From assembly GCF_003044185.1 (NCBI RefSeq), contig NZ_PYYB01000001.1, positions 1,818,978-1,882,977 of the forward strand: a stretch of 64,000 bases of DNA, read 5' to 3'. This document shows positions 1 through 64,000 of this stretch, in pieces; within the stretch, counting starts at the first letter, position 1, and each line of letters starts with the position of its first letter. Below the pieces are notes generated by a model. The model searched no databases. It saw only the letters and a program-made list of their open reading frames with translations, and had not been told where the DNA came from. The stretch comes from Paraconexibacter algicola. Lineage in GTDB: Bacteria; Actinomycetota; Thermoleophilia; Solirubrobacterales; Solirubrobacteraceae. A program made the translations under genes and the position numbers.

Positions 1-406
1 CGTAGCCCGTCATCAGGCCGTCGCGCGGGCCCGGCCCGAGGCGCGCGCCGATGTAGAGGCCGGTCGCGACGCCGTTGAAGAGGACGCCGCCGAGCAGCAG
101 GGCCCAGCGCGCCGCGAGATCGTCCGGGGTCTCGAGCGTCGTGAGCATCAGCTCGATGACGAGCCCGACGACGAGCACGTTGCTGACCGTCCCGAGGCCC
201 GGGCGCTGGCGCAGCGGGATCCACAGCAGCAGCACGGCCGCGCCGACGAGCATCACCCAGATGCCGACGCCGATCCCGGTCTGCCGGGAGAGGCCCTGGT
301 GCAGCACGTCCCACGGATCGACGCCGAGCCCGGCGAGCAGGATCGCGCCGCCGCTGGCCCCGTAGAGCACGAGGCCGAGGTAGAGCTGGACGAGGCGGCG
401 CGGCAC
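1..406 (-). CDS. YczE/YyaS/YitT-family membrane protein (3' end off window)
   Basis: Integral membrane protein of unknown transport function, related to the YczE/YyaS/YitT family. Translating the minus strand from GTG at 406 gives about 135 residues with at least three hydrophobic segments. It carries the family signatures GVDPWDVLHQGLS near residue 28 and GPGPRDGLMTG at the window edge; the stop lies beyond base 1. The start was chosen because a GGGAGGA purine run lies about 8 bases upstream. An overlapping ATG at 414 is in another frame. Upstream lies a long gene-free stretch with a 16-bp stem palindrome. Family assignment is fairly safe; function is unknown. Confidence 0.75.
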   Translation of the reverse strand, partial: MPRRLVQLYLGLVLYGASGGAILLAGLGVDPWDVLHQGLSRQTGIGVGIWVMLVGAAVLLLWIPLRQRPGLGTVSNVLVVGLVIELMLTTLETPDDLAARWALLLGGVLFNGVATGLYIGARLGPGPRDGLMTGY

Positions 407-452
407 GCGGCCATCCTCCCGCACCCGGCGCGCGGCCGCCCGATGCCGCAGC

Positions 453-492
453 GCCGTACGAACCCCGCGCTGGATGCGGGGTTTCGTACGGC
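453..492. repeat. imperfect palindrome, copy A
   Basis: Left arm GCCGTACGAACCCCGC (453-468) pairs with 476-492 across a 7-base loop, giving a 16-bp stem with one bulged T at 482. A related palindrome lies at 910-957 with the same core order (CCGCGCTGG-TGCGGGGTTT). It sits about 45 bases upstream of the YczE-like start. It could be a terminator, a regulator site or a REP-like element. Confidence 0.6.
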
Positions 493-727
493 GGTCGCGG
501 GCCCGGGGCGGCCCGGGGGCGTCCGGTGCCGGTGCCGGGGGCGCCGTGGTGGGTCCGGTGCGCTCGTCGCGCGAGGCGCCGTGGGCGCGACGCCGGGCCC
601 GTTCGGGGCGCCACCCGGCGCTTGTGCCTCTTGCGGCTTTTGTCCGGGGCGCTGCGGAGCGCCCGCTCGGCCGAGACGCAACGCCTCTCCGGCGCGCGAC
701 GGGTGCGCTGCCGGCAGCGCGCGTGGG

Positions 728-905
728 TCAGGCCGGGGCGACAGCTTGCGGGGGCCCGCACCCCAGGCGGCAGCGCCGGCGACGAAGCGGGAGACCGCGG
801 ACGGGCCTCGCGGTGCGACGCCCGAAGCGGGCTCGACGATCCCGGTGCCCATGAGGTCGCGGGCGGAGCTGGCGGGGTCGTGCACGGACTCGGCCGCGTG
901 CCGCG
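728..905 (-). pseudogene. decayed duplicate of the C-terminus of the NUDIX regulator
   Basis: Reading the minus strand gives a stretch containing ARDLMGTGIVEPASG, then FVAGAAAWGAGPRKLS. The intact neighbour has ARDLKATGLVEPTGE, then FVTAAPAWGAGRRKRVS in the same order. The DNA also aligns past the old stop: TCAGG at 728 corresponds to TCAGG at 1125, where the intact gene stops. Small indels near the end throw that stop out of frame. The relic holds only the last 45-55 codons (winged-helix region), with no NUDIX domain and no start. It looks like the remains of a partial tandem duplication. Confidence 0.7.
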
Positions 906-909
906 GCGC

Positions 910-957
910 GACCGCCGTGCGAACTCCGCGCTGGGTGCGGGGTTTGGTACGGCGGTC
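910..957. repeat. imperfect palindrome, copy B
   Basis: Outer arms GACCGCCGT (910-918) and ACGGCGGTC (949-957) are perfect complements. The inner part is degraded relative to copy A at 453-492 but keeps its core (GAACTCCGCGCTGGGTGCGGGGTTT). It lies between the relic and the intact NUDIX regulator, about 165 bases past the latter's stop. Confidence 0.6.
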
Positions 958-1124
958 ATGGTTCGCTGCGGTGCTGGGGGTGCCGGGCTGCGCGCCACGC
1001 CGTGGGCGTGACGCGCCGGGGCGCGGCGCGACGCCGGGGCGTGCCGAGACCGCGGGCGTGACGCAGCGCCGGGGCGCGAGGCAGCGCTCGTTCGCGGCGC
1101 GCTGCCGGTGCGGGGGCGCCGCGG

Positions 1125-1805
1125 TCAGGCGGGCGAGACGCGCTTGCGCCGGCCGGCGCCCCAGGCGGGCGCGGCGGTGACGAAGCGGTAGAGGGCGGCC
1201 GGGCGGCCCGGGCCGTCGCTGCGCCGCTCGCCGGTGGGCTCGACGAGCCCCGTGGCCTTGAGGTCCCGCGCGAACGTGGCGCCGTCGTAGCCCGTGTCGG
1301 CGACGCCCTCGTAGACGGCACGGGCCTGGCTGAGGGTGAACGCGGCGGGGAGCAGGCCCACCGCGACGTTGGACCACCACAGCTTCCCCTCGACGCGGTC
1401 CACCGCGAGGGCGAGCATGTCGCGGTGGTCGTGGGCCCAGCGGTGCCGGCCGCGCGCGGTCACCCAGCGGGCCGCGGGGTCACGGGGGGTCGTGTCCGCG
1501 GGGACGAGGGCGAGGTGGGCGATCGACGGGATCCAGCCCCGTGGGTCGCGGTCCGGGTCGGCGAAGGCGGCGAGCTGCTCGAGGTAGATCCCGTCGAGCC
1601 CGGTCTTCTCCGCGAGGACCCGGCGGACCGCCTCGGCCGGGTCGTCGCGGGGGCCGAGCAGGCCGCCGGGCAGCGCGCGCCGACCGTCCTCCGTGCGGAG
1701 CGCGAGCACCTCGAGCCGGCGGTCGGCGACGCGCAGGACGACGGCGTCGACCGCGAGGGCGGCGGGGGCGGGGCGGCCCTCGGTGTTGGTCGCGGTCCAC
1801 GGCAC
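1125..1805 (-). CDS. NUDIX-domain transcriptional regulator (NrtR-like)
   Basis: A 226-residue protein with an N-terminal NUDIX fold (about residues 12-145) and a C-terminal winged-helix region (about 150-215), the layout of NrtR regulators of NAD metabolism. The NUDIX box is degenerate: GGLLGPRDDPAEAV then RRVLAEKTGL, so RExxEE has become RVLAEK and loses two acidic residues. That favours ligand sensing over catalysis. The start is GTG 1805 because TAGGCT (1813-1818) lies 7 bases upstream, a leaderless arrangement; an in-frame GTG at 1841 lies upstream of that promoter. It is divergent from SPFH and NAD-kinase-like genes, which fits an NAD(P)-linked role. The true ligand and operator are inferred. 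Confidence 0.75.
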   Translation of the reverse strand: MPWTATNTEGRPAPAALAVDAVVLRVADRRLEVLALRTEDGRRALPGGLLGPRDDPAEAVRRVLAEKTGLDGIYLEQLAAFADPDRDPRGWIPSIAHLALVPADTTPRDPAARWVTARGRHRWAHDHRDMLALAVDRVEGKLWWSNVAVGLLPAAFTLSQARAVYEGVADTGYDGATFARDLKATGLVEPTGERRSDGPGRPAALYRFVTAAPAWGAGRRKRVSPA

Positions 1806-1812
1806 ATCCGTC

Positions 1813-1818
1813 AGCCTA
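1813..1818 (-). promoter_or_regulatory. -10 hexamer TAGGCT, leaderless start of NUDIX regulator
   Basis: TAGGCT on the minus strand, 7 bases before GTG 1805. No Shine-Dalgarno precedes the GTG. The identical hexamer precedes the starts at 10115 and 11332. Confidence 0.5.
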
Positions 1819-1849
1819 CGCGGCGAAGGGAGCGTATACACGCCAAATA

Positions 1850-1868
1850 GGCAGATTGCCCAATATTG
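1850..1868. promoter_or_regulatory. candidate operator between NUDIX regulator and SPFH gene
   Basis: Two adjacent small palindromes: GGCA-GAT-TGCC (1850-1860) and CAATATTG (1861-1868). They lie in an AT-richer pocket between divergent genes and abut the -35 of the SPFH promoter. This is a natural place for the NUDIX regulator to bind, but that assignment is inference. Confidence 0.35.
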
Positions 1869-1870
1869 AC

Positions 1871-1900
1871 TTGACGCGCCACGTGTCGCGGGTCTAGGGT
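1871..1900 (+). promoter_or_regulatory. sigma70-type promoter for the SPFH gene
   Basis: TTGACG (1871-1876), an 18-base spacer and TAGGGT (1895-1900). Transcription would start near 1907, giving a leader of about 30 bases that contains GAAAGGA 8 bases before ATG 1937. This is one of the few starts here with a clear Shine-Dalgarno. Confidence 0.6.
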
Positions 1901-1936
1901 TGTTTTAGGCATTACGACCAGAAAGGAATCGACCCC

Positions 1937-2938
1937 ATGGCCGAGATCAGGCAGTTCCCCCTCTTCCGTCACCTCCGCGCCGAGCCCACGAGCCACGTGC
2001 TGCGCTACCGCGGCGGCGCGCTCACCACCGCCGGCCCCGGGGCGGCCTTCTGGTTCCGCCCGATCAACACCGCCGTCGCCGAGGTCCCCGTCGACGACCG
2101 CGAGCTGCCGTTCGTCTTCCACGTGCGCAGCGCCGACTTCCAGGAGCTCACCGTCCAGGGCGTCATCACCTTCCGCGTCACGGACCCCGAGCTGCTCGCC
2201 CGTCGCATCGACTTCGCCATCGACCTCGAGACCGGCCGCTGGACCCAGACGCCGCTGGAGCAGCTCGCCGGCCTGCTCATGCAGCTCGCCCAGCAGTTCG
2301 TCATCGACGACCTCGTCAAGGTCGAGCTGCGTCGCATCCTCGCCGACGGCGTCGCCCCGATCCGCGACCGCATCGCGGCCGGCCTCGACGCCGAGATCGC
2401 GCTCGACGAGCTCGGCCTCGAGGTCGTCGCCGTGCGCGTCGCCGCCGTCACCCCGACCGCGGACATGGAGCGGGCCCTCCAGCAGCCCACCCGCGAGGCG
2501 ATCCAGCAGGAGGCCGACGAGGCGACGTTCCGCCGCCGCGCCCTGGCCGTCGAGAACGAGCGCGCGATCGCCGACAACGAGCTGAAGAACCGCATCGAGC
2601 TCGCCCGCCGCGAGGAGGAGCTCGTCGCCCAGGACGGCGCCAACGCCCGCCGGCGCGCGGAGGAGGAGGCGACCGCCGCGCTCGTCGCCGCCCAGGCCGC
2701 CGACGAGCGCGCCGAGCTGGGTGCCCGCCGCGACGCCGCGACGATCGACCTCGTCGACGGGGCCCGCCTGCGGATCGAGGAGGCCCGCGCGCAGATCGAC
2801 GCGCAGACCCCGCCCGAGGTCCTGCTCGCCCTCGCGGTCCGCGAGCTCGCCGGCCAGCTCGGGGCCATCGAGCACCTGACGATCACCCCCGACATGCTCA
2901 CGCCGCTCCTGGCGCGCGTCGGGCGCCAGGAGGGCTAG
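1937..2938 (+). CDS. SPFH/band-7 (stomatin-like) domain protein
   Basis: A 333-residue protein with an SPFH/PHB domain (about residues 20-190; the segment around LTVQGVITFRVTDPE is typical). A charged, Ala/Glu-rich coiled-coil follows (about 190-280), then a short helical tail. There is no clear N-terminal membrane helix, so it may be peripheral or cytoplasmic, unlike flotillins. SPFH proteins form oligomeric rings or scaffolds. It starts at ATG 1937 behind GAAAGGA. The next gene begins 3 bases after its stop, so the two are probably co-transcribed. The link to NAD(P) chemistry is inferred from the flanking NUDIX regulator and NAD-kinase-like gene. Confidence 0.8.
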   Translation: MAEIRQFPLFRHLRAEPTSHVLRYRGGALTTAGPGAAFWFRPINTAVAEVPVDDRELPFVFHVRSADFQELTVQGVITFRVTDPELLARRIDFAIDLETGRWTQTPLEQLAGLLMQLAQQFVIDDLVKVELRRILADGVAPIRDRIAAGLDAEIALDELGLEVVAVRVAAVTPTADMERALQQPTREAIQQEADEATFRRRALAVENERAIADNELKNRIELARREEELVAQDGANARRRAEEEATAALVAAQAADERAELGARRDAATIDLVDGARLRIEEARAQIDAQTPPEVLLALAVRELAGQLGAIEHLTITPDMLTPLLARVGRQEG

Positions 2939-2941
2939 GCG

Positions 2942-3829
2942 ATGCTCCCCCGCGCCGTGCTCGTCGAGCGCCCCACCGAGTACCGGCAGCTGCTCGCGCG
3001 GCACGGCACGCGCGAGCAGGCCCGGTTCTTCCTCGCCCAGCGGGACCTCGAGCTCGCCGAGGTCGAGGAGCGCCACCTGCGCTACGAGGAGACCCGCACC
3101 CGCGTGCTCGCCGCCGTCCCCGCGGACTGGCGGCGGGCGACCGTCGACCGGGCCGAGCTCGACCGGTTCCTGTTCGGGCCCGACGACGTCGTCGTCGTCC
3201 TCGGACAGGACGGCCTCGTCGCCAACGTCGCGAAGTACCTGGACGGGCAGCCGGTCGTCGGGCTCGACCCGGACCCCGGGCGCAATCCCGGGCTGCTCGT
3301 GCCGCACCCGCCGGACGCGCTCGCCGACCTCTGCGCCGACCTGCTCGCCGGCCGCGACCGCAGCGAGCAGCGCACCATGGTGCAGGCGCGGCTCGACGAC
3401 GGGCAGCGGCTGCTGGCGCTCAACGAGATCTTCCTCGGACACCGCACCCACCAGTCGGCCCGCTACGTCCTGGACGTCGGCGACGCCCAGGAGCGCCACT
3501 CGTCCTCGGGGCTGATCGTCACGACCGGCACCGGCGCGACCGGCTGGGCCGCGAGCATCAACGCCGCGCGCGGCGAGCGGCTCGCCCTGCCCGCCCCGAC
3601 CGACGAGCGGCTCGCCTGGTTCGTCCGCGAGGCGTGGGCCGGTCCGGCCACCGGCGCGTCGCTGACCGCGGGCCTGCTCGCCGCCCGCGACGAGCTGACC
3701 GCCACCTGCCAGCTCGACGAGGGCGGGGTCGTGTTCGGGGACGGCATCGAGGACGACCGGCTCACGCTCGACTGGGCCCAGCGGGTGCGCATCGGCGTCG
3801 CCGACCGGCGCCTGCGACTGCTCGTCTGA
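2942..3829 (+). CDS. divergent NAD-kinase-like protein
   Basis: A 295-residue protein with the main landmarks of the ATP-NAD kinase fold in order. VVVVLGQDG (84-91) stands at the GGDG loop with the catalytic Asp kept as D90. LNEIFLG (about 160-166) stands at the NE motif. SSGLIVTTGTGATGW (188-202) stands at the DGxxxxTPTGSTAY loop. The N-terminal 80 residues are charged and unusual. The changes GGDG to GQDG and STAY to ATGW make substrate and activity uncertain; it may bind rather than phosphorylate NAD. It follows the SPFH gene by 3 bases. Confidence 0.65.
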   Translation: MLPRAVLVERPTEYRQLLARHGTREQARFFLAQRDLELAEVEERHLRYEETRTRVLAAVPADWRRATVDRAELDRFLFGPDDVVVVLGQDGLVANVAKYLDGQPVVGLDPDPGRNPGLLVPHPPDALADLCADLLAGRDRSEQRTMVQARLDDGQRLLALNEIFLGHRTHQSARYVLDVGDAQERHSSSGLIVTTGTGATGWAASINAARGERLALPAPTDERLAWFVREAWAGPATGASLTAGLLAARDELTATCQLDEGGVVFGDGIEDDRLTLDWAQRVRIGVADRRLRLLV

Positions 3830-3893
3830 GTCGCGCGCGGGTCTGTGGCCGTCCCACATGGACAGACGGCCCCGCGCCCGGCAGCATGGAGGG

Positions 3894-5372
3894 ATGAGCA
3901 CCACAGCGGAGGTCGACGTCCTCATCGTCGGCGCAGGCATCTCGGGCATCGGAGCCGCGCACCACCTGAGCACGAAGCGACCGGGCACGTCGTTCGCGAT
4001 CCTCGACGGACGGCAGGAGATCGGCGGCACCTGGAGCCTCTTCAAGTACCCGGGCATCCGCTCGGACTCCGACATGCCGACCTTCGGCTACGACTTCAAG
4101 CCCTGGACGCACGAGAAGTCGATCGCCGAGGCGCAGTACATCGTCGAGTACCTGCAGGACACCGTCGACAGCGCCGGGATCGGTCCCCACATCCGCTTCG
4201 GCCACCAGGTCCGTCGCGCCGAGTACGCCACCGACACCGGCACCTGGACGGTGACCGCCGAGCGGCCCGACGGGGAGACCGTCGAGGTGACCTCCCGGTT
4301 CCTGTTCCTGGGCACCGGCTACTACGACTACGAGGCGGGGTACACCCCGGAGTTCGCGGGCCTCGAGGACTTCGAGGGCCGGCTCGTGCACCCGCAGCAC
4401 TGGCCCGAGGACCTCGACTACACCGGCAAGCGCGTCGTCGTCATCGGCAGCGGCGCGACCGCCGTGACGCTGATCCCGTCGATGGCGCGCGAGACCGCGC
4501 ACATCACGATGCTCCAGCGCTCCCCCAGCTACGTGCTGTCGATCCCGTCCGTGGACCCGGTCGCGCAGCTGCTCAAGCGGTTCGTCGGGCAGGAACGCGC
4601 GCACCAGAGCACGCGCCGCAAGAACATCCGCATCCAGCGTGGCCTGTACAAGCTCGCGCAGCGCTACCCGAAGGCGGTCCGCAAGGTCATCATGGCCGAC
4701 GCGCGCCGGCGGCTGCCCAAGGGCTACGACGTCGACACGCACTTCAACCCGTCCTACGACCCGTGGGACCAGCGGCTGTGCATGGTCCCCGACGGGGACT
4801 TCTTCCGCTCGATCCGTCGCGGCGACGCGTCGGTCGTCACGGACACGATCGACCGCTTCGTCCCCGAGGGCATCCGGCTCAGCTCGGGCCGGGTCCTCGA
4901 GGCGGACATCGTCGTCACGGCGACCGGCCTGAACATGCTGGCGTTCGGCCGCATCGAGCTCGCGGTCGACGGCGAGGACGTCTCGATCCCGGACTGCGTC
5001 GTCTACAAGAGCATGATGCTGTCGAACGTGCCGAACTTCGCGTTCGCGTTCGGCTACACCAACGCGTCGTGGACGTTGAAGGTCGATCTCGTCTGCGAGC
5101 ACTTCTGCCGCCTGCTCGACCACATGGACGCGCACGGCAAGACGACGTTCACGCCGCGCCTGGACCGCGAGATCCGGCGCGCCCCGCTGATGGACCTCAG
5201 CTCCGGCTACGTCCAGCGCGGGATCGACCGGTTCCCGCAGGCGGGCGCGGAGGGCGCCTGGACCGTGGAGATGGCCTACGAGGCGGACGTCGCGCGCCTG
5301 CGCGAAGGGCCGATCGAGGACGCCGACCTCGTGTTCGGGACCGCGTCCCCGCGCGAGCCCGCGACCGCCTGA
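3894..5372 (+). CDS. flavin-containing monooxygenase, Baeyer-Villiger type
   Basis: A 492-residue flavoprotein predicted to insert oxygen into ketones or oxidise heteroatoms using NADPH and O2. The N-terminal FAD site is VLIVGAGISGIGAAHHL (about residues 9-25). The Baeyer-Villiger fingerprint FxGxxxHxxxWP appears as FEGRLVHPQHWP near residue 160, followed by the NADPH site VVVIGSGATAV. ATG 3894 was preferred to an upstream in-frame ATG because that one sits in the probable promoter; CAGCAT lies 6 bases before 3894 as a weak -10. A strong GC hairpin follows 11 bases after the stop. Substrate unknown. Confidence 0.8.
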   Translation: MSTTAEVDVLIVGAGISGIGAAHHLSTKRPGTSFAILDGRQEIGGTWSLFKYPGIRSDSDMPTFGYDFKPWTHEKSIAEAQYIVEYLQDTVDSAGIGPHIRFGHQVRRAEYATDTGTWTVTAERPDGETVEVTSRFLFLGTGYYDYEAGYTPEFAGLEDFEGRLVHPQHWPEDLDYTGKRVVVIGSGATAVTLIPSMARETAHITMLQRSPSYVLSIPSVDPVAQLLKRFVGQERAHQSTRRKNIRIQRGLYKLAQRYPKAVRKVIMADARRRLPKGYDVDTHFNPSYDPWDQRLCMVPDGDFFRSIRRGDASVVTDTIDRFVPEGIRLSSGRVLEADIVVTATGLNMLAFGRIELAVDGEDVSIPDCVVYKSMMLSNVPNFAFAFGYTNASWTLKVDLVCEHFCRLLDHMDAHGKTTFTPRLDREIRRAPLMDLSSGYVQRGIDRFPQAGAEGAWTVEMAYEADVARLREGPIEDADLVFGTASPREPATA

Positions 5373-5383
5373 CCGGTCGCGCC

Positions 5384-5412
5384 GACGCGGCCGGCAGCGC
5401 CCCGGCCGCGTC
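5384..5412. terminator. perfect 11-bp hairpin between monooxygenase and M23 genes
   Basis: Arms GACGCGGCCGG (5384-5394) and its complement (5402-5412) around a 7-base loop. There is no T-tract. It ends directly against the -10 hexamer (5413-5418) of the next gene, so it may be both terminator and promoter boundary. Confidence 0.55.
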
Positions 5413-5418
5413 TATGAT
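5413..5418 (+). promoter_or_regulatory. -10 hexamer TATGAT, leaderless M23 start
   Basis: TATGAT 8 bases before GTG 5427, the closest match to the TATAAT consensus among the leaderless candidates. No Shine-Dalgarno is present. Confidence 0.55.
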
Positions 5419-5426
5419 CCGCGACC

Positions 5427-6197
5427 GTGCTCGCGCTCCTCGCCACCGCGGCGGCCGCCGCTCCCCCGCCGGACTTCGGCGTCACGCAGCAGCGGGTGCG
5501 CCCCGCGCGGATCTTTCTCGTGCGCGACCCGGTGCGGATCGCGTTCACGCCGACCGGCAGCCGCACGCTCGACCTCGACGTCGAGATCGTCGCCGAGCGC
5601 GACGGCACGGTCGCGCGACGGCTCACGGTGCGCGCGGCACGACCGGGCCGGGAGCAGGTCGTGCGCTGGGACGGCGTGCGCGGCAGCGGGGCTGCGGCGC
5701 CGGACGGTCGCTACCGCGTCCGCGTCGTCGCGCCCGCGATCGGGGAGCGCCGGCGGCTCGGGACGTTCACGCTGCGCGGCCACATGTACCCGATCCGCGG
5801 CCCGCACGCCGACCGCGGCGTGATCGGGCTGTTCGGCGTGCCGCGCAACGGCGGGCGCACCCACGAGGGGTACGACGTCAACGCGCCGTGCGGCACGCGG
5901 ATGGTCGCTGCGCGCGGCGGCACCGTCGTGCGCAGCCGCTTCGACCCGGTGCTCTACGGCCACGAGGTGATCGTCCGCGGCGCGCTCGACGGGCGCACCT
6001 ACCGGTACGCGCACCTGCGCACCACGCCGCGCGTGCGCCGCGGGGACCGGGTCCGCACCGGGCAGACGATCGGCTCGGTCGGGGACTCCGGCAACGCGCG
6101 GACGACGGGCTGCCACCTGCACTTCGAGCTGCGGACCCGCGGCGGGCGGCTGCTGGACCCCCAGCCGTTCCTGCACCGCTGGGACCGCTTCAGCTGA
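5427..6197 (+). CDS. exported M23-family peptidase
   Basis: A 256-residue LytM/M23-type zinc peptidase predicted to cut peptidoglycan cross-bridges outside the membrane. It has a short hydrophobic N-terminus (MLALLATAAAAAPPP), a beta domain (about 20-110) and the M23 core: HEGYDVNAPCGT (about 150), a repeated gating Gly-rich segment and HLHFEL (about 232). First metal ligands H and D, and the HxH pair, are present. The start GTG 5427 sits 8 bases after a TATGAT hexamer. The phosphoesterase gene follows 13 bases after the stop, so an operon is likely. Confidence 0.82.
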   Translation: MLALLATAAAAAPPPDFGVTQQRVRPARIFLVRDPVRIAFTPTGSRTLDLDVEIVAERDGTVARRLTVRAARPGREQVVRWDGVRGSGAAAPDGRYRVRVVAPAIGERRRLGTFTLRGHMYPIRGPHADRGVIGLFGVPRNGGRTHEGYDVNAPCGTRMVAARGGTVVRSRFDPVLYGHEVIVRGALDGRTYRYAHLRTTPRVRRGDRVRTGQTIGSVGDSGNARTTGCHLHFELRTRGGRLLDPQPFLHRWDRFS

Positions 6198-6210
6198 CGC
6201 ACCGCGGACC

Positions 6211-6786
6211 GTGACGCGCCCCGGTCACCGGCTGTTCGTCGCGGTCGCGCCGCCGCCACGCCTGGCGAACGAGCTCGCCGCGTGGGCCCGCGCCCACCGC
6301 GGCGCGGGCCTGCGTCCGGTGCCGCCCGCGAACGTGCACGTGACGCTCGCCTTCCTCGGCGCCCGCCCCGCGGCCGACGTCGAGGCCACGCTGCGCGCCG
6401 TGCGTGCGGGGGTCGACGAGTGGACGCTCACCGGTGGCCGCGCGCCGATCGAGCTGGCGCTCGCCGGGCCGTGCTGGCTCCCGCCCCGGCGGCCGCGGGC
6501 GCTCGCGGTCGACGTGGTCGACCGCACGGGCGCCCTCGGGGAGCTGCGCGACCGGATCGTCCGCGCGCTCGACGACGCCGTGGGGTTCGCGGAGGACCAC
6601 CCGCGCTTCCGCCCCCACGTGACCGTGGCGCGCGGCGCCGGGCGCGCCGTGCAGGACGGGGTCGCGCCACTGCTCGGGCCGTCCCCGCAGGCGACGTTCC
6701 CGGTCGACGTCGTGACGCTGCACCGCTCGTTCCTGGAGCCGGGCGGCGCCCGCTACGAGGCGCTCGGCGACGTGCCGCTGGGCTAG
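6211..6786 (+). CDS. thpR: RNA 2',3'-cyclic phosphodiesterase (2H family)
   Basis: A 191-residue two-histidine phosphoesterase (LigT/ThpR). It opens 2',3'-cyclic phosphates on RNA or joins tRNA halves in vitro. The two catalytic HxT motifs are visible as HVTLAFLG (about residues 43-50) and HVTVARG (about 135-141), with the usual spacing. The GTG start at 6211 is 13 bases behind the M23 peptidase stop, without an obvious promoter of its own. Length matches the family. Confidence 0.82.
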   Translation: MTRPGHRLFVAVAPPPRLANELAAWARAHRGAGLRPVPPANVHVTLAFLGARPAADVEATLRAVRAGVDEWTLTGGRAPIELALAGPCWLPPRRPRALAVDVVDRTGALGELRDRIVRALDDAVGFAEDHPRFRPHVTVARGAGRAVQDGVAPLLGPSPQATFPVDVVTLHRSFLEPGGARYEALGDVPLG

Positions 6787-6860
6787 CAGCGGCGCGCCGG
6801 GCCGTCGGTCGGTGGCGGGAAATACCCACGCGCGGGTTGGCGGTCCGGGGGGTCGCGCCC

Positions 6861-6900
6861 TAGCATCGCGCGCCGCAGGTCCGGGCGGGGGTACGCCCGG
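6861..6900 (+). promoter_or_regulatory. -10 hexamer and leader hairpin of the FG-GAP gene
   Basis: TAGCAT at 6861-6866 would start transcription near 6873, leaving a leader of about 57 bases. That leader holds a hairpin with arms CCGGGCG (6881-6887) and CGCCCGG (6894-6900), then GCAGGGG before ATG 6930. Confidence 0.45.
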
Positions 6901-6929
6901 GGTCCACACAACGGCAAGGCAGGGGTTCC

Positions 6930-9323
6930 ATGAGCAGGTCAGCACTGAGGCGCGCGCTCGCGTGCGCGCTCGTCGTCGTCCCGGGCGCGCTCGCGGGCGC
7001 GTCCAGCGCCCACGCGGCGCTCGCGCAGCAGGCGTACGTCAAGCCGCAGCACAGTCCCGTCGGCCAGTTCTTCGGCCACGGGGTGGCGATCGACGGCGAC
7101 ACGATGGTCGTCGGCGCGCGCGCCGAGAGCTCCGGAGCGGTCGGCGTGAACGACAGCCCGACCGCCACGCCGGCACGACCCGCCTCCGGTGCCGCGTACG
7201 TCTACGTCCGGACGGGGACGACGTGGACGCAGCAGGCGTATCTGAAGGCCTCGAACCCGGGGGAGAACGACGGCTTCGGCTGGTCGGTGGACGTCGACGG
7301 GGACACGATCGTCGTCGGCGCGCGCGACGAGGACAGCGCCGCGGTCGGGGTGAACGGCAACGAGGCCGACGACACCGCCGGGAACTCCGGTGCGGCCTAC
7401 GTGTTCACGCGCACCGGCACGACGTGGTCGCAGCAGGCGTACCTGAAGGCCTCGAACACCGAGGCCAACGACAACTACGGCGTGTCGGTCGGCGTCGACG
7501 GCGACACGATCGTCGTCGGGGCGGCCGCCGAGGCCAGCGCGTCGACCGGGGTCAACGGGAACCAGAACGTCAACGGCACCCCGGCGTCCGGGGCGGCGTA
7601 CGTCTACACGCGCACCGCTGGGAGCTGGAGCCAGCAGGCGTACCTGAAGGCGTCCAACACCGGCTTCAACGACCGCTTCGCCGCGGTGGCGGTCAGCGGC
7701 GACCGCATCGTCGTCGGCGCCTGGGGCGAGGCCAGCCAGTCGCCGCTCGGTGACCAGTCCAACAACGCGGCGTCCGGCGCCGGCGCGGCCTACGTGTTCG
7801 CCCGGACGGGGACGACCTGGGCGCAGGAGGCGTTCCTCAAGGCCGGGACCGTCGGGACGAACGACCGCTTCGGCTGGTCGGTGGCGATCGACGGATCCAC
7901 GATCGCGATCGGCGCCACCGGTGATGACAGCGTCGCCACCGGCGTCGGTGGGACGGAGGCCGACGACTCGGCGAACGATGCGGGTGCGGCCTGGGTGTTC
8001 CTCCGCAGCGCCTCGGGCGAATGGACCCGTCAGGCCTACGTGAAGGCCTCCAACACCCGTGCAGGCCAGTCGTTCGGCCATGCGATCGCGGTCGACGGCG
8101 ACCGGCTCGTCGTCGCTGCGACCGGCGAGTCGAGCACGGACCGGAGCGTCGACGGACCGAACCCGTCGAGCACCTCTGCCTCCCTGTCGGGCGCCGCGTT
8201 CACCTACACGCGCTCCGGGACCACGTGGACGCCGGAGCATCGCCTCAAGGCGTCCAACGCGGACAACGGCGACAGCTTCGGCTGGTCGGTCGGCGTCAGC
8301 GGCGGGACCGTCGTCAGCGGCGCGTATCTCGAGGACGGCGCGGCGACCGGCATCAACGGGGACCAGACGAGCAACACGGCGATGTCCGCCGGTGCGGCGT
8401 ACGTGTTCGCGGCGCCGCTGCCGGCGCGTCCGACGCAGGTGGGGACCGACCCGAGCGGGGGCGGGAACACGACGTCGCCGAAGGTGCGTGGTGTCGCTCC
8501 GGCGGGGTCGACGGTGACGGTGTATCGGTCGGCGGACTGCTCGGGAGCACCGGTGGGTTCGGGGACGGCCGCAGCGTTCGCGGTTGGCGGGGCGGGGATC
8601 CCGATCACGGTCCCGGCGAACACGGTCTCGACGCTGACGGCGACCGCGACGGTGGACGGGGTCGCCTCCCCGTGCTCGGAGGCGATCACCTACGAGCACG
8701 ACGGCGTCGCGCCGGGCAAGCCGACGCTGGCGGTGACGCGGGTGTCGGCGACCCAGGTGCGGGTGCGGGTGACGGGCACGGAGCCGGGGTTGGTGTTCCT
8801 GTTCCGGGCGGCGATGTGCTCGGGGCCGCCGCAGCCGGCGCTGTCGACCGCGCAGGCGGCCGACGAGGGCTTCCTCGTCGATGCGCCCGAGTCGGGCACG
8901 ACGACGATCTCCGCGACGGTGACCGACCGGTTCAACAACCCGGGCGCGTGCAGTGACCCGGTGACGATCGGCACCGCCCCGGCGAGCCCGGCCTCCCCGG
9001 CGGCCCCGGCGTCCCCGGCGGTCGCGCCGGACGGTGGCCCGGCGGCGGGGCCGGCGGCGCCGGTGGTGACGCCGAACGTGTGCCGGTCGGTGCGGCGGTT
9101 CACGGTGCGGCTGCTGCGCGGGGCGCGGTCGGCGACCGTGACGCTCGGGGGCAGGCGGCTGGCGGTCCGGCGGGAGCAGGGCCGGCTGGTCACCACGGTG
9201 GATCTCCGTGGTCGGCCCGCGCAGACGGTGACGCTGCGGATCCGGGTGCTCACGCGTGGCGGTCGGGTGCTGCAGCAGACGCGCACGTACCGCACGTGCG
9301 TGTTCGTCCGCGCGGCCACCTGA
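6930..9323 (+). CDS. exported FG-GAP repeat (integrin-alpha-like) protein
   Basis: A 797-residue exported protein. A signal peptide (about 1-30, ending AHAA) precedes seven copies of a 60-70-residue FG-GAP-type repeat (about 32-495). Each runs WxQQAYLKASN, NDxFGWSV, VDGDTIVVGA, and together they are consistent with one seven-bladed beta propeller. Two Ig-like segments with paired Cys follow (about 500-680), then an Ala/Pro linker and a C-terminal beta domain bounded by Cys (VCRSVRRFTVRL to TYRTC, about 716-792). No sorting signal or membrane anchor is visible. A related C-terminal domain ends the nuclease at 33.8 kb. Role unknown, probably surface binding. Confidence 0.8.
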   Translation: MSRSALRRALACALVVVPGALAGASSAHAALAQQAYVKPQHSPVGQFFGHGVAIDGDTMVVGARAESSGAVGVNDSPTATPARPASGAAYVYVRTGTTWTQQAYLKASNPGENDGFGWSVDVDGDTIVVGARDEDSAAVGVNGNEADDTAGNSGAAYVFTRTGTTWSQQAYLKASNTEANDNYGVSVGVDGDTIVVGAAAEASASTGVNGNQNVNGTPASGAAYVYTRTAGSWSQQAYLKASNTGFNDRFAAVAVSGDRIVVGAWGEASQSPLGDQSNNAASGAGAAYVFARTGTTWAQEAFLKAGTVGTNDRFGWSVAIDGSTIAIGATGDDSVATGVGGTEADDSANDAGAAWVFLRSASGEWTRQAYVKASNTRAGQSFGHAIAVDGDRLVVAATGESSTDRSVDGPNPSSTSASLSGAAFTYTRSGTTWTPEHRLKASNADNGDSFGWSVGVSGGTVVSGAYLEDGAATGINGDQTSNTAMSAGAAYVFAAPLPARPTQVGTDPSGGGNTTSPKVRGVAPAGSTVTVYRSADCSGAPVGSGTAAAFAVGGAGIPITVPANTVSTLTATATVDGVASPCSEAITYEHDGVAPGKPTLAVTRVSATQVRVRVTGTEPGLVFLFRAAMCSGPPQPALSTAQAADEGFLVDAPESGTTTISATVTDRFNNPGACSDPVTIGTAPASPASPAAPASPAVAPDGGPAAGPAAPVVTPNVCRSVRRFTVRLLRGARSATVTLGGRRLAVRREQGRLVTTVDLRGRPAQTVTLRIRVLTRGGRVLQQTRTYRTCVFVRAAT
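7027..8340 (+). repeat. seven tandem FG-GAP coding repeats
   Basis: Seven imperfect repeats of about 180-210 bases, each encoding QQAYLKASN, an FGWSV-like segment and DGDTIVVGA. The fourth and seventh are the most diverged. Confidence 0.8.
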
Positions 9324-9381
9324 GGCTCGCGCGCTCGCCGCGCCGGCGCCCGGGTGGTACCGGCGCGGCGCGGCGGGTCGT

Positions 9382-9420
9382 GTGGACCGCTCGTCCTTCG
9401 CGGAAGAATCAGCGGTCCAC
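9382..9420. terminator. bidirectional hairpin between convergent genes
   Basis: Perfect 10-bp arms GTGGACCGCT (9382-9391) and AGCGGTCCAC (9411-9420), with a smaller CTTC/GAAG stem in the loop. It lies between the convergent FG-GAP and SDR genes. Confidence 0.55.
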
Positions 9421-9431
9421 TCGGCCCCGCC

Positions 9432-10115
9432 CTACCAGGGCAGCGGCTCACCGTCGCGGAAGAACCCGCCGGTCGGGCCGTCGTCCGGCAGGCGCACGCC
9501 CCACAGGACGCTCGCGGCACCCTCGGCGACCGTCCGCTGGGCCTGCGGGCCGCCCATGTCGGTCTGCACCCAGCCCGGGCACGTCGCGTTGACGAGCACG
9601 CCGTCGGCACGCAGCTCGTTGGCCGCCGTGACCGTCAGCATGTTCAGCGCGACCTTCGAGACCCGGTAGGCGCCCGCGCCCGACTGCGCGTCGGAGAGCT
9701 GGCCCATCCCGGAGGACACGTTCACCACGCGGCCGCGCGGGCCGGCCGCGCGCAGCTGCCGGGTCAGCGCCTGCAGCAGCGCCCAGGCGCCGAGGACGTT
9801 CGTCTCGAACACGCGGCGCACCTCCTGGAGGTCCTGCTCGAGGACCGGGCCGCGCACGTTCTCGCCGATGATGCCCGCGTTGTTCACCAGCGCGGTCGCG
9901 CCGCCGAACTCGCTCGCCCGCGCCGCGACCGCCCGGACGCTCGCCCCGTCGGTGACGTCCAGCTGCACGGGCTCGACCCCGTCGACGCCCTCGAGCGTCG
10001 CGGGGTCACGCGCCCCCGCCAGCACCGTCCACCCGTCGGCCGCGAGCGTCGTCGCGACCTCCCGGCCGATGCCCCGGCTCGCTCCGCTGACGACGACGAC
10101 TCCGCGTGTGCTCAT
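9432..10115 (-). CDS. short-chain dehydrogenase/reductase
   Basis: A 227-residue classical SDR. The NAD(P) loop is SGASRGIG (about 8-15), followed by NNAG (about 78-81). The catalytic Ser is in NVSSGMG and the Tyr-Lys pair in YRVSK. The start ATG 10115 lies 6 bases after TAGGCT, so the message may be leaderless and independent of the upstream aldo/keto reductase, which ends 30 bases before. Substrate unknown. Confidence 0.82.
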   Translation of the reverse strand: MSTRGVVVVSGASRGIGREVATTLAADGWTVLAGARDPATLEGVDGVEPVQLDVTDGASVRAVAARASEFGGATALVNNAGIIGENVRGPVLEQDLQEVRRVFETNVLGAWALLQALTRQLRAAGPRGRVVNVSSGMGQLSDAQSGAGAYRVSKVALNMLTVTAANELRADGVLVNATCPGWVQTDMGGPQAQRTVAEGAASVLWGVRLPDDGPTGGFFRDGEPLPW

Positions 10116-10121
10116 GGAGCG

Positions 10122-10127
10122 AGCCTA
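10122..10127 (-). promoter_or_regulatory. -10 hexamer TAGGCT, leaderless SDR start
   Basis: TAGGCT on the minus strand, 6 bases before ATG 10115. Confidence 0.5.
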
Positions 10128-10145
10128 CGACCCGGCGGTGCCCGG

Positions 10146-10991
10146 CTACGGCCGCACGAACGTCTCGGGGTCCGGGCCGATCCGCCGGCCGGCGTCCAGC
10201 GCGGCGATCGCCTCCATGTCCGCCTCGGTGAGGTGGAACGACAGGACGTCGTAGTTCTCCGCGATCCGCGACGGCGTCACCGACTTCGGGATCACGACGT
10301 TGCCGAGCTGCAGGTGCCAGCGCACGACGACCTGCGAGACGGTGCGCCCGTGGCGCTCGGCGATCCCCGCAAGCGTGTCGTCCTCGAAGACCTGGCCCTG
10401 CGCGAGCGGGCTCCACGCCTCGGTCGCGATCCCGAGGTCCTCGTGCTCGCGCCGCAGGCCGGTCTGCTGGAAGTACGGGTGCAGCTCGACCTGGTTGATC
10501 GCCGGGGTGACACCGGTCTCGTCGACGAGCCGCTGCAGGTGCGCGGGGTTGAAGTTCGACACGCCGATCGACCGCACGAGGCCCTGCTCGCGCGCCTCGA
10601 CGAACGCCTCCCACGTCTCCACGTAGCGGTCCTGGGTGGGTACCGGCCAGTGGATGAGGTACAGATCGACGTGGTCGAGCTCGAGCTGCTGCAGCGACCG
10701 CTTCAGCGCCGCGGTCGCCTGATCCTTGCCGTGGTCGTCGTTGAAGCACTTCGTCGTGATGAAGACGTCGTCGCGGTCGATGCCGCTGGCGCGCAGCGCC
10801 TGGCCGACGCCCGCCTCGTTGCCGTAGGCGGCAGCGGTGTCGATGTGGCGGTACCCGACGCGCAGCGCCTCGGCGACGGCCTGGTAGGTCTCCTTCGGGG
10901 GGACCTGCCAGACCCCGAAGCCCAGCTGCGGGATCTGGACGTCGCCGTCGAGCGTGACGGTGGGGACCTGGACGGAAGAGGAGGAGGACAT
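10146..10991 (-). CDS. aldo/keto reductase
   Basis: A 281-residue NADPH-dependent carbonyl reductase of the AKR superfamily (2,5-diketogluconate reductase-like). Family marks are IPQLGFGVWQV, the catalytic segment GYRHIDTAAAYGNE (Asp and Tyr), ITTKCFND (Lys), LYLIHWP (His) and the cofactor segment IPKSVTPSRIAEN. I start at ATG 10991 (MSSSSS); ATGs at 11003 and 11009 are also in frame and cannot be excluded. It begins just after the GNAT stop (11015-11017), so the two are probably one transcript. Confidence 0.8.
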   Translation of the reverse strand: MSSSSSVQVPTVTLDGDVQIPQLGFGVWQVPPKETYQAVAEALRVGYRHIDTAAAYGNEAGVGQALRASGIDRDDVFITTKCFNDDHGKDQATAALKRSLQQLELDHVDLYLIHWPVPTQDRYVETWEAFVEAREQGLVRSIGVSNFNPAHLQRLVDETGVTPAINQVELHPYFQQTGLRREHEDLGIATEAWSPLAQGQVFEDDTLAGIAERHGRTVSQVVVRWHLQLGNVVIPKSVTPSRIAENYDVLSFHLTEADMEAIAALDAGRRIGPDPETFVRP

Positions 10992-11014
10992 GCCCTCTGG
11001 CATGCCCATCGCGC

Positions 11015-11332
11015 TCACCGTTGGAACTGCGGACGGAGCGCCGGGGTGACCAGATCGGCGTAGTCCGGATGCCGGTGGATCCACCCGGCGACGAACGGGC
11101 AGACCGGCACCGCCTCGAGCTCGCCGGTCGTCCGCACCCAGTCCAGCGCGGCGCGCGCGAGCGCCCCGCCGACGCCCTGGCCCTCGAACGCCGGATCGAC
11201 CTCGGTGTGCGTGAACACGACGCGCACGCCCGCCACGAGGTACTCCGCGTAGCCCGCGAGGCGACCGTCGACGTGCGCCTCGAAGCGCGGCTTGTCGGCG
11301 TCGGGGTGCTGGGTGACGGTGGGAGCGGCCAT
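11015..11332 (-). CDS. small GNAT-like acetyltransferase
   Basis: A 105-residue protein of the short GNAT/YjdJ type. The acetyl-CoA loop is seen as VDPAFEGQGVGGALARAALDWVR (about 50-72), then CPFVAGWIHRHPDYADLV. These small GNATs are about 90-110 residues, so it is full length. The ATG at 11332 follows TAGGCT by 6 bases. The aldo/keto reductase follows within 25 bases. Confidence 0.78.
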   Translation of the reverse strand: MAAPTVTQHPDADKPRFEAHVDGRLAGYAEYLVAGVRVVFTHTEVDPAFEGQGVGGALARAALDWVRTTGELEAVPVCPFVAGWIHRHPDYADLVTPALRPQFQR

Positions 11333-11338
11333 CGCCGC

Positions 11339-11344
11339 AGCCTA
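11339..11344 (-). promoter_or_regulatory. -10 hexamer TAGGCT, leaderless GNAT start
   Basis: TAGGCT on the minus strand, 6 bases before ATG 11332. Confidence 0.5.
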
Positions 11345-11397
11345 GTCGGCCCGCCCGCGCGGCCGGGTTGGCGCGCGCACGCGCGCCGGTCGGGGGC

Positions 11398-11431
11398 CGT
11401 TACGGCGGCGTGACGCCGGATGCGACACCCT
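11398..11431 (+). promoter_or_regulatory. 11-bp direct-repeat regulator site and -10 of htrA
   Basis: CGTTAC (11398-11403) and CGTGAC (11409-11414) are 11 bp apart, then 11 bases later CACCCT (11426-11431), then 7 bases to ATG 11439. The moxR promoter at 15646-15679 has the same elements at identical spacing. On the other strand it reads GTCAC-N6-GTAAC, the form bound by MtrA/PhoP-type OmpR regulators. Confidence 0.55.
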
Positions 11432-11438
11432 CCCGGTC

Positions 11439-12611
11439 ATGTCCCGCCGCCGCGACCCCAGCCTGTGGACCGACCGCCCCGACGACTGGCCCGAGCGCGG
11501 CGACGAGTCGCCGCGGCAGTGGATGGACCCGCTCCCGCCCGAGCCGCCCCGCAAGAGCCGCCGCACCGCGCTGATCGTCGGCGCAGCCGTGCTCGTGGGC
11601 GCGGGCGGCGCGAGCGCGATCGCCGCGCTCGGCGACGACGAGCCCGACCGCGTCCCGCGCGGCACCCAGGCCGCGCCGCTGCCCGCCGTCAACGGCCAGC
11701 TCAAGCAGTCCTCCACCGCCAAGCTCTACGCGGGCGCCAGCGGCGCGGTCGTGTCGATCCGGGTGCGGTCCGGCAGCAGCCTCGGCTCCGGCACCGGGTT
11801 CCTCATCGACAAGAACGGCACCGTCGTCACCAACGCGCACGTCGTGCAGGACGCGCGCACCGTCGCGATCCGCCTCGACGACGGCGCCGAGCCGATCGAG
11901 GCGCGCGTCGCCGGCACCGACCCGTCCACCGACCTCGCCGTGCTGCGCGCCGACCCCGACGACGTCAAGGGCATCACGCCGCTGAAGCTCGCGGACTCCG
12001 ACGACGTGCGGGTCGGCGACTACGCGCTGGCGATCGGCTTCCCGCTCGGCCTCGACCGCACCGCGACCGAGGGGATCATCTCCGGCCTCGAGCGCGTCAT
12101 CGAGGCGCCCAACGGCTTCCGCATCGACGAGGTCCTGCAGACCGACGCCCCGATCAACCCCGGCAACTCCGGCGGCCCGCTGCTCGACGGAGCCGGCCGG
12201 GTCATCGGCGTCAACTCGCAGATCGCGACCGCGGGCGGGGGCGGCGGCAACGTCGGCATCGGCTTCGCCGTCCCGGCCAACACCGCCCGCGAGATCGTGC
12301 CGCGCCTGCTGGCCGGCGAGCGGATCCGCCGCCCGTTCCTCGGCGTCAGCACCGGCGATCCCGTCAGCGGGCCGGCCGGCGCCACGGTCGCCGAGGTCGT
12401 CTCGGGCGGCCCGTCGGACCGGGCCGGGATCCGCGTCGGCGACCGCATCACCGCGGTCGACGGCAAGGCCGTCCGCGAGGCCGACGACGTCGCCGACTCG
12501 ATCGCCGACCTCAAGCCCGGCGACGAGGTCGACGTGAAGCTGACCCGCGGTGGCGCGCAGGAGACCGTCCGCGTGCGTCTCGGCACGCGCCCCGAGCAGG
12601 CGACGCCGTGA
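11439..12611 (+). CDS. HtrA/DegP-like serine protease, membrane-anchored
   Basis: A 390-residue trypsin-like protease that would degrade or refold misfolded exported proteins. A charged cytoplasmic N-terminus (1-42) is followed by one membrane helix (about 43-63). The protease domain carries the triad H134 (TNAHVV), D165 (STDLAVL) and S244 (GNSGGPL). One PDZ domain follows (about 295-385, GATVAEVVSGGPSDRAGI). The stop overlaps the GTG of the VWA gene by 4 bases. Its promoter shares an 11-bp direct-repeat site with the moxR operon, which suggests a common envelope-stress regulator. Confidence 0.87.
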   Translation: MSRRRDPSLWTDRPDDWPERGDESPRQWMDPLPPEPPRKSRRTALIVGAAVLVGAGGASAIAALGDDEPDRVPRGTQAAPLPAVNGQLKQSSTAKLYAGASGAVVSIRVRSGSSLGSGTGFLIDKNGTVVTNAHVVQDARTVAIRLDDGAEPIEARVAGTDPSTDLAVLRADPDDVKGITPLKLADSDDVRVGDYALAIGFPLGLDRTATEGIISGLERVIEAPNGFRIDEVLQTDAPINPGNSGGPLLDGAGRVIGVNSQIATAGGGGGNVGIGFAVPANTAREIVPRLLAGERIRRPFLGVSTGDPVSGPAGATVAEVVSGGPSDRAGIRVGDRITAVDGKAVREADDVADSIADLKPGDEVDVKLTRGGAQETVRVRLGTRPEQATP

Positions 12612-13594
12612 GCTTCGGCGCCCCGCTCTGGTTCCTCGCGCTGCTGGTCGTCCCCGGCATCGTCGCGGCCTACGTCGTGCACGAGCGCCGCGCGGGCGCC
12701 CGGAGCCGGGCGCTGATCTCCGCGCCGCTGCTCGCCGCGGTCGCGCCGCGCCGGCCGCGCTGGCGCCGGCACGTGCCGGTCGCGCTGCAGGTGCTCGCGG
12801 TAACCGGCCTGATCGTCGCGCTCGCCAAGCCGCAGACGACGCGCGCGGTCACCGTCGAGCAGGCCACCGTCGTGGTGGTGACCGACCGGTCCGGCTCGAT
12901 GCTCGCGACCGACGTGGCCCCGAACCGGCTGGTGGCGGCGCGCAACGCGGCGCAGACGTTCGTCGACGCGACGCCCGACACGCTGCGGCTCGGCGCGATC
13001 GCCTTCAACCAGCGGGCGACCGTGCTCGCCAACCCGACCCGCGACCACGACGCGGTCCGTGCCGCGCTCGGCACGATCCGGGCGGCGGGCAGCACGGCGA
13101 CCGGGGACGCGATCACCTCCGCGCTGGAGATGATCCAGCGGGCGGGCTCCCAGGAGACCGAGATCGACCCGTTCACCGGGCTACGCCGCGAGACCGTCAA
13201 GGCGCCCCCGTCCGCGATCGTCCTGCTGTCCGACGGCAAGAGCGTGCGCGGCGGCAGCCTCACCGAGGCCGCCGAGAAGGCCAAGGAGCTGAAGATCCCC
13301 GTGTACACGGTGGCGCTGGGCACGCAGTCCGGCACGATCACCGGCTCCGACGGCCAGGTCCGCGACGTGCCGCCCGACGTCCAGGCGATGCGCGAGGTGG
13401 CGCAGACCACGGGCGGCGAGGCGTTCGCCATCAGCGACGCGCAGGAGCTCGATCGCGTCTACGAGAGCCTCGGCTCGAAGCTCGCCAAGGAGGACCGCAA
13501 GCAGGAGGTCTCCAGCACCTTCGCGGGCACCGCGCTGCTGCTGATCCTGCTGGGCGCGCTGGCCTCCATCCGCTGGTTCGGCCGCGTCATCTGA
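12608..13594 (+). CDS. VWA-domain membrane protein (BatA-like), copy 1
   Basis: A 328-residue protein with N-terminal membrane helices (about 5-22 and 58-75), a von Willebrand A domain (about 88-280) and a C-terminal helix (about 305-322). The metal site DRSGSM (DxSxS) and later LLSDGKS are intact. It is the layout of BatA proteins, which work with MoxR ATPases. GTG 12608 overlaps the htrA stop (GTGA), so translation is probably coupled. A close paralogue ends the moxR operon at 17667; the two share VAPNRxxAAxNAAxTFV. Confidence 0.82.
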   Translation: MSFGAPLWFLALLVVPGIVAAYVVHERRAGARSRALISAPLLAAVAPRRPRWRRHVPVALQVLAVTGLIVALAKPQTTRAVTVEQATVVVVTDRSGSMLATDVAPNRLVAARNAAQTFVDATPDTLRLGAIAFNQRATVLANPTRDHDAVRAALGTIRAAGSTATGDAITSALEMIQRAGSQETEIDPFTGLRRETVKAPPSAIVLLSDGKSVRGGSLTEAAEKAKELKIPVYTVALGTQSGTITGSDGQVRDVPPDVQAMREVAQTTGGEAFAISDAQELDRVYESLGSKLAKEDRKQEVSSTFAGTALLLILLGALASIRWFGRVI

Positions 13595-13611
13595 GCGCCG
13601 ACGCGCCTCGT

Positions 13612-13628
13612 TCTCAGGAAACTCTCAG
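13612..13628 (+). promoter_or_regulatory. TCTCAG direct repeat, candidate response-regulator site
   Basis: TCTCAG at 13612-13617 and again at 13623-13628, exactly 11 bp apart, followed by an inverted CCTGAA. Spacing is that of OmpR-family tandem half-sites. It precedes the small exported protein and the two-component genes, suggesting autoregulation. Confidence 0.45.
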
Positions 13629-13673
13629 CTTCCCTGAAGGTTGCGGAACGGTCCCTGCGGTGAAGTGGACGTC

Positions 13674-13907
13674 ATGCCCTCCGCCCTCGTGCACCGTGCC
13701 GTGACCGCGCTCGCCGTGACGCTCGGCGCCGGTGCCCTCGCCGCGTCCGCCAACGGCATGCGCTCGATCGACAGCGAGCTCGTCTCCGTGACGAAGCCCG
13801 TGCAGCAGCAGGAGCAGGTGAAGCCCTGCCCCGAGCCGCAGAACCAGGTGCCCGACGGCGAGGTCCGCGAGTCGCTGCCCGGCAGCGAGAACGCGCGGGA
13901 GCTCTAG
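13674..13907 (+). CDS. small exported protein upstream of two-component system
   Basis: A 77-residue protein. A likely signal peptide (MPSALVHRAVTALAVTLGAGALAASA) leaves a mature part of about 50 residues rich in Gln, Glu and Pro with one Cys. No domain is recognised. Its TAG is followed directly by the response regulator ATG, so it is probably co-transcribed and may be the sensor's ligand or reporter. An OmpR-type direct repeat lies 45-60 bases upstream. Confidence 0.6.
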   Translation: MPSALVHRAVTALAVTLGAGALAASANGMRSIDSELVSVTKPVQQQEQVKPCPEPQNQVPDGEVRESLPGSENAREL

Positions 13908-14561
13908 ATGCGACTGCTCCTCGCCGAGGACGAGCCCAAGGTCGCCGCCGCGGTCGCCAAGGGCCTGCGCCGCCATGGCGCCGCCGTCGACGTCGCGCCC
14001 GACGGCGCCGTCGCGCTCCAGCACGCCCGCGTCCACCCGTACGACGTCGTCATCCTCGACCGCGACCTCCCCGAGGTCCACGGCGACCAGGTCTGCCGCA
14101 CGCTCAGCGCCGAGCAGCCCGAGACGAAGATCCTCATGCTCACCGCCGCCCGCACGACCGACGACCTCGTGCAGGGCCTGGCGATGGGCGCCGACGACTA
14201 CCTCGCCAAGCCGTTCCGGTTCGCCGAGCTCGTCGCGCGCGTCCACGCGCTCGCCCGCCGCGGCGGCGTCGCCCGCCCGACCGTGCTCGCGCACGGGGAC
14301 ATCGAGCTCGACCCGGCCCGCCGCACCGCCACCCGCGCCGGCCGCGACCTCGAGCTCAGCGCCAAGGAGTTCGGCGTCCTGCAGGCCCTGCTCGCCGCCG
14401 ACGGCGCCGTCGTCAGCCCCGAGGAGCTGCTCGAGCGCGTCTGGGACGCGAACGTCGACCCGTTCACGAACACCGTCCGCATGATCGTCATGAAGCTCCG
14501 CCGCAAGCTCGGCGAGCCCGCCGTCATCCACACCGTCCCGGGCGCCGGCTACCGCCTCTGA
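13908..14561 (+). CDS. OmpR-family response regulator
   Basis: A 217-residue response regulator: receiver domain (1-115) with acidic pocket E7-D8, phosphorylatable D51 and KPF, then an OmpR winged helix (about 125-215, ending NTVRMIVMKLRRKLG, VPGAGYRL). It starts directly after the TAG of the small exported protein and overlaps the kinase ATG by one base (TGATG). Its targets may include the adjacent 11-bp repeat sites, including those at htrA and moxR on either side. Confidence 0.87.
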   Translation: MRLLLAEDEPKVAAAVAKGLRRHGAAVDVAPDGAVALQHARVHPYDVVILDRDLPEVHGDQVCRTLSAEQPETKILMLTAARTTDDLVQGLAMGADDYLAKPFRFAELVARVHALARRGGVARPTVLAHGDIELDPARRTATRAGRDLELSAKEFGVLQALLAADGAVVSPEELLERVWDANVDPFTNTVRMIVMKLRRKLGEPAVIHTVPGAGYRL

Positions 14562-15661
14562 TGCGGCGCTGGTCCTCGCTCCGGGTGCGGCTGACGCTGG
14601 GCTGCGTCGCGCTCGTCGTGGTCCTCAACGCCGGTGTCCTGGGCCTCAGCTGGGGCCTCATGGACCGCCACCTGGAGCGGACCGTCCCCGCCCAGTACGC
14701 GACCGACGTGGCGTCCGAGCTGGCCCGCCAGTACGTGCTCGCCGTCGTCGGCGCCGGCCTGCTCGCACTCGCGCTCGCCTGGGCCGGTGCCGGCCGGCTG
14801 CTGGCCCCCGTGCGGCGGATCGCCGCGACCGCCCGGCGCGTCGGCGAGGGCGACGACCTCCGTGAGCGCGTGCGGCTCCCCGACGGCCCGCAGGACGAGC
14901 TGCACGACCTCGCCGTCACCTTCGACGGGATGCTCGACCGCGTCGAGGGCGCGGTCGGCGCGCAGCGGCGCTTCGTCGCCAACGCCAGCCACGAGCTGCG
15001 CACCCCGCTCACGTCGATCCGCGCCGAGGTCGAGGTCGCGCTCGACGACCCCGACGCGACCGCCGAGGAGCTGCGCGCCGTCCTGCGCAGCGTCGTCGAG
15101 ACCGGGGAGGGCGCCGAGCGCCTGATCGACGGGCTGCTCGTGCTCGCCGGCGCCACCGACGGCGTCCCGCGCCGCGAGCCGGTCGACCTCGCCGACGCCG
15201 CCGGCCGCGCGCTCGACCAGCTCGGGCTCGAGCGGGTCCCCGGTCGCGTCGAGCCCGTCGTCGTCCGCGGCGACGACGTCCTCCTCACCCGCGTGGTCGT
15301 CAACCTCGTCGAGAACGCGATCGTGCACGGCGAGGACCCGGAGCTCGACGTCCGCCGCGAGGACGGCGACCGGGCCGTCGTGGAGGTCCGCAGCCGCGGG
15401 CCGCAGCTCGACCCGCAGCTCGTCGACCGCCTGCACCAGCCGTTCGAGCGCGGCGGCCGCACCCGCCGCGAGGGCCGCGGCGCCGGCCTCGGGCTGTCGA
15501 TCGTGCACCAGGTCGCCCGCGCGCACGGCGGCACGCTGCGCCTGCACGCCCGGCCCGGCGGCGGGCTCGTCGCGCGCGTCGAGCTGCTCGCCGACCCGGT
15601 CCCCGCCCCCGCGGCCGGGCAGGCCGCGCGCCGCGACGAGGCGGCCGTTACCCCGACGTGA
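14561..15661 (+). CDS. sensor histidine kinase, variant ATP lid
   Basis: A 366-residue kinase with TM1 (about 11-32), a very short outside loop (about 33-57), TM2 (about 58-80) and HAMP. The dimerisation domain has H144 (NASHELRTPL) and the ATPase domain has an intact N box (NLVENAI) and G2 box (GAGLGLS). The G1 box is VRSRGPQLDP in place of the usual DxGxG, so the adenine-contacting Asp is missing. Actinobacterial kinases with NTGP/NSGP at this site are known, so activity is possible. The tiny outside loop suggests sensing in the membrane or through a partner protein. Confidence 0.85.
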   Translation: MRRWSSLRVRLTLGCVALVVVLNAGVLGLSWGLMDRHLERTVPAQYATDVASELARQYVLAVVGAGLLALALAWAGAGRLLAPVRRIAATARRVGEGDDLRERVRLPDGPQDELHDLAVTFDGMLDRVEGAVGAQRRFVANASHELRTPLTSIRAEVEVALDDPDATAEELRAVLRSVVETGEGAERLIDGLLVLAGATDGVPRREPVDLADAAGRALDQLGLERVPGRVEPVVVRGDDVLLTRVVVNLVENAIVHGEDPELDVRREDGDRAVVEVRSRGPQLDPQLVDRLHQPFERGGRTRREGRGAGLGLSIVHQVARAHGGTLRLHARPGGGLVARVELLADPVPAPAAGQAARRDEAAVTPT

Positions 15662-15679
15662 CGCCCGGTCCCGCACCAT
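15646..15679 (+). promoter_or_regulatory. 11-bp direct-repeat regulator site and -10 of moxR operon
   Basis: CGTTAC (15646-15651) and CGTGAC (15657-15662), 11 bases, CACCAT (15674-15679), 7 bases, ATG 15687. The element order and all spacings match the htrA promoter. It overlaps the end of the kinase coding sequence. Confidence 0.55.
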
Positions 15680-15686
15680 GTGGGGC

Positions 15687-16727
15687 ATGAGCGAACCGCA
15701 CGGCCACGATCCCCTCCTCCCCGAGACCGCCGTCGACGACGACGTCGCCGGGCAGGCGCGCAAGGCGCTCCAGGGTGCGCTGTGGGAGTGCAAGCGCGTC
15801 GTCGTCGGGCAGGACGCGATGCTCGAGCGGGTCCTCATCGCGCTGCTCAGCGGCGGCCACGTGCTGCTCGAGGGCGTCCCAGGCCTCGCGAAGACGCTCA
15901 CCGTCCGGACGCTCGCCGACACGCTCGGCGGCAGCTTCAACCGCATCCAGTTCACGCCCGACCTCGTCCCCGCCGACCTCGTCGGCACGCGGATCTGGCA
16001 GCCGGACACGCACGAGTTCCGCACCGAGCTCGGCCCGGTCGTCGCCAACCTCGTCCTCGCCGACGAGATCAACCGCGCCCCCGCGAAGGTCCAGTCCGCG
16101 CTGCTGGAGGTCATGCAGGAGAAGCAGGTGACGATCGGCGGCCAGAGCTACCAGGTGCCGAGCCCGTTCATCGTCCTCGCGACCCAGAACCCGATCGAGT
16201 CCGAGGGCACCTACCAGCTGCCCGAGGCGCAGGTCGACCGCTTCCTCTTCAAGATCAAGGTCGACTACCCCGACCTGGAGGACGAGGTCGCGATCGCCCG
16301 CGGCCAGGCCGGCGAGGGCCTCCAGGCCCAGCGCGTGCTCGAGCCCGCCGACCTGCTGCGCTACCGGCAGGCCGCGCGCGGCGTGCAGGTCGACCGGCAG
16401 GTCGCCACCTACGCGGTGCAGATCGTCGCCGCCACCCGCGACCCCGCCCGCCACGGCCTGCACGACCTCGCGCCGCTGATCGAGTTCGGCGCCAGCCCGC
16501 GCGCGTCGATCGGGCTCGTCCAGGCCGCCCAGGCCGTCGCGCTGCTGCGCGGCCGCTCGCACGTCACCAACGCCGACGTCCACGACCTCGCCCGCGACGT
16601 GCTGCGCCACCGCGTCGTGCTCACCTACGACGCGCTCGCCGACGGCGTCGACGTCGACGAGCTCCTCGACCGCCTGCTCCTGCACGTCGCGCCCGAGGGG
16701 CGCGCGCCGCTCTCGCAGGCCGGCTGA
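15687..16727 (+). CDS. MoxR-family AAA+ ATPase
   Basis: A 346-residue AAA+ ATPase of the MoxR/RavA group, a chaperone acting on VWA-domain partners. Walker A is GVPGLAKT, Walker B is VLADEINRAP, and the sensor and arginine-finger region around FATQNPIE-like VLATQNPIESEGTYQLPEAQ is present. The start ATG 15687 was preferred to ATG 15678, which overlaps the probable -10. The DUF58 gene begins 4 bases after the stop and the VWA gene overlaps that one, giving the classic moxR-DUF58-VWA operon. Confidence 0.88.
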   Translation: MSEPHGHDPLLPETAVDDDVAGQARKALQGALWECKRVVVGQDAMLERVLIALLSGGHVLLEGVPGLAKTLTVRTLADTLGGSFNRIQFTPDLVPADLVGTRIWQPDTHEFRTELGPVVANLVLADEINRAPAKVQSALLEVMQEKQVTIGGQSYQVPSPFIVLATQNPIESEGTYQLPEAQVDRFLFKIKVDYPDLEDEVAIARGQAGEGLQAQRVLEPADLLRYRQAARGVQVDRQVATYAVQIVAATRDPARHGLHDLAPLIEFGASPRASIGLVQAAQAVALLRGRSHVTNADVHDLARDVLRHRVVLTYDALADGVDVDELLDRLLLHVAPEGRAPLSQAG

Positions 16728-16731
16728 CCGG

Positions 16732-17670
16732 ATGGCCCGACCGCCCCGCACCCCGAAGACGACGGCCGGCCCGTCGCTCGTCGTCCCCGCCGGACGGCAG
16801 GGCCCGGGCACGGTCACCAGCGACGCGGTCGCGCGCGTCGACCTCGGCCTGCTGCGGCGCGCCGGCGGCGTGCTCCCCGGCGACCACCTCGGCATCGGGG
16901 CGGGCGCCGGCACCGAGCTCGCCCGGCTGCGCCCCTACGAGGCCGGCGACGACGTGCGGCAGATCGACCCGGCCGCCACCGCCCGCACCGGCGAGCCGCA
17001 CGTCCGGCTGCAGGTCCCGGAGCGCTCGATCACCACCTGGCTGGTCCTCGACGTCTCCCCGTCGATGGGGTTCGGCAGCCGCGACCGGCTCAAGAGCGAC
17101 ATCGCCGAGGGCGTCGCCGCGGTCGTCGGCCGCGTCGCGATCCGGCGCGGTGGCCGCGTCGCGGTCGTCACCGCCGGGGAGGACACCCCGCGGATGCTGC
17201 GCCCGCGCGGCGGCCGTGGCGCGCTCGCCGGGCTGCAGCGCCTCGTCGCGCAGGGCATCCGCCCCGACGGCGTGCCCGGCGGGCCGCTGTCGGAGGCGCT
17301 CGTGCGCGTCGCGCGGCTCGCCCGCACCCGCGGCGTCGTGGTCGTCGTGTCGGACTTCCGCGCCGAGGGCGAGGAGTGGACGGTCATGCTGCGCCGCCTC
17401 GCGTCCCGGCACACGGTCGTCGCGATCGAGATCGCCGACCCGCTCGAGGCCGCGATCCCGGACGTCGGGCACCTGCAGCTCGTCGACCCCGAGACCGGCG
17501 AGCTCGTCGAGCTCGACACGTCCTCGCCCGCGCTGCGCGAGCACTACGCGAAGGTCGAGTCGACCCGTCGCGCGCGGGTCGCGCGCGCCCTGCGCCGTGC
17601 GCCCGCCCGCCACGTGCAGCTGTCCACCGACCGCGACTGGGCCCGCGACCTCGTGAAGGCGCTGCGATGA
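16732..17670 (+). CDS. DUF58 protein
   Basis: A 312-residue DUF58 protein, with the domain signature LRPYEAGDDVRQIDPAATART (about 62-82) and a VWA-like fold behind it (LVLDVSPSMGFG, about 104-115; VVVSDFRAEG). It normally accompanies MoxR and VWA genes; the molecular role is not established. It lacks membrane helices. It overlaps the next start by 4 bases (ATGA). Confidence 0.85.
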   Translation: MARPPRTPKTTAGPSLVVPAGRQGPGTVTSDAVARVDLGLLRRAGGVLPGDHLGIGAGAGTELARLRPYEAGDDVRQIDPAATARTGEPHVRLQVPERSITTWLVLDVSPSMGFGSRDRLKSDIAEGVAAVVGRVAIRRGGRVAVVTAGEDTPRMLRPRGGRGALAGLQRLVAQGIRPDGVPGGPLSEALVRVARLARTRGVVVVVSDFRAEGEEWTVMLRRLASRHTVVAIEIADPLEAAIPDVGHLQLVDPETGELVELDTSSPALREHYAKVESTRRARVARALRRAPARHVQLSTDRDWARDLVKALR

Positions 17671-18617
17671 GCTTCCAGGAACCGCTCCACCTGCTCGCGC
17701 TGCTGGCGATCCCGCTGCTGCTGCTGTTCTGGCGCAGCGAGCAGGCGCGCCGCCGCCGGATCGCGATCCGGCACCCGGCGGCCGGCATGGTCGCGCGGAC
17801 CGGCGTGGCGCGCACGGGCACGCTGCGCCGCGTCCTGCCCGCGACGCTGCTGGCGTTCGCCGCGGTCGGCCTGACCGCCGCGTTCGCGAAGCCGACCCGC
17901 ACCGTCGACGTCCCCGTCGACCAGGCGGCGATCATGCTCGTCACCGACCAGTCCGGCTCGATGCAGGCCGACGACGTCGCGCCGAACCGCATCACCGCGG
18001 CGAAGAACGCGGCGAAGACGTTCGTCGAGGAGCTGCCCGACGGGCTGCTCGTCGGCTTCGAGAGCTACTCCAGCGGCGTCGTCAGCGTCGTCGACCCGAC
18101 CACCGACCACGACGAGGTGCGCGACGCGATCTCCGGCGTGGAGGCCAACGGCGGCACCGCGACCGGCGAGGCGCTGACCGCGGCCCTGGACCGCCTCGAG
18201 GCCCGCAAGACCGACGACGGCCGCACCGCGCCCGCAGCGATCGTCCTGCTGTCCGACGGCAAGACGACCGAGGGCGTCGACCCGCTCGTCGCCGCCGAGC
18301 GCTCCAAGCGCCTGCGGATCCCGATCTACACGGTCGCCCTGGGCACCGACGACGGGTACGTGATCGGCCCCAACGGCGAGATCCTCGCCGTGCCGCCGGA
18401 CCGCGAGACGCTGCGCGAGATCGCGCGCCTGTCGGGCGGTCGGCCGTTCGAGGCGGCCGAGGCCGGCGAGCTCGACGCGGTCTACCGCACGCTCGGCTCG
18501 CGGATCGGCACCCGCAAGGAGGACCGCGAGATCACGACCGCGTTCGCGGGCGGCGCGCTCGTGCTCCTGCTCGCCGGGCTCGGCACCGGCCTGCGCTGGC
18601 GCAGCCGCCTGGTCTGA
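17667..18617 (+). CDS. VWA-domain membrane protein (BatA-like), copy 2
   Basis: A 316-residue protein: N-terminal helices (about 8-22 and 55-75), VWA domain (about 85-275) with DQSGSM and LLSDGKT metal-site residues, and a C-terminal helix (about 292-310). It is a paralogue of the protein at 12608, with shared VPPDRETLREIARLSGG-type and RKEDREITTAFAGGALVLL-type segments. ATG 17667 overlaps the DUF58 stop. It converges on the dehydrogenase gene with only 16 bases between stops. Confidence 0.85.
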   Translation: MSFQEPLHLLALLAIPLLLLFWRSEQARRRRIAIRHPAAGMVARTGVARTGTLRRVLPATLLAFAAVGLTAAFAKPTRTVDVPVDQAAIMLVTDQSGSMQADDVAPNRITAAKNAAKTFVEELPDGLLVGFESYSSGVVSVVDPTTDHDEVRDAISGVEANGGTATGEALTAALDRLEARKTDDGRTAPAAIVLLSDGKTTEGVDPLVAAERSKRLRIPIYTVALGTDDGYVIGPNGEILAVPPDRETLREIARLSGGRPFEAAEAGELDAVYRTLGSRIGTRKEDREITTAFAGGALVLLLAGLGTGLRWRSRLV

Positions 18618-18633
18618 GACGGGCGCGGCCCGG

Positions 18634-19899
18634 TCAGCGCAGCGGCCGCCCGCGCAGCCGGGCGGCCTCCAGCAGCCGCTCGAGCGCGAGGTCGAACGCC
18701 GCGTCGCGCAGCGGCCGGTCCTCGCGCGCCGCGCGCTCGCGGACCTCGTCGCAGGCGCGGCGCATCGCCGCCGTGAGCCGCAGGTCGACCTCCTCGGCGG
18801 TCCACTGCTCGCGCAGCAGCCCCTGCTGGTGCTCGAAGGTCGAGACGATCACGCCGCCCGCGTTGGCGAGCACGTCGGGGATCACCAGGGCGCCCGCGTC
18901 GGCGAACGCCGCGTCCGCGGCCGGGGTGAGCGCCCCGTTGGCGCCCTCGAGCACGAGCCGCGCGCCGTCGGCCCGGCCCGCGGCCTCCTCGTCGACGAGC
19001 CCTTCGGTCGCGGCGGGCACGAGCACGTCGTGCGGGACGCCGAGCAGCTCGTCGGGATCCAGCTCGTCACCGCCGTCGAAGTCGGCGAGGTCACCGCCGT
19101 CGTCGAGGTGGTCGGCGAGCGCGCGGACGTCCAGGCCCTCCTCGCGCACCACGGCGCTGCGCGAGCGGCCGACCGCGACGATCCGGCACCCCTGCTCGGC
19201 GAGCAGCAGCGCCGCCGCCAGGCCGACGTTGCCCGAGCCCTGCACGACGACGCGCGGCGACCCGTCCAGGCCCGCCTCCTCGCGGAACGCGGCGAACGAG
19301 AGCGCGAGGCCGCGACCGGTCGCCTGCTCGCGACCGTGCGAGCCGCCCAGCGCCAGCGGCTTGCCGGTCAGGGCGGCCGGGCGCAGTGGCCCGTCGGGGG
19401 AGAGGACGTCGAGCATCCAGCCGAGGACGCGCTCGTCGGCGCCCGAGTCGGGGGCCATCACGTCGAGGTCGGTGCCGACGATCGGGGAGACCGCACCCGC
19501 GAACGCGCGCACGACGCGCTCGAGCTCGGCGTCGGACAGCGCGCGCGGGTCGACCGCGACGCCGCCCTTGGCGCCGCCGAACGGCATCGCCGCCACGGCC
19601 GTCTTGATCGTCATCAGCTGCGCGAGCGCCCGCACCTCCTGCGCGTCCACCGACGGCGCGAGCCGCACGCCGCCCTTGCCCGGGCCGCGCAGTGTCGAGT
19701 GCTGGACGCGCCAGCCGGTCAGCGACTCCAGCGAGCCGTCGTCGCGGCGCAGCGGGATCGACACCTCCAGTGCGCGCTCGGGCGCGAGCAGGACCGCGGT
19801 CGCGCCGTCGTCGAGGCCGGCGCGGTCGGCCGCCGCGCGCAGCTGGTGCTCGGCGATGGCGGCGAGGGTCGGGTCGTCGGGGATCGTGGAGGTGCTCAC
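18634..19899 (-). CDS. Glu/Leu/Phe/Val dehydrogenase
   Basis: A 421-residue NAD(P)-dependent amino-acid dehydrogenase interconverting glutamate (or a branched amino acid) and its 2-oxo acid with ammonia. Seen are GPGKGGVRL with the substrate Lys, MTIKTAVAAMPFGGAKGGV with the catalytic Lys, and a Rossmann domain with VQGSGNVGLAAA. The Asp segment APDSGADERVLGWMLD fits the dehydrogenase group. The start GTG 19899 lies 7 bases after TAGCTC. Glutamate versus leucine preference cannot be told from sequence alone. Confidence 0.8.
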   Translation of the reverse strand: MSTSTIPDDPTLAAIAEHQLRAAADRAGLDDGATAVLLAPERALEVSIPLRRDDGSLESLTGWRVQHSTLRGPGKGGVRLAPSVDAQEVRALAQLMTIKTAVAAMPFGGAKGGVAVDPRALSDAELERVVRAFAGAVSPIVGTDLDVMAPDSGADERVLGWMLDVLSPDGPLRPAALTGKPLALGGSHGREQATGRGLALSFAAFREEAGLDGSPRVVVQGSGNVGLAAALLLAEQGCRIVAVGRSRSAVVREEGLDVRALADHLDDGGDLADFDGGDELDPDELLGVPHDVLVPAATEGLVDEEAAGRADGARLVLEGANGALTPAADAAFADAGALVIPDVLANAGGVIVSTFEHQQGLLREQWTAEEVDLRLTAAMRRACDEVRERAAREDRPLRDAAFDLALERLLEAARLRGRPLR

Positions 19900-19963
19900 G
19901 GACCGGGAGCTACCCGGCGTGCCGGCGGCCGCACGCACCCTGGCGCGCGGCCGCGACCTGCGT

Positions 19964-20431
19964 CTACGGTGTCTTCGGCGTGACCGCGCGGACGACCGTC
20001 CGCCGCGGGAGCTGCAGCACCGCGACGCGCTGGCCCGCCCGGACGTCGCTGAGCTTCGCGGCCTTGCGGTCGACCCGCACGCGCGCGTCCTGCGGGATCG
20101 TCACGGTGACCGTCTCGCCGCTGCGCCGCTTGGTGCCCTGCCGCAGGGTGAGGGCGTCCCCGCGGATCGCGGTCACGACGCCGCGGTCGACGACGACCTC
20201 GTCGAAGCCGTCCTTCGTCGCGACGGTCAGCTCGGCGTGGACCGCGCGCCGCGCGGCGCGCAGGACCGGGTCCGCCGCCCGGGCGCCCTTGCCGGCCCCC
20301 GCGGCCTGCTTGGCGGCGCCGGAGGAGCGCGCCGGGGATTCGGCGGACGCGGCGACGATGGTGGATCCGGCCGCGCCGACGGCGATGCAGCCGACGGCGA
20401 ACCCGGTGAGGCGGATGGATGAGCGGTTCAT
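19964..20431 (-). CDS. small exported DUF5666-like protein
   Basis: A 155-residue protein with a probable signal peptide (MNRSSIRLTGFAVGCIAVGAAGSTIVAASAES) and an Ala/Gly/Lys linker. A small beta domain follows (about 80-150: VTAIRGDALTLRQG, VTVTIPQDARVRV, LSDVRAGQRVAVLQ) that resembles DUF5666. It lies divergent from the second two-component system with 102 bases between starts. It parallels the small exported protein next to the first system. Confidence 0.6.
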   Translation of the reverse strand: MNRSSIRLTGFAVGCIAVGAAGSTIVAASAESPARSSGAAKQAAGAGKGARAADPVLRAARRAVHAELTVATKDGFDEVVVDRGVVTAIRGDALTLRQGTKRRSGETVTVTIPQDARVRVDRKAAKLSDVRAGQRVAVLQLPRRTVVRAVTPKTP

Positions 20432-20533
20432 GGGAGCGATGGTGGGGCCGCTCCGTCCGTGGGCAGTACGGGGTTCGTAAGGAGCATGCAAAGTCCGGCC
20501 GCCATCCCGCCGCCGCGCCCGCACCATGGGGCG

Positions 20534-21199
20534 ATGCGGACCATCCTCGTCGTCGAGGACGACGCGCGGATCGGCGCGCTCGTCCGCGCCTACCTCGAGC
20601 GTGACGGCTTCGCGACCGTCTGGGCGCGCAGCGGCGACCAGGCGCGCGCCGAGCTGCCGCGTCACCGCTTCGACCTCGCGCTGCTGGACCTCGGGCTGCC
20701 CGACGTCGACGGGCTCGTGCTGTGCCGGGAGCTCGCCGATCGCCTGCCCGTGATCGTCGTCAGCGCCCGCGACGAGGAGTCCGACCGCGTGGCCGGGCTG
20801 GAGCTCGGCGCCGACGACTACGTGACCAAGCCGTTCAGCCCGCGCGAGCTCACCGCGCGCGTCCGCGCGGTGCTGCGCCGCGGTGAGCGCGCCGTGCCGA
20901 CGGGCCACGGGACGCTCGACCTGGGCGTGCTGCGGATCGACGTCGACGCGCACGAGGCGCGCGTCGACGACCACCCGATCGCGTTGACCGCGCGCGAGTT
21001 CGAGCTGCTCACGTACCTCGCGCGCCAGCGCGGCCGAGTCGTCGGACGGGACGAGCTGCTCGAGGCCGTCTGGGGCTACCGCTCCCCCGGCCAGACGCGC
21101 ACCGTCGACGTGCACGTCGCGCAGCTGCGCGCGCGCCTCGGCGTCCCCGACCTGATCCGCACCGTTCGCGGCGTGGGCTACAAGCTCGTGGTCCCATGA
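20534..21199 (+). CDS. OmpR-family response regulator, second system
   Basis: A 221-residue response regulator: receiver (1-115) with E8-D9-D10, phosphorylatable D52 and KPF, then a winged helix (about 130-220, ending VRTVRGVGYKLVVP). The start ATG 20534 follows CACCAT by 6 bases. The kinase ATG overlaps its stop by 4 bases (ATGA). Confidence 0.87.
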   Translation: MRTILVVEDDARIGALVRAYLERDGFATVWARSGDQARAELPRHRFDLALLDLGLPDVDGLVLCRELADRLPVIVVSARDEESDRVAGLELGADDYVTKPFSPRELTARVRAVLRRGERAVPTGHGTLDLGVLRIDVDAHEARVDDHPIALTAREFELLTYLARQRGRVVGRDELLEAVWGYRSPGQTRTVDVHVAQLRARLGVPDLIRTVRGVGYKLVVP

Positions 21200-22536
21200 G
21201 CACGATCCGCGCCCGCGCGTTCCTCGCGCTCGCGGCGTGCGCGCTGGTGACGACCCTGCTCACCGTCGGGGTCGCCTCGCTCCTGCTGGAGCGCCAGCGC
21301 GACGACCGGCGCGCGGCCGCACTCCAGCGGATCGCCGACGTCGTCGCGCCCACGCTCGCCGAGCGGCTCCCGGGAGGCGGCCCCGACACCGTCCGCGTCG
21401 TGCGTCTCGCCGCGCTGGCAACCCGACGGGGCGCCCGGCCGGTGCGCGGGCCGCTGCGCCGCCGCGTCCTGGCCTCGGTGCCGGTCCGCGACGGCGCGAC
21501 GGGCGTCGCCGACGTCGGCGAGCGGCGCTTCTCCTACGCCGTGCGCCGGACCGCCGTCGGCACGGTCGTCCTGATCGGGCCGCCCGGCGATCGCGCCGCG
21601 ACCGGACCGCCGCCGACGCGGACCGTCCTGCTGGCCGGGTCCGGTGGTCTGCTCGTCGCGCTGCTGCTCGCCGCGCTGCTGGCGCGCCGGACCACCGCGC
21701 CGTTGCGCGCGATGACCGAGCGCGCACGGGCCCTGGCCCGCGGCGAGGGCACGGACCTCCCGGTGCCGGAGGCGGGACCCGCGGAGCTGCGCGAGCTGGG
21801 TCGCTCGTTCAACGCGATGACCCGGGAGCTCGACGCGGCCCACGCCGATCGCGCCGGGTTCCTGCGCTCGGTCGGCCACGAGCTGCGGACGCCGCTCACC
21901 GCGATCCGCGGGTACGGCGAGGCGATCGCCGACGGGACGGTCGAGCCTGCGCGGGCGGCCACGGTCATCGGGGAGGAGGCGGCGCGCCTCGAGCGGCTCG
22001 TCGGCGACCTCATGGACCTCGGGCGGGGCTTCACGTGCCGGCGGGAGCCGATCGATCTTGCCGCCGTCGCCCGCGAGGCGGGGCGTCGCCACGCGGTCGC
22101 GGCGACCGGCCTCGGGGTCACGCTGACCGTCGACGCCCGCGGTCCCGCGCCCGCCGCGGGCGATCACGACCGCGCGGTCCAGGCGGTGTCGAACCTCGTC
22201 GAGAACGCGCTGCGGGTCGCCCCGGTCGGCGGCCGGATCGAGATCGCCGCGCTGCCGGGGACCGTCGAGGTCCGCGACGACGGTCCCGGGCTGGCGCAGC
22301 AGGACCTCGCGCGCGCGTTCGAGCGGTTCTACCTGCACGACCGGCTGCGCAGCGACCGACCGGTCGGCTCGGGGCTCGGCCTGGCGATCGTCGCCGAGCT
22401 CGCCACCGCCATGGGAGGGACGGTGCAGGTGCGCAGCGACCCCGGCGTGCGCACGACGTTCACGCTGCGCCTGCCCGCGACCCCCGGGCCGCCGCCCGCA
22501 GCGTCCCGTGCGGAGCGGGACGCTGCGGGGCGATAG
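21196..22536 (+). CDS. sensor histidine kinase, second system
   Basis: A 446-residue kinase: TM1 (about 8-31), an outside sensor region (about 32-141), TM2 (about 142-163), HAMP, H228 in SVGHELRTPL, N box NLVENAL, intact G1 box VRDDGPG and G2 box GSGLGLAIV. Unlike the first kinase it has a full ATP lid and a large outside region. Its last codons form a 14-bp hairpin, and its TAG is part of the -10 of the next gene. Confidence 0.86.
   Translation: MSTIRARAFLALAACALVTTLLTVGVASLLLERQRDDRRAAALQRIADVVAPTLAERLPGGGPDTVRVVRLAALATRRGARPVRGPLRRRVLASVPVRDGATGVADVGERRFSYAVRRTAVGTVVLIGPPGDRAATGPPPTRTVLLAGSGGLLVALLLAALLARRTTAPLRAMTERARALARGEGTDLPVPEAGPAELRELGRSFNAMTRELDAAHADRAGFLRSVGHELRTPLTAIRGYGEAIADGTVEPARAATVIGEEAARLERLVGDLMDLGRGFTCRREPIDLAAVAREAGRRHAVAATGLGVTLTVDARGPAPAAGDHDRAVQAVSNLVENALRVAPVGGRIEIAALPGTVEVRDDGPGLAQQDLARAFERFYLHDRLRSDRPVGSGLGLAIVAELATAMGGTVQVRSDPGVRTTFTLRLPATPGPPPAASRAERDAAGR
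22495..22529. terminator. perfect 14-bp hairpin inside the end of the kinase gene
   Basis: Arms CCCGCAGCGTCCCG (22495-22508) and its complement (22516-22529) with a 7-base loop, encoded within the final codons of the kinase. No T-tract. The next gene's -10 begins 4 bases later. Confidence 0.55.
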
Positions 22537-22539
22537 CGT
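22534..22539 (+). promoter_or_regulatory. -10 hexamer TAGCGT sharing a stop codon
   Basis: TAGCGT lies 6 bases before ATG 22546. Its first three bases are the kinase stop codon. Confidence 0.5.
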
Positions 22540-22545
22540 CCGCCC

Positions 22546-23601
22546 ATGCCGTCCCCCGCGATCGAGCTCGACGCCGGCGGTCGCGCGCTGCGGGTCTCCA
22601 GCGCCGACCGGGTGATCTTCCCCGCCCACGGCGCCACCCCGGAGATCAGCAAGCGCGAGATCGTCGAGTACTACCTGTCGGTGGAGGACGGGATCATGCG
22701 CGCGCTGCGCGAGCGACCCGTCACGCTCGAGCGGTGGCCCAAGGGCGTGCGCGACGACATGCGCATCAGCACCCGGGACGGCTTCAAGGGCGACGCCTTC
22801 TACCAGAAGCGCGTGCCCAAGGGCGCTCCTGACTACCTCGAGACGGCGCACATCACGTTCCCGTCGGGGCGCACCGCGGACGAGATCTGCCCGACGGAGA
22901 TCGCGGTCGTCGGCTGGGCCGCCCAGATGGGGACGATCACCTTCCACCCGTGGCCGGTGCGCCGCGCCGACGTCGACCATCCCGACGAGCTGCGGATCGA
23001 CCTCGACCCGCAGCCGGGCACCGACTTCGCCGACGCGGTCAGCATGGCGGCGAGCGCGCGTGAGCTGCTGGACGAGCTCGGCTACGTCGGGTTCCCGAAG
23101 ACCTCCGGGGGGCGCGGCATCCACATCTACGTGCGGATCGAGCCGCGCTGGACGTTCACCGACGTCCGCCATGCAGCGATCGCGTTCGGCCGCGAGCTCG
23201 AGCGGCGCCGTCCCGGTGACGTGACGACGAAGTGGTGGAAGGAGGAGCGCGGCGAGCGGATCTTCGTGGACTACAACCAGAACGCGCGGGACCGCACGAT
23301 CGCGTCGGCGTACTCGATCCGCCCGAAGCCGGGCGCGCCCGTGTCCGCCCCGGTCGAGTGGGACGAGCTCCCGTCCGTGCAGCCGTCGGACTTCACGGTC
23401 GCGACGATGCCCGCCCGGTTCGCGCAGCGCGGCGACCTGCACGCGGCGATCGACGACGTGCAGCACTCGCTGCAGCCGCTCCTGGACCTGTACGCGCAGG
23501 ACGAGCAGGGCGACATGCCCTACCCGCCCGACTACCCGAAGATGCCGGGCGAGCCCAAGCGCGTGCAGCCCTCGCGCGACACCGACCGGCGCGAGGGCTG
23601 A
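22546..23601 (+). CDS. LigD-type DNA polymerase/primase domain protein
   Basis: A 351-residue stand-alone polymerase domain of the LigD/archaeo-eukaryotic primase type, used in end joining or repair synthesis. Seen are the triphosphate-binding and fold segments LERWPKGV, FYQKRVPKGAPDYL, the catalytic acidic pair in ELRIDLDPQPG, and KTSGGRGIHIYVRI. There is no ligase or phosphoesterase domain, and no Ku or ligase gene in the window. It may act with partners encoded elsewhere. The start is set by TAGCGT 6 bases upstream. Confidence 0.83.
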   Translation: MPSPAIELDAGGRALRVSSADRVIFPAHGATPEISKREIVEYYLSVEDGIMRALRERPVTLERWPKGVRDDMRISTRDGFKGDAFYQKRVPKGAPDYLETAHITFPSGRTADEICPTEIAVVGWAAQMGTITFHPWPVRRADVDHPDELRIDLDPQPGTDFADAVSMAASARELLDELGYVGFPKTSGGRGIHIYVRIEPRWTFTDVRHAAIAFGRELERRRPGDVTTKWWKEERGERIFVDYNQNARDRTIASAYSIRPKPGAPVSAPVEWDELPSVQPSDFTVATMPARFAQRGDLHAAIDDVQHSLQPLLDLYAQDEQGDMPYPPDYPKMPGEPKRVQPSRDTDRREG

Positions 23602-23613
23602 CGCTCCCGCCGG

Positions 23614-24630
23614 TCAGCCGATCCGCTGCGGGGCGGTGCCGGCGACCGCGCGCTCGAGCCGCGGCACCAGCCGCTCCAGCAGGTACGGCAGGCTCAGCGG
23701 CGTCGGGTAGTACAGGGCGCCCGCGAGGATCCGGTCGGTGTACACGGCGTGCCGGTCGCGGACGGCGCGCAGGCCGCGGAACGTCGGCACCTCCAGGAGC
23801 TTGCGGACGTCCGCGGCACGCTCGGTCGCGGCGACGAGGACGTCGGCGTCGAGCACGTCGAGCCGCTCCGCCGAGACGCCGACCTGGACGCCGCGCTCGG
23901 CCGCCAGCGGCGTCAGCCGCGGGTTGACGGTGAAGCCCAGCAGCGACAGCGGCTGCGTGTTCAGGCCCTCCGGGTAGGCGTACAGCTGCCCCTGGTAGAA
24001 GCCGTTCTGCGTGAACGTGATCGTCTTCCCGGCGAACTCGGGATGCTCGCGGGCGACGGCGGCGTAGTCGCGCTCGATCGAGGCGACGAGCTCGCGGCCC
24101 TGTCGGGCGCGACCGAGGGCGGCGGCGATCAGCTCGGTCTGCACGTCCCACGGGGACAGGAACCTCGTGCCGCCGCGGGGCTGCGCGACGGTCGGGGCGA
24201 TGCGGCGCAGCTTGTCGTAGTCGGCGCGCGCGAGGCCCGCGTTCGTCGCGAGGATCAGGTCGGGGCGCAGGGCGGCGATCCGCTCGAACGCCAGGCCGTC
24301 GGTCGTCGGCAGGACGGTCGGCGTGGCGTCCCCGAGCTCGTCCTGCGCCCACGGCCACACGGCGTCGGGCTGCTCGCCGTACCACTCCGAGGTGGCCAGG
24401 GGGGTGAGGCCGAGGGCCAGCACGGTGTCCTGCTCGGTCGGGCCGAGCACGACGATCCGTCGCGGCGCGGCCGCGACGGTGGTGGAGCCGAACGCGTGCG
24501 TGACGGTCGCGGGGAACGTGCCGCCGGAGGCCGTCGTCCCGGCGTCGGTCCCGGTGGGGTCGGAGCTGCCGCAGGCGGCCAGCGCCAGCGTGGCCGCGAT
24601 CGCGGCGAGGGCGGGGAGCAGGCGGGACAT
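23614..24630 (-). CDS. iron-siderophore-type ABC substrate-binding lipoprotein, copy 2
   Basis: A 338-residue FepB/FhuD-type periplasmic binding lipoprotein. The lipobox is LALAACGSS with Cys about residue 20. The binding-protein core begins PRRIVVLGPTEQDTVLALG and includes IAALRPDLILATNAG. ATG 24630 overlaps the upstream stop by one base (TGATG), so translation is coupled to a close paralogue. No permease or ATPase gene is nearby. Binding of ferric siderophore is inferred from the family and the iron-box-like site upstream of the pair. Confidence 0.8.
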   Translation of the reverse strand: MSRLLPALAAIAATLALAACGSSDPTGTDAGTTASGGTFPATVTHAFGSTTVAAAPRRIVVLGPTEQDTVLALGLTPLATSEWYGEQPDAVWPWAQDELGDATPTVLPTTDGLAFERIAALRPDLILATNAGLARADYDKLRRIAPTVAQPRGGTRFLSPWDVQTELIAAALGRARQGRELVASIERDYAAVAREHPEFAGKTITFTQNGFYQGQLYAYPEGLNTQPLSLLGFTVNPRLTPLAAERGVQVGVSAERLDVLDADVLVAATERAADVRKLLEVPTFRGLRAVRDRHAVYTDRILAGALYYPTPLSLPYLLERLVPRLERAVAGTAPQRIG

Positions 24631-25676
24631 CAGCGGCTCCCCCCGGTGGTGACGACGCGGTGCGGGGCGCGGCCCTGCAGCGCGCGCCCGAGCTGCGGCA
24701 CGAGACGCTCGAGCACGTACGGGAGGCTGAGCGGGCTGGTGAAGTAGATCGCCCCGGCGAGCGTGCCGTCGGTGAAGACGGCGCGGTTCTCGCGCACGCC
24801 GTCGAGCGCGCGGAAGGTCGGGACGCGGTCGAGCGCGGCGACGTCGGAGGGCTTCTCGGTCGCGAACAGCAGGGCGTCCGCCTCGAGCAGGTCGACCCGC
24901 TCGGGGGAGAGCGTCACCTGCTCCCCGGCCTTCTCCCGCAGCCGCGTGATCGCGGGCGCGATGCGGAAGCCGAGGTCGGTGAGGAACTCCGTGTTCAGCC
25001 CTTCGGGGTAGGTGTAGATGAGCCCGTCGTAGAACGCGTTCTGGGTGAAGGTGACGGTCCTGCCCGCGAACTCGGGGTGCGCGCGGCGGGCGGCGGCGAA
25101 CGCGCCGCGGATCCGGGCGACGATGGCGCGGCCGGCGGCCGGGCGGCCGAGCGCGGTGGCGATCGTGACGGTCTGCTGGTCCCAGGGGGAGAAGACGTCG
25201 CTGCTGCCCTTCGGCGCGGCGACGGTCGGTGCGATCCGGCTGAGCTTCTCGTAGTCGGACCGCTTCATCCCGGCGTTCGTCCCGACGATCAGGTCGGGGC
25301 GCAGCGCGGCGATCTTCTCGAGCTCGAAGCCGTCGCCGAGGCTCAGGACCTCGGGCCGGGCGTCGCCGAGCTCGTCCCGCGCCCACGGCCAGACGGCGTA
25401 CGGCTGCTCGCCGTACCACTCGGTGGTCGCGACGGGGACCTCGCCGAGGGCCAGGAGCGTGTCCTGCTCGGTGTAGCCGACGGACACGATCCGCTGCGGG
25501 CGTCGCGGCACGGTCGTGGTGCCGTAGCGGTGCTCGACGGTCGCGGGGAACGTGCCGCGGTCGGCGGCGGCGGGCGTGGTGGCGGCGGTGGGCTCGGGGT
25601 CGGGCTCGGACGAGCCGCACGCGCCGAGGGCGAGCGCGGCGGCGGCCAGGAGGGGGATCGGGAGGCGAAGGCGCAT
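24630..25676 (-). CDS. iron-siderophore-type ABC substrate-binding lipoprotein, copy 1
   Basis: A 348-residue paralogue of the following gene (shared WYGEQPxAVWPWAxDELGDA and YPEGLNT). Signal peptide and lipobox LALGACGSS; core PQRIVSVGYTEQDTLLALG and IAALRPDLIVGTNAG. I start at ATG 25676, which follows TACTAT by 6 bases; the in-frame GTG at 25682 touches that hexamer. A 16-bp palindrome overlapping the promoter looks like an iron-regulator box. Two tandem binding proteins without a transporter are unusual. Confidence 0.8.
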   Translation of the reverse strand: MRLRLPIPLLAAAALALGACGSSEPDPEPTAATTPAAADRGTFPATVEHRYGTTTVPRRPQRIVSVGYTEQDTLLALGEVPVATTEWYGEQPYAVWPWARDELGDARPEVLSLGDGFELEKIAALRPDLIVGTNAGMKRSDYEKLSRIAPTVAAPKGSSDVFSPWDQQTVTIATALGRPAAGRAIVARIRGAFAAARRAHPEFAGRTVTFTQNAFYDGLIYTYPEGLNTEFLTDLGFRIAPAITRLREKAGEQVTLSPERVDLLEADALLFATEKPSDVAALDRVPTFRALDGVRENRAVFTDGTLAGAIYFTSPLSLPYVLERLVPQLGRALQGRAPHRVVTTGGSR

Positions 25677-25682
25677 CCGCAC

Positions 25683-25701
25683 ATAGTAAGGGTGCCCTTA
25701 C
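25683..25701 (-). promoter_or_regulatory. iron-box-like palindrome overlapping a leaderless promoter
   Basis: GTAAGGG (25686-25692), two bases, CCCTTAC (25695-25701): a 7-bp-arm palindrome of the DtxR/IdeR style. On the minus strand TACTAT (25683-25688) overlaps its edge and lies 6 bases before ATG 25676. Binding would block the promoter, as expected for iron repression. Confidence 0.55.
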
Positions 25702-25741
25702 AAAGTCCGCGTCCCGGCCCCCGCTCCGGCGCCACCGGTCC

Positions 25742-26143
25742 TCAGCCGACCGCGGTCGCCTCGAGCTCGACGAGCAGGTCCGGCAGGACCAGCCTCGTCA
25801 CCCCGAGCACGGTCGTGGCCGGCTGCGCGCCCGCCCCGCCCAGCCGACCCGCGAGCACGCCGTAGTGACCGAACAGCAGGTCCACGTCGGTCGCGTAGAC
25901 CGTCAGGCGCACGAGGTCCGCCAGGCCCATCCCCGCCTCGGCCAGCACCGCCTCGAGGTTGTCCAGGGCGAGCGCGAGCTGCGCCTGCAGGTCCCCGGCG
26001 TGCTGCGGCTCGCCGCTCGCGCTCATCGCCGCCTGACCGCTGACGTGCAGCGTCCGGGTGGCGCCGGTGACGAGCTCGCCCTGCGTGTAGCCGAGCGGCA
26101 GCGACCAGGGCCAGGGGTTGATCGGAGTCCGTGTGGGTGTCAT
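25742..26143 (-). CDS. RidA/YjgF-family protein
   Basis: A 133-residue member of the RidA family, which hydrolyses reactive enamine/imine intermediates or binds small metabolites. Seen are VTGATRTLHVSGQAAM, LDNLEAVLAEAGMGLADLVRLTVYATD and the C-terminal TTVLGVTRLVLPDLLVELEATA. The usual catalytic Arg before the xVY strand is present (VRLTVY), but the second conserved Arg appears as TRLVLP. The start may be ATG 26143 or in-frame GTG 26152. It is divergent from a WYL regulator, which probably controls it. Confidence 0.78.
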   Translation of the reverse strand: MTPTRTPINPWPWSLPLGYTQGELVTGATRTLHVSGQAAMSASGEPQHAGDLQAQLALALDNLEAVLAEAGMGLADLVRLTVYATDVDLLFGHYGVLAGRLGGAGAQPATTVLGVTRLVLPDLLVELEATAVG

Positions 26144-26166
26144 GGCCGCCACGCTGACAGGGGCAT

Positions 26167-26185
26167 CACGACACCCTCTGTCGTG
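26167..26185. promoter_or_regulatory. inverted repeat between RidA and WYL regulator
   Basis: CACGACA (26167-26173), 5 bases, TGTCGTG (26179-26185), a perfect 7-bp-arm inverted repeat midway between the divergent starts. Likely operator of the WYL regulator. Confidence 0.5.
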
Positions 26186-26205
26186 TATCCGGAAAACTTG
26201 CGCTG

Positions 26206-27195
26206 ATGCGCGCCGACCGCCTGGTCGCCCTCGTGCTCCTGCTGCGCCAGCGCGGCCGGATGACCGCCGCCCAGCTCGCCGAGGAGCTCGAGGTCTCCCC
26301 GCGCACCGTGCTGCGCGACGTCGAGGCGCTCGCGGTCGCCGGCGTGACGATCGAGGCCGAGCGCGGCCGCTACGGCGGCTTCACGATCGACCCCGGCCTG
26401 CGCACCGAGCTGACCGGCCTGACCCAGGACGAGGCGCTCGCGCTGCTCGCCGCCGGGACCCGGCACGGGGCCGGCGCGTTCGGGCTCGGCTCCGCGCTCG
26501 CGTCGGCGATGCTGAAGGTCCTGGACGCGCTGCCGCCGCCCCGCCGCGAGGCCGCCGCGGGCGCGCGCCGCCGACTGCTCCTGGACCCCGAGGTCGATCT
26601 CCTCTCCCGGCGCGTGCCGCGCGAGGACCTGCCCGACGCCGTGGTCGCCGCCGTCCGCCGCGCCGTCCTCGACGGGCGACGGCTGTCGCTCCTGCACGCC
26701 GCGCCCGGCGGGGAGCCGCGCCGCCGGACGGTCGACCCGGTGGGGCTCGTCACCGTCCGCGACCTCGGCTACCTGCTCGCGCTCCGCGACGGCGAGGACC
26801 GCACCTACCGGCTGTCCCGCATCCGCGAGGCGACGGTCCTCGACGAGCCCGCCCGCCGGGCCGCCGACGTCGACCTCGAGCGCGAGTGGCGCGAGCGCAG
26901 CGCCCGCTTCCGGGCCGGGGACGGCCAGCTCGCCGTCCGGCTGCTGCTGCACCCGCGACGGCGCGAGGAGCTGCTCGACACCGCGCTCGCGGTGCTGCAC
27001 GAGGAGCCGGGCCCGCCGCAGGACCCCGAGCGGCAGCTGCTGGAGGTCACCTTCCAGGACCTCCGCCACGCCGAGTGGGCGCTCTGGCAGCTCGGCACCG
27101 ACGCCGTGGCGCTCACGCCCGACGCCCTCCGCGACGCGCTGCGCGAGCGGGCCGCCGCGTTCGCCGCCGCCTACGCGCGACCGCGGCCCGACTGA
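26206..27195 (+). CDS. HTH/WYL-domain transcriptional regulator
   Basis: A 329-residue regulator of the YafY/PafBC type. The N-terminal helix-turn-helix is MTAAQLAEELEVSPRTVLRDVEALAVAGV (about 19-47), followed by the wing ERGRYGGFTIDPG. The WYL domain (about 145-230) includes RRRTVDPVGLVTVRDLGYLLALRDGEDRTYRLSRI; the name-giving WYL is VRDLGYLL here. A C-terminal WCX region follows. Many WYL domains bind ligands or nucleic acid. The paired inverted repeat and divergent RidA gene suggest local control. Confidence 0.82.
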   Translation: MRADRLVALVLLLRQRGRMTAAQLAEELEVSPRTVLRDVEALAVAGVTIEAERGRYGGFTIDPGLRTELTGLTQDEALALLAAGTRHGAGAFGLGSALASAMLKVLDALPPPRREAAAGARRRLLLDPEVDLLSRRVPREDLPDAVVAAVRRAVLDGRRLSLLHAAPGGEPRRRTVDPVGLVTVRDLGYLLALRDGEDRTYRLSRIREATVLDEPARRAADVDLEREWRERSARFRAGDGQLAVRLLLHPRRREELLDTALAVLHEEPGPPQDPERQLLEVTFQDLRHAEWALWQLGTDAVALTPDALRDALRERAAAFAAAYARPRPD

Positions 27196-27232
27196 GCCGT
27201 CGCCCGCGGCCACGACGCGGCACACTGCCGGG

Positions 27233-28666
27233 ATGCGGTCCGATCCCCCGCAGGCTCCCGCGGCGCGGGCCGCCCCCGCCGCGCCCCGCGGTGCGGTCGC
27301 CGTGCTCGCGCTCGCGGTCGGGATCGTGCTCGCCGACAGCGCGATCGTGACGCTCGCGCTGCCCGAGATCCTGCGCGAGCTCGGCGCGGAGGTGGCGGAG
27401 GTCGCCTGGGTCCTCACCGGCTACAACCTCGTCCTCGCGCTCGCCGCCGTGCCCGCCGCGCGCCTGTGCGTGCGCCCGAGCGGCGCCCCGGTGGCGGGGA
27501 CCGTCGGGCTCGTCCTCTTCGCGGCCGCCTCGGCGGGCTGCGCGCTGGCGGGCACGCTCGGCGTGCTGATCGGCGCCCGGATCGTGCAGGCGCTCGGCGG
27601 CGCGCTGGTCATCGCCGCGTGCCTGGAGCTGCTCGTCGCCGCGACCGGGGACGAGCGGCGCGGCGCGGCCCGCTGGGCGGCGGCTGGCGTCGCGGGCGCC
27701 GCGATCGGGCCGGTCGCGGGCGGGCTGCTCACCGAGGCGATCTCCTGGCAGTCGATCTTCATCGCACAGGTGCCGCTCGTGCTGCTCGCGGTCCCGGCGA
27801 CGCTCGCCCTGCGTGGGGCGACGGCGCCGCACGCCGCCCCGGCGCACGCGCCGCCGGACCGGCCGCACGTCGCCGCGAACCTCGCGCTCGCGCTGCTCAG
27901 CGCCGCCCTGACCGCGGCGCTGTTCCTGCTCGTGCTGCTGCTCGTGGAGGGCTGGCGGCGCTCCCCGGCCCTGGCCGCCGTCACCGTCACGGTCATCCCC
28001 GTCGCGGCGATCGCCGCCGGCGCGCTCGCGCGGCTGGCGCGCGCCGGCACGCGGGCGGAGGCCGTGGCCGGGGCGATCCTGATGGCGGGCGGCCTCGTGT
28101 GCCTCGGGCTGCTGCCGGACGCCGACCCGCGCTGGACGCTCGCGCCGCAGGCGCTCGTCGGGCTCGGACTCGGCCTGACGATCGACTCGCTCACCGCCGT
28201 CGCCCTCGCCGACCGGGTGCCGCGCGCGCTGCACGGCGGCTGGACGATCGCCGCCCGGCACGCGGGGGTCGTCGCCGGGCTCGCGCTGCTCACCCCGATC
28301 TTCACCGCCGACCTGCGGGACGCGCAGCGCCCGGCGCAGGAGGCGATCGCCGCGCTCGTCATCGACGCGCCGCTCCCGGCGACGACGAAGCTCGACCTCG
28401 CCGACGGCCTCGGCCGGCAGCTGCAGGCCGAGGGCGGTCGCGTGCCCGACCTGCGGCCGGCGTTCGCGGCGCTGCGGCTGCCGCCCGCGCAGCGGGCCCG
28501 CGCCGCGCTGCTCGAGCGCGCCCTCGACGACCAGCTCGAGCGGGCCGCGACCCGGGCGTTCCGCGACGCGTTCCTGCTCGCGGGCGGTCTGGCGCTGCTC
28601 GCCGTCCTGCCCGCCCTGCTGCTCGGCGGTGGCGCGCCCGGCCCCGGTCGTCCGGCGGGACCGTGA
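27233..28666 (+). CDS. MFS drug/metabolite exporter (EmrB/QacA-like)
   Basis: A 477-residue transporter with about 14 predicted helices. The first helix contains VGIVLADSAIVTLALPEI, the motif seen in DHA2 drug/proton antiporters, and there is the motif C-like GxxxGPxxGG as GAAIGPVAGGLLT. CACACT lies 6 bases before ATG 27233. The next gene overlaps its stop (TGATG). Substrate unknown. Confidence 0.8.
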   Translation: MRSDPPQAPAARAAPAAPRGAVAVLALAVGIVLADSAIVTLALPEILRELGAEVAEVAWVLTGYNLVLALAAVPAARLCVRPSGAPVAGTVGLVLFAAASAGCALAGTLGVLIGARIVQALGGALVIAACLELLVAATGDERRGAARWAAAGVAGAAIGPVAGGLLTEAISWQSIFIAQVPLVLLAVPATLALRGATAPHAAPAHAPPDRPHVAANLALALLSAALTAALFLLVLLLVEGWRRSPALAAVTVTVIPVAAIAAGALARLARAGTRAEAVAGAILMAGGLVCLGLLPDADPRWTLAPQALVGLGLGLTIDSLTAVALADRVPRALHGGWTIAARHAGVVAGLALLTPIFTADLRDAQRPAQEAIAALVIDAPLPATTKLDLADGLGRQLQAEGGRVPDLRPAFAALRLPPAQRARAALLERALDDQLERAATRAFRDAFLLAGGLALLAVLPALLLGGGAPGPGRPAGP

Positions 28667-29319
28667 TGCGCGCGCTGCTGCTGCCGCTGCTCGCGCTCGC
28701 CGCGTCGGTCGGGCTGATCGCCGTCCACCTCGCCTCCGGCGGGGACGACTTCGTGCCGCGCAGCCCGGCGGACCCGTGCGTCGAGCGGCCGCTGCGCCCG
28801 GCCGCCCAGGTCGACGACCTCGAGCCGCTGGTCGAGGAGCTCGTCGTGCTCGGGGTGGCGCGCGCCGCGTGCACGTTGCGCGTCCCCCGCGAGCGGCTCG
28901 TCCTCGCCCTCCCGGTCGCCCGCGACCGGCGGGCGATCGCCGACGACGCGACGCTCGCCCGCGCGCTGAAGGGCGGCCTGGCCCGCACCCTCGACCGGCT
29001 GGAGCGCGGCGACCGGCTCCCGCGCGCGTCGGCGCTGCGCGACGCCTACAGCGACCAGCTCGGCCTGCCGGGCCTCGCCGAGGAGGCGGTCCGGCGCATC
29101 CCCGACGGCGTCGTCGACGACCTGCTCCCGACCGGCGCCGTGCTGCGTCGTGCCCTGGACGACCTCGACGTCCTCGCGGTGATCCGCGAGATCGACGAGC
29201 CCGACGCGCTCGAGCGGCGGCTGCGCGACGGGATCGAGCGCGCCGCCCGCGCCGAGGCGCGCGAGCGGCTCATCGGCAAGCTGCCGGGACCGCTGCGCTC
29301 GCTGCTCGGGCTCGGCTGA
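28666..29319 (+). CDS. exported protein of unknown function coupled to MFS
   Basis: A 217-residue protein with an N-terminal hydrophobic segment (MRALLLPLLALAASVGLIAVHLASG) that is either signal or anchor. It has two Cys (DPCVERP, AACTLR) and a long charged helical remainder. No domain is recognised. It starts at ATG 28666 overlapping the exporter stop; GTG 28663 is also in frame. Tight coupling suggests it works with the exporter, perhaps as an accessory factor outside the membrane. Confidence 0.6.
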   Translation: MRALLLPLLALAASVGLIAVHLASGGDDFVPRSPADPCVERPLRPAAQVDDLEPLVEELVVLGVARAACTLRVPRERLVLALPVARDRRAIADDATLARALKGGLARTLDRLERGDRLPRASALRDAYSDQLGLPGLAEEAVRRIPDGVVDDLLPTGAVLRRALDDLDVLAVIREIDEPDALERRLRDGIERAARAEARERLIGKLPGPLRSLLGLG

Positions 29320-29331
29320 GCCGCGCCCCGC

Positions 29332-30204
29332 TCAGTCGAGCTGCTCGATGACCACGGCGGCCCCGACGCTGGGCGCGAGCGCCATCGTGAACGGCACCGC
29401 GGAGTTGTTGCGCAGCGTGACGACGTCCCCGGCCGCGAGCGTGAGGATCGTGGAGGTCGAGACCTGACCGGTGGCGGTCAGCAGCGTCCGGACGGTCGCT
29501 GCTCGGACCGCGCCGTTGACCGCGAACGCGAGCGCGGACCCGACCCCGGCGGTGGTGCTGACGTCGGCGTGCAGCCGGTAGCTGCCGGCGTTCGGCACCG
29601 TGAACGTGGTGGTGCCGGCGGTGTGCGTCACGCCCGCGAGGTCGCTGTTGTTGCTGAACGGGACGTCCGCGCCGCCGACGACGGTCGAGTCCGCGAGCGT
29701 CGCGAGCTGGTAGGCCGAGCCGAAGACGGCGAGCGTCGTGCCGGCCGGGCCGGTCGGGCCCGTCGGGCCGGTCGGACCCGTGGTGCCGGCCGTGCCGGTG
29801 GCGCCGGTCGGGCCGGTCGGTCCGGGGACGCCCTGCGGGCCGGGGGCCCCGGGGGTGCCGGGGGCGCCTGCTGCGCCGGTGGCCCCGGTCGCGCCGGTCG
29901 GGCCGGGCGCACCGGTCGTGCCCTGGACACCCTGCAGGCCCTGCTCGCCCCGGTCGCCCTTGTCACCCTTCGCGCCGGCGACGCCCTCGGGCTTCGCGCG
30001 CCACTGCAGCCGCCGCTCTCCTCGCTGGCACGACTCGGCCGCCGGGATGATCCGCAGGTAGCGGTTGCCCTTGACGTGGTAGCAGCCGGTGATGGTGTCC
30101 GCAGGGATGCCCGCGGGCGGGGTCTGTGCCTGTGCGGCGGGGGCGCCCGCGAGCGCCGTGGCGGTGAGCGTGACGAGGAGCGACAGCCTGGAACCAGTGG
30201 TCAT
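29332..30204 (-). CDS. exported collagen-like protein with BclA-type C-terminal domain
   Basis: A 290-residue protein. A signal peptide (1-26) is followed by a short N-domain with two Cys ([19 protein letters not shown], 41-59) and 28 uninterrupted Gly-X-Y triplets (74-157, rich in GPT and GAP). The C-terminal beta domain (about 158-290) resembles the TNF/C1q-like BclA head ([32 protein letters not shown]). Such proteins form collagen-like trimers on surfaces or spores. The start ATG 30204 has no Shine-Dalgarno. Confidence 0.78.
29734..29985 (-). repeat. 28 Gly-X-Y collagen triplets
   Basis: Nine-base periodic coding repeat giving Gly at residues 74 to 155 in every third position without interruption, the last triplets mostly GPT. 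Confidence 0.85.
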
Positions 30205-30221
30205 CGTGCGCGCGAGCGTAC

Positions 30222-30227
30222 TAGGGT
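30222..30227 (+). promoter_or_regulatory. -10 hexamer TAGGGT of the DUF4333 gene
   Basis: TAGGGT lies 9 bases before ATG 30237. A minus-strand TACGCT (30215-30220), adjoining it, may serve the divergent collagen-like gene. Confidence 0.45.
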
Positions 30228-30236
30228 CGGGTGCCG

Positions 30237-30566
30237 ATGCGCCACTGCTTCGTCCTCGGGGTCGTCGTCCTGCTGCTCGCCGGGTGCGGGGGCGACGACG
30301 AGGCCCCACCGGCGACGACCGCCGCGGCCCCGCCCGCCACGCTCCTGGACACCGCGCGCGTCGAGCAGGAGATCCGCCGCAGCATCCGCCGACAGCGCGA
30401 CGTCGCCGCGACGGTCACCTGCCCGCGCGAGGTGCGGCAGGCCCGCGGCGTGAACTTCGTCTGCAGCGCCCGCACCGCCGAGGGCGAGACGCCGTTCGCC
30501 GTGGTGCAGACCGATGACGCCGGGACCGTGACCTACACGGCGGCACAGCCCGCCCCGGCCCCGTGA
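30237..30566 (+). CDS. DUF4333 lipoprotein
   Basis: A 109-residue lipoprotein: lipobox LLLLAGCGG (Cys about 17), a Pro/Ala linker and a DUF4333 domain ([34 protein letters not shown]) with its Cys pair. DUF4333 proteins are common in actinobacteria with no established role. I prefer ATG 30237 to the in-frame GTG 30231, because the latter is only 3 bases from the -10. Confidence 0.78.
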
Positions 30567-30586
30567 GCCGACGCGGCGCGCGGCGG

Positions 30587-30592
30587 TAGGTT
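30587..30592 (+). promoter_or_regulatory. -10 hexamer TAGGTT, leaderless SRPBCC start
   Basis: TAGGTT lies 7 bases before GTG 30600. Confidence 0.5.
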
Positions 30593-30599
30593 CTGCGCC

Positions 30600-31040
30600 G
30601 TGAGCATCGAGATCAGCCAGGACATCGACGTCGACGCGACGCCGGAGGAGGCGGCCGCCCTCGTCGCCGACCTGCCCCGGTGGCCCGAGTGGTTCGCGCT
30701 GCACAAGGGCTGGTCGGGCGACGAGCCCACGGGTCCGGCCGGCAAGGGCACGACCTTCAAGCACCGCATCCGCGTGATGGGCGTGAGCGGGGACGTCACC
30801 TGGAAGGTCGCGGAGTCCGACCCGCCGCGCCGCTTCCGGCTCGAGGGCAAGGGCCCGAGCCGGTCGAACATGGAGGTCGACTTCCGCATCGCCCCGCGCG
30901 CGGGCGGCGGCAGCACGCTGTCGTTCACCGCGAAGATCGGCGGTCTCGCGCTGCGCCCGTTCGAGGGCCAGATCAAGCCGTGGCTGATGGTCCGCGTCGA
31001 CCGCACGACCGACGCGCTGCAGCAGCTGCTCGCCGCGTAG
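30600..31040 (+). CDS. SRPBCC (START-like) family protein
   Basis: A 146-residue single-domain protein of the polyketide cyclase/START-like fold. The signature is IEISQDIDVDATPEEAAALVADLPRWPEWF at the N-terminus and a long C-terminal helix (MVRVDRTTDALQQLLAA). It would bind a hydrophobic ligand; ligand unknown. The start is GTG 30600, 7 bases after TAGGTT. Confidence 0.75.
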   Translation: MSIEISQDIDVDATPEEAAALVADLPRWPEWFALHKGWSGDEPTGPAGKGTTFKHRIRVMGVSGDVTWKVAESDPPRRFRLEGKGPSRSNMEVDFRIAPRAGGGSTLSFTAKIGGLALRPFEGQIKPWLMVRVDRTTDALQQLLAA

Positions 31041-31076
31041 CGGCCGCGCAGAGGCCGGGCCGCGCCGGCCGAGGGC

Positions 31077-33656
31077 TCAGTCCTGCATCAGGCCGAGCTT
31101 GCAGACCAGGCCGAACGCGGGGGCGGCCGCGCTCGCGCCGTCGCGGGCGGCGAGCGTGCGCGACGCCGTCTCGCTGACCGGCCGGATCCGCATCGCGGCC
31201 GCGGCGACGGCCGGGTCCGGGGCGACGGCCCCGAAGCGCCGCGGGACCTGCGCGAACGCGCCCCGCAGGTCGCGGCCGCTGCCGCGCGCGGCGCGGCTCG
31301 TGGTCACGCCGACGGCCTGCACGCGCCCGCGCGACACGCGGTACGCGTAGGTCGTGGCGCCCGCGCGCCGCACGACGATCCCGCCCGTCAGGCGCCGCAC
31401 GCCCGGCCGGCGCAGCAGCGCGCCCGCCGCCGTGCCCGGCCGCACGCCGGCCGCCTCATGCCCGGGCGCGCTGGAGGCGACGAGGTCGACGCGGCCGCTG
31501 CGCGCCCCGACGACCGCGACCGCGCGGCTGCGGACGGACCGCGCGCCGCGCACGCCCCACGTCCACGCGCGGCCGCGCCGCTCGGGCTGGCCCGCCGCGC
31601 GCAGCAGCGCGTCCGGGGTGGCGCCGAGGCGGATCGTGCCGAGCCCGCGCCGGGTCAGCCGCTGCCGCGGCTCGCGCGAGGTCAGCGGCGCGATGCCGTT
31701 CGTGCGCTCCCACATCTGCAGGTACGCCTCGGTGCCGCGCAGCAGGTCCTCGGCGATCTGCGGCCCGCCGAGCTTGCGGACCTCCTCGACCCAGTCGGCG
31801 TACAGGCCGTAGTGCGCGACGCCCTCACGGGCGTAGTCGAACGTGCGGCTGCCGGTGCGCTGGCGCTCGAACGTCACGCGTCCGTCGAGCGAGCGGAACG
31901 GGTAGGTGACCCGGGCCGGCGAGTCCTGCGGCAGCGGTGCGCCCTGCTCGGCGAGGCCGCCGAGGTCCGCGCCGAAGCCCCAGCCGAAGTAGAACGGGGA
32001 CTCGCCGTCCTTCGGGCGGTACTCCTTCCACCGCTCCACGAAGCGGCCGGCCGAGGACGCCTGCGGGTAGGCGAGGCCGCCGAGACGGCGCAGCCGCGGC
32101 CAGTTGTCCGGGTCCATCCAGGAGTGCGGGCTGATGACGCCCGAGTAGCCCTTCGCCTCGGCGAGCGTCAGCGTCGCGTCGACGGCGGCCTGCGACATGT
32201 GGTCGGGGTTGACGATCCAGCCGCGCTCCATCAGCCGCCGTACCGCGTGCGCGCCGAGGTCGGTCAGGCCGCGCGTGTTGCAGTGCGGGCCGGGCGGGTA
32301 GGCGGGCAGCGTGCCGCCGGGCACGCCGGCCTCCTTCAGTGCCTCGGGCACCGGGCCGCCCTGCGTCGGGACCTCGTTGTCGGTCAGCGCCGTGCCCGGC
32401 TCGCACGTCTTCGCGTCCCACCACCGTCCGGCGCTCAGCCGGTTGCCGAGGTTGACGATGATCCCGGAGGTCCCCTCGTCGAACCGGACCCCGCCGAGCG
32501 GGTTGTCGTACTTGCCGACCAGCAGGGAGGAGCGGACGCCGAGCCGGTGCAGCTCGGCCATGTCCCGGTCGATCTTCGCGGCGTCGCACGTCGGGGCCTC
32601 GACGCCCGAGCAGCCGAACGGCTCGCTGAGCTCCATCTCCAGGACGACCGCCATCTTCCCCGCGTTGACGACCTTCCGGGCCTCGAACGGGTCGGTGACG
32701 ATCCGGAACCAGCCCTTGCCGGGACCGCCGTTGAGCGCGTCGACGTACTCCTCCATCTGCCGGATCGACCGGACCGAGCGGCGCACCGTCTCCATCTCGT
32801 CACACGGCTGGTCGCGGTTGGTCTGCAGCAGGCAGAGGATCCGGTTCTCGTTGACGCCCATGACCATCAGGCGCATGCCGGACATCCAGACCCGCTCGAC
32901 CCACTTGTAGTACGTGCCCTCGTAGGTGAGGTTCGTCCGCGACCAGGAGTCGAGCGTCGGGTACCCAGCGGTGCTGTGCGGCGCGACCGGCGACCCGTAG
33001 CTGAGCAGGTTCTGGAACGGGGCGGCCGCCCCCCGGGGCCCCTCGATCTCCTCGCAGTCGGGCAGCGCGCGCGTGATCCCGTACGGGTGGAACGGCGCGC
33101 CGCAGTGGAAGCGCCCGCCGAAGTACAGGTAGGTCATCCAGTGCATGTGGCCGTCCATGAAGCCGCGGGTCTCCCCGTAGCTCGTGGTGCCGCGCGCGGG
33201 GGTGCCGGTGGCGTTGAGCTCGGCCTCGGGCAACCGCGGGCAGCCCTCGGCCGGGGCGGCCCGGACCGCCGGGGCGGAGCTCGCGGTGACCGTGGTGCCG
33301 TCGCGGCCCAGCGCGCGTCCCGGGTCGGTGGCCGGGGAGAGCCGGAAGCCGCCGCCCGGCACCTCGGCGACGGTCCAGTCCCCGGCCGGGGACGGGCCGG
33401 GCGCCGCGGTCGTGCCGTCGCCCGTGGCGGTCAGGAACCGCCGGTCGCCGGTGAGCAGCAGGTAGCCGCCCAGGCGGGTGGCCTGGAAGCGCAGCGGCCC
33501 GGCGACCGGGGCGCCGTCGGGTGCGGTGAGCGTGAAGCAGCCGCCCTGGAAGCCGTAGCGGTCGGCCGGGCCCGCGGCGGCGGCGCTCGCGGCGGTGGCG
33601 CCGGCGACGGACGCCGCGGTGGCGAGGAGGACGAGGACCCGGGAGCCGGCGCGCAT
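31077..33656 (-). CDS. exported M19/amidohydrolase-like metallohydrolase
   Basis: An 859-residue exported protein: signal peptide (1-28), an N-terminal beta region (about 33-130), then an amidohydrolase-type TIM barrel (about 165-680). Candidate metal-binding segments are FMDGHMHWM (167-174), VLEMELSEPF, GIIVNLGNRL, VNPDHMSQAAVD and ISPHSWMD. They resemble the order in membrane dipeptidases (M19), but the protein is far longer. A C-terminal beta region (about 690-800) and a tail with one Cys follow. Substrate unknown. The start ATG 33656 faces a promoter region shared with the nuclease. Confidence 0.65.
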   Translation of the reverse strand: MRAGSRVLVLLATAASVAGATAASAAAAGPADRYGFQGGCFTLTAPDGAPVAGPLRFQATRLGGYLLLTGDRRFLTATGDGTTAAPGPSPAGDWTVAEVPGGGFRLSPATDPGRALGRDGTTVTASSAPAVRAAPAEGCPRLPEAELNATGTPARGTTSYGETRGFMDGHMHWMTYLYFGGRFHCGAPFHPYGITRALPDCEEIEGPRGAAAPFQNLLSYGSPVAPHSTAGYPTLDSWSRTNLTYEGTYYKWVERVWMSGMRLMVMGVNENRILCLLQTNRDQPCDEMETVRRSVRSIRQMEEYVDALNGGPGKGWFRIVTDPFEARKVVNAGKMAVVLEMELSEPFGCSGVEAPTCDAAKIDRDMAELHRLGVRSSLLVGKYDNPLGGVRFDEGTSGIIVNLGNRLSAGRWWDAKTCEPGTALTDNEVPTQGGPVPEALKEAGVPGGTLPAYPPGPHCNTRGLTDLGAHAVRRLMERGWIVNPDHMSQAAVDATLTLAEAKGYSGVISPHSWMDPDNWPRLRRLGGLAYPQASSAGRFVERWKEYRPKDGESPFYFGWGFGADLGGLAEQGAPLPQDSPARVTYPFRSLDGRVTFERQRTGSRTFDYAREGVAHYGLYADWVEEVRKLGGPQIAEDLLRGTEAYLQMWERTNGIAPLTSREPRQRLTRRGLGTIRLGATPDALLRAAGQPERRGRAWTWGVRGARSVRSRAVAVVGARSGRVDLVASSAPGHEAAGVRPGTAAGALLRRPGVRRLTGGIVVRRAGATTYAYRVSRGRVQAVGVTTSRAARGSGRDLRGAFAQVPRRFGAVAPDPAVAAAAMRIRPVSETASRTLAARDGASAAAPAFGLVCKLGLMQD

Positions 33657-33724
33657 CCCGCGAGTCTTACATGAACGGTCACGTTCGTGTGACGGACCGT
33701 CGCGCTTCGACGCGGGCGCGCCAG

Positions 33725-33768
33725 GGTCACCGGACCTTCACCAGCCGGTCACGGTGCGGTAACGGGGG
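33725..33768 (+). promoter_or_regulatory. four-unit 11-bp PHO-box-like array
   Basis: Four consecutive 11-base units: GGTCACCGGAC, CTTCACCAGCC, GGTCACGGTGC, GGTAACGGGGG. Each has the form xTxAC(C/G). Streptomyces PhoP boxes are 11-bp direct repeats with consensus GTTCACC, so this closely fits. It ends 16 bases before the -10 of the nuclease/nucleotidase gene, where an activator would replace the -35. Confidence 0.6.
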
Positions 33769-33784
33769 GCCGGGGAGCCGCGAC

Positions 33785-33790
33785 TAGCGT
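33785..33790 (+). promoter_or_regulatory. -10 hexamer TAGCGT, leaderless nuclease start
   Basis: TAGCGT lies 8 bases before GTG 33799. Confidence 0.5.
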
Positions 33791-33798
33791 CGCCGCCC

Positions 33799-36700
33799 GT
33801 GATCCCCAAGTCGCTGGTCCCCGCCGTCCTCTGCTGCCTCGCCGCGCTCCCGGCGACCGCTGTGGCCGACACCACGGCCCACTCGCTCGCGTCCGGTCCG
33901 CTGAGCCAGGACTGGTCCAACGCCGGCCTCATCACGGTGGACGACAACTGGAGCGGCGTGCCCGCGATCCAGGGCTTCCGCGGCGACGACGTGGTCACCG
34001 CGACCGGCGTCGACCCCCGCACGGCGACCGCCGACTCGACCGTCCTGGACGTCAACGCCAACCAGACCGCGCCGAACACCTTCTCCACCGGTGGCGTGAC
34101 CGAGTTCGCGATCGCCAACCCGACGATCGCGCTCGCCGGCTCGGGGACCGCCGACGCGCCCGGCATCGTCGCGCGGGTCGACGCGACCGGCCGCAAGGAC
34201 GTGACGGTCAGCTTCAACGCCCGTGACATCGACGGCTCGGCCGACGACGCCGTGCAGTCCATCGCCGTCCAGTACCGCCTGGGCACGACGGGCGCCTTCA
34301 CCCGCACGGGGATGGCCGCCACCGACGGCTACGTCGCCGACGCGAGCACCGGCGGCACGGCGACCCAGGTCACGCCCGTCACCGTCACGCTGCCCGACGC
34401 CACCGACGGGCAGGCGTCCCTCGACATCCGCATCCTCACCACCAACGCGAACGGCAACGACGAGTGGATCGGCATCGACGACCTCACGGTCGGCTCGACC
34501 GCCGCGACCGTCGACCCGGAGCCCACGCCGACCCCCACGCCGACGCCGACCCCCACGCCGACCCCGACGCCCGAGCCGCCGACGGTGCGGCCGATCGCCG
34601 AGATCCAGGGGACCGGGGCGACCAGCCCGCTCGACGGCCAGACCGTCACCACCGAGGGCGTCGTCACCGCCTCCTACCCGACCGGTGGCCTCAACGGCTT
34701 CTATCTCCAGACCCCGGGCACCCCGGACACCCCGGGCGCCTCCGACGCGATCTTCGTCTACGGCGGACCCAGCGGGTTCGCGACGTCACCGGCGGTCGGG
34801 GACCCCGTCCGCGTCACCGGCACGGTCGGCGAGTTCAACACCGTCACCCAGATCACCGCCACGAGCGTCGCCGCCGCCCCGTCGGTCACCGGCACCGTGA
34901 CGCCCAAGACGACCGTTCCGGGCACCGACTGCGTCCTCCCGGGCACCGACTGCCTCGCCGGCACCGCGCTCGACGCCGCCCGCGAGCCGCACGAGGGCGA
35001 GCTGTTCCAGCCGACCGCCGACTGGACCGTCACCGACTCCTACGACGGCTCGCCGTTCCCGAGCACCTCCTCGAACTTCTTCGGCGAGATCGGCCTGGCG
35101 GCCGGCAGCGACCGCGCGCTCGTGCAGCCCACCGAGGTCCACGACGCCCAGACCGAGTCCGCGCTCGTCACCGCCCGCACCCGCTACAACGACGCCCACC
35201 GCATCGTGCTGGACGACGGCGCGACCGTGAACTACACGACGCAGACCGGCCAGCCGTACCCGTGGCTGACCCCGACGAACACCGTGCGCGTCGGCGCCGC
35301 CGTCACGTTCCCCAAGCCGGTCGTCCTCACCTACGGCTTCGGCACCTGGCGGGTGCTCCCGCAGTCCCAGGCGCAGGGCGCGTCGACCGACAAGGTCGCC
35401 TTCGAGCAGGACCGCCCGGCCGCCCCCGCCGCGGTCGGCGGGGACATCCGCCTGGCCACCTTCAACGTCCTGAACTTCTTCCCGACCACCGGCGAGGAGT
35501 TCGTCTCCTCGGGCCTCGGGAGCTGCACGTACTTCACCGACCGGGCCGGGCAGCGCACGACGACCCGTGACTGCGGCGCCAGCGGCCCGCGCGGCGCGGC
35601 CAACGACGCCAACCTCGCCCGGCAGCGCGACAAGATCGTCGACGCGATCGGCAAGCTCGGCGCGGACGTCGTCGCGCTCGAGGAGATCGAGAACTCCGTG
35701 AAGTTCGGCAAGCCGCGCGACTTCGCGCTCGACGCGCTCGTGACCGCGCTGAACGCCGCGCAGGGCGCCGGCACCTGGGCGGCCGTCCCGTCCCCGCCCG
35801 CGGCGGAGCTGCCCGACCTCGCCGAGCAGGACGTCATCCGGCCGGCGTTCATCTACAAGCCCGCGAAGGTCGCGCTCGTCGGCGCCTCGAAGGTCCTGAC
35901 CGGCAGCGCCGCGTTCGCCAACGCGCGGGAGCCGCTCGGCCAGGTCTTCAAGGCGGTCGGGCGCCCCGACAGCCAGGGCTACCTCGTCGTCGCCAACCAC
36001 TTCAAGTCCAAGGGCTCCGGGGCCGACGACGGCACCGGCCAGGGGCTCGCCAACCCCGACCGCGTCGCGCAGGCCCAGGCGCTCGTGACCTTCGCCGACG
36101 ACCTCAAGACCGCGCGCGGCGTCGACCGCGTCTTCCTCACCGGCGACTTCAACGCGTACTCCAAGGAGGACCCGATCCAGGTCCTCGAGGACGCCGGCTA
36201 CGACGCCCTGGAGGCCGACGACCCGACCCGCGAGAGCTACAACTTCGGGGGCCTCGACGGGTCGCTGGACCACGTGCTCGCCAACGCGGCCGCGAAGACC
36301 GACGTCGCCGGTGTCGACGTCTGGCAGATCAACGCCAACGAGTCCGTCTTCTACGAGTACAGCCGCTTCAACGCCAACGTCACGAACCTCTACGACGCGG
36401 GGCCCTACCGCTCCTCCGACCACAACCCGGAGGTCGTCGGCATCGACCTGCCGGCACGTCCGCCGGTCGAGGTCCAGATCCTCGGGACCAACGACTTCCA
36501 CGGCCGCCTGGTCGACGACCCGCAGTCGACCGCGGCGGGCGCAGCGGTCCTCTCCGGGGCGGTCAAGCAGCTCCGCGCGCAGAACCCCAACACGGTCTTC
36601 GCCGCGGCGGGTGACCTCATCGGCGCGACGACCTTCGACTCGTTCATCGACCAGGACAAGCCGACGATCGACGCGCTGAACGAGGCCGGTCTCGAGGTCT

Positions 36701-39366
36701 CGGCGGTCGGCAACCACGAGTTCGACCAGGGCTACGACGACCTCGTGAACCGTGTCATGAACCTGAACGCCGCGAAGGGCGGTGCCCGCTGGAAGTACCT
36801 CGGCGCGAACGTCCGCTTCAAGGCCTCCAACTCCCGGGCACTCGAGGGCACGTGGATCAAGGAGATGGACGGGGTGCAGGTCGGCTTCGTCGGCGCGGTG
36901 ACCGAGCACCTCGACGAGCTCGTCTCGCCCGCCGGGATCGCGGACATCAAGGTCACCGACATCGTCCAGGAGACCAACGTCGCCGCCGCGGACCTGAAGA
37001 CCGCCGGCGCCGACGTCGTCGTCCTGCTCGTCCACGAGGGCGCGCCGAGCACCGCCTGCGAGACCATGGCCAGCGATCCGGCCTCCGACTTCGCGCGGAT
37101 CATCACCGGGGTCAGCGACGACGTGGACGCGATCGTTTCGGGCCACACGCACCTGGCCTACGACTGCTCCTTCCCGGTCCCCGGCTGGGCCGCCCGCCCG
37201 GTCACGACGCGGCCCGTGGTCTCCGCGGGCCAGTACGGCTCGAACCTCAACAAGCTCACCTTCACGGTCGACCCCGGGACGGGCATCGTGCAGGCGCGGA
37301 GCCAGTCGATCCTGCGCCTGAAGGCGACCAACGCCGGCCCGGCCAACTACCCGGTCGACGGCCCGACGAAGACGATCGTCGACGCGGCGGTCGCCAACGC
37401 CGAGGTGCTCGGCGCGCAGGTACTCGGTCGGATCGGAGCGCCGTTCAACCGCGCCAAGCTCTCGACCGCCGCGGAGAACCGCGGAGGCGAGTCGAGCCTG
37501 GGCAACCTCGTCGCCGAGGTGCAGCGCTGGGCGACCCGCAACGCCGAGTCCGGCTCGGCGCAGCTCGCGTTCATGAACCCGGGTGGTCTGCGCGCCGACC
37601 TGGTCGGCGTCACCGGCGCCCTGCCGCGCGACGTCACGTTCCGCCAGGCGGCGACCGTGCAGCCGTTCGCCAACACCCTGGTGAACATGGACCTCACCGG
37701 CGCCCAGATCAAGGCGGCGCTCGAGCAGCAGTGGCAGCCGGCCGGGGCGTCGCGTCCCTTCCTGAAGCTCGGGATCTCCAAGGCGCTGACCTACACGTAC
37801 GACGCGGCGCTGCCGCAGGGGTCCCGGATCACGGGCATCCGGGTCGATGGCGTCCCGGTCACGCCGACACAGACGTTCTCGGTGACCGTCAACTCCTTCC
37901 TCGCCAGCGGCGGTGACAACTTCAGCGCGTTCGCCGGCGGCACCGGCAAGCAGGACACCGGCCGGACGGACCTGCAGGCGATGGTCGACTACTTCGCCGC
38001 GATGGCCAGCGGCGTGCAGCCGCCGCTGGCGCTCGACGCGTCGCAGCGCGCTGTCGGCGTGCGGTTCCCGAGCGGGGCGCCCTCGTCCTACGCGCCGGGT
38101 GCGACGGTCGCGTTCTCGCTGAGCTCGCTCTCGATGTCGACGGCCGACGACGCGAAGGACGCGAACGTCACGGTCAAGCTCGGCAGCGCGACGCTCGGGA
38201 CCTTCCCGGTGACCACCACCGCCGGGACGACGCCGGACGACGAGATCGGGACGGCGAGCGTCAGCGTGACCGTCCCGGCGAACGCGCCCGCCGGCCCGGC
38301 CGAGCTCGTCGTCGAGGGCGCCACGACGGGCACCCGGGCGGTCGTGCCGATCACCGTCGCCCGCCGCCAGGCGGTCACCGCCACGGGCGCAAGCGTCGTC
38401 TGGGGCCAGACGCTCGCCATCCCGGTCACCGTCGACGGCAACGCGGGGACCCCGACGGGCACCGTGGAGCTGCGGGACGGCACCACGCGGTTGGTCGACG
38501 GCACCCTGGGCGCCGGCGGCACCGCGACGCTGACGCTCCCCGCCCGCTCGCTCGACCCGGGCACGCGGACGGTGACCGTCGCCTACGGCGGAGGCGGCGT
38601 CTACGACGCGCAGACGACCACGATCACCGTGACCGTCACGAAGGCCCCGGCCACGGTGTCCGCGCCCACGACCGCGGTGCCGTTCGGCCAGAACGGGACC
38701 GTCGTCGTCACCGTCAGCACGCCGGCCGGCACGACGCCGACCGGCACCGTGCGGATCCTGCGCGGGGCAGCCGAGCTGGGCAGCGCCCCGCTTGGATCCG
38801 ACGGCCGCGCCACGGTGCCGGTGGCCTCCTCGGGGCTCGCCTCCGGACCGAGCGAGCTGACCGCGAGGTACGACGGGAGCACGTTCCTGCAGGACGCGTC
38901 CTCGACGTTCACGTACACGGTCGGCGCGGCCCCGACCCCGGACCCCGATCCGACACCGCAGCCGACCCCGACGCCCGTGACCCCCGGGCCGACGCCCGGC
39001 ACCCCGACCCCGACCCCGGGCACCCCCGGCACGGGCACGACGCCGACGACCCCGCAGCCGACCCCCGGCCCGGGCACCACGCCCCAGCCGCCGGTGAGCG
39101 GCCAGGGACCGGCGGCGTGCGTCGGCAACCGCCGCGTCACCGTCACGCTGCGCCCGAAGAAGGGCCAGAAGCTGCGGTCGGGCACCGCGACGTTCCGCGG
39201 CCGGGCGGTCACGCTCCGCAAGCGCGGGCGCGTCCTCGTCGCCACGATCGACCTGCGGGGCCTGCGCGAGGCGACCTACACGGTGCGGCTCGTCGGTCGC
39301 ACCACGACCGGCCGCCGCGTCACGGCGACGGTCCGCGTCAAGAGCTGCGTGCGGACCGCGCGCTGA
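33799..39366 (+). CDS. giant exported nuclease / 5'-nucleotidase fusion
   Basis: A 1855-residue exported protein. Signal peptide (1-24), beta region (about 25-235), Thr-Pro linker (241-260), an OB-like ExeM/NucH segment (about 268-360), then an endonuclease/exonuclease/phosphatase domain (about 550-885: LATFNVLNFF, ALEEIEN, NHFKSKG, LTGDFNAY, SLDHVLA, SSDHNPE). A UshA-type 5'-nucleotidase follows: metallophosphatase (about 891-1165: GTNDFHGR, AAGDLIG, GNHEFDQG, SGHTHL) and nucleotidase domain (about 1195-1405). Two Ig-like repeats (about 1528-1710), a Thr-Pro linker and a Cys-bounded beta domain (1773-1854) end it. It could release phosphate from extracellular DNA, matching the PHO-box-like array upstream. 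Confidence 0.85.
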   Translation: MIPKSLVPAVLCCLAALPATAVADTTAHSLASGPLSQDWSNAGLITVDDNWSGVPAIQGFRGDDVVTATGVDPRTATADSTVLDVNANQTAPNTFSTGGVTEFAIANPTIALAGSGTADAPGIVARVDATGRKDVTVSFNARDIDGSADDAVQSIAVQYRLGTTGAFTRTGMAATDGYVADASTGGTATQVTPVTVTLPDATDGQASLDIRILTTNANGNDEWIGIDDLTVGSTAATVDPEPTPTPTPTPTPTPTPTPEPPTVRPIAEIQGTGATSPLDGQTVTTEGVVTASYPTGGLNGFYLQTPGTPDTPGASDAIFVYGGPSGFATSPAVGDPVRVTGTVGEFNTVTQITATSVAAAPSVTGTVTPKTTVPGTDCVLPGTDCLAGTALDAAREPHEGELFQPTADWTVTDSYDGSPFPSTSSNFFGEIGLAAGSDRALVQPTEVHDAQTESALVTARTRYNDAHRIVLDDGATVNYTTQTGQPYPWLTPTNTVRVGAAVTFPKPVVLTYGFGTWRVLPQSQAQGASTDKVAFEQDRPAAPAAVGGDIRLATFNVLNFFPTTGEEFVSSGLGSCTYFTDRAGQRTTTRDCGASGPRGAANDANLARQRDKIVDAIGKLGADVVALEEIENSVKFGKPRDFALDALVTALNAAQGAGTWAAVPSPPAAELPDLAEQDVIRPAFIYKPAKVALVGASKVLTGSAAFANAREPLGQVFKAVGRPDSQGYLVVANHFKSKGSGADDGTGQGLANPDRVAQAQALVTFADDLKTARGVDRVFLTGDFNAYSKEDPIQVLEDAGYDALEADDPTRESYNFGGLDGSLDHVLANAAAKTDVAGVDVWQINANESVFYEYSRFNANVTNLYDAGPYRSSDHNPEVVGIDLPARPPVEVQILGTNDFHGRLVDDPQSTAAGAAVLSGAVKQLRAQNPNTVFAAAGDLIGATTFDSFIDQDKPTIDALNEAGLEVSAVGNHEFDQGYDDLVNRVMNLNAAKGGARWKYLGANVRFKASNSRALEGTWIKEMDGVQVGFVGAVTEHLDELVSPAGIADIKVTDIVQETNVAAADLKTAGADVVVLLVHEGAPSTACETMASDPASDFARIITGVSDDVDAIVSGHTHLAYDCSFPVPGWAARPVTTRPVVSAGQYGSNLNKLTFTVDPGTGIVQARSQSILRLKATNAGPANYPVDGPTKTIVDAAVANAEVLGAQVLGRIGAPFNRAKLSTAAENRGGESSLGNLVAEVQRWATRNAESGSAQLAFMNPGGLRADLVGVTGALPRDVTFRQAATVQPFANTLVNMDLTGAQIKAALEQQWQPAGASRPFLKLGISKALTYTYDAALPQGSRITGIRVDGVPVTPTQTFSVTVNSFLASGGDNFSAFAGGTGKQDTGRTDLQAMVDYFAAMASGVQPPLALDASQRAVGVRFPSGAPSSYAPGATVAFSLSSLSMSTADDAKDANVTVKLGSATLGTFPVTTTAGTTPDDEIGTASVSVTVPANAPAGPAELVVEGATTGTRAVVPITVARRQAVTATGASVVWGQTLAIPVTVDGNAGTPTGTVELRDGTTRLVDGTLGAGGTATLTLPARSLDPGTRTVTVAYGGGGVYDAQTTTITVTVTKAPATVSAPTTAVPFGQNGTVVVTVSTPAGTTPTGTVRILRGAAELGSAPLGSDGRATVPVASSGLASGPSELTARYDGSTFLQDASSTFTYTVGAAPTPDPDPTPQPTPTPVTPGPTPGTPTPTPGTPGTGTTPTTPQPTPGPGTTPQPPVSGQGPAACVGNRRVTVTLRPKKGQKLRSGTATFRGRAVTLRKRGRVLVATIDLRGLREATYTVRLVGRTTTGRRVTATVRVKSCVRTAR
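34515..34575 (+). repeat. Thr-Pro linker microsatellite
   Basis: Short tandem units of ACGCCGACCCC type encoding alternating Thr and Pro between the N-terminal beta region and the nuclease part. Confidence 0.7.
38930..39085 (+). repeat. Pro/Thr/Gly linker repeats
   Basis: Second low-complexity stretch of the same protein, encoding PTP, DPDP and PGTP units before the C-terminal Cys-bounded domain. Confidence 0.6.
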
Positions 39367-39387
39367 GCCGGTGCTGCGCCGGTGCCC

Positions 39388-40581
39388 TCACGTGGGCGCC
39401 GGCGCGAGCACGGGGATCTCGAGGTCCAGGCCGGGGGCTCCCGGCCCCGCCTGCAGCGGCAGCCGCACGAGCCCGCGGCCCTCGAGGTACGGGGCCAGGT
39501 GGCGCCCCGCGACCTTGCTCGGCGGCCACCACAGCGGCTCGGCACCCACCGAGCCGACGTCGCGCGGACCCTGGCGCTCGAGGAACCGGTCGCGCCGTCC
39601 GGTGAGCAGCCGCCCGCGGAGCACCTGCCGCAACGGCGGCAGGACGTCCAGGCGCCCGAGCTCCCAGGCGATGTGCGCGGCGGCGGCCTCCGCCTGCTGG
39701 CAGGCGAGCCCGCCCTGCTTGACCGGCCGGTCCGTCATGTCGCCGACGGCGTAGACGCCGTCGAGGCCGTCGACCACCCCGTGGTCGCTCACGGGCACGA
39801 ACCCCTGCGCGGTCGCGGGCACCCCGTCCAGGCGTGGGCCCTCGAGCGCGGGGAGCGCGAGCACGCGGTCGACGCGCAGCACGGGATCGAACCCCGTGTC
39901 GACGATGCCGCCCGCACGGACCTCCGCGGCGACGCCCCGGTGCACGGTGATCCCGGCGTCGCGCAGGAGCTCGGCCACCACCACCGATCCCTGGGGACCG
40001 AACACCGACAGCGGCTGCAGCTCGGGCGTGACGAGGTGCAGCTGCGTGCCGGGCCGCCGGACGGTCAGCGCCTCCGCGGTCATCAGCGCCAGCTCGTAGA
40101 GCGGCAGCGGCCACGTCGCCCCGCGCGGCACGACGAAGGCCACCGAGCGCGCCCGGCCAGCGTGCAGGTCGGCGACGAGCTCGCCGAGCAGGCGACGCCC
40201 GGCGCCGAGCGTCGTCGCGGCGCAGAACGCCGGGACCGCGGTGGCGCCGAGCGCGAGCACGAGCGTGTCGTAGGGGACCTCCAGGCCGTCGGCGCAGCGC
40301 ACGCGACGCCGGTCGGCGTCGACCGCGACGACCGCGGCCCGCACGAACGTGCCGTCGAGCTCGCCCAGCAGCTCGCGCAGGGCGATCCCGTCCGCGCTGC
40401 CGCGAGCGAACGGCGCAGCGGTCTGCAGGGCGCGCAGCTCGAACACCGGCTCGGGGGCCACGAGCGTGAGGTCGACCGCGTCCGCGGCGAGCGCGCGGAG
40501 GGCCAGCACCGCCTCCAGCGCGGCGACGCCGCCGCCGACGACCACGACGCGGATGGGCGGGACGGGGGCTGCGCTGGACAT
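39388..40581 (-). CDS. NAD(P)/FAD-dependent pyridine nucleotide-disulfide-type oxidoreductase
   Basis: A 397-residue flavoprotein resembling sulfide:quinone oxidoreductases and type II NADH dehydrogenases. The FAD site is VVVVGGGVAALEAVLAL (about 11-27). YDTLVLALGA marks the middle, and GLDGVYAVGDMTDRPVKQGGLA binds the flavin at the C-terminal side. I cannot place the catalytic Cys pair of true sulfide:quinone reductases, so the substrate is open. The start ATG 40581 has CAGGAT 6 bases upstream. It is divergent from a NarL-type regulator. Confidence 0.75.
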   Translation of the reverse strand: MSSAAPVPPIRVVVVGGGVAALEAVLALRALAADAVDLTLVAPEPVFELRALQTAAPFARGSADGIALRELLGELDGTFVRAAVVAVDADRRRVRCADGLEVPYDTLVLALGATAVPAFCAATTLGAGRRLLGELVADLHAGRARSVAFVVPRGATWPLPLYELALMTAEALTVRRPGTQLHLVTPELQPLSVFGPQGSVVVAELLRDAGITVHRGVAAEVRAGGIVDTGFDPVLRVDRVLALPALEGPRLDGVPATAQGFVPVSDHGVVDGLDGVYAVGDMTDRPVKQGGLACQQAEAAAAHIAWELGRLDVLPPLRQVLRGRLLTGRRDRFLERQGPRDVGSVGAEPLWWPPSKVAGRHLAPYLEGRGLVRLPLQAGPGAPGLDLEIPVLAPAPT

Positions 40582-40635
40582 GCCCCGATCCTGCCGCGGG
40601 CCGGCGGTCGCGCCATCCGGGCGGGACGCTCGCCG

Positions 40636-40658
40636 CGGTCCGTGTCCACTACGGACCG
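40636..40658. promoter_or_regulatory. inverted repeat between oxidoreductase and NarL regulator
   Basis: CGGTCCGT (40636-40643), 7 bases, ACGGACCG (40651-40658), perfect 8-bp arms. The right arm can alternatively pair with GGTCCG just downstream. Placed about 12 bases before the regulator's -10. Confidence 0.45.
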
Positions 40659-40670
40659 GGGTCCGCGGGC

Positions 40671-40676
40671 TAGCAT
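40671..40676 (+). promoter_or_regulatory. -10 hexamer TAGCAT, leaderless NarL-type start
   Basis: TAGCAT lies 7 bases before GTG 40684. Confidence 0.5.
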
Positions 40677-40683
40677 CGGGGGT

Positions 40684-41325
40684 GTGAGCGAGATCCGCAT
40701 CGTCCTCGCCGACGACCACGGCGTCGTGCGCTCCGGTCTGCGCCTGCTGCTGGAGGCCGAGCCGGAGTTCGCCGTGCTCTCCGAGGCGGCGGACGTCGAC
40801 GGGATGCTGCGCGCCGTCCTGGGCCACAAGCCCGACGTGCTCGTGCTCGACCTGAACATGCCGGGGACGACGTCCAGCCTCGACGCGATCCCGGGAGTGG
40901 GGGAGCGGTCCCCGGGGACGCGGACGGTGATCCTGACGATGCAGGACGACCCCGAGTACGCGCGCCGGGCGCTGCGCGCGGGCGCCTGCGGGTACGTGCT
41001 GAAGGAGGCGGCGGACACCGAGCTCGTCGAGGCGGTCCGCAGCGCGGCGGAGGGACGCACGTACCTGACCCCGAGCCTCGGGGCGCGCCTCGCGACGCTC
41101 CCCGAGACCCCGCAGGGTCCGCCGGACGACCTCTCCCCTCGAGAGCGCGAGGTGCTGCGGTTGATCGCCCTCGGGCACACGAACCCCGAGATCGCGCAGC
41201 AGCTCTTCCTGTCGGTCCGGACGGTCGAGACGCACCGGACCCACGTCCAGCAGAAGCTGGGCCGCAGCTCGAGGGCGGAGCTGGTCCGCTACGCCCTCGA
41301 CCACGGCCTGCTGACGCCGGACTGA
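40684..41325 (+). CDS. NarL/FixJ-family response regulator (orphan)
   Basis: A 213-residue response regulator: receiver (about 3-122) with D10-D11, phosphorylatable Asp in VLVLDLNMPG (about 58) and the Lys in GYVLKEAA. A LuxR-type HTH follows (about 145-205: LSPREREVLRLIALGHTNPEIAQQLFLSVRTVETH). No histidine kinase adjoins, so it is an orphan here. The start is GTG 40684 behind TAGCAT. Confidence 0.85.
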   Translation: MSEIRIVLADDHGVVRSGLRLLLEAEPEFAVLSEAADVDGMLRAVLGHKPDVLVLDLNMPGTTSSLDAIPGVGERSPGTRTVILTMQDDPEYARRALRAGACGYVLKEAADTELVEAVRSAAEGRTYLTPSLGARLATLPETPQGPPDDLSPREREVLRLIALGHTNPEIAQQLFLSVRTVETHRTHVQQKLGRSSRAELVRYALDHGLLTPD

Positions 41326-41343
41326 CGCCGGCGTCGGCAGCGA

Positions 41344-41628
41344 TCAGTGCGCCACGGGGCGCAGCCGCGGCCGCGCGGTGCGCGCGGGGGCGGGACGGGC
41401 GTCGGCCGCCGCCGGGGCGGTCGACGGGACGGGCGCCGCGTCGTCGGCCATGAGCGCCACGACCGACCGGCAGATGAGGACCGCGCAGACGGCGATCAGC
41501 GCGAGGACCGCGGCGACCGCGGCGGTGCTGGCGACCGTCCACATCCAGATCTCGGCGGCCACGACGCCGTACACGACGGCGGCGGCGAGGGCGATGAAGG
41601 CGCCCGGGGAGCGGGTGATGAGGAACAT
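41344..41628 (-). CDS. small two-helix membrane protein
   Basis: A 94-residue protein: two hydrophobic helices (about 8-27 and 30-57) and an Ala/Pro/Arg-rich cytoplasmic-looking tail. GGAG lies 9 bases before ATG 41628. No domain is recognised. It may belong to a minus-strand set with the zinc-ribbon and DUF488 genes, though gaps of 54 and 100 bases separate them. Confidence 0.5.
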   Translation of the reverse strand: MFLITRSPGAFIALAAAVVYGVVAAEIWMWTVASTAAVAAVLALIAVCAVLICRSVVALMADDAAPVPSTAPAAADARPAPARTARPRLRPVAH

Positions 41629-41728
41629 GGCTGCATGCTCCGCCCGGCGGGACGCCCGCACGTCCGGGGCGCCCACCGGTCCGGGGGCGGGCTTTCCCGC
41701 AGGTCGGCTCCGTGGTCCGGTCGCCCGC

Positions 41729-42031
41729 TCAGTCCCACAGGCCCCGGAACTGCCACGTGAGCGGTGCGCCGCAGCGGCTGCACGGCACCGCGGCGGCCCG
41801 CCCGGCCACGAGCCGCTCGAGCGCGGCGTCGGCGCGGACGGCCGTCGCGCCGCAGTCGGGGCACGGCTCGTCCGGCGCGCCGGCGGGATCGGCACCGACC
41901 GATCGTGCGCGACCGCAGCCACCGCAGGCCCGTACGACGCGCTCGACGAGGAAGCCCGGACCGACGGTCAGCGGGACGTCGGGCGCCGCGCAGCCGGCGC
42001 CGGTGCAGTGCAGGAGTCCGAAGGTGCCCAT
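41729..42031 (-). CDS. small zinc-ribbon-like protein
   Basis: A 100-residue protein with Cys pairs spaced like zinc ribbons: HCTGAGC, CGGCGR, CPDCG and CSRCG. That is enough ligands for two zinc sites. No catalytic motif is seen. ATG 42031 has no clear ribosome site. Role unknown. Confidence 0.55.
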   Translation of the reverse strand: MGTFGLLHCTGAGCAAPDVPLTVGPGFLVERVVRACGGCGRARSVGADPAGAPDEPCPDCGATAVRADAALERLVAGRAAAVPCSRCGAPLTWQFRGLWD

Positions 42032-42085
42032 GGGGACGGGTCGCCCCGGGCGGGCCGGGCCTGACGGTCGCGCAAGCGGGCCGGT

Positions 42086-42526
42086 CTACAGGTCGATCAC
42101 GACGAGCTCGGGGCGGCGCTCGCGCAGCGCGTCGGTGACCTGGCGGCGGTGGCACTCGTGCGGCTGCGCCTCGAAGCACAGCAGCGCGGTGGCCGGGCCG
42201 TCGTCGAGCTCGGCGGCGAGCGCGTCGAGCTCCTCTCCCGCCGTGTCGCGCAGGTGTGCGCGGTACTGCTCGGCGCCCTCCTGTACCCGCCGGTTGCGGT
42301 AGAGCCAGCGGATGTCCGGGGGCGTGCCCAGCGTGCGCCGGTTCTCGTAGGCGATGCCCGCCTCCTGGAGGGTCGCGCCGAGCCGCGTCTTGGAGAACCC
42401 GGCGCGGCGCGACTGCGGCCGGAACCGCACGTCGAGCACGCGCCGCACCCCGGCGGCCTGCAGCTCGGCGACGAGCTCCTCCAGCCGCAGTCCCTCGTAG
42501 CCGATCGTCCAGATGCGCGGGGCCAT
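42086..42526 (-). CDS. DUF488 family protein
   Basis: A 146-residue DUF488 protein with the family signature WTIGYEGLRLEELVAELQAAGVRRVLDVR and the Cys-His pair CFEAQPHECHRR near the end. The fold is conserved across bacteria; function is not established. ATG 42526 was chosen over in-frame ATG 42532, because TACACC lies 6 bases before 42526. Confidence 0.82.
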   Translation of the reverse strand: MAPRIWTIGYEGLRLEELVAELQAAGVRRVLDVRFRPQSRRAGFSKTRLGATLQEAGIAYENRRTLGTPPDIRWLYRNRRVQEGAEQYRAHLRDTAGEELDALAAELDDGPATALLCFEAQPHECHRRQVTDALRERRPELVVIDL

Positions 42527-42639
42527 GGTCATGGTGTACCCGCCGCCGCGGCCGCACGAGTCGGGCCACGGCGAGAGCGGGCGCCGGATCGACAGGACCG
42601 GCCCGCGGGAGCGCGGGCTGCGTGCGATGGTCCCCGGTG

Positions 42640-42933
42640 ATGAGCGCCGAGCCCGACACCACCCCCGTCTGCGCGCACCCCGGGTGCCGTCGCGACGCGG
42701 AGTACCGCGTCGCGACCCCGGACCGGCCGGTGACGCTGCGCTGCCGCTGGCACGTCGACGAGGCCTGGCGTCCGCACGGCGCGGCGGCGTCGGTGACCGC
42801 TCTCTACGGCGACGCGCCCCCGATCGACACCACCCGCACCACGCGTCGCCCGCCCGTCGGCGCGCTGGTGCTCGGCGCGCTCTTCGTGCTCGTGGTCCTC
42901 GGCTTCGCCGCGCTCGCGCCCGTGCTGCTGTAG
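42640..42933 (+). CDS. small membrane protein with N-terminal Cys/His cluster
   Basis: A 97-residue protein. The N-terminus holds CAHPGCRRDA and LRCRWHVDEAW, a possible zinc-binding cluster (Cys12, His14, Cys17, Cys35, His38). The C-terminus is one membrane helix (about 74-96). No named family. Divergent from DUF488 with about 110 bases between. Confidence 0.55.
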   Translation: MSAEPDTTPVCAHPGCRRDAEYRVATPDRPVTLRCRWHVDEAWRPHGAAASVTALYGDAPPIDTTRTTRRPPVGALVLGALFVLVVLGFAALAPVLL

Positions 42934-42964
42934 GGGCCCGCAGATGGGGCGCCCAGGCTCTCCA

Positions 42965-44239
42965 TCAGTCGGAGGCTGTGAGCAGCTCGCGGAGACCCTG
43001 CGGCGACAGCAGCCCGGGAAGCAGCAGCGCGCGGAACTCCTCGACCGCACCGTCGGCACCGCGCGCCGGGCGCGTCAGGACCGCCCCGACCAGCGCCCCG
43101 CCGAGCACGAGCGTCGCCCGGGCGACCTCGACGTCCGCGCGGACCACCCCCTGCTCCTGTGCGGTGAACACGGCGTCGGTGAGGACCGAGACGATCGCGT
43201 CGTCCTTGGCGACGCGGCCCACGAGGAGGCGCTGGCCGTAGGGGGCGAGGAACCCCACCCGTGGAGTGAAGAACGCGGCGACGCGCCGGACCACGTGCAG
43301 GAGTGCGGCGAGCGGGTCGGACGGTGCCACCCCGCTCGGGCCCAGGTGGTCCGCGGCCTGGTGCTGGAGCAGCGCGACCGCGACGTCCTCGACGCTGGAG
43401 AAGAGGGCGTAGGCCGTCGACGTGCTCACCCGGGCCTGTTTGGCGATCTTGGGGACCGTCGTCTCCTCGTGGCCGTCGCGGGCGAAGAGCATCGCGGCAG
43501 CCTCGAGCAGCCGGGTGCGGCTGGCCTGCTGCCGGGGGGTGCCCGAGCGTGCCCGGGCGGCGTGCAGCGGGTAGTAGTTGATCTCTGCGAGGCGGTCGTC
43601 GAGCGTGCGCGGGTCCCCGGACGTGCGCGTCAGCGCCGTGGTCAGCGCCGCGCCCGCGCGCGCGAAGCGGTCGGCGTCCATCCTCTCCGGGTCGACGATG
43701 TGGCGGACGCTGGCCCCGACGGTGAGCGCCACCTGCGCGGCGACGTAGGACGCGAGGTCGAACGGTGGCTGGGGCTCGCGCTCCCAGGCCGCGAACATCG
43801 CTGCGCACTGCGCCTGGAGCGGCTCCTCGGTGGCGCGCAGGAACGATCGGTACGCCTCTTGGACGCCTGGGCCGCCGAACGCCCACAGCCCCAGCCGCAG
43901 GCGCAGCTCCGGGTCGTGCGAGAGTCGCTCGAGATCCGAGCCGTGCAGGACCTTCGCCTCCTCGAAGGGGAAGCGACCGGCGGTGATCTCGCCGATGAGG
44001 TCCGCGATCCCCGCGCTCGGGAACGCGTCGGGGTCGAAGACCCGGGCGACGATCGCGTTCGCGAAGCCCTCGACGTTGCCGAAGTGGTGGTAGATCGTCG
44101 TCACGCCGACCCCGGCACGGCGCGCGACGTCCTTGAGTCCGACCGCGGAGACCAGCTGTGCGGGGGTGACCTCGAGGAGGGCCGCGAGGCCGTGCTCGAC
44201 GAGCGTCTCGCGGGTCGCGTTCGGGGCGGACGCGGGCAC
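42965..44239 (-). CDS. double TetR-domain transcriptional regulator
   Basis: A 424-residue protein made of two full TetR-like units in one chain. The first HTH is LKDVARRAGVGVTTIYHHFGNVEGF (about 36-60) with a ligand half to about 230. The second is TVPKIAKQARVSTSTAYALFSSVEDVAVALL (about 261-290) with its own ligand half. Normal TetR proteins are about 200 residues and dimerise, so this resembles a covalent dimer. The start GTG 44239 follows TATCGT by 8 bases. Two different inverted repeats lie in the gap to the giant exported protein. No frameshift is needed, so the fusion looks real. Confidence 0.8.
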   Translation of the reverse strand: MPASAPNATRETLVEHGLAALLEVTPAQLVSAVGLKDVARRAGVGVTTIYHHFGNVEGFANAIVARVFDPDAFPSAGIADLIGEITAGRFPFEEAKVLHGSDLERLSHDPELRLRLGLWAFGGPGVQEAYRSFLRATEEPLQAQCAAMFAAWEREPQPPFDLASYVAAQVALTVGASVRHIVDPERMDADRFARAGAALTTALTRTSGDPRTLDDRLAEINYYPLHAARARSGTPRQQASRTRLLEAAAMLFARDGHEETTVPKIAKQARVSTSTAYALFSSVEDVAVALLQHQAADHLGPSGVAPSDPLAALLHVVRRVAAFFTPRVGFLAPYGQRLLVGRVAKDDAIVSVLTDAVFTAQEQGVVRADVEVARATLVLGGALVGAVLTRPARGADGAVEEFRALLLPGLLSPQGLRELLTASD

Positions 44240-44312
44240 GGGGCACGACGATAGAGCAGCGCCGTGCACGGGGCGACCGGTCCGGTGCCGGCGACCGATG
44301 TCCGACCCCGAC

Positions 44313-44334
44313 CGACTGAGCAGCTGCTCAGTCG
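44313..44334. promoter_or_regulatory. perfect 22-bp palindrome, candidate TetR operator 1
   Basis: CGACTGAGCAG (44313-44323) followed immediately by its exact complement (44324-44334). It lies 74-95 bases before the double-TetR start. Confidence 0.6.
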
Positions 44335-44365
44335 CCCGCCCACAGAAGCGGGTTTCCGGCGTGAT

Positions 44366-44392
44366 CAGCGATCGGAACGTGTCCGATCGCTG
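44366..44392. promoter_or_regulatory. 11-bp-arm inverted repeat, candidate operator 2
   Basis: CAGCGATCGGA (44366-44376), 5 bases, and its exact complement (44382-44392). Its sequence is unrelated to the 22-bp palindrome 31 bases away. It sits just upstream of the probable promoter of the giant gene. Confidence 0.6.
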
Positions 44393-44424
44393 CATCTTCG
44401 GCGTCGCTGGCCGACCAACCCTCC

Positions 44425-44551
44425 TATGTTCCCACGCCTGCGCTGGGTGAAACCCTCCGCAACTTCACGATCTGACCGTCGCGGTTCGGACCCACTGATG
44501 CAGGCAGTGGGTCGCTTTGGGGGGGTCCCAACGGTGCAAGGAGCTTGCTGT
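44425..44551 (+). promoter_or_regulatory. -10 hexamer and structured leader of giant exported protein
   Basis: TATGTT (44425-44430) would give a leader of about 115 bases. It contains a hairpin with perfect arms GACCCACTG (44489-44497) and CAGTGGGTC (44505-44513), then AAGGAG (44538-44543) 8 bases before ATG 44552. It matches no riboswitch class I know. Confidence 0.45.
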
Positions 44552-47500
44552 ATGTCGATTCGCCGTGCTGTCACGGTCGCCCTGGCCTGGGCGACCGCCA
44601 TGACGCTTCTCCCTGGCGGTGTCGCGGGCGCGCAGGCCCCGCCGCCGACCGTCGAGCAGGTGGCGTCGATGGAGCACGGCCGCAAGCAGGGGGAGAACCA
44701 CCAGGTCGAGCTGCGGCTCGTCCCGCTCTCCGCGAACAGCACGCTCTCGCCGGGCGGCATGTTCGCCTTCGGCCACCGCGAGCCGCTGGTCTACCGGCTG
44801 CCGGCCGACGGCGAGCCCGACGCGTGGGAGCGACTCGGAGGCGTGCAGCTCGGCGTGTACAAGACCCTGTTCCCGCACCGGTACGGCTACGCGCTCGCCG
44901 AGCTTCCCGGGGGCAAGGCGCTGATCGTCGGCGGGCGCGCGGTTGCGCTCGCCGAGCAGCGGGAGTCGTTCACGACGGTCGAACGGTGTCCCGACGCCGA
45001 CCCCAATCCCTTCATCTCCGACTTCAAGTGCCCGCTCGTCGACGTCGCACTCCCGGGTGACTCGGCGGGGGTCGCCGAGCCCCTGGACGCAGGCGACCCC
45101 GACGGCGTCGCCCCGCGCTTCGCCGCCAACGCGCCGCTCTTCTTCGACGGCAACGACCTGCAGGCGATCGAGCCCTACGTCGACGGCAACGGCAAGACCG
45201 TCAACCGCTTCGAGGGCGCCACCGCCACCGCGCTGGCCGACGGTCGCGTCCTGGTCGTCGGCGGGAAGGTCGCCGACGTGACGCAGGGTGGGACGATGCC
45301 CACCACCGCGCAGACGACCGCGACCACGAAGGTCGAGATCTACGACCCCGCCAACGAGCAGTGGACTCCCGCCGCCCCGCTCAACACCGCCCGTGCGGGG
45401 CACTCGGCCACCCTGCTGGCCGACGGCCGCGTGCTCGTCGTCGGTGGTGCCGCCGACACCGACAAGACGACCGAGATCTACACCCCCGCGGATCAGCCGT
45501 CGGAGCCGGGGAGCTGGGCGGCAGGCACACCGTCGAACGTCGTCAACGGCACCCTGAGCAGGGCCGCGCGGCTCAGCGACGGCCGCGTGATGGTGGTCCG
45601 CAAGGGCGGCGCCGAGCACAGCGAGCTCTACACCCCGGAACCCGGCGCGGGCGGATCGTGGGTGAGGATCGCCCACTTCAAGCCGCCGTTCAACTCCGAC
45701 AACCCGGCCGCGAACACCTTTCCGCTCTTCGACGCCCCGCCGGAGTCGGTCGTCGCGCTGCCCGGCGGCAAGGCGTTCAGCTTCGGGAACATCTTCCCGA
45801 AGATCTACTCCGAGACGCAGGCCACCAAGGACGCGCAGCGCGAGGACGCAGCTCGACCGGACAAGACGACGTTCGGCGGTCGCATCTGGACGCCGACCGA
45901 TCTGAGTCCCGGGAAGGACTTCGACGCGCCGTACTACCAGCCCCCGGCGACCGAGAACAGCCCGAATCCCCAGCCCAGGGTGTACGGCCAGGGGGGGAAC
46001 GCCGGCATGGCGAAGCTCGCCGACGGGCGGATCATGGTCGCCGGTGGGAAGGAGTCCGACCGCCCCGGTCCGGGCAAGAGCCTGTTCCAGGTGTCGATCG
46101 CGATGCTGATCAAGAGCGCCGACGCGCCCGTGGCCACGCTCACCGCTCCGGCGAGCGGCACCACGGTCGGCAAGGACAGCACGGTCGCGTCGAGCTTCAC
46201 GTGCGAGGCCAAGGGCGCCGACCTGGCGAACCCCGGCGGTTGCACCATGAAGATCACGCCGCCCACGGGCGGCGGGCCGGCGGTCACGATCTCCACCTCC
46301 GGTGACGCGGTCCCGACGTCCTTCCCCGGCACCTACTCGATGGTCGTCACGGCGCTCGACGAGGCCGGGCTGGAGGGCACCGCGACCGGCACGTACACGG
46401 TGGCCGACAAGCCGACCGGGACGATCACCGCCCCGAGCGCCGGGCTCGTGGCCGCACGCAACGCCACGATCGCCGCGGACTTCAGCTGCAGCTACTTCGC
46501 CGCACCGGTCCCCGACAGCGGCACCGAGTCGTGCGTCGCGAAGGTCACCTCGCCGCTGAACGTCGTCACGGACATCGCCGACGGCGACAACGTGCCGACC
46601 GACGCCATCGGGACCTACACGGTGACGGTCACCGCGACCGACAAGATCGGTCAGACGGCGACGAAGACCAGCACCTACCTGATCTCCAGTGGCCCGGGAG
46701 TCGACATCACCTCCCCGGCCGTCGACGCGAAGCTCTCGGTCGGCGCGTCGCTGACGGCGGAGTTCGCGTGCACCGCGAGCGCCAAGCCGCTGACGAGCTG
46801 CGTCGCGTCGTTGACCGTGCCGGGCGGCCAGCCGGTGCCGATCACGAGCGGCAGTCCCCTGCCGACCGACAAGGTCGGGACCTACCAGCTCGTCCTCTCC
46901 GCGAGCGACGAGCTCGGTGACACCAACTCGGTCTCGCGCTCCTACGAGGTCCTGGCGCCGCCGACGGCGACGATCGACCACGCGCCGGACGGCACGAAGT
47001 TCGCCACCGGGACGAGGCTCGCCGCCGCGTTCACGTGCGCGTCGCCGGCGAGCACGATCACGTCCTGCGCGGCCACGATCACCACGCCGTCCGGGGAGTC
47101 CGGGCGCCTGATCGCCGGACGCAGCCTGCCGATGACCGTCGACGGCGTCTACACGGTGGACCTCAAGGCGACCGACGCGGTCGGGCAGACCAAGAGCGCC
47201 TCGGCGAAGTACCGCGTCGTCGCGCCGCCGACGGTGACGATCGACAGCCCGGTCAACCGGGAGTCCCAGCTGCGCGGGGAGAGCGCCCGACTGGACGGCA
47301 CGCCGTTCAAGAGCGGCTACTCGTGCACCTCGGACGGCAGCGAGATCACCGCGTGTGCGGGCACGATCACCGCACCTTCGGGAACCGAGGCGCCGATCGC
47401 CAGCGGCGATCAGCTCCCGTCGGACACGCTCGGCGACTACAAGGTCGTGGTCAGCGCGACCGACGCGCTCGGGCAGACCGACTCGCGCACGCGCACGTAC

Positions 47501-49975
47501 ACCGTCAGCAACTGTCGCAAGGGCTTCGAGTTCGCGCTCGTCCAGGTCCGGACCAAGGGCTGCTTCGAGACGGTCAGCGGGACCCCGACGCGGTACGAGA
47601 CGGCCGACGAGATCACGGTCAACGGCCTGACGATCCCGGCGCCGCCGAGCGGCTCCAAGACGGTGTTCACCGCGCCGTCCGACGATCACCCCGGCGGCCA
47701 GCTGGGCATCAGGACCGCGGAGCTGAAGGTCGGCACCTTCACGTACTTCAACGGCCCGATCCAGTGGGATCTGCCCGAGGGTGGAGTCGGCGACGAGGGG
47801 ACGGTCGCGACGCTGCAGGTGCCCTCGGGGGCCGCGTTCCAGGGCCTGCGGGTGCGTGGATCGATCGCCCTGACCTTCGGACGCAAGGACGACGGCAAGT
47901 ACTACACGTCGATCCCGATGCAGGTGGCGCTGCCCTCGCAGTTCAGCGCCAACCCCGGCAGCGGGGCGGAGGTGACCGCGGCGGCGTCGATCTACGTCGA
48001 CGCCAAGGGCCCGCGCTTCGACGGCACCGTCCTCAACGTCAAGAACGTGTGGGTCGGCAAGCTCAAGGTCGACGAGGTCTGCCTGTCCTACGTCCCCGCG
48101 GGGGCGAGCAAGGCGATCGCGCCCTGCCCGGCCCCGGACATCGGCGGCGAGCCGTACATCACCTGCAAGAGCGACCCGAACACCAACCGCTGGAACGGCA
48201 ACGCGACGATCACGCTGCCGACGGAGTCCGAGACGCAGCTGGCGATGTTCGGCGGTCTGGCCGATGGCCAGGTGTCGAGCCTCGGCGGCGTCGTCAGCAA
48301 GCTCGGCAAGTCGGTGCCGCTCGCGCCGAACGTGTACCTCGACCAGATCGGCGTCGGCCTGTGCCTGAGGCCGCCGCCGTTCAAGCTCAAGGGCTCGGTC
48401 GGCGTCTCGATCCTGCCGACGGGCTCCAAGAGCACGATCGGCGTGGACGGCTCGGTCACCTACACCGACGGCACGGCCAGTGAGCCGTGGTCGCTCGAGA
48501 TGCGCGGAAACATCTCCGTGCTCGACAACCGCCTCGGCGGCGGCGGGGTCACGATCCGCCCGACCGGCCTGTTCGACTTCGACGCGGGCCTGAAGCTGCG
48601 ATTCAGCATCCTCTCCGTCGAGGGTGGGGTCGTCGGCTGGGTCGACGTCCCGAGCCGCACGTTCAACATCGACGGCAAGGTCCGGGCCTGCGTCTCGTCG
48701 ATCTGCGCCCAGGCGCTCGCGACCCTGTCGAGCGTCGGCGCCGCCGCCTGCCTGGATCTCGGCGTCATCAAGGTCCCGTACCCCTACCCGGCCCCGGACT
48801 GGAAGTGGTACGCCCCGTGGCGGATCATCATCAGGTACGTGGAGACCCAGCTGAAGGGTGGCGGGGGCCTGAAGTGGAACGGGACGGTGAAGGCCTGGGT
48901 CGCCAGCTGCGACATGGGGGACTTCCAGGCGCGCAGGCCCGGAACGCGGTCGTTCCGCGCCGGCACGGCCAACACCCGGATGGAGGTCACGATCAAGCCC
49001 GAGGAGCCCACGAAGGTGATCCAGCTCTCCGGCGTCGACGGCCCGCCGTCGGTGAAGGTCGCCGGTCCGGACGGCACGACGATCACCAACCCCACCGACG
49101 GCAGCGGTGGCGCGCAGGACCCGGGCAAGTGGCTGATCACCGAGAACCCCGACGACAAGTCGACGACGATCGTGCTGATCAACCCGAAGGCCGGTCGCTG
49201 GACGATCACCAAGGGTGACGGCCCGATCGCGCCGCTGGACCTCAAGACGGCCGACTACAGCCCGCCGCCGACGTTCAAGGCCGCGGTCACCAGTCCGAAG
49301 AGCCTCGCGCGGAAGGGTCAGAAGCGCTTCAGCGTCGCCTACACGGTGGACGACGGTGAGAAGGTGCAGCTCGTCGACGAGAGCGTCGACGGCAAGCTCC
49401 AGGGCACGATCGTCAAGGAGCTGAAGGGCTCGTCCTGCGGGCACGGGGCGCCGAAGACGGTGCTCGGCTCGGTGCTGCGCTGCGCGACCGTGGCGTTCAC
49501 CCCGACCGAGGGCCCCGGCGGTCCGCGCCGCGTCTACGCGGTCGTCACCCGGGCCGACGGGATGCCGCGCAGTCGCGACCACGTGGCCAGCTACGTGGCG
49601 CCGCTCCAGCGGACGCCGGGGATGGCGCAGCGGTTGCGGATCCGCCGCACGCCGAAGGGGAAGGGCGTCGTCGTGACGTGGAGCGCGTCGCGGCCCGCCA
49701 AGTGGCAGACGCTGTCGATCTCGCTCACCTCCGGTGAGAAGTTCGGGGCCCGCGCCAGCAAGTGCACGTCGCTGCACATCCCGTGGGTGGCCAAGAGCGT
49801 CGGCGTCAACGTCCGGGTCGCCGGCGTGCGGTCGGACATGGTCACCGGCAAGTACTCCCTGGTGCAGCTCGCGCCGGACAAGAAGAGCGCCGGCCCGAGC
49901 CGCGGGCTGCGGGACCGGGCCTGCCGGATCCAGTACGTGCCCCGGCCGGTGGCCCCGCCGCTCCCGGGCGAGTAG
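44552..49975 (+). CDS. giant exported kelch / Ig-repeat protein with novel C-terminal module
   Basis: An 1807-residue exported protein. Signal peptide (1-30), then a kelch/galactose-oxidase-like propeller (about 35-520; GRVLVVGG repeats and TKVEIYDP). Five Ig-like repeats of 80-95 residues with a paired Cys follow (about 525-985, each ending GTYxVxVxATDxxG). From residue 987 to the end is a region of about 820 residues I do not recognise, starting NCRKGFEFALVQVRTKGCF. It shares ordered motifs with the protein at 58533 (GLCLRP, SSVGAAAC, WLITENP). AAGGAG supports ATG 44552. No anchor is seen. Control by the adjacent double TetR is inferred. Confidence 0.75.
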   Translation: MSIRRAVTVALAWATAMTLLPGGVAGAQAPPPTVEQVASMEHGRKQGENHQVELRLVPLSANSTLSPGGMFAFGHREPLVYRLPADGEPDAWERLGGVQLGVYKTLFPHRYGYALAELPGGKALIVGGRAVALAEQRESFTTVERCPDADPNPFISDFKCPLVDVALPGDSAGVAEPLDAGDPDGVAPRFAANAPLFFDGNDLQAIEPYVDGNGKTVNRFEGATATALADGRVLVVGGKVADVTQGGTMPTTAQTTATTKVEIYDPANEQWTPAAPLNTARAGHSATLLADGRVLVVGGAADTDKTTEIYTPADQPSEPGSWAAGTPSNVVNGTLSRAARLSDGRVMVVRKGGAEHSELYTPEPGAGGSWVRIAHFKPPFNSDNPAANTFPLFDAPPESVVALPGGKAFSFGNIFPKIYSETQATKDAQREDAARPDKTTFGGRIWTPTDLSPGKDFDAPYYQPPATENSPNPQPRVYGQGGNAGMAKLADGRIMVAGGKESDRPGPGKSLFQVSIAMLIKSADAPVATLTAPASGTTVGKDSTVASSFTCEAKGADLANPGGCTMKITPPTGGGPAVTISTSGDAVPTSFPGTYSMVVTALDEAGLEGTATGTYTVADKPTGTITAPSAGLVAARNATIAADFSCSYFAAPVPDSGTESCVAKVTSPLNVVTDIADGDNVPTDAIGTYTVTVTATDKIGQTATKTSTYLISSGPGVDITSPAVDAKLSVGASLTAEFACTASAKPLTSCVASLTVPGGQPVPITSGSPLPTDKVGTYQLVLSASDELGDTNSVSRSYEVLAPPTATIDHAPDGTKFATGTRLAAAFTCASPASTITSCAATITTPSGESGRLIAGRSLPMTVDGVYTVDLKATDAVGQTKSASAKYRVVAPPTVTIDSPVNRESQLRGESARLDGTPFKSGYSCTSDGSEITACAGTITAPSGTEAPIASGDQLPSDTLGDYKVVVSATDALGQTDSRTRTYTVSNCRKGFEFALVQVRTKGCFETVSGTPTRYETADEITVNGLTIPAPPSGSKTVFTAPSDDHPGGQLGIRTAELKVGTFTYFNGPIQWDLPEGGVGDEGTVATLQVPSGAAFQGLRVRGSIALTFGRKDDGKYYTSIPMQVALPSQFSANPGSGAEVTAAASIYVDAKGPRFDGTVLNVKNVWVGKLKVDEVCLSYVPAGASKAIAPCPAPDIGGEPYITCKSDPNTNRWNGNATITLPTESETQLAMFGGLADGQVSSLGGVVSKLGKSVPLAPNVYLDQIGVGLCLRPPPFKLKGSVGVSILPTGSKSTIGVDGSVTYTDGTASEPWSLEMRGNISVLDNRLGGGGVTIRPTGLFDFDAGLKLRFSILSVEGGVVGWVDVPSRTFNIDGKVRACVSSICAQALATLSSVGAAACLDLGVIKVPYPYPAPDWKWYAPWRIIIRYVETQLKGGGGLKWNGTVKAWVASCDMGDFQARRPGTRSFRAGTANTRMEVTIKPEEPTKVIQLSGVDGPPSVKVAGPDGTTITNPTDGSGGAQDPGKWLITENPDDKSTTIVLINPKAGRWTITKGDGPIAPLDLKTADYSPPPTFKAAVTSPKSLARKGQKRFSVAYTVDDGEKVQLVDESVDGKLQGTIVKELKGSSCGHGAPKTVLGSVLRCATVAFTPTEGPGGPRRVYAVVTRADGMPRSRDHVASYVAPLQRTPGMAQRLRIRRTPKGKGVVVTWSASRPAKWQTLSISLTSGEKFGARASKCTSLHIPWVAKSVGVNVRVAGVRSDMVTGKYSLVQLAPDKKSAGPSRGLRDRACRIQYVPRPVAPPLPGE

Positions 49976-50005
49976 CGCTGCGCGGCGTCACGGCGTCGAC
50001 ATCAG

Positions 50006-50047
50006 GCGTGGTGGGTGGGGATCGTGTGCGATGCCCACCCACCACGC
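50006..50047. terminator. long hairpin between giant gene and MFS gene
   Basis: Perfect 14-bp arms GCGTGGTGGGTGGG (50006-50019) and complement (50034-50047) with a loop that holds ATCG/CGAT. ATCAGGCGTG (50001-50010) can instead pair with 50057-50066. Convergent genes, so probably bidirectional. Confidence 0.7.
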
Positions 50048-50065
50048 GCCTGCCGTCACGCCTGA

Positions 50066-51745
50066 TCAGACCGGGGCGGGACCGGGAGAGGGCGCGGGGT
50101 GGAGCTTCGCGATCTCCTCGGCGACGCGGCGCTCGTGCGCGCGGGCGTCCTGCGCGGCACGTCCCGGATGCCAGCGTCCCGGCATGCGCAGCGACAGCGG
50201 CAGGACGAGGAGCTGGCCCACGAAGCAGATCCACCACCACTGCCGCCACTCCCGGGGGCCCTCGGTGACGGCCGCCTGGACGGCGGCGCCGTGCCGGGCG
50301 ACGTAGGCGAGATCGCCGTCGGGGATCGCACGGGCGGCGCGCAGCCCGGCGCGCGCGTCGTCGAGCGCGCCCAGCTGCGCGATCGCCCTCGACTTGACCT
50401 TCTTGTCCTCGGGGTCGGCCTTGTGCGCGGCGAACAGCTCGGGCTCCAGCAGGCCGATCGTCCGGAGGCCGAGGGCGTGCTGCTTGCTGATCGCGGCGAC
50501 CCGCTCGCCGTGGTTGACGAGGACGGCCGGCGCGCTCACCAGCGCCATGAACGCGAGCAGGACCGCGACGACGAACCCGCGCACGACCGCTCCGTACACC
50601 GCCATGCCCCGGGCGATCGCGGTGGGATCGATGCGCTCGACGGTCTCGGTGAAGAGCGCCAGCCACGTCGTCGCGACCGTCCCGCCCGCACCGGCCAGAA
50701 GGACGAGCAGGACGACGAACTCCTCGTAGGACGTGTCCGGCTTCGTGGCGCGGTCGGCGAACACCGCCAGGGCTGCGGCGGAGACGAGCGCGCCGCCGAG
50801 GAGGAGGGGCTTGCGGACGCGCAGGCGGTCGGAGACGACGCCCGCGGTGACCAGGGCGATCGCGCTCGCGACCCAGTACCACGAGGCCAGGCCGTTCGCG
50901 CGGGACGGGTCGTACCCGAAGTTCGCGACGAAGTAGAGGACGAAGAACCCGACGCGCGTGGCGTAGAACATCAGGAAGAGGCCGATGCCGACTGCCGGGA
51001 TGACGAGCGCGGGCACCCACATGGAGTTGACGCCCGTCGTCACCGTGCCCGAGGACGACCGGGCGCGGGCCTCCACGAGCGCGCGCTCGCGGGCGGTCAC
51101 CATCACCTGGTCGCGCAGCGCCGGGGAGAGCTCGCGCAGGCCGACGAAGGCGACGACGAACGCGACGGCACCGAACACGCCCGCGACACGGAAGTGGTAC
51201 TCCCACGCGGGGTGGTCGGGCACCATGTCGCTGGTGATCGCGCTGATGAGCAGGCTGCCGAGCGACGGTCCGAGCGCCCAGACGCCCATCGCGGTCGCGC
51301 GGCCCATCTGCGGGGAGAAGTCCCGGACCAGCGCGGACGTCGTGACGAGCACGACCCCGCCGACGAGGCTGAGTCCCGCGTACACGACGAGGTAGGACGC
51401 GATGTCCGACATCGCCGGGAGGACGACGCCCGCGAGGACCGCGGCGATCGCGAGGCCGCAGAGGACGAGGTTGCACCGCCCCCACCGGTCGGCGAGGCCC
51501 GCGGCCCACGCGGCGGCCGCGCCGATGGCGTTGCCCACGACCGAGACCAGGACGAACGTCCAGAGGGGGATATCGAAGTCCGCGATGAGCAGCGGAGAGA
51601 GCGCCCCCTGGAGGTAGATGAGGTAGAAGGTCACCGTCGTCGCGACGGTGACGACGAACAGGCAGGCGGCCCGCCGGGAGGGCGACGGGTACTCGGCGAG
51701 CTCGCGTCGCCGGCCGGCGACGCTGGACGGGGGGGTGTCGGACAT
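50066..51745 (-). CDS. MFS transporter with long extra loop
   Basis: A 559-residue transporter with about 12 helices. The loop after helix 2 is GLADRWGRCNLVLCG, the MFS D(R/K)xGRR-type motif, and a second copy is VSDRLRVRKPLLLGG. Between the penultimate and last helices is an unusual soluble insert of about 115 residues (HGERVAAISKQHALGL to EGPREWRQ) rich in charged helix. The start is ATG 51745 (MSDTPPSS). Substrate unknown. Confidence 0.75.
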   Translation of the reverse strand: MSDTPPSSVAGRRRELAEYPSPSRRAACLFVVTVATTVTFYLIYLQGALSPLLIADFDIPLWTFVLVSVVGNAIGAAAAWAAGLADRWGRCNLVLCGLAIAAVLAGVVLPAMSDIASYLVVYAGLSLVGGVVLVTTSALVRDFSPQMGRATAMGVWALGPSLGSLLISAITSDMVPDHPAWEYHFRVAGVFGAVAFVVAFVGLRELSPALRDQVMVTARERALVEARARSSSGTVTTGVNSMWVPALVIPAVGIGLFLMFYATRVGFFVLYFVANFGYDPSRANGLASWYWVASAIALVTAGVVSDRLRVRKPLLLGGALVSAAALAVFADRATKPDTSYEEFVVLLVLLAGAGGTVATTWLALFTETVERIDPTAIARGMAVYGAVVRGFVVAVLLAFMALVSAPAVLVNHGERVAAISKQHALGLRTIGLLEPELFAAHKADPEDKKVKSRAIAQLGALDDARAGLRAARAIPDGDLAYVARHGAAVQAAVTEGPREWRQWWWICFVGQLLVLPLSLRMPGRWHPGRAAQDARAHERRVAEEIAKLHPAPSPGPAPV

Positions 51746-51893
51746 CCTGCGTGCGCGTCCTGGGTGTGGAAGGTGGGGTGAGCGGGCGCGCGGTCGGGCG
51801 CGCGCGCCTGAGGCTAGCGCCCTCGTCGTCGGCGTCGCGGATGGCTCGCCGTGACCATCGCCCGACCGGTACACGTCCAGGTCGGGCGGGAGA

Positions 51894-51966
51894 TGGCACC
51901 TCCCGGACTTGAACCGGGGACACCACGATTTTCAGTCGTGTGCTCTACCAACTGAGCTAAGGCGCC
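51894..51966 (-). tRNA. tRNA-Phe (GAA)
   Basis: A 73-base cloverleaf on the minus strand beginning GGCGCCTTAGCTCAGTTGG. The anticodon stem-loop is CACGA-CTGAAAA-TCGTG, giving anticodon GAA. The T arm has GGTTCAAGTCC, and the acceptor ends AGGTGCC with discriminator A. CCA is not encoded in full. Confidence 0.93.
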
Positions 51967-51976
51967 AGGGCCGCAC

Positions 51977-51982
51977 AGGATA
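51977..51982 (-). promoter_or_regulatory. -10 hexamer of tRNA-Phe
   Basis: TATCCT on the minus strand, 10 bases before the tRNA 5' end. No clear -35 was found. Confidence 0.35.
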
Positions 51983-52046
51983 GCGGGACTCCCGCGAGCG
52001 TTGCGCTCCGACGGTCGGGCGTCCCATCCGTCGGGTCGGGAGCGGT

Positions 52047-52052
52047 TACGCT
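52047..52052 (+). promoter_or_regulatory. -10 hexamer TACGCT of the DUF3352-like gene
   Basis: TACGCT lies 9 bases before ATG 52062. Confidence 0.4.
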
Positions 52053-52061
52053 CGCAGCCCC

Positions 52062-53699
52062 ATGTCGCCGCGCACCCTCACGCTGATCCCGATCGTGGTG
52101 GTCGCGGTCTTCCTCGGTCTGCTGGTGCTCATCGTGACCGGGGGCGGCGACGACGACGGCGGGAGCGGCAGCGCGGCGACCGCGGAGATCGCCGACCCGC
52201 TCGCGGAGGCGCTGACCTTCGTGCCGACGGACGCGCCGCTGGTCGGGGTCGTCGAGACGGACACGGCGGCCGGTCCCGCCGCCGCGCTCCAGGCGCTCGG
52301 CGGGCGGATCCCGGGCGCGGCGCTCGCGAGCGGCGCGCTGGGCGAGCTGCTCGGCGACCAGGAGCTCCAGGCCGAGCTGCTGCCGCTGCTCGGCAACCCG
52401 CTCGTGGTCACCGCCACCGAGCTCCCGCGCGAGGACGCGACGCCCGCGCCCGCCGGCCTGCCGTTCCGCGTGCCGTCCCCGCGCCGCCTCGCCGAGCACG
52501 TGCGCGTCGCGACCGTCGTGCGCGACCGGGCCGGCCTCGACGCGATGCTCGACCGCATGACCGGCACCGGGATGCTGCAGCGCGACGGGGAGAGCCGCGG
52601 CTTCGACCGCTACACGCGCACCGACGGCGCGTCGCTCGCGGTCGACGGCCCGGTGCTCGTCGCGACCGGCTCGCGGACCGACCTCGGACAGGCGCTCACG
52701 CTCCACGCGCGCGCGACCCGCGGCGGCGGCGCCGCCGGCGGCGACGGGACCGGGGCGCTCACGCCCGTCGGCCTGCGCGAGCGGCTCGCCGGCCTGCCCG
52801 GCCGTGGCGCCGCCGTCGCGCGCATCGCCGCCGACGTCGAGGAGCTGCAGGACGCCGACCTCAGCGAGCTCGAGGTGCCGTGGCTCAGCGCGCTGCGGCG
52901 CGTCGCCCTGGCGCTCGTGCCGTCCGAGGACGGGCTCGACGTCCGCTTCCGGCTCGCCACCGACCCCGAGAGCGTGACCGACGGGGACGTGCCGATCGCC
53001 ACCGGTCCGGAGACCGCGTCGCCCGCCGCGCAGGAGGACGCGCCGGTCGTCGTCGGGATCCGCAACGTCGCGCACACGATCGAGTTCGTGCGCCGCACCC
53101 TGCGCTCCACCGCGCCCGAGCTCGCCGCGCAGGTCGACGGGGTCGAGTCGAGCCTGCGCCGCCTCGCGCGCGTCGACCCGTCCTCCCAGCTGCTGCTGAA
53201 GCTCACGGGCACCACCACGGTCACGCTCGGGCCCGGCGGCGGCGTCGAGGTCCGGGCCGAGGTCCGCGACCCCGAGATGATCGAGGACGTGCTGCGGCGC
53301 CTGCCGAGCGCCGCCGCGGGCGGGGCGCTCACCGGCGGCGTCTCCGGGGAGGTCGACCTCGCGGGGATCGCCCTGCGCGACCAGGGCGACGGCACCTACG
53401 TCGTGGAGCGGGACGGCGGGCCGCTCGCGCGCGTCGCCGTGCTCGGCGAGGCGCTCGTGGTCAGCACCGACGACAGCACCGACCTGCAGGCGCTCGCCGA
53501 CGCGTTCCCCGAGTCGCCGTCGGAGGGCGCGCGCGGTGCCCTCACCGCCCGGGTCAGCGCCGAGGAGGCGATCGACCTCGTCGGCCTCTCACCGGACCTC
53601 GCCGAGGCGCTCGGCACGTTCGGGACCGTCACCCTGCAGGCGCGCGGGGAGACCGAGGCGGTCTCCGGCTCGATCGGCCTCGTCGAGGGCGACGAGTAG
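52062..53699 (+). CDS. DUF3352-like membrane-anchored protein
   Basis: A 545-residue protein with one N-terminal helix (about 5-27), a Gly/Asp/Ser linker and a large outside part. The opening PLAEALTFVPTDAPLVGVVETD, with later DRAGLDAMLDRM and GPVLVATGSR segments, resembles DUF3352, a family with no known function found in Thermoleophilia and other bacteria. Two Ala/Gly-rich halves may be repeats. It converges on the CAP-domain gene with 8 bases between stops. Confidence 0.65.
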   Translation: MSPRTLTLIPIVVVAVFLGLLVLIVTGGGDDDGGSGSAATAEIADPLAEALTFVPTDAPLVGVVETDTAAGPAAALQALGGRIPGAALASGALGELLGDQELQAELLPLLGNPLVVTATELPREDATPAPAGLPFRVPSPRRLAEHVRVATVVRDRAGLDAMLDRMTGTGMLQRDGESRGFDRYTRTDGASLAVDGPVLVATGSRTDLGQALTLHARATRGGGAAGGDGTGALTPVGLRERLAGLPGRGAAVARIAADVEELQDADLSELEVPWLSALRRVALALVPSEDGLDVRFRLATDPESVTDGDVPIATGPETASPAAQEDAPVVVGIRNVAHTIEFVRRTLRSTAPELAAQVDGVESSLRRLARVDPSSQLLLKLTGTTTVTLGPGGGVEVRAEVRDPEMIEDVLRRLPSAAAGGALTGGVSGEVDLAGIALRDQGDGTYVVERDGGPLARVAVLGEALVVSTDDSTDLQALADAFPESPSEGARGALTARVSAEEAIDLVGLSPDLAEALGTFGTVTLQARGETEAVSGSIGLVEGDE

Positions 53700-53707
53700 C
53701 CGCGCGG

Positions 53708-54388
53708 CTACCGCGTGCCGAAGTTCTGGACCGCGTACCCGTCGACCCAGGCGGGACCGATGAGCGTGTAGACCGGGTCGAGGATGTTGCGCTTGTGGCC
53801 CGGGCTGGCCATCCACCCGCGGCACGTCGCCTCGGCGCTGGAGAAGCCCATCGCGATGTTCTCGCCCATCGCGCGGAACGGGAGCGCGCCCTGGAGCGCC
53901 GCCTCGATCCGGTCCCACGGGGTGCGGCCCTCGGGCGTCTCGTGGGAGAAGTAGGACCGCTGCGACATGTCGGCGGCGTGGCCGCGCGCCGCCCTGGTCA
54001 GCGACGCGTCGATCTGCAGCGGCCCGATGCCGCGCGCGGCGCGCTCGCGGTTGGCGCAGTCCATCACGCCCTGCTCGAGCGCGCTGATCGTCACGGTCTC
54101 GACGACCGTGTCCACCGGGGTCGGCGGCTGCGTCTCGTCGACCGGCTCGTCGTCCTGCACCGGCGGGGTCGGCGTCACCGGGCGGACCGGGCGGCGGACC
54201 GGCTTGCGGCACGCCCGCCGGACGGCCTTCTTGCGCGCGGCGCTCGAGGACTTCTTCGCCTTGGCCTTCGCGGCCTGGCAGGCGGTCGGCTTGCGCTTCG
54301 CCTTCGCGTCGGCGGACGCGGGGGCGGCCGAGCCGACGAGCAGGACGGCGGCGAGGAGGAGGAGCAGCAGCTGACGGAACGGTCGCAT
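53708..54388 (-). CDS. exported CAP/SCP-domain protein
   Basis: A 226-residue exported protein: signal peptide (1-27), a Lys/Ala/Arg-rich then Pro-rich stretch (about 28-90), and a CAP (SCP/PR1/YkwD) domain (about 100-226). Domain marks are ALEQGVMDCANRERAARGIGPLQID, ADMSQRSYFSHETPEGRTPWDRIEAA, GENIAMG, and WMASPGHKRNILDP. CAP proteins are secreted and often bind metal or lipid. I start at ATG 54388; GTG 54391 is adjacent in frame. Confidence 0.83.
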   Translation of the reverse strand: MRPFRQLLLLLLAAVLLVGSAAPASADAKAKRKPTACQAAKAKAKKSSSAARKKAVRRACRKPVRRPVRPVTPTPPVQDDEPVDETQPPTPVDTVVETVTISALEQGVMDCANRERAARGIGPLQIDASLTRAARGHAADMSQRSYFSHETPEGRTPWDRIEAALQGALPFRAMGENIAMGFSSAEATCRGWMASPGHKRNILDPVYTLIGPAWVDGYAVQNFGTR

Positions 54389-54423
54389 CACGACCTCGGT
54401 CGGCAGCTCGCCGTCCCACCTGC

Positions 54424-54454
54424 GACATCCGGCCGTCCGATGTGGACGGATGTC
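54424..54454. terminator. bulged hairpin after M23 gene
   Basis: GACATC and CGTCC on the left (with a 4-base bulge between) pair with GGACGGATGTC on the right around GATGT. It lies 15 bases past the M23 stop on the minus strand, before the CAP gene. Confidence 0.4.
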
Positions 54455-54469
54455 CGGCGCGTGTCGCGG

Positions 54470-55468
54470 TCAACGTCCGGCCCACGCCCGCAGCTGCGGG
54501 AGCGGGTCGACCGGGGTCGAGCGCGCGTCCACGCGCCAGCCGCCCGTCCAGATCTCGAAGTGCAGGTGCGGCCCGCTCGACGCGCCCGTGTTGCCGACGT
54601 CGCAGACCCGCTGTCCCGGGGTCACCGGCTGGCCGGCGCGCACGACGACGGTCTGCGCGCGGCAGTGCGCGAAGAAGAACGAGCGGCCGTCGACGGCGTC
54701 GATCACCGCGTACCAGCCCGCCCCGTCGCGCTGGTAGTCGACCGCGCGCACGGTGCCCGCCGTCGGGGCGACAACCGGCACGCCGCGCGCCGCGACGATG
54801 TCCTGGCCCTGGTGGACGTGCCCGTCGCGAGCGGCGCCGAAGCGCGCGCCGTCCCCGCCGAAGCTCCACGGGCCCTGCACCGGGAACACCCCGCCGGCCC
54901 GCACGAGCGGGGCGCTCGGGGTCGGGGTCGGGCTCGCCGCCGGGGTCGGGATCGCCGCGGGGCGTGGGGCGGCGCGCACCACGAGGCTCGCCCGTCCCGA
55001 CGCGCGGGCGCGGCGCAGCAGCGTCCCGCCGCCCGGACCGGTGGCGTGCAGGCGCACGGTGTAGCGGCCGGCGACCAGGCGCGTCCCGCGCGGCCAGCGG
55101 ACCGTGATCGTGCGGCCGGTCCGGACCCGTCCCAGACCGACGCGCAGCACCTGCCCTGTGCCACGCGCCGGCCAGAGAACGAGTCGAGCCCGCACCGTCA
55201 GCACCCCCTGCTGCTCGATGCGGAAGGTGATCCGCGGCGGCGTCGTCCCCTCCGTCACGCTCCCCGGGCGGACGCGAAGGGACTGCGCCACGGGCCGCGG
55301 ATCCCGAGCCGAGAGGACCACCTGGCCGTACTCGGCTCCACCCGACCCACCGTGCGTGGGCGGCACCTGCGCGCCTCCGGCCGACGCGTCCGCGGAGCTC
55401 GCGAGCGCACCGGCGACCGTCGCGACGAGCGCGCAGGTCGGCAGGAGGGACTGGCGGGGACCGGCCAC
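54470..55468 (-). CDS. exported M23-family peptidase, second copy
   Basis: A 332-residue M23 zinc peptidase: signal peptide (about 1-28), a beta domain (about 50-160), a Pro/Thr linker and the peptidase core. HVHQGQDIVAARG supplies the first His and Asp ligands; HLHFEIWTGG the HxH pair; FAHC lies at the conserved AHL position, so the usual Leu is Cys here. The start GTG 55468 is the first plausible one before the signal peptide. It is divergent from the LuxR regulator. Confidence 0.8.
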   Translation of the reverse strand: MAGPRQSLLPTCALVATVAGALASSADASAGGAQVPPTHGGSGGAEYGQVVLSARDPRPVAQSLRVRPGSVTEGTTPPRITFRIEQQGVLTVRARLVLWPARGTGQVLRVGLGRVRTGRTITVRWPRGTRLVAGRYTVRLHATGPGGGTLLRRARASGRASLVVRAAPRPAAIPTPAASPTPTPSAPLVRAGGVFPVQGPWSFGGDGARFGAARDGHVHQGQDIVAARGVPVVAPTAGTVRAVDYQRDGAGWYAVIDAVDGRSFFFAHCRAQTVVVRAGQPVTPGQRVCDVGNTGASSGPHLHFEIWTGGWRVDARSTPVDPLPQLRAWAGR

Positions 55469-55519
55469 GACCGGACCATCGGCCCGCCCGCGCGCGACCG
55501 CACCCCGGTGTGCAGCCTT

Positions 55520-55552
55520 GTGGAGGTTTCGGGCGGAACGGGTGGAGGTTTC
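55520..55552 (+). promoter_or_regulatory. 22-bp-spaced direct repeat before LuxR regulator
   Basis: GTGGAGGTTTC occurs at 55520-55530 and 55542-55552, exactly 22 bp (two helical turns) apart. It lies between the divergent M23 and LuxR starts. Likely activator or autoregulatory site. Confidence 0.5.
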
Positions 55553-55601
55553 CGCCGGGAAGCGGCAGGTTCGGCGGCTCGACCGGGCTCTGGACGCGCC
55601 A

Positions 55602-55607
55602 TATAGT
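55602..55607 (+). promoter_or_regulatory. -10 hexamer TATAGT of the LuxR regulator
   Basis: TATAGT lies 9 bases before GTG 55617 and is near consensus. GGAG between them could also serve translation. Confidence 0.55.
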
Positions 55608-55616
55608 GGAGCGGAC

Positions 55617-58439
55617 GTGAGCCCGGGGGGACCCACCGGCAGGCCGATGCTGCAGCGGGAGGCAGAGCTCGCGCGGCTGCACGCCCTGTGCGCCGCCGCG
55701 GCCGACGGGCACGGGGCGCTCGCCTTCGTCGAGGGGCACGCCGGCATCGGCAAGACCCGGCTGCTGGACGCCACGGTCGCCGCGGCGACCGACCGCGGGC
55801 TCGGGGTGCTGCGCGCCCGCGGTGGGCTGCACGAGCAGGGCGACGCCTACGGGATCGTCCGGCAGCTGCTCGGGTTCGTCCTCGACGAGCGCCCCGCGCT
55901 GCTGCACGGTCCCGCCGCGCTCGCGACCGGAGTCCTGGAGGGCCGCGCGCAGCCCGGGGCCGACAGCCCGTTCCCGGTCCTCCACGCGCTCCACCGGGTG
56001 CTCGTCTCGCTGCTCGCGGACGGGCCGCTGCTGCTCGTGGTCGACGACGCGCACTGGGCCGACGAGCCGTCGCTGCGGCTCCTGGACGTGCTCGCCGCCC
56101 GGGTCGACCGGCACCCGCTCGCGCTCCTCGTCGCGGCCCGACCGCGACGCCCGGGCCGCGACGACACCGCCCGCCTGCTCGCCGCCCTGCGCGCCCGCGC
56201 ACCCGACGCGCTCGTCGAGCCCGCCCCGCTGGGCCCCGCCGCCGTGCGCGAGCTGCTGGCCCGCGACGGCGCCCCCGCCCCGCGCGACGACGTCGTGCGC
56301 GCCTGCGTCCAGGTGACCGCCGGCAACCCGTACCTGGTCGGCGAGGTGGTGACGAGCCTCGAGCGCGCGGGGCGAACCCCGGCGACCGCCACGGAGGCGG
56401 AGATCCGCGGCCTGGGCCCCGCGTCGATCGCCGCGTCGCTGCGCCTGCGCCTGTCCGTGCTGCCGCCGTCGATCGAGGCCGTGGCCGAGGCCGTGTCGAT
56501 CCTCGCCCCCGCGGCGGAGATCCGGCACGTCGCCGCGCTCGTCGACCGCCCCGGCGACGAGGTGGCGGTCGCCGTCGACGTGCTCGCGGGCCTCGGGATC
56601 CTCGCGCCGCGTCGCCCGGTGCGGTTCACCCACCCGATCGTCGCGCAGGCCGTGTCCGAGGAGCTGCCGCCGGCGCAGCGCGCCCGGCTGCACCGTCGCG
56701 CGGCCGACGCGCTGCTGGCGGAGGGGCAGCCGCCGACCCGCGCCGCGTCGCACCTGCTGCGCTGCGAGGCGGCCGGCGACCCGGAGGTCGTCGCCGTGCT
56801 CCGCGCCGCCGCGGTGACCGCGCTCGCCCAGGGGGCCGCGACGCCCGCCCGCCGCTACCTCGACCGGGCGCTCGCCGAGCCGCCCGCCCTTCCCGACCGC
56901 CCCGGGCTGCTCGGGCTGCTCGGCCAGGCGCTCGCCGCCGAGGGCGCCGATCTCGACGAGGCCTGTCGCCGGTTCGAGGAGGCCGCCGAGCTGGAGCCGA
57001 CGCTCGAGGCGGCCGCCGTCCACCTCGAGCACGCTGCGCGGCTGCGGCTCTTCTCCGGCGATCCGGCGCGCGCCCTGCGGCTGCTCGACCGGCCCTTCGC
57101 GCGCGGGACCGTCGACCGCGAGACGACCCTGCGGCTCCGGGCCCACCAGGCGTCCATCGGCGTGCTCGCCCCGCTGCACGGCCGCCCGGAGCTGGAGCGC
57201 CTGGAGCAGTGGGCCGCGCTGCCGGGCGACACCCCGGGGGAGCTCGCCGTGCTTGCCGAGCTCGCCGCGGCACGCTGGCTGCAGGGACGCATCCGCGACG
57301 CCGCCGAGCTCGCGCAGCGCGCCCTCGCGGGCGGGCGGCTGCTCGCCGCCGAGGGACCGCTGTCGACCGGCTTCAACCACGCGCTGCACGTGCTGCTGGA
57401 CGCCGACCGCCACGATCTCGCCGAGCCGGTGCTCGGGGAGGCGCTCGCGCTCGCCCGGGCGCAGGGCGCCACCCTCGCCGCGAGCAGCCTGCTCGGCCTC
57501 CGCGCGGTGGCGCTGTGGCGGCGCGGCGACGTGCCCGGCACGCACCGCGCGGCGCAGGAGGCACTCGCGCTGCTGCACGAGGTCAGTCCGGGGATGGCCG
57601 GTCCGGCGCAGGCCGGGTACGTGGCGCTCGCCGCGGTCGAGCTCGGCGATCTCCCCGGGGCGCAGGCCGCGCTCGACGGTGCCGGGCTCGTGTCGCAGCT
57701 GCACGACCTGACGTTCCTCGGCGCGCCGTTCGACGCCCGCGCGCGGCTGCAGCTCGCCCGCGGCCGGTCCCGGGAGGCGCGGGACACGCTCGAGGGACTC
57801 GCGGACCGCGACCGTCGGCTGGGGCTCGGGCACCTCAGCACGCCGTGGCGTCGCACCGCCGTCGAGGCGGCCCTCGCCCACGACGCCCGCGAGGACGCGC
57901 GGACGATCGCCGACGAGCAGCTGCGCCGCAGCGAGCGGTGGGACGTCCCCTCCGCGCGCGGGCTCGCGCTCGCCACCAGCGGGCTCGTCACCGCCGGCCC
58001 CCGCGGGATCGAGCAGCTGCGCGCCGGCATCGCGCTGCTGGAGCGCTCGCCCGCCCGCCTGGACCTCGCCCGCGCGCAGCTGGATCTCGGACGCCTGCTG
58101 CGCCGCGAGCGCCGCGAGACCGACGCCCGCGACCCCCTGCGCGCGGCGCTCGACCTCGCCGACCGCTGCGGTGCCGCGACCCTCGCCGACCGGGCCCGCG
58201 AGGAGCTGCTCGCCACCGGGGCGCGGCCGCGCGGCGCGCGGACCAGCGGTGACGCCGCGCTGACCGCGGGCGAGCGCCGCATCGCCCGGCTGGCCGCCGC
58301 GGGGCGCACGAACCGCGAGATCGCCGCCGAGCTCGTCCTGTCCGTGCGGACCGTCGAGAACCACCTCGGCCGCGTGTACGGCAAGCTCGGGATCGGCTCC
58401 CGGCACGAGCTCGCAGCCGCGCTCGAGCCCGAAAGATGA
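55617..58439 (+). CDS. large ATP-binding LuxR-family regulator (LAL type)
   Basis: A 940-residue regulator of the MalT/LAL kind. Walker A is GHAGIGKT (40-47) and Walker B is LLLVVDDAHWAD (about 140-150). A long helical, TPR-like region (about 380-850) follows, with many Ala/Leu repeats. A LuxR HTH ends it (about 880-938: LTAGERRIARLAAAGRTNREIAAELVLSVRTVENHLGRVYGKLG). Such proteins activate operons in response to an inducer. It starts at GTG 55617, and its stop lies inside a palindrome. The following two-gene exported-protein operon is a likely target. Confidence 0.83.
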   Translation: MSPGGPTGRPMLQREAELARLHALCAAAADGHGALAFVEGHAGIGKTRLLDATVAAATDRGLGVLRARGGLHEQGDAYGIVRQLLGFVLDERPALLHGPAALATGVLEGRAQPGADSPFPVLHALHRVLVSLLADGPLLLVVDDAHWADEPSLRLLDVLAARVDRHPLALLVAARPRRPGRDDTARLLAALRARAPDALVEPAPLGPAAVRELLARDGAPAPRDDVVRACVQVTAGNPYLVGEVVTSLERAGRTPATATEAEIRGLGPASIAASLRLRLSVLPPSIEAVAEAVSILAPAAEIRHVAALVDRPGDEVAVAVDVLAGLGILAPRRPVRFTHPIVAQAVSEELPPAQRARLHRRAADALLAEGQPPTRAASHLLRCEAAGDPEVVAVLRAAAVTALAQGAATPARRYLDRALAEPPALPDRPGLLGLLGQALAAEGADLDEACRRFEEAAELEPTLEAAAVHLEHAARLRLFSGDPARALRLLDRPFARGTVDRETTLRLRAHQASIGVLAPLHGRPELERLEQWAALPGDTPGELAVLAELAAARWLQGRIRDAAELAQRALAGGRLLAAEGPLSTGFNHALHVLLDADRHDLAEPVLGEALALARAQGATLAASSLLGLRAVALWRRGDVPGTHRAAQEALALLHEVSPGMAGPAQAGYVALAAVELGDLPGAQAALDGAGLVSQLHDLTFLGAPFDARARLQLARGRSREARDTLEGLADRDRRLGLGHLSTPWRRTAVEAALAHDAREDARTIADEQLRRSERWDVPSARGLALATSGLVTAGPRGIEQLRAGIALLERSPARLDLARAQLDLGRLLRRERRETDARDPLRAALDLADRCGAATLADRAREELLATGARPRGARTSGDAALTAGERRIARLAAAGRTNREIAAELVLSVRTVENHLGRVYGKLGIGSRHELAAALEPER

Positions 58440-58454
58440 GTGGTCACCACTCAT
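58436..58454. promoter_or_regulatory. palindrome overlapping LuxR stop
   Basis: ATGAGTGG (58436-58443), TCA, CCACTCAT (58447-58454), perfect 8-bp arms. It includes the LuxR stop codon and lies about 80 bases before the next start. Could be an operator or a short terminator stem. Confidence 0.5.
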
Positions 58455-58532
58455 GAGATGCCTGCGGGTGACGGGCAGGATCGGGCCTGCACGGGGACCC
58501 CACCCCGGCGCGCTCCGAAAGGCAGCAGTCCC

Positions 58533-61376
58533 ATGTCCGTCCGTCCGCGGCTCCGTGCCGCGCTCCTCGCCACGCTGCTCGCCGTCACCGGCTCCGCGAT
58601 CATGGCCGCGCCGTCCCACGCGGCCGTCGAGATCCTCAGCCGCGGCTTCGCGCCCGATCCGGCCGTCGAGGGCGGCCAGGCCACCCTCACCGTCGACGTC
58701 ACCGTCGGCCAGGCCCCGTACATCGTCGAGTTCTTCTGCTGCGACGCCACGAACATCGACACGCCGGCGCAGACGAAGGTCCTCCAGGAGACGAGTCCCG
58801 AGACCCAGGGCCTGCGCGGCACCCACGCGTTCACGTTCGACGTCGGCGCCGCGGGCACCCCCAACCGCACCGTCACCGTCCGCGTCACCGACTCCACCGG
58901 CGCCCAGCAGCGTCAGGCCCTCGCCTTCCAGCCGCCGACGCGCGCGACGCCCCCGGTCCCGGTCACGCCGCCCGAGCCCGCCGGGCCGACCCGGGTCGAG
59001 AACTGCCCCAAGACCGTCGAGTTCACGCTCGTGCGCCTGCGGACGACCGGCGGCTCCTGCTGGCAGGAGATGCGCGCCGGGACCGACGCGCTCACGCTCG
59101 GCGGCGTCGCGCTCGAGCCGCGCCAGCGGTTCTTCCAGACCGCGGACCGGTTCGTGCTCAACGGCATCCCCTTCCCCGCGGCCCCGGACGGCACCACCTA
59201 CGTGCTCGGCGCGCCGACCCAGCGGGCGCCCGGCGGCACGCTCGGCATCGACCGCAGCGTCGAGGTGAAGCTCGGCCCGGTCACCGTGCTGCGCGGCCAG
59301 CTGCTGTGGAAGCTGCCCTCCGGCACGAGCGAGGGCGCGCTGCCGGCGATCACGCTGCCCGCCGGGCGGCTCGGCGGCCTGCCGATCGGCGGCCAGGTGC
59401 AGGCGATCTTCCGCAAGCGCGCCGGGCGCTTCACCACGTCGTTCCCGATCAGCGTGACGCTCCCCTCGATCTTCCGGCCGTCCCCCGGGACCACCGGGGC
59501 GATCACCGGGCAGACCGAGATCTCCACCGACGACGCGCGCGGCGTCAGCGTCGACGGCGGCCGCATCGAGGTCGCCAACGCGGCGATCGGCAAGGTCGCG
59601 CTGAAGAACCTCTGCTTCTCGTACCTGTCGGCGAACGTGTCACGCAGCTTCGCGGCGTGCGAGCCGCCCTCGCTCAACGGCGCCCCGGCCGTGCAGTGCA
59701 CGCCGCCGTCCCAGCGCCAGGAGCGCTTCGACGGCTCCGTGCTGATCGGCCTGCCGACGCCGTCCCGCGCGGACTTCGCCGCCTACGGCGGCATCGCGGG
59801 CGGCCAGTTCGCCTACGCGGGCGGGTTCGTCGACAACGCGCGGATCCCGCTCGTGCAGGGCATCACCCTCGAACGGGTCGGCTTCGGCCTGTGCCTGCGT
59901 CCCGACGTCGTCGTGCGCGGGGACGCGGGCCTGGGCTTCGCCAACGGGCTCGTCCGCGGCGACGTCTCCGTCACCTACGCCGAGCAGGGCCGCACGTTCT
60001 TCGTCGAGGCGGCCGGCTTCCTGCGCGTCGCCGACATCCCCGTCGGCAACGGCCGCGTGCGCGTCAACAGCAACGGGGTCGTCGACTTCGACGTCAACGC
60101 CAGCGTCCTGCTCGCCGGCGGCTTCGTCCAGATCAACGGCGGCGTCTCCGGCTTCGTCCAGCCGCGCCCGTTCCTGTTCAACCTCGACGGTCGCGTCGCG
60201 CTGTGCCTGAACCTCGGGATCTTCGGCTCGCCGTGCGTCGCCCAGGCGTCCGCGACGGTGTCGAGCCTCGGGATCGGCGGCTGCGGCGAGTTCAAGTTCA
60301 TCGGCGCCTTCAGCGGCTTCTTCTTCTACCAGACCCCCCGCAACGGGAAGCGGTTCGACTTCGGCGCCGGCTGCGGCTTCCAGTCCCGCGTGCGGATCGC
60401 CCGGCCCCGGCAGATCGGGCCGCAGGAGCTGACGTTCCCCGTCCCGCCGGACAACGACCAGTACGTGCTGCACGTGCAGGGCGTCGGCAAGCCGCCGAAG
60501 ATCCTCGTCACCAGCCCGACCGGCCGCACGTTCCAGTCCGGCCCCGACGCGCAGACCACCGACAACGCCACGTTCCTCATCGTCGAGAACCCCGAGGCGC
60601 CCGAGACGAGCGTGTTCTTCAGCAAGGACGCGGTCGCGGGCGGCTGGAAGGTCCGGGCGCTCGAGGGCAGCCAGCTGGCGGGCGCCGAGTTCCAGGCCGA
60701 GGAGAAGCGGCCGACCGTCGTCGCCGGCACGATCCGCGCCACGCGCGACGGGCAGCGCGAGCTCGACCTGCGCTACCGGCTGCGCGAGGGGGACACGGTG
60801 ACCCTCGACGTCGTCGGCAAGGACTTCCAGCAGCCGATCGCGTCCGGCCTGCGCGGCCGGCCGTGCACCGGCGGCCGGCGGGCCCCCGGCTCCACGACCG
60901 CCGAGTCCCGCTGCCGCACGCTGCGGTTCCGGCCCGCGTTCGGCTACGAGGGGCGGCGGATCGTCCGCGCGATCGTGCTCGACGCCCAGGGGGCCGAGCA
61001 GGACCGCTTCGACGTCACTTCCTACATGGCGCCCGCGCCCGCCACGCCGCGGCGGACCCCGGCGCTGCGCCTCGTGCGCCGCGGCAGCGACGTCTTCGCG
61101 GTCTGGGGACGGACCGGGGGGAACACCACCCGCTACGCGGCGTACGCGACGCTCGGGGACGGCCGCCGGCTCGGTCACACGGCCCCCGCCGACTGCCTGG
61201 CGTGGCGGATCGGGCGGGTCCGGCGCGACGTCCCGGTGACGTTGCGGATCCAGTCCGGCCGCCAGGACATCCGCTTCGGCCGGACCGCCAGCGTCACCCT
61301 CCGGGCCGGGGCGAGCTACGCGGGGCCGCGCGCCCTGCGCTCCGCCCGCCTCCCCCGAGCCTGCGCCTCGATCTGA
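58533..61376 (+). CDS. exported protein sharing the novel C-terminal module
   Basis: A 947-residue exported protein: signal peptide (1-31), a beta domain (about 32-130), a Pro linker, then (157-947) a region homologous in order to residues 987-1807 of the giant protein at 44552. Paired motifs are NCPKTVEFTLVRLRTTGGSCW, GFGLCLRP (about 449), FNLDGRV, SATVSSLGIGGC and FLIVENPE. No known domain is recognised in it. It is followed by a coupled start (TGATG) of the next exported protein. Control by the upstream LuxR protein is inferred. Confidence 0.7.
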   Translation: MSVRPRLRAALLATLLAVTGSAIMAAPSHAAVEILSRGFAPDPAVEGGQATLTVDVTVGQAPYIVEFFCCDATNIDTPAQTKVLQETSPETQGLRGTHAFTFDVGAAGTPNRTVTVRVTDSTGAQQRQALAFQPPTRATPPVPVTPPEPAGPTRVENCPKTVEFTLVRLRTTGGSCWQEMRAGTDALTLGGVALEPRQRFFQTADRFVLNGIPFPAAPDGTTYVLGAPTQRAPGGTLGIDRSVEVKLGPVTVLRGQLLWKLPSGTSEGALPAITLPAGRLGGLPIGGQVQAIFRKRAGRFTTSFPISVTLPSIFRPSPGTTGAITGQTEISTDDARGVSVDGGRIEVANAAIGKVALKNLCFSYLSANVSRSFAACEPPSLNGAPAVQCTPPSQRQERFDGSVLIGLPTPSRADFAAYGGIAGGQFAYAGGFVDNARIPLVQGITLERVGFGLCLRPDVVVRGDAGLGFANGLVRGDVSVTYAEQGRTFFVEAAGFLRVADIPVGNGRVRVNSNGVVDFDVNASVLLAGGFVQINGGVSGFVQPRPFLFNLDGRVALCLNLGIFGSPCVAQASATVSSLGIGGCGEFKFIGAFSGFFFYQTPRNGKRFDFGAGCGFQSRVRIARPRQIGPQELTFPVPPDNDQYVLHVQGVGKPPKILVTSPTGRTFQSGPDAQTTDNATFLIVENPEAPETSVFFSKDAVAGGWKVRALEGSQLAGAEFQAEEKRPTVVAGTIRATRDGQRELDLRYRLREGDTVTLDVVGKDFQQPIASGLRGRPCTGGRRAPGSTTAESRCRTLRFRPAFGYEGRRIVRAIVLDAQGAEQDRFDVTSYMAPAPATPRRTPALRLVRRGSDVFAVWGRTGGNTTRYAAYATLGDGRRLGHTAPADCLAWRIGRVRRDVPVTLRIQSGRQDIRFGRTASVTLRAGASYAGPRALRSARLPRACASI

Positions 61377-63952
61377 TGCGCCGCCCGCTCGCCCTGCTCG
61401 CCGTCCTCGCCGGACTCGTCACCGCCGCCCCGGCGTCGGCCGTGCCGCTGGAGGCGACCCCGTTCCCGGCCGAGCCGGTCGGCGGGGTGGAGCCCAACGA
61501 GACGCCCGCGACCGCGCAGCCCGTCCTCAGCGGCCAGCGGATCCGCGGGACGCTGCTGGCCCAGGAGGACGTCGGCCTCGACCTCGACCACTACCGCGTC
61601 AGCGCGCAGGCCGGTGAGCGGCTGTTCGCGGCGGTCACGACGGCCACCAGCCCGGTCGCGGACGTCGGCCTGCGGCTGATCGGCCCCGACGGCACCACGG
61701 TCCTCGAGTCCGACGCCGACGACGGCGAGCAGAACCCGCTGTCGGCGACTTTCGCCGGCGTCCCGCTCCCGCAGACCGGCACGTACACGCTGCGGGTCTC
61801 GCGCGACGGGCCGAACGTGATCGCCCCGTACGACCTCGTCGTGCGGGTCGTGCCCGGGGCCGCGACGGCCGAGAGCGAGCCCAACGACGTCGTCGCGCAG
61901 GCCAACCCGCTCCCGGCCGGGGGCGTCCTCGGCACGTACGCGGCCGGGGTGGGCGGCCAGGACCTGCACCGCCTGCAGCTGCAGGCGGGCGACACGGTCG
62001 CGCTCGCGCTCGACCTCGACCCCGAGCGCGACGGGGTGACCTGGAACGGGCGCCTGGCGCTCGCGGGCCCGTCGGGCCCGCTGGACCGGGTCGACGATCC
62101 CGGCGGTGACGCGACGCCGTCGGAGGCGCTCGTCCTGACGGCCGCCGAGACCGGCACCTACGTCGTGACCGTCGACTCCTCGTCGGCGGGGTCGGCGACC
62201 TCCACCTACCGGCTGGTCGCGACCGTGGTCGCGCGCGAGACGCCGTCGTGCCGCAGCGTCGCCGGCTCCCCGGCGGGGGTCGGCGACGGCACCACCGAGG
62301 TGCCGATCGTCGTCACGGACCCGGCGGAGATCCGGCGGCTCGCGGTGAACCTGAGCATCACGCACACGCGGCTCGAGGACCTCGACGTGGCGTTGCGCTC
62401 CCCGTCCGGCGTGGAGGTGGCGCTGTTCAACGACGTGGCCCTGGGCGCCTCGGGCACCACGACGCACACCGCGACCTACGGGACGCTCGCCGGCGCGACG
62501 CTCGGGGTCGGGCTCGCGCCCGTGTCCGTCGCCCCCGGCGCCACCACGCGGCTGCAGTGGTTCGAGGGGACCGAGGCGGCCGGGACCTGGCGGCTCGTGC
62601 TGCGCGACGACACCCCGGGCAACGGCACGAGCGGCTCGGTGCTGCCGCCGACGCTGGTGCTCTGCCCGCAGGACCCCCTGCCCACCGGGAACGAGCTCTT
62701 CGCCGCGACCTTCAACGCCGACGACGGCGGCTTCACGCACAGCGGCACCGCCGACGAGTGGGAGCGCGGGACGCCCGCGACGGTCGCCACCAGCAGCTCC
62801 AACCCGGTCGCCGGCCTGTCGACGTGCGGCGAGGGCAGCGGCTGCTTCAAGACCGACCTCGACGGCACCTACGGCAACGGCACCCAGGTGCTGCTCTCCC
62901 CGCCGATCTCGCTCGCCGGCCGCAGCGGCCGGATCCTCGCCAGCTGGCGGCAGTGGTTCCAGCTGGAGTTCGCGCGGTTCGACTTCGCCCGCGTGAGCGT
63001 GGTCGAGGTGGGCGGGGCGAACCCCACGACGCTGTGGGAGTGGGACGGGCCGACGATGACGAACGTGGGGGTCGGTCCGGGCGTCGGGCTCGCGATCCCC
63101 GCGGCCGCCGGCTGGGCGCGGCTGACCGGGAACCTCTCCGCCTACGCGGGACGGACCGTGCAGCTGCGCTTCGCGCTGCAGGGCGACGCGAGCGTCAATT
63201 ACGCCGGGCTGGCGATCGACGACGTCCGGATCGTCCAGCCGACCGGCACGCTGACGGTGGCGCCGGCCGGCGGCGGGACGGGTCGCGTCACCTCGTCGGT
63301 CGGCGGGATCGACTGCGGCGCGACCTGCGCGTCGACGGCGCTGCCGCTGGACACCCCGGTCACGCTCACCGCGGTCCCCGCCGCCGGCAGCGTCTTCACC
63401 GGCTTCGCCGGTCCCGGCTGCAGCGGCACGGCGACGACCTGCACGGTCACGCTCGACCGCAGCCGCACCGTCACCGCGACCTTCGAGCCCGCGCCCATCC
63501 CGGACCCCGGGGTGAACCCGGGCAGCGGCACCGGGACCGGCGCACCGGGCGCCGCGACGCCTGATGCGGGCAGCGGCTTCCTGCCCGACCCCGGGCTCGC
63601 CGGGGACGTGGACGCCGACACGGTCCGCCCGGCGCTCGCGATCCGGCTCGGCCGCGGTCGCCTGACCGCCCGGCGCAGCGCCACCGTCACGCTGACGCTG
63701 TCCGAACGGGCGTCGGTCGCGGGATCGCTGAGCCTGCGCACGTGCACGCGCCGGCGGGGCGCCCGGCGGCCGACGTGCCGGACGACCACGCGGTCGGTCG
63801 TGCTCGGGACGCGCGGACAGGGGCGCAGCACCGCGCGGATCCCGCTGCGTGGCCTGCGTCCGGGCACCTACACGCTGCGGCTCACGGCCCTGGACGCGGC
63901 GGGCAACCGCTCGGCGGTCCGGACGCTGCGGCTGACCGTGCGCCGCCGCTAG
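61376..63952 (+). CDS. exported protein with pre-peptidase and P-type domains
   Basis: An 858-residue exported protein: signal peptide (1-22), two PPC-like domains (about 38-160, with VEPNETPATAQPV, and 165-285, with ESEPNDVVAQANPL), and a P-domain-like region (about 290-430, ITHTRLEDLDVALRSPSG). A jelly-roll-like region (about 440-620) and one InlB-B/Bacterial-repeat-like unit with Cys (about 622-700) follow. It ends in a Pro/Gly linker and a C-terminal beta domain (about 760-858; LRGLRPGTYTLRLTALDAAGN). No protease domain is present. ATG 61376 overlaps the upstream stop. Confidence 0.75.
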   Translation: MRRPLALLAVLAGLVTAAPASAVPLEATPFPAEPVGGVEPNETPATAQPVLSGQRIRGTLLAQEDVGLDLDHYRVSAQAGERLFAAVTTATSPVADVGLRLIGPDGTTVLESDADDGEQNPLSATFAGVPLPQTGTYTLRVSRDGPNVIAPYDLVVRVVPGAATAESEPNDVVAQANPLPAGGVLGTYAAGVGGQDLHRLQLQAGDTVALALDLDPERDGVTWNGRLALAGPSGPLDRVDDPGGDATPSEALVLTAAETGTYVVTVDSSSAGSATSTYRLVATVVARETPSCRSVAGSPAGVGDGTTEVPIVVTDPAEIRRLAVNLSITHTRLEDLDVALRSPSGVEVALFNDVALGASGTTTHTATYGTLAGATLGVGLAPVSVAPGATTRLQWFEGTEAAGTWRLVLRDDTPGNGTSGSVLPPTLVLCPQDPLPTGNELFAATFNADDGGFTHSGTADEWERGTPATVATSSSNPVAGLSTCGEGSGCFKTDLDGTYGNGTQVLLSPPISLAGRSGRILASWRQWFQLEFARFDFARVSVVEVGGANPTTLWEWDGPTMTNVGVGPGVGLAIPAAAGWARLTGNLSAYAGRTVQLRFALQGDASVNYAGLAIDDVRIVQPTGTLTVAPAGGGTGRVTSSVGGIDCGATCASTALPLDTPVTLTAVPAAGSVFTGFAGPGCSGTATTCTVTLDRSRTVTATFEPAPIPDPGVNPGSGTGTGAPGAATPDAGSGFLPDPGLAGDVDADTVRPALAIRLGRGRLTARRSATVTLTLSERASVAGSLSLRTCTRRRGARRPTCRTTTRSVVLGTRGQGRSTARIPLRGLRPGTYTLRLTALDAAGNRSAVRTLRLTVRRR

Positions 63953-64000
63953 CCGTCCAGCAGCGCGCCGGCGACGTCGGCGAGCACCGGCTTCATCGCC
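63949..64000 (-). CDS. C-terminal end of a minus-strand gene (partial)
   Basis: Reading minus from the window edge gives AMKPVLADVAGALLDG then TAG. The stop shares CTAG with the convergent exported-protein gene. Only about 16 residues are visible, so no family can be named. The dense packing of the region makes a real gene end plausible. Confidence 0.35.
   Translation of the reverse strand, partial: AMKPVLADVAGALLDG

What the first reader, a model, noticed from the sequence alone, without database searches (positions are those of the whole stretch)
33725..33799. Four-unit PHO-box-like array before a nuclease/5'-nucleotidase
Four 11-base units in strict phase, each with a TxAC core, end 16 bases before a -10 and a leaderless GTG. 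Streptomyces PhoP boxes are 11-bp direct repeats of GTTCACC type. The gene encodes an exported DNase fused to a 5'-nucleotidase, an ideal phosphate-scavenging enzyme, so site and product point to the same signal. A PhoP-like control of extracellular DNA use outside Streptomyces and Mycobacterium would be a useful extension.
Basis: partly seen in the sequence, partly recalled or inferred. Interest (0 to 1): 0.7.

Follow-up and report, generated by a model that had tools for sequence, protein, structure and literature searches.

The report
Phosphate-starvation switch before secreted DNase
A four-repeat DNA switch, also found before phosphate-uptake genes in this bacterium and its relatives, sits in front of a secreted enzyme that should strip phosphate from free DNA, so the cell probably eats environmental DNA for phosphate when phosphate runs short.

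Summary
Four 11-bp units with cores TCAC, TCAC, TCAC and TAAC (33726-33769) precede a -10-like TAGCGT and a GTG start. The GTG opens an 1855-aa ExeM/NucH DNase fused to a 5'-nucleotidase. The same array stands before the genome's own pstS and before pstS in relatives: 29 of 30 pstS loci beat shuffles at p<0.05. A profile built only from relatives' pstS arrays makes the window array the one outstanding hit in 64 kb (20.2 against -7.5). Genome-wide the pattern gives 35 hits against 2 for the reversed control; downstream genes include two PhoX, a PhoD and ppk. Nuclease genes of relatives carry it in 6 of 22 loci tested. Phosphate control of a secreted nuclease and a 5'-nucleotidase is published for Corynebacterium glutamicum, so this is a new member of a known kind. 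Less expected is the likely regulator: a pst-linked response regulator with a degenerate receiver, plus a receiver-less paralogue beside pstS. Binding and phosphate response are untested.

The parts
33726..33769 (+). Four-unit 11-bp direct-repeat operator (PHO-box type): GTCACCGGACC TTCACCAGCCG GTCACGGTGCG GTAACGGGGGG
   Evidence: Read; best of all window sites for a profile built from relatives' pstS arrays, 20.2 against -7.5 for the next; exact match of the four-core pattern, one of 3 in the genome
33785..33790 (+). -10-like hexamer TAGCGT; the last array unit lies about where a -35 would be
   Evidence: TAGCGT, TACGGT or TACGCT stands at the same distance after the array in six relatives' nuclease genes (L035, L037, L038, L039, L040, L047), and TACGGT, TACCGT or TAGTCT follows other arrays of this genome
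33799..39366 (+). ExeM/NucH-family DNase fused to a 5'-nucleotidase (Metallophos + 5_nucleotid_C) with Ig-like repeats, apparently exported, 1855 aa, GTG start
   Evidence: NF033681 510.9 bits, cut-off 300; PF03372, PF00149, PF02872 and PF16640 above their cut-offs; ORF

Best explanation
The array is a PHO-box-type operator of this lineage's phosphate regulon. An OmpR/PhoB-family winged-helix protein binds the four 11-bp units head to tail. The best candidates are the response regulator encoded just after phoU in the pst operon and its receiver-less paralogue encoded just before pstS. The last unit lies about in place of a -35 element, so bound protein recruits RNA polymerase to the TAGCGT -10 when phosphate is scarce. 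The near-leaderless transcript makes a secreted DNase/5'-nucleotidase that turns extracellular DNA into nucleosides and phosphate, which the co-regulated Pst system imports. Shown by sequence: the array, its sharing with phosphate genes, its conservation, and the enzyme domains. Inferred: binding, which protein binds, activation by phosphate starvation, export and enzymatic activity.
For: Own pstS has the same four-unit array (unit 4 GTAAC) at L062:8428. 30 pstS regions were examined (own plus 29 relatives; the best 30 of the 55 genomes with a PstS match among 61 searched): 29 of 30 beat dinucleotide shuffles at p<0.05, L099 has p=0.078; spacing 11 is the best of spacings 8-14 in 29 and tied with 14 in L097. 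A relatives-only profile singles out the window array. Genome-wide 35 pattern matches against 2 in the control; downstream genes include PhoX twice, PhoD, ppk, pstS2 and a PBP_like_2 pstS3. Nuclease genes of relatives have it: 6 of 22 relatives' loci tested at p<0.02, core 14 of 16 in five of the six, with the -10 at the same distance. Precedent: PhoR~P binds nucH and ushA promoters in C. glutamicum.
Against: The two other relatives over the NF033681 cut-off do not help much: G014 has no array in the held upstream DNA (p=0.299) and G012 has only two good units (PSSM -0.5, core 10; p=0.010). 16 of 22 relatives' nuclease loci tested show none at p<0.02; most of those are distant matches below the cut-off. 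The units here carry C or G after TCAC where the pst arrays mostly carry A. A second OmpR-type regulator, close to Mycobacterium PhoP, exists in this genome and has its own 11-bp TCAC-like repeat, so binding by the pst-linked regulator is not proven. No expression data.
Confidence: 0.86

Rival explanations
1. The array is read by a different OmpR-family regulator, most likely the Mycobacterium-PhoP-like two-component system at C1:415 kb, and answers to another signal (pH, envelope stress), not phosphate.
For: That regulator's DNA-binding domain is closest to M. tuberculosis PhoP (89.3 bits over 75 aa) and its own promoter holds an 11-bp-phased TCACAGC/TCTCAGG/GCACAGG repeat, a 3-mismatch hit of the array pattern.
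Against: M. tuberculosis PhoP sites are TCACAGC direct repeats (recalled), and no unit of the window array has TCACA. The window array shares its GTAAC fourth unit and four-unit layout with the pstS arrays.
Confidence: 0.08
2. The nuclease array is a fortuitous or decayed repeat with no function; only the pst arrays work.
For: 16 of 22 relatives' nuclease loci tested show no array at p<0.02.
Against: Exact match to the four-core pattern, 3 exact in the genome; profile score well above all 40 shuffled windows; an array with a matching -10 before related nuclease genes in relatives of two other genera, g10 and g19.
Confidence: 0.05
3. The array conservation at pstS is mainly a coding constraint: it overlaps the 3' end of the receiver-less regulator gene, whose TAA stop lies in the fourth unit, and the likeness of the window array to it is then accidental.
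For: In this genome the stop codon TAA of the ORF at L062:8090-8464 falls in GTAAC of the pstS array; the small protein ends in a SHxFH-type tail in many relatives.
Against: 16 of 30 pstS loci have a hit to the small gene; the other 14 still have the array. The window array lies between two divergent genes and still ends in GTAAC.
Confidence: 0.01

Closest known systems
Streptomyces PhoP PHO boxes (11-nt direct repeat units, GTTCACC core)
   Same: 11-nt direct repeats, four core units in some operators, units overlapping the -35 region, targets include pstS, ppk and phosphatases (PMC4415409 and PMC7866108, passages)
   Different: Here unit 4 is GTAAC, units vary as GTCAC/TTCAC, and the candidate regulator is pst-linked with a degenerate receiver and no kinase motif found nearby
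Corynebacterium glutamicum PhoSR control of nucH and ushA
   Same: Phosphate starvation control of a secreted NucH nuclease and a secreted 5'-nucleotidase (PMC3353115, passages)
   Different: There two separate genes, and the motif is an 8-bp tandem repeat with a 3-bp linker (CCTGTGAA). Here one fused protein and four TCAC-type units
Vibrio cholerae Xds, PhoB-induced
   Same: Homologue of ExeM under phosphate-stress control (PMC6746945, passages)
   Different: Gram-negative; separate periplasmic phosphatases do the dephosphorylation
E. coli PhoB box
   Same: Tandem 11-nt units bound head to tail (PMC4415409, passages)
   Different: Core is CTGTCAT

Membership tests
PHO-box type operator (PhoB/PhoP family) | Tandem 11-nt direct repeat units | tested here: met
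   Four units at 33726-33769; in the pstS regions spacing 11 is best of 8-14 in 29 of 30, tied in one
PHO-box type operator (PhoB/PhoP family) | Same motif before pst and other phosphate genes of the same genome | tested here: met
   pstS1, pstS2, PhoX twice, PhoD, ppk
PHO-box type operator (PhoB/PhoP family) | Promoter-proximal unit at about the -35 position before a -10 | tested here: met
   TAGCGT 15 bases after unit 4; same layout in relatives; by sequence only, no start-site mapping
PHO-box type operator (PhoB/PhoP family) | Bound by the phosphate response regulator | not testable with these tools
   Needs EMSA or footprint
PHO-box type operator (PhoB/PhoP family) | Gene induced on phosphate limitation | not testable with these tools
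   No expression data
Streptomyces GTTCACC consensus | GTTCACC heptamer in units | tested here: inconclusive
   Units 1 and 2 read GGTCACC and CTTCACC (6 of 7 each), units 3 and 4 GGTCACG and GGTAACG
Mycobacterium PhoP site TCACAGC N4 TCACAGC (recalled) | TCACAGC units | tested here: not met
   No unit continues TCACA
ExeM/NucH extracellular endonuclease (NF033681) | Score over curated cut-off | tested here: met
   510.9 bits, cut-off 300
5'-nucleotidase (Metallophos + 5_nucleotid_C) | Both domains over cut-off, in order | tested here: met
   PF00149 32.9 bits (cut-off 21.5) and PF02872 129.4 bits (cut-off 23.6)
Canonical OmpR/PhoB response regulator (pst-linked gene) | Winged-helix and receiver domains | tested here: met
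   Trans_reg_C 84.9 bits, Response_reg 32.8 bits (cut-off 30.2)
Canonical OmpR/PhoB response regulator (pst-linked gene) | Complete phosphorylation site (acid pair, Asp, Thr/Ser, Lys) | tested here: not met
   Second acid-pair position is T in this genome and non-acidic in 35 of 43 rows; phospho-Asp is N in 6 of 43 (D in this genome); Lys kept in 43 of 43

The most novel reading that the evidence does not exclude
The phosphate regulon of this order is not run by an ordinary PhoR-PhoB pair. A conserved pst-linked response regulator with a degenerate receiver, possibly controlled by PhoU/Pst contact instead of phosphorylation, shares the four-unit array with a receiver-less winged-helix paralogue encoded between two such arrays just upstream of pstS. 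The secreted DNase/5'-nucleotidase is one output of this unusual switch.
Probability: 0.3. Interest if true: 0.72.

Novelty: new member of a known kind. Interest (0 to 1): 0.5.

Why it matters
It gives a sequence-level phosphate regulon, with operator, promoter layout and target list, for a high-GC order for which no description turned up in the papers searched (the order's name is my guess). It includes a single-protein route from environmental DNA to phosphate. The shared four-unit array lets targets be predicted genome by genome, and it draws attention to a pst-linked regulator pair that lacks the usual phosphorylation machinery, which bears on how Pst and PhoU signal.

Tried and rejected
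A first scan of pstS upstream regions read loci of minus-strand genes on the wrong side and found arrays only in the plus-strand ones; one search repeats it with orientation corrected, and only one search is used.

Coding constraint as the cause of the pstS array was considered and rejected: 14 of 30 pstS loci without a hit to the small regulator gene still carry the array.

A second array for the divergent gene at 31077-33656 was looked for in 33641-33740 on the minus strand; the best four-unit score at spacing 11 (9 of 16) equals that at spacing 9, so no array is claimed.

Named relatives of the enzyme (Micromonospora L022, Glutamicibacter L023) show no four-unit TCAC array above shuffles in the held upstream DNA (best 12 and 10, shuffled maximum 13), so the array at this gene is not shown outside the relatives searched.

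A histidine-kinase motif was sought by a simple regular expression in ORFs over 150 aa of the 30 response-regulator loci and 30 pstS loci (about 1.5 kb flanks); none was found. This does not exclude a kinase elsewhere.

The organism could not be named with the tools; from gene content and composition I would guess Solirubrobacterales (Thermoleophilia), which is recall and untested.

Full report
The observation. In the register of the profile used later, the four units are GTCACCGGACC (33726), TTCACCAGCCG (33737), GTCACGGTGCG (33748) and GTAACGGGGGG (33759). Fifteen bases follow, then TAGCGT (33785-33790), eight bases, and GTG at 33799. That GTG is the first start codon of an 1855-codon frame. 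The protein matches NF033681 (ExeM/NucH extracellular endonuclease, 510.9 bits, cut-off 300), followed by a calcineurin-like phosphoesterase domain, a 5'-nucleotidase C-terminal domain and Ig-like repeats. A signal peptide is suggested by the N-terminus; it was not tested with a program.

Phosphate genes of the same genome. The window lies in a 4.74-Mb genome in six contigs, G000. PstB hits led to two pst operons, read. Operon 1 is pstS-pstC-pstA-pstB-phoU followed by an OmpR-type regulator gene. Just before its pstS stands TTCACACCCTT TTCACAACGAG GGCACACCTCG GTAACAGACTC (L062:8428), with the same fourth core as in the window. About 410 bases further upstream a second array (L062:8017) precedes a small winged-helix gene. 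Operon 2 has an array on its pstS strand.

Whole-genome search. The pattern TCAC-N7-TCAC-N7-TCAC-N7-TMAC with up to 3 mismatches gives 35 matches, 26 and 9 by strand, against 2 for the reversed pattern. By my grouping of overlapping matches these are 24 places. Nine of the 24 have a register with at most 2 mismatches. They precede the window gene, the small winged-helix gene, pstS1, pstS2, two PhoX phosphatases, a PHP/glycosyltransferase-type gene, a xylose-isomerase-like TIM barrel and a hydrophobic protein without a Pfam match. Among the fifteen 3-mismatch places are ppk, PhoD, a PBP_like_2 (pstS-like) gene with the array in reverse orientation, a PAP2/CDP-alcohol phosphatidyltransferase pair, and the promoter of a PhoP-like two-component system; the other ten were not shown to be phosphate-related and some may be chance. 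The pattern was designed from the window and pst arrays, so those hits are not independent evidence; PhoX, PhoD and ppk are.

Conservation at pstS. A search with the own PstS found matches in 55 of 61 genomes; the best 30 gave loci. After correcting the strand (one search was misoriented), spacing 11 gives the best four-unit score among spacings 8-14 in 29 of 30 and ties with 14 in L097; 29 of 30 exceed 500 dinucleotide shuffles at p<0.05, the exception being L099 at p=0.078. The consensus is TTCACA-N5, TTCACA-N5, GNCACA-N5, GTAACAGRCTG, which shows that units 3 and 4 differ systematically from units 1 and 2. A profile from the 29 relatives' arrays, with nothing from this genome, scores the window array 20.2; the next site in 64 kb scores -7.5, and the best sites of 40 shuffled windows average -3.0 with a maximum of 10.0. 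The profile's arrays had been picked by the TCAC core, a choice prompted by the window array.

Conservation at the nuclease. NF033681 has matches in 23 of 101 genomes, over its cut-off in 3. 23 loci (own and 22 of relatives, one genome twice) had enough upstream DNA; one more had only 10 bases and was dropped. Seven of 23, own included, exceed shuffles at p<0.02. In G016, G036, G042, G050 and G056 the array has core score 14 of 16 with TAGCGT, TACGGT or TACGCT at the same distance; G025 has the same layout at p=0.053. G012, one of the two other genomes with a match over the cut-off, has only two good units, opposite an apparent separate nucleotidase gene (not searched); the other, G014, has none.

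Promoter layout. In this genome the start codon lies 33-35 bases after the fourth core at the window gene, the winged-helix gene, the TIM-barrel gene, the hydrophobic-protein gene and the PAP2 gene, and TACGGT, TACCGT or TAGTCT follows other arrays. The near-leaderless arrangement therefore looks typical of several arrays, not peculiar to this gene. For ppk the ORF start that I used falls inside the array, so its true start is probably further downstream.

The likely regulator. The gene after phoU encodes a Trans_reg_C/Response_reg protein. Matches exist in 41 of 41 genomes searched, 40 places among them at 58% identity or more. In an alignment of 43 rows (one gene occurs twice), the second acid-pair position is T in this genome and non-acidic in 35 of 43 rows, the phospho-acceptor is N in 6 of 43 (D in this genome), and the active-site Lys is kept in 43 of 43. 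A receiver-less paralogue (mostly 97-127 aa, about 50% identical to the DNA-binding domain) lies close to pstS in 16 of 30 pstS loci. In this genome its gene lies between two arrays, and its stop codon lies inside the fourth unit of the second. No kinase motif was found within the flanks held; a kinase elsewhere is possible. Another regulator, near C1:415 kb, resembles M. tuberculosis PhoP and is a rival binder.

Comparison with print. PHO boxes as 11-nt direct repeats, with GTTCACC in S. coelicolor and CTGTCAT in E. coli, and Ppk, UshA, PhoA and PhoD among common targets: passages of PMC4415409. Four-unit operators and units overlapping -35 in Streptomyces: passages of PMC7866108. PhoR~P binding to nucH and ushA promoters in C. 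glutamicum: passages of PMC3353115. PhoB induction of xds: passages of PMC6746945. Searches joining Thermoleophilia with Pho regulon, and Solirubrobacter with PHO-box terms, listed nothing on such an operator (listings only), nor did searches for a receiver-less or atypical Pho regulator (listings only). The assignment of this genome to that class is my guess.

Verdict. The array is very probably a working PHO-box operator and the gene a member of the phosphate regulon. The kind is known; the member, its fused enzyme under this operator and the operator's lineage-specific form were not found in print in those searches. The regulator pair is the part most worth following.

Noticed in passing
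L062:8090-8464 and L062:13252-14061 (own genome C1, about 2.953 and 2.958 Mb): Receiver-less winged-helix gene between two four-unit arrays just upstream of pstS, and a pst-linked response regulator with a degenerate receiver; both recur in relatives (16 of 30 pstS loci; 43-row alignment).
   Followed up: partly
L078:1470-1560, minus strand (own genome C1:415628-415664): A Mycobacterium-PhoP-like two-component system has an 11-bp-phased TCACAGC/TCTCAGG/GCACAGG repeat at its own promoter, suggesting autoregulation.
   Followed up: partly
own genome C1:2936763-2936821, minus strand (L087, L131): An array of about five units in reverse orientation stands just before a plus-strand pstS-like gene (PBP_like_2).
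   Followed up: no
own genome C1:967575 (L133), C1:2916893 (L128) and C1:2106901 (L130): Arrays precede a PAP2/CDP-alcohol phosphatidyltransferase pair, a PHP/glycosyltransferase-type gene and a hydrophobic protein without a Pfam match, which might be phosphate-saving lipid remodelling genes.
   Followed up: partly
window 33656-33700, minus strand: The divergent gene 31077-33656 (weak Peptidase_M19 match, below cut-off) also seems to start very close to a TAAGAC -10-like site, with GTCAC and GTGAC motifs 11 bases apart upstream; no array is claimed.
   Followed up: partly
window about 14340-14558 and 20972-21187: Two further OmpR-type DNA-binding domains lie in the window (G000:C1:1833317 and 1839949).
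   Followed up: no

What the first reader, a model, noticed from the sequence alone, without database searches (positions are those of the whole stretch)
47510..61376. Unrecognised ~800-residue C-terminal module in two exported proteins
Residues 987-1807 of the protein at 44552 and 157-947 of the protein at 58533 share motifs in the same order: an NC(R/P)K opening, GLCLRP, FN(I/L)DG(K/R)V, an Ala/Ser-rich Cys segment, and (W/F)LI(T/V)ENP. The N-terminal parts differ (kelch plus Ig repeats versus a short beta domain). I know of no family with this content. It may be a new surface-protein module with interchangeable binding heads.
Basis: partly seen in the sequence, partly recalled or inferred. 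Interest (0 to 1): 0.72.

Follow-up and report, generated by a model that had tools for sequence, protein, structure and literature searches.

The report
Secreted-protein module with swappable heads
Two exported proteins of a soil-type actinobacterium share an 800-residue, disulfide-rich tail that belongs to a large, undescribed protein family in its bacterial class; the tail is joined to many different binding domains and about 60% of it matches no known family.

Summary
The shared part is a real family: 67 of 146 genomes of the same GTDB family carry it, up to about 10 copies each and 7 in this genome. It is rarer elsewhere in the class and nearly absent outside it. It has two parts. The first ~470 residues are all-beta and match nothing in Pfam, NCBIfam or PDB sequences. 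The last ~300 are less new: a small beta domain, then two fibronectin-III-type domains (Z 11.6 for the last). The heads do vary: kelch plus Ig, PKD, Big_13, propellers, a hydrolase-like domain, or none. They follow the clades of the module tree and are not shuffled freely. In one genus the module proteins sit in a translationally coupled four-gene operon with a propeller protein and usually an LCAT/palmitoyl-thioesterase-like hydrolase. No Asp, Glu, His or Lys is invariant, so the module is probably a binding or assembly scaffold, not an enzyme. The fold of the 470-residue core and its ligand remain unknown.

The parts
44552..49975 (+). first module protein P0001, 1807 aa: signal peptide, kelch head, Ig-like repeats, module
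44633..46111 (+). head of P0001: kelch/galactose-oxidase-like propeller (end approximate)
   Evidence: Pfam Kelch_4, Kelch_6, Kelch_1 above cut-off; same head in L052
46112..47503 (+). about five bacterial Ig-like repeats, each with a Cys pair (borders approximate)
   Evidence: Bact_surface_Ig-like and Big_13 above cut-off; Cys positions
47504..49972 (+). C-terminal module of P0001, 823 aa
47504..48913 (+). orphan all-beta core of the module, residues 1-470, with 10 of the 14 conserved Cys
   Evidence: AlphaFold2 model; no Pfam/NCBIfam/PDB-sequence match; Cys columns
48977..49228 (+). small all-beta domain with the WLITENP motif, possibly jelly-roll/GBD-like
   Evidence: strands; only weak GBD_Hemicentin hits, E 0.14: fold inferred
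49256..49876 (+). two fibronectin-III-type domains
   Evidence: VIA-align Z 11.6, rmsd 1.9 over 87 residues for the last; about Z 11 with rmsd about 11 over the pair; PDB sequence match E 0.004
58533..61376 (+). second module protein P0002, 947 aa: signal peptide, short beta head, module
58623..58934 (+). short beta head of P0002 (AVEILSRG type)
   Evidence: strands (low confidence); same opening in L070, L152, L153, L054
58995..61373 (+). C-terminal module of P0002, 793 aa
   Evidence: FN3-type pair at 60705-61313
61376..63952 (+). exported PPC + P-domain + MAM + Flg_new_2 protein; its ATG overlaps the stop of P0002 (TGATG), so probably co-translated
   Evidence: not found at other module loci

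Best explanation
The region is the conserved C-terminal module of a family of large exported proteins of Thermoleophilia. It is a disulfide-stabilised all-beta scaffold of about 800 residues: an orphan ~470-residue beta core, a small beta domain, and two FN3-type domains. Each paralog joins this constant part to a different N-terminal head that gives specificity (kelch propeller plus Ig, PKD or Big_13 stalks, other propellers), and a few have no head. I think the constant part does the shared job outside the cell: it docks to a common partner, either an envelope component or sister proteins in an extracellular complex, while the head binds a carbohydrate, lipid or surface target. Shown: homology, export signals, domain order, variety of heads, the coupled operon in one genus, and the lack of an enzyme-like conservation pattern. 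Inferred: that it binds rather than catalyses, that the module is the docking part, and that the proteins stay at the cell surface.
For: Pairwise E 2e-89. 67 of 146 genomes of the family have the profile. Signal-peptide-like starts in 61 of 71 members, and the module is C-terminal. Seven pairs' worth of conserved Cys, which suits an extracellular protein. The invariant columns of the 17-row core alignment are mostly Gly, Pro and Cys, with no Asp, Glu, His or Lys. Heads differ between clades. Headless members L154-L156 show that the module stands alone. In genus g12, ATGA-type overlaps join a propeller or PKD protein, one or two module proteins and an LCAT/PPT-like hydrolase, or a module protein with a hydrolase-like head.
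Against: No anchor is conserved, so the proteins could simply be released. The model of the P0001 module has pLDDT 76.6 but pTM only 0.47, and the P0002 model is poor, 63.8. No ligand, partner or expression data exist. The operon with the hydrolase is in one genus only; neither window gene has such a neighbour.
Confidence: 0.6

Rival explanations
1. The beta core is a lipid- or hydrophobe-binding groove. Its amphipathic antiparallel strands form a large curved sheet, and the module carries lipid or acyl substrates for partner hydrolases of the LCAT/palmitoyl-thioesterase type.
For: Module residues 294-397 form successive 10-12 residue strands, most with strongly alternating hydrophobic and polar faces. 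In genus g12 the module genes are translationally coupled to an exported hydrolase with LCAT and Palm_thioest matches and a SHSYGG nucleophile motif; one module protein there carries a hydrolase-like head with weak Palm_thioest/DUF7379 hits (L148), and its L066 counterpart resembles it but has no Pfam hit.
Against: The same alternation occurs in any beta-sandwich. AsmA (PF05170) has no match in this genome while the control genomes ring. The hydrolase link is seen in one genus only.
Confidence: 0.2
2. It is an ordinary adhesin stalk: the core is made of divergent Ig-like or FN3-like domains that only space the head from the cell.
For: The C-terminal domains are FN3-type and many heads are PKD, Big_13 or Ig.
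Against: No Pfam Ig or FN3 model reaches the core in any of 17 members. Profile self-comparison finds no internal repeat. The core is conserved through its whole length with invariant Cys, and headless members keep it.
Confidence: 0.2

Closest known systems
Fibronectin type III domains (for example integrin beta-4 FN3, tenascin)
   Same: the last two domains of the module have this type of fold
   Different: they cover under 30% of the module; the orphan beta core and the WLITENP domain have no counterpart
Modular exported proteins with PKD, Big_13 and kelch domains
   Same: signal peptide, beads-on-a-string heads, no enzyme domain in most members
   Different: these share an 800-residue constant C-terminal module and lack the usual sortase or membrane anchor
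LCAT / palmitoyl-protein thioesterase-like exported hydrolases
   Same: encoded in the same coupled operon in genus g12, and a hydrolase-like domain without a recognisable nucleophile motif heads two module proteins there
   Different: the module itself has no hydrolase motif
AsmA/TamB-type beta-groove lipid carriers
   Same: only a loose likeness recalled from memory: amphipathic beta strands in a long meander
   Different: no profile match, fully exported with a signal peptide, many disulfides; fold not testable here

Membership tests
The module family itself | profile match over the full ~794 positions | tested here: met
   both window proteins score 1041 and 878 bits; both are rows of the profile, so the independent test is the pairwise E 2e-89
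Fibronectin type III | FN3 fold in the last ~90 residues of the module | tested here: met
   Z 11.6, rmsd 1.9, 87 aligned; second model agrees
Fibronectin type III | FN3 domains in the first 470 residues | tested here: inconclusive
Kelch propeller (head of P0001 only) | kelch repeats | tested here: met
   Kelch_4, Kelch_6, Kelch_1 above cut-off; L052 has E 2e-25
Sortase-anchored surface protein | C-terminal LPXTG-type signal and membrane segment | tested here: not met
   0 LPXTG in 71 members; membrane-like tail in only two distant relatives, L161 and L162
AsmA-type lipid carrier | AsmA profile match and beta-groove fold | tested here: inconclusive
   no PF05170 match in the genome while controls match; fold comparison of the core not possible

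The most novel reading that the evidence does not exclude
The 470-residue disulfide-rich beta core is a new fold that binds a hydrophobic or envelope ligand, and the paralogs with different heads form multi-protein extracellular assemblies, in some genera together with an exported LCAT-like hydrolase.
Probability: 0.2. Interest if true: 0.75.

Novelty: new variant of a known kind. Interest (0 to 1): 0.47.

Why it matters
Thermoleophilia are, to my knowledge, common in soil and little studied. A family with up to about ten paralogs of 1000-2000 residues per genome is likely a sizeable part of their exported proteome, yet no library used here names its core. Naming it would annotate many large proteins at once and give a defined target for structure work and for asking how these bacteria build their surface.

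Tried and rejected
Pfam, NCBIfam and PHROGs scans of the module gave only weak, scattered hits above E 0.01. PDB sequence search with the core profile gave nothing at E 10. Foldseek against PDB and BFVD and two VIA-align runs returned lists filled by FN3 domains, so the core is untested by fold, not shown to be new. Internal repeats by hhalign: none. A conserved gene neighbourhood across genera: the widest-spread families besides the module proteins are LuxR/AAA-type and response-regulator-like genes near 4-5 of 28 sequence sets, which I take as chance. The downstream PPC/P-domain gene is not conserved. Phage contigs and plasmids: no relative. A first scan of named genomes with P0002 alone found none. 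Literature searches found nothing on the family. AsmA membership: no match.

Full report
Check of the observation. The two proteins start at 44552 and 58533, both with a plain Sec-type signal peptide. BLASTP aligns 985-1801 of the first with 155-945 of the second at E 2e-89 and 30% identity.

Spread. The window lies in a 4.74 Mb genome. With a 17-member profile (A1) the family is found in 67 of 146 genomes of the same GTDB family. A single-sequence search finds it in 28 of 299 genomes of the class. In a 396-genome sample of the phylum 12 match; those outside the class are a divergent pair in G572, one in G437, and one in G336 that covers only the FN3 part. Named relatives are Patulibacter minatonensis DSM 18081, other Patulibacter and Solirubrobacteraceae; the class is Thermoleophilia. 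Most genomes of the phylum give no match, so the profile is specific. This genome has seven paralogs. No relative was found in viral contigs or plasmids.

Anatomy. AlphaFold2 with an eight-sequence alignment gave pLDDT 76.6 and pTM 0.47 for the P0001 module, which is all beta. Residues 1-470 are a run of about 30 strands. Six of the strands between 294 and 397 alternate strongly between hydrophobic and polar residues. Residues 492-575 form a small beta domain with the WLITENP motif. Residues 585-791 are two FN3-type domains; the last matches integrin beta-4 FN3 at Z 11.6, rmsd 1.9 over 87 residues, and the P0002 model agrees, although its overall pLDDT is only 63.8. A PDB sequence match to tenascin-R at E 0.004 points the same way. 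Fourteen Cys columns, an even number, are conserved. The core has no Pfam, NCBIfam or PDB-sequence match and no internal repeat. Its novelty is therefore open.

Heads. Pfam scans of the N-terminal parts show kelch plus Ig (P0001, L052), PKD once to six times (L064, L068, L159), Big_13 three times (L066, L151), DUF5122 propeller plus PKD (L060), a BNR-like propeller at sub-threshold score (L165) and a sub-threshold pectate-lyase-like adhesive domain (L158). L154-L156 have little more than a signal peptide. On the module tree P0002 belongs to a well-supported clade of seven, four of them from another GTDB family; several members share the AVEILSRG-type opening of the head. P0001 groups with the other kelch protein of this genome. 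Head types therefore change between clades rather than within them, with the labels taken from the scans above and from reading the sequences.

Context. In genus g12 (L055, L069, L148, L150) genes follow each other with stop/start overlaps such as ATGA or with spacings of a few bases. In L055 they encode a PD40 propeller protein with Calx-beta, two module proteins, and an exported hydrolase with LCAT and Palm_thioest matches and a SHSYGG motif. In L148 and L066 the last gene is instead a module protein with a hydrolase-like head; the head is a weak Pfam match in L148 and has none in L066. In the window the stop of P0002 overlaps the start of an exported PPC/P-domain protein, but this pairing is not conserved.

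Mechanism. The invariant columns of the 17-row alignment contain no Asp, Glu, His or Lys, which speaks against catalysis by the module. A constant, disulfide-rich C-terminal part with variable heads, and members without heads, suggests that the constant part has its own job: docking to an envelope component or to sister proteins. The coupled operon supports assembly with partners, but only in one genus. Surface attachment is not shown: 0 of 71 members have an LPXTG signal, and the two membrane-like tails belong to the distant G572 pair.

Verdict. I rate it a new variant of a known kind, modular exported binding proteins, with an orphan core that could prove more.

Noticed in passing
window 33799-39366: 1855-aa exported protein combining an endonuclease/phosphatase domain, a metallophosphatase with 5'-nucleotidase C-terminal domain, and Big_3_5 repeats.
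   Followed up: partly
window 6930-9323: 797-aa exported protein with seven FG-GAP_2 repeats.
   Followed up: no
window 31077-33656 (-): 859-aa exported protein with a sub-threshold match to membrane dipeptidase M19.
   Followed up: no
window 55104-58439: Large LuxR/AAA-type regulator directly upstream of P0002 on the same strand; similar regulators lie near the module genes in L064, L069 and L155.
   Followed up: partly
L054:8321-11201: The G036 ortholog of P0002 is split into two overlapping frames (652 and 370 aa): a frameshift in the gene or in the assembly.
   Followed up: no
L161, L162: Two ~3470-aa proteins about 34 kb apart in an actinobacterium of another class, with a collagen-like stretch in the head of L161 and LVVTG/LAYTG plus a membrane segment at the C-terminus.
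   Followed up: partly
L164, L165, L166, L063, L081: A divergent branch of the family has a ~450-aa head of its own, in some members opening with a YRSPGFKG-like motif; L165 has weak BNR/PQQ propeller hits.
   Followed up: no
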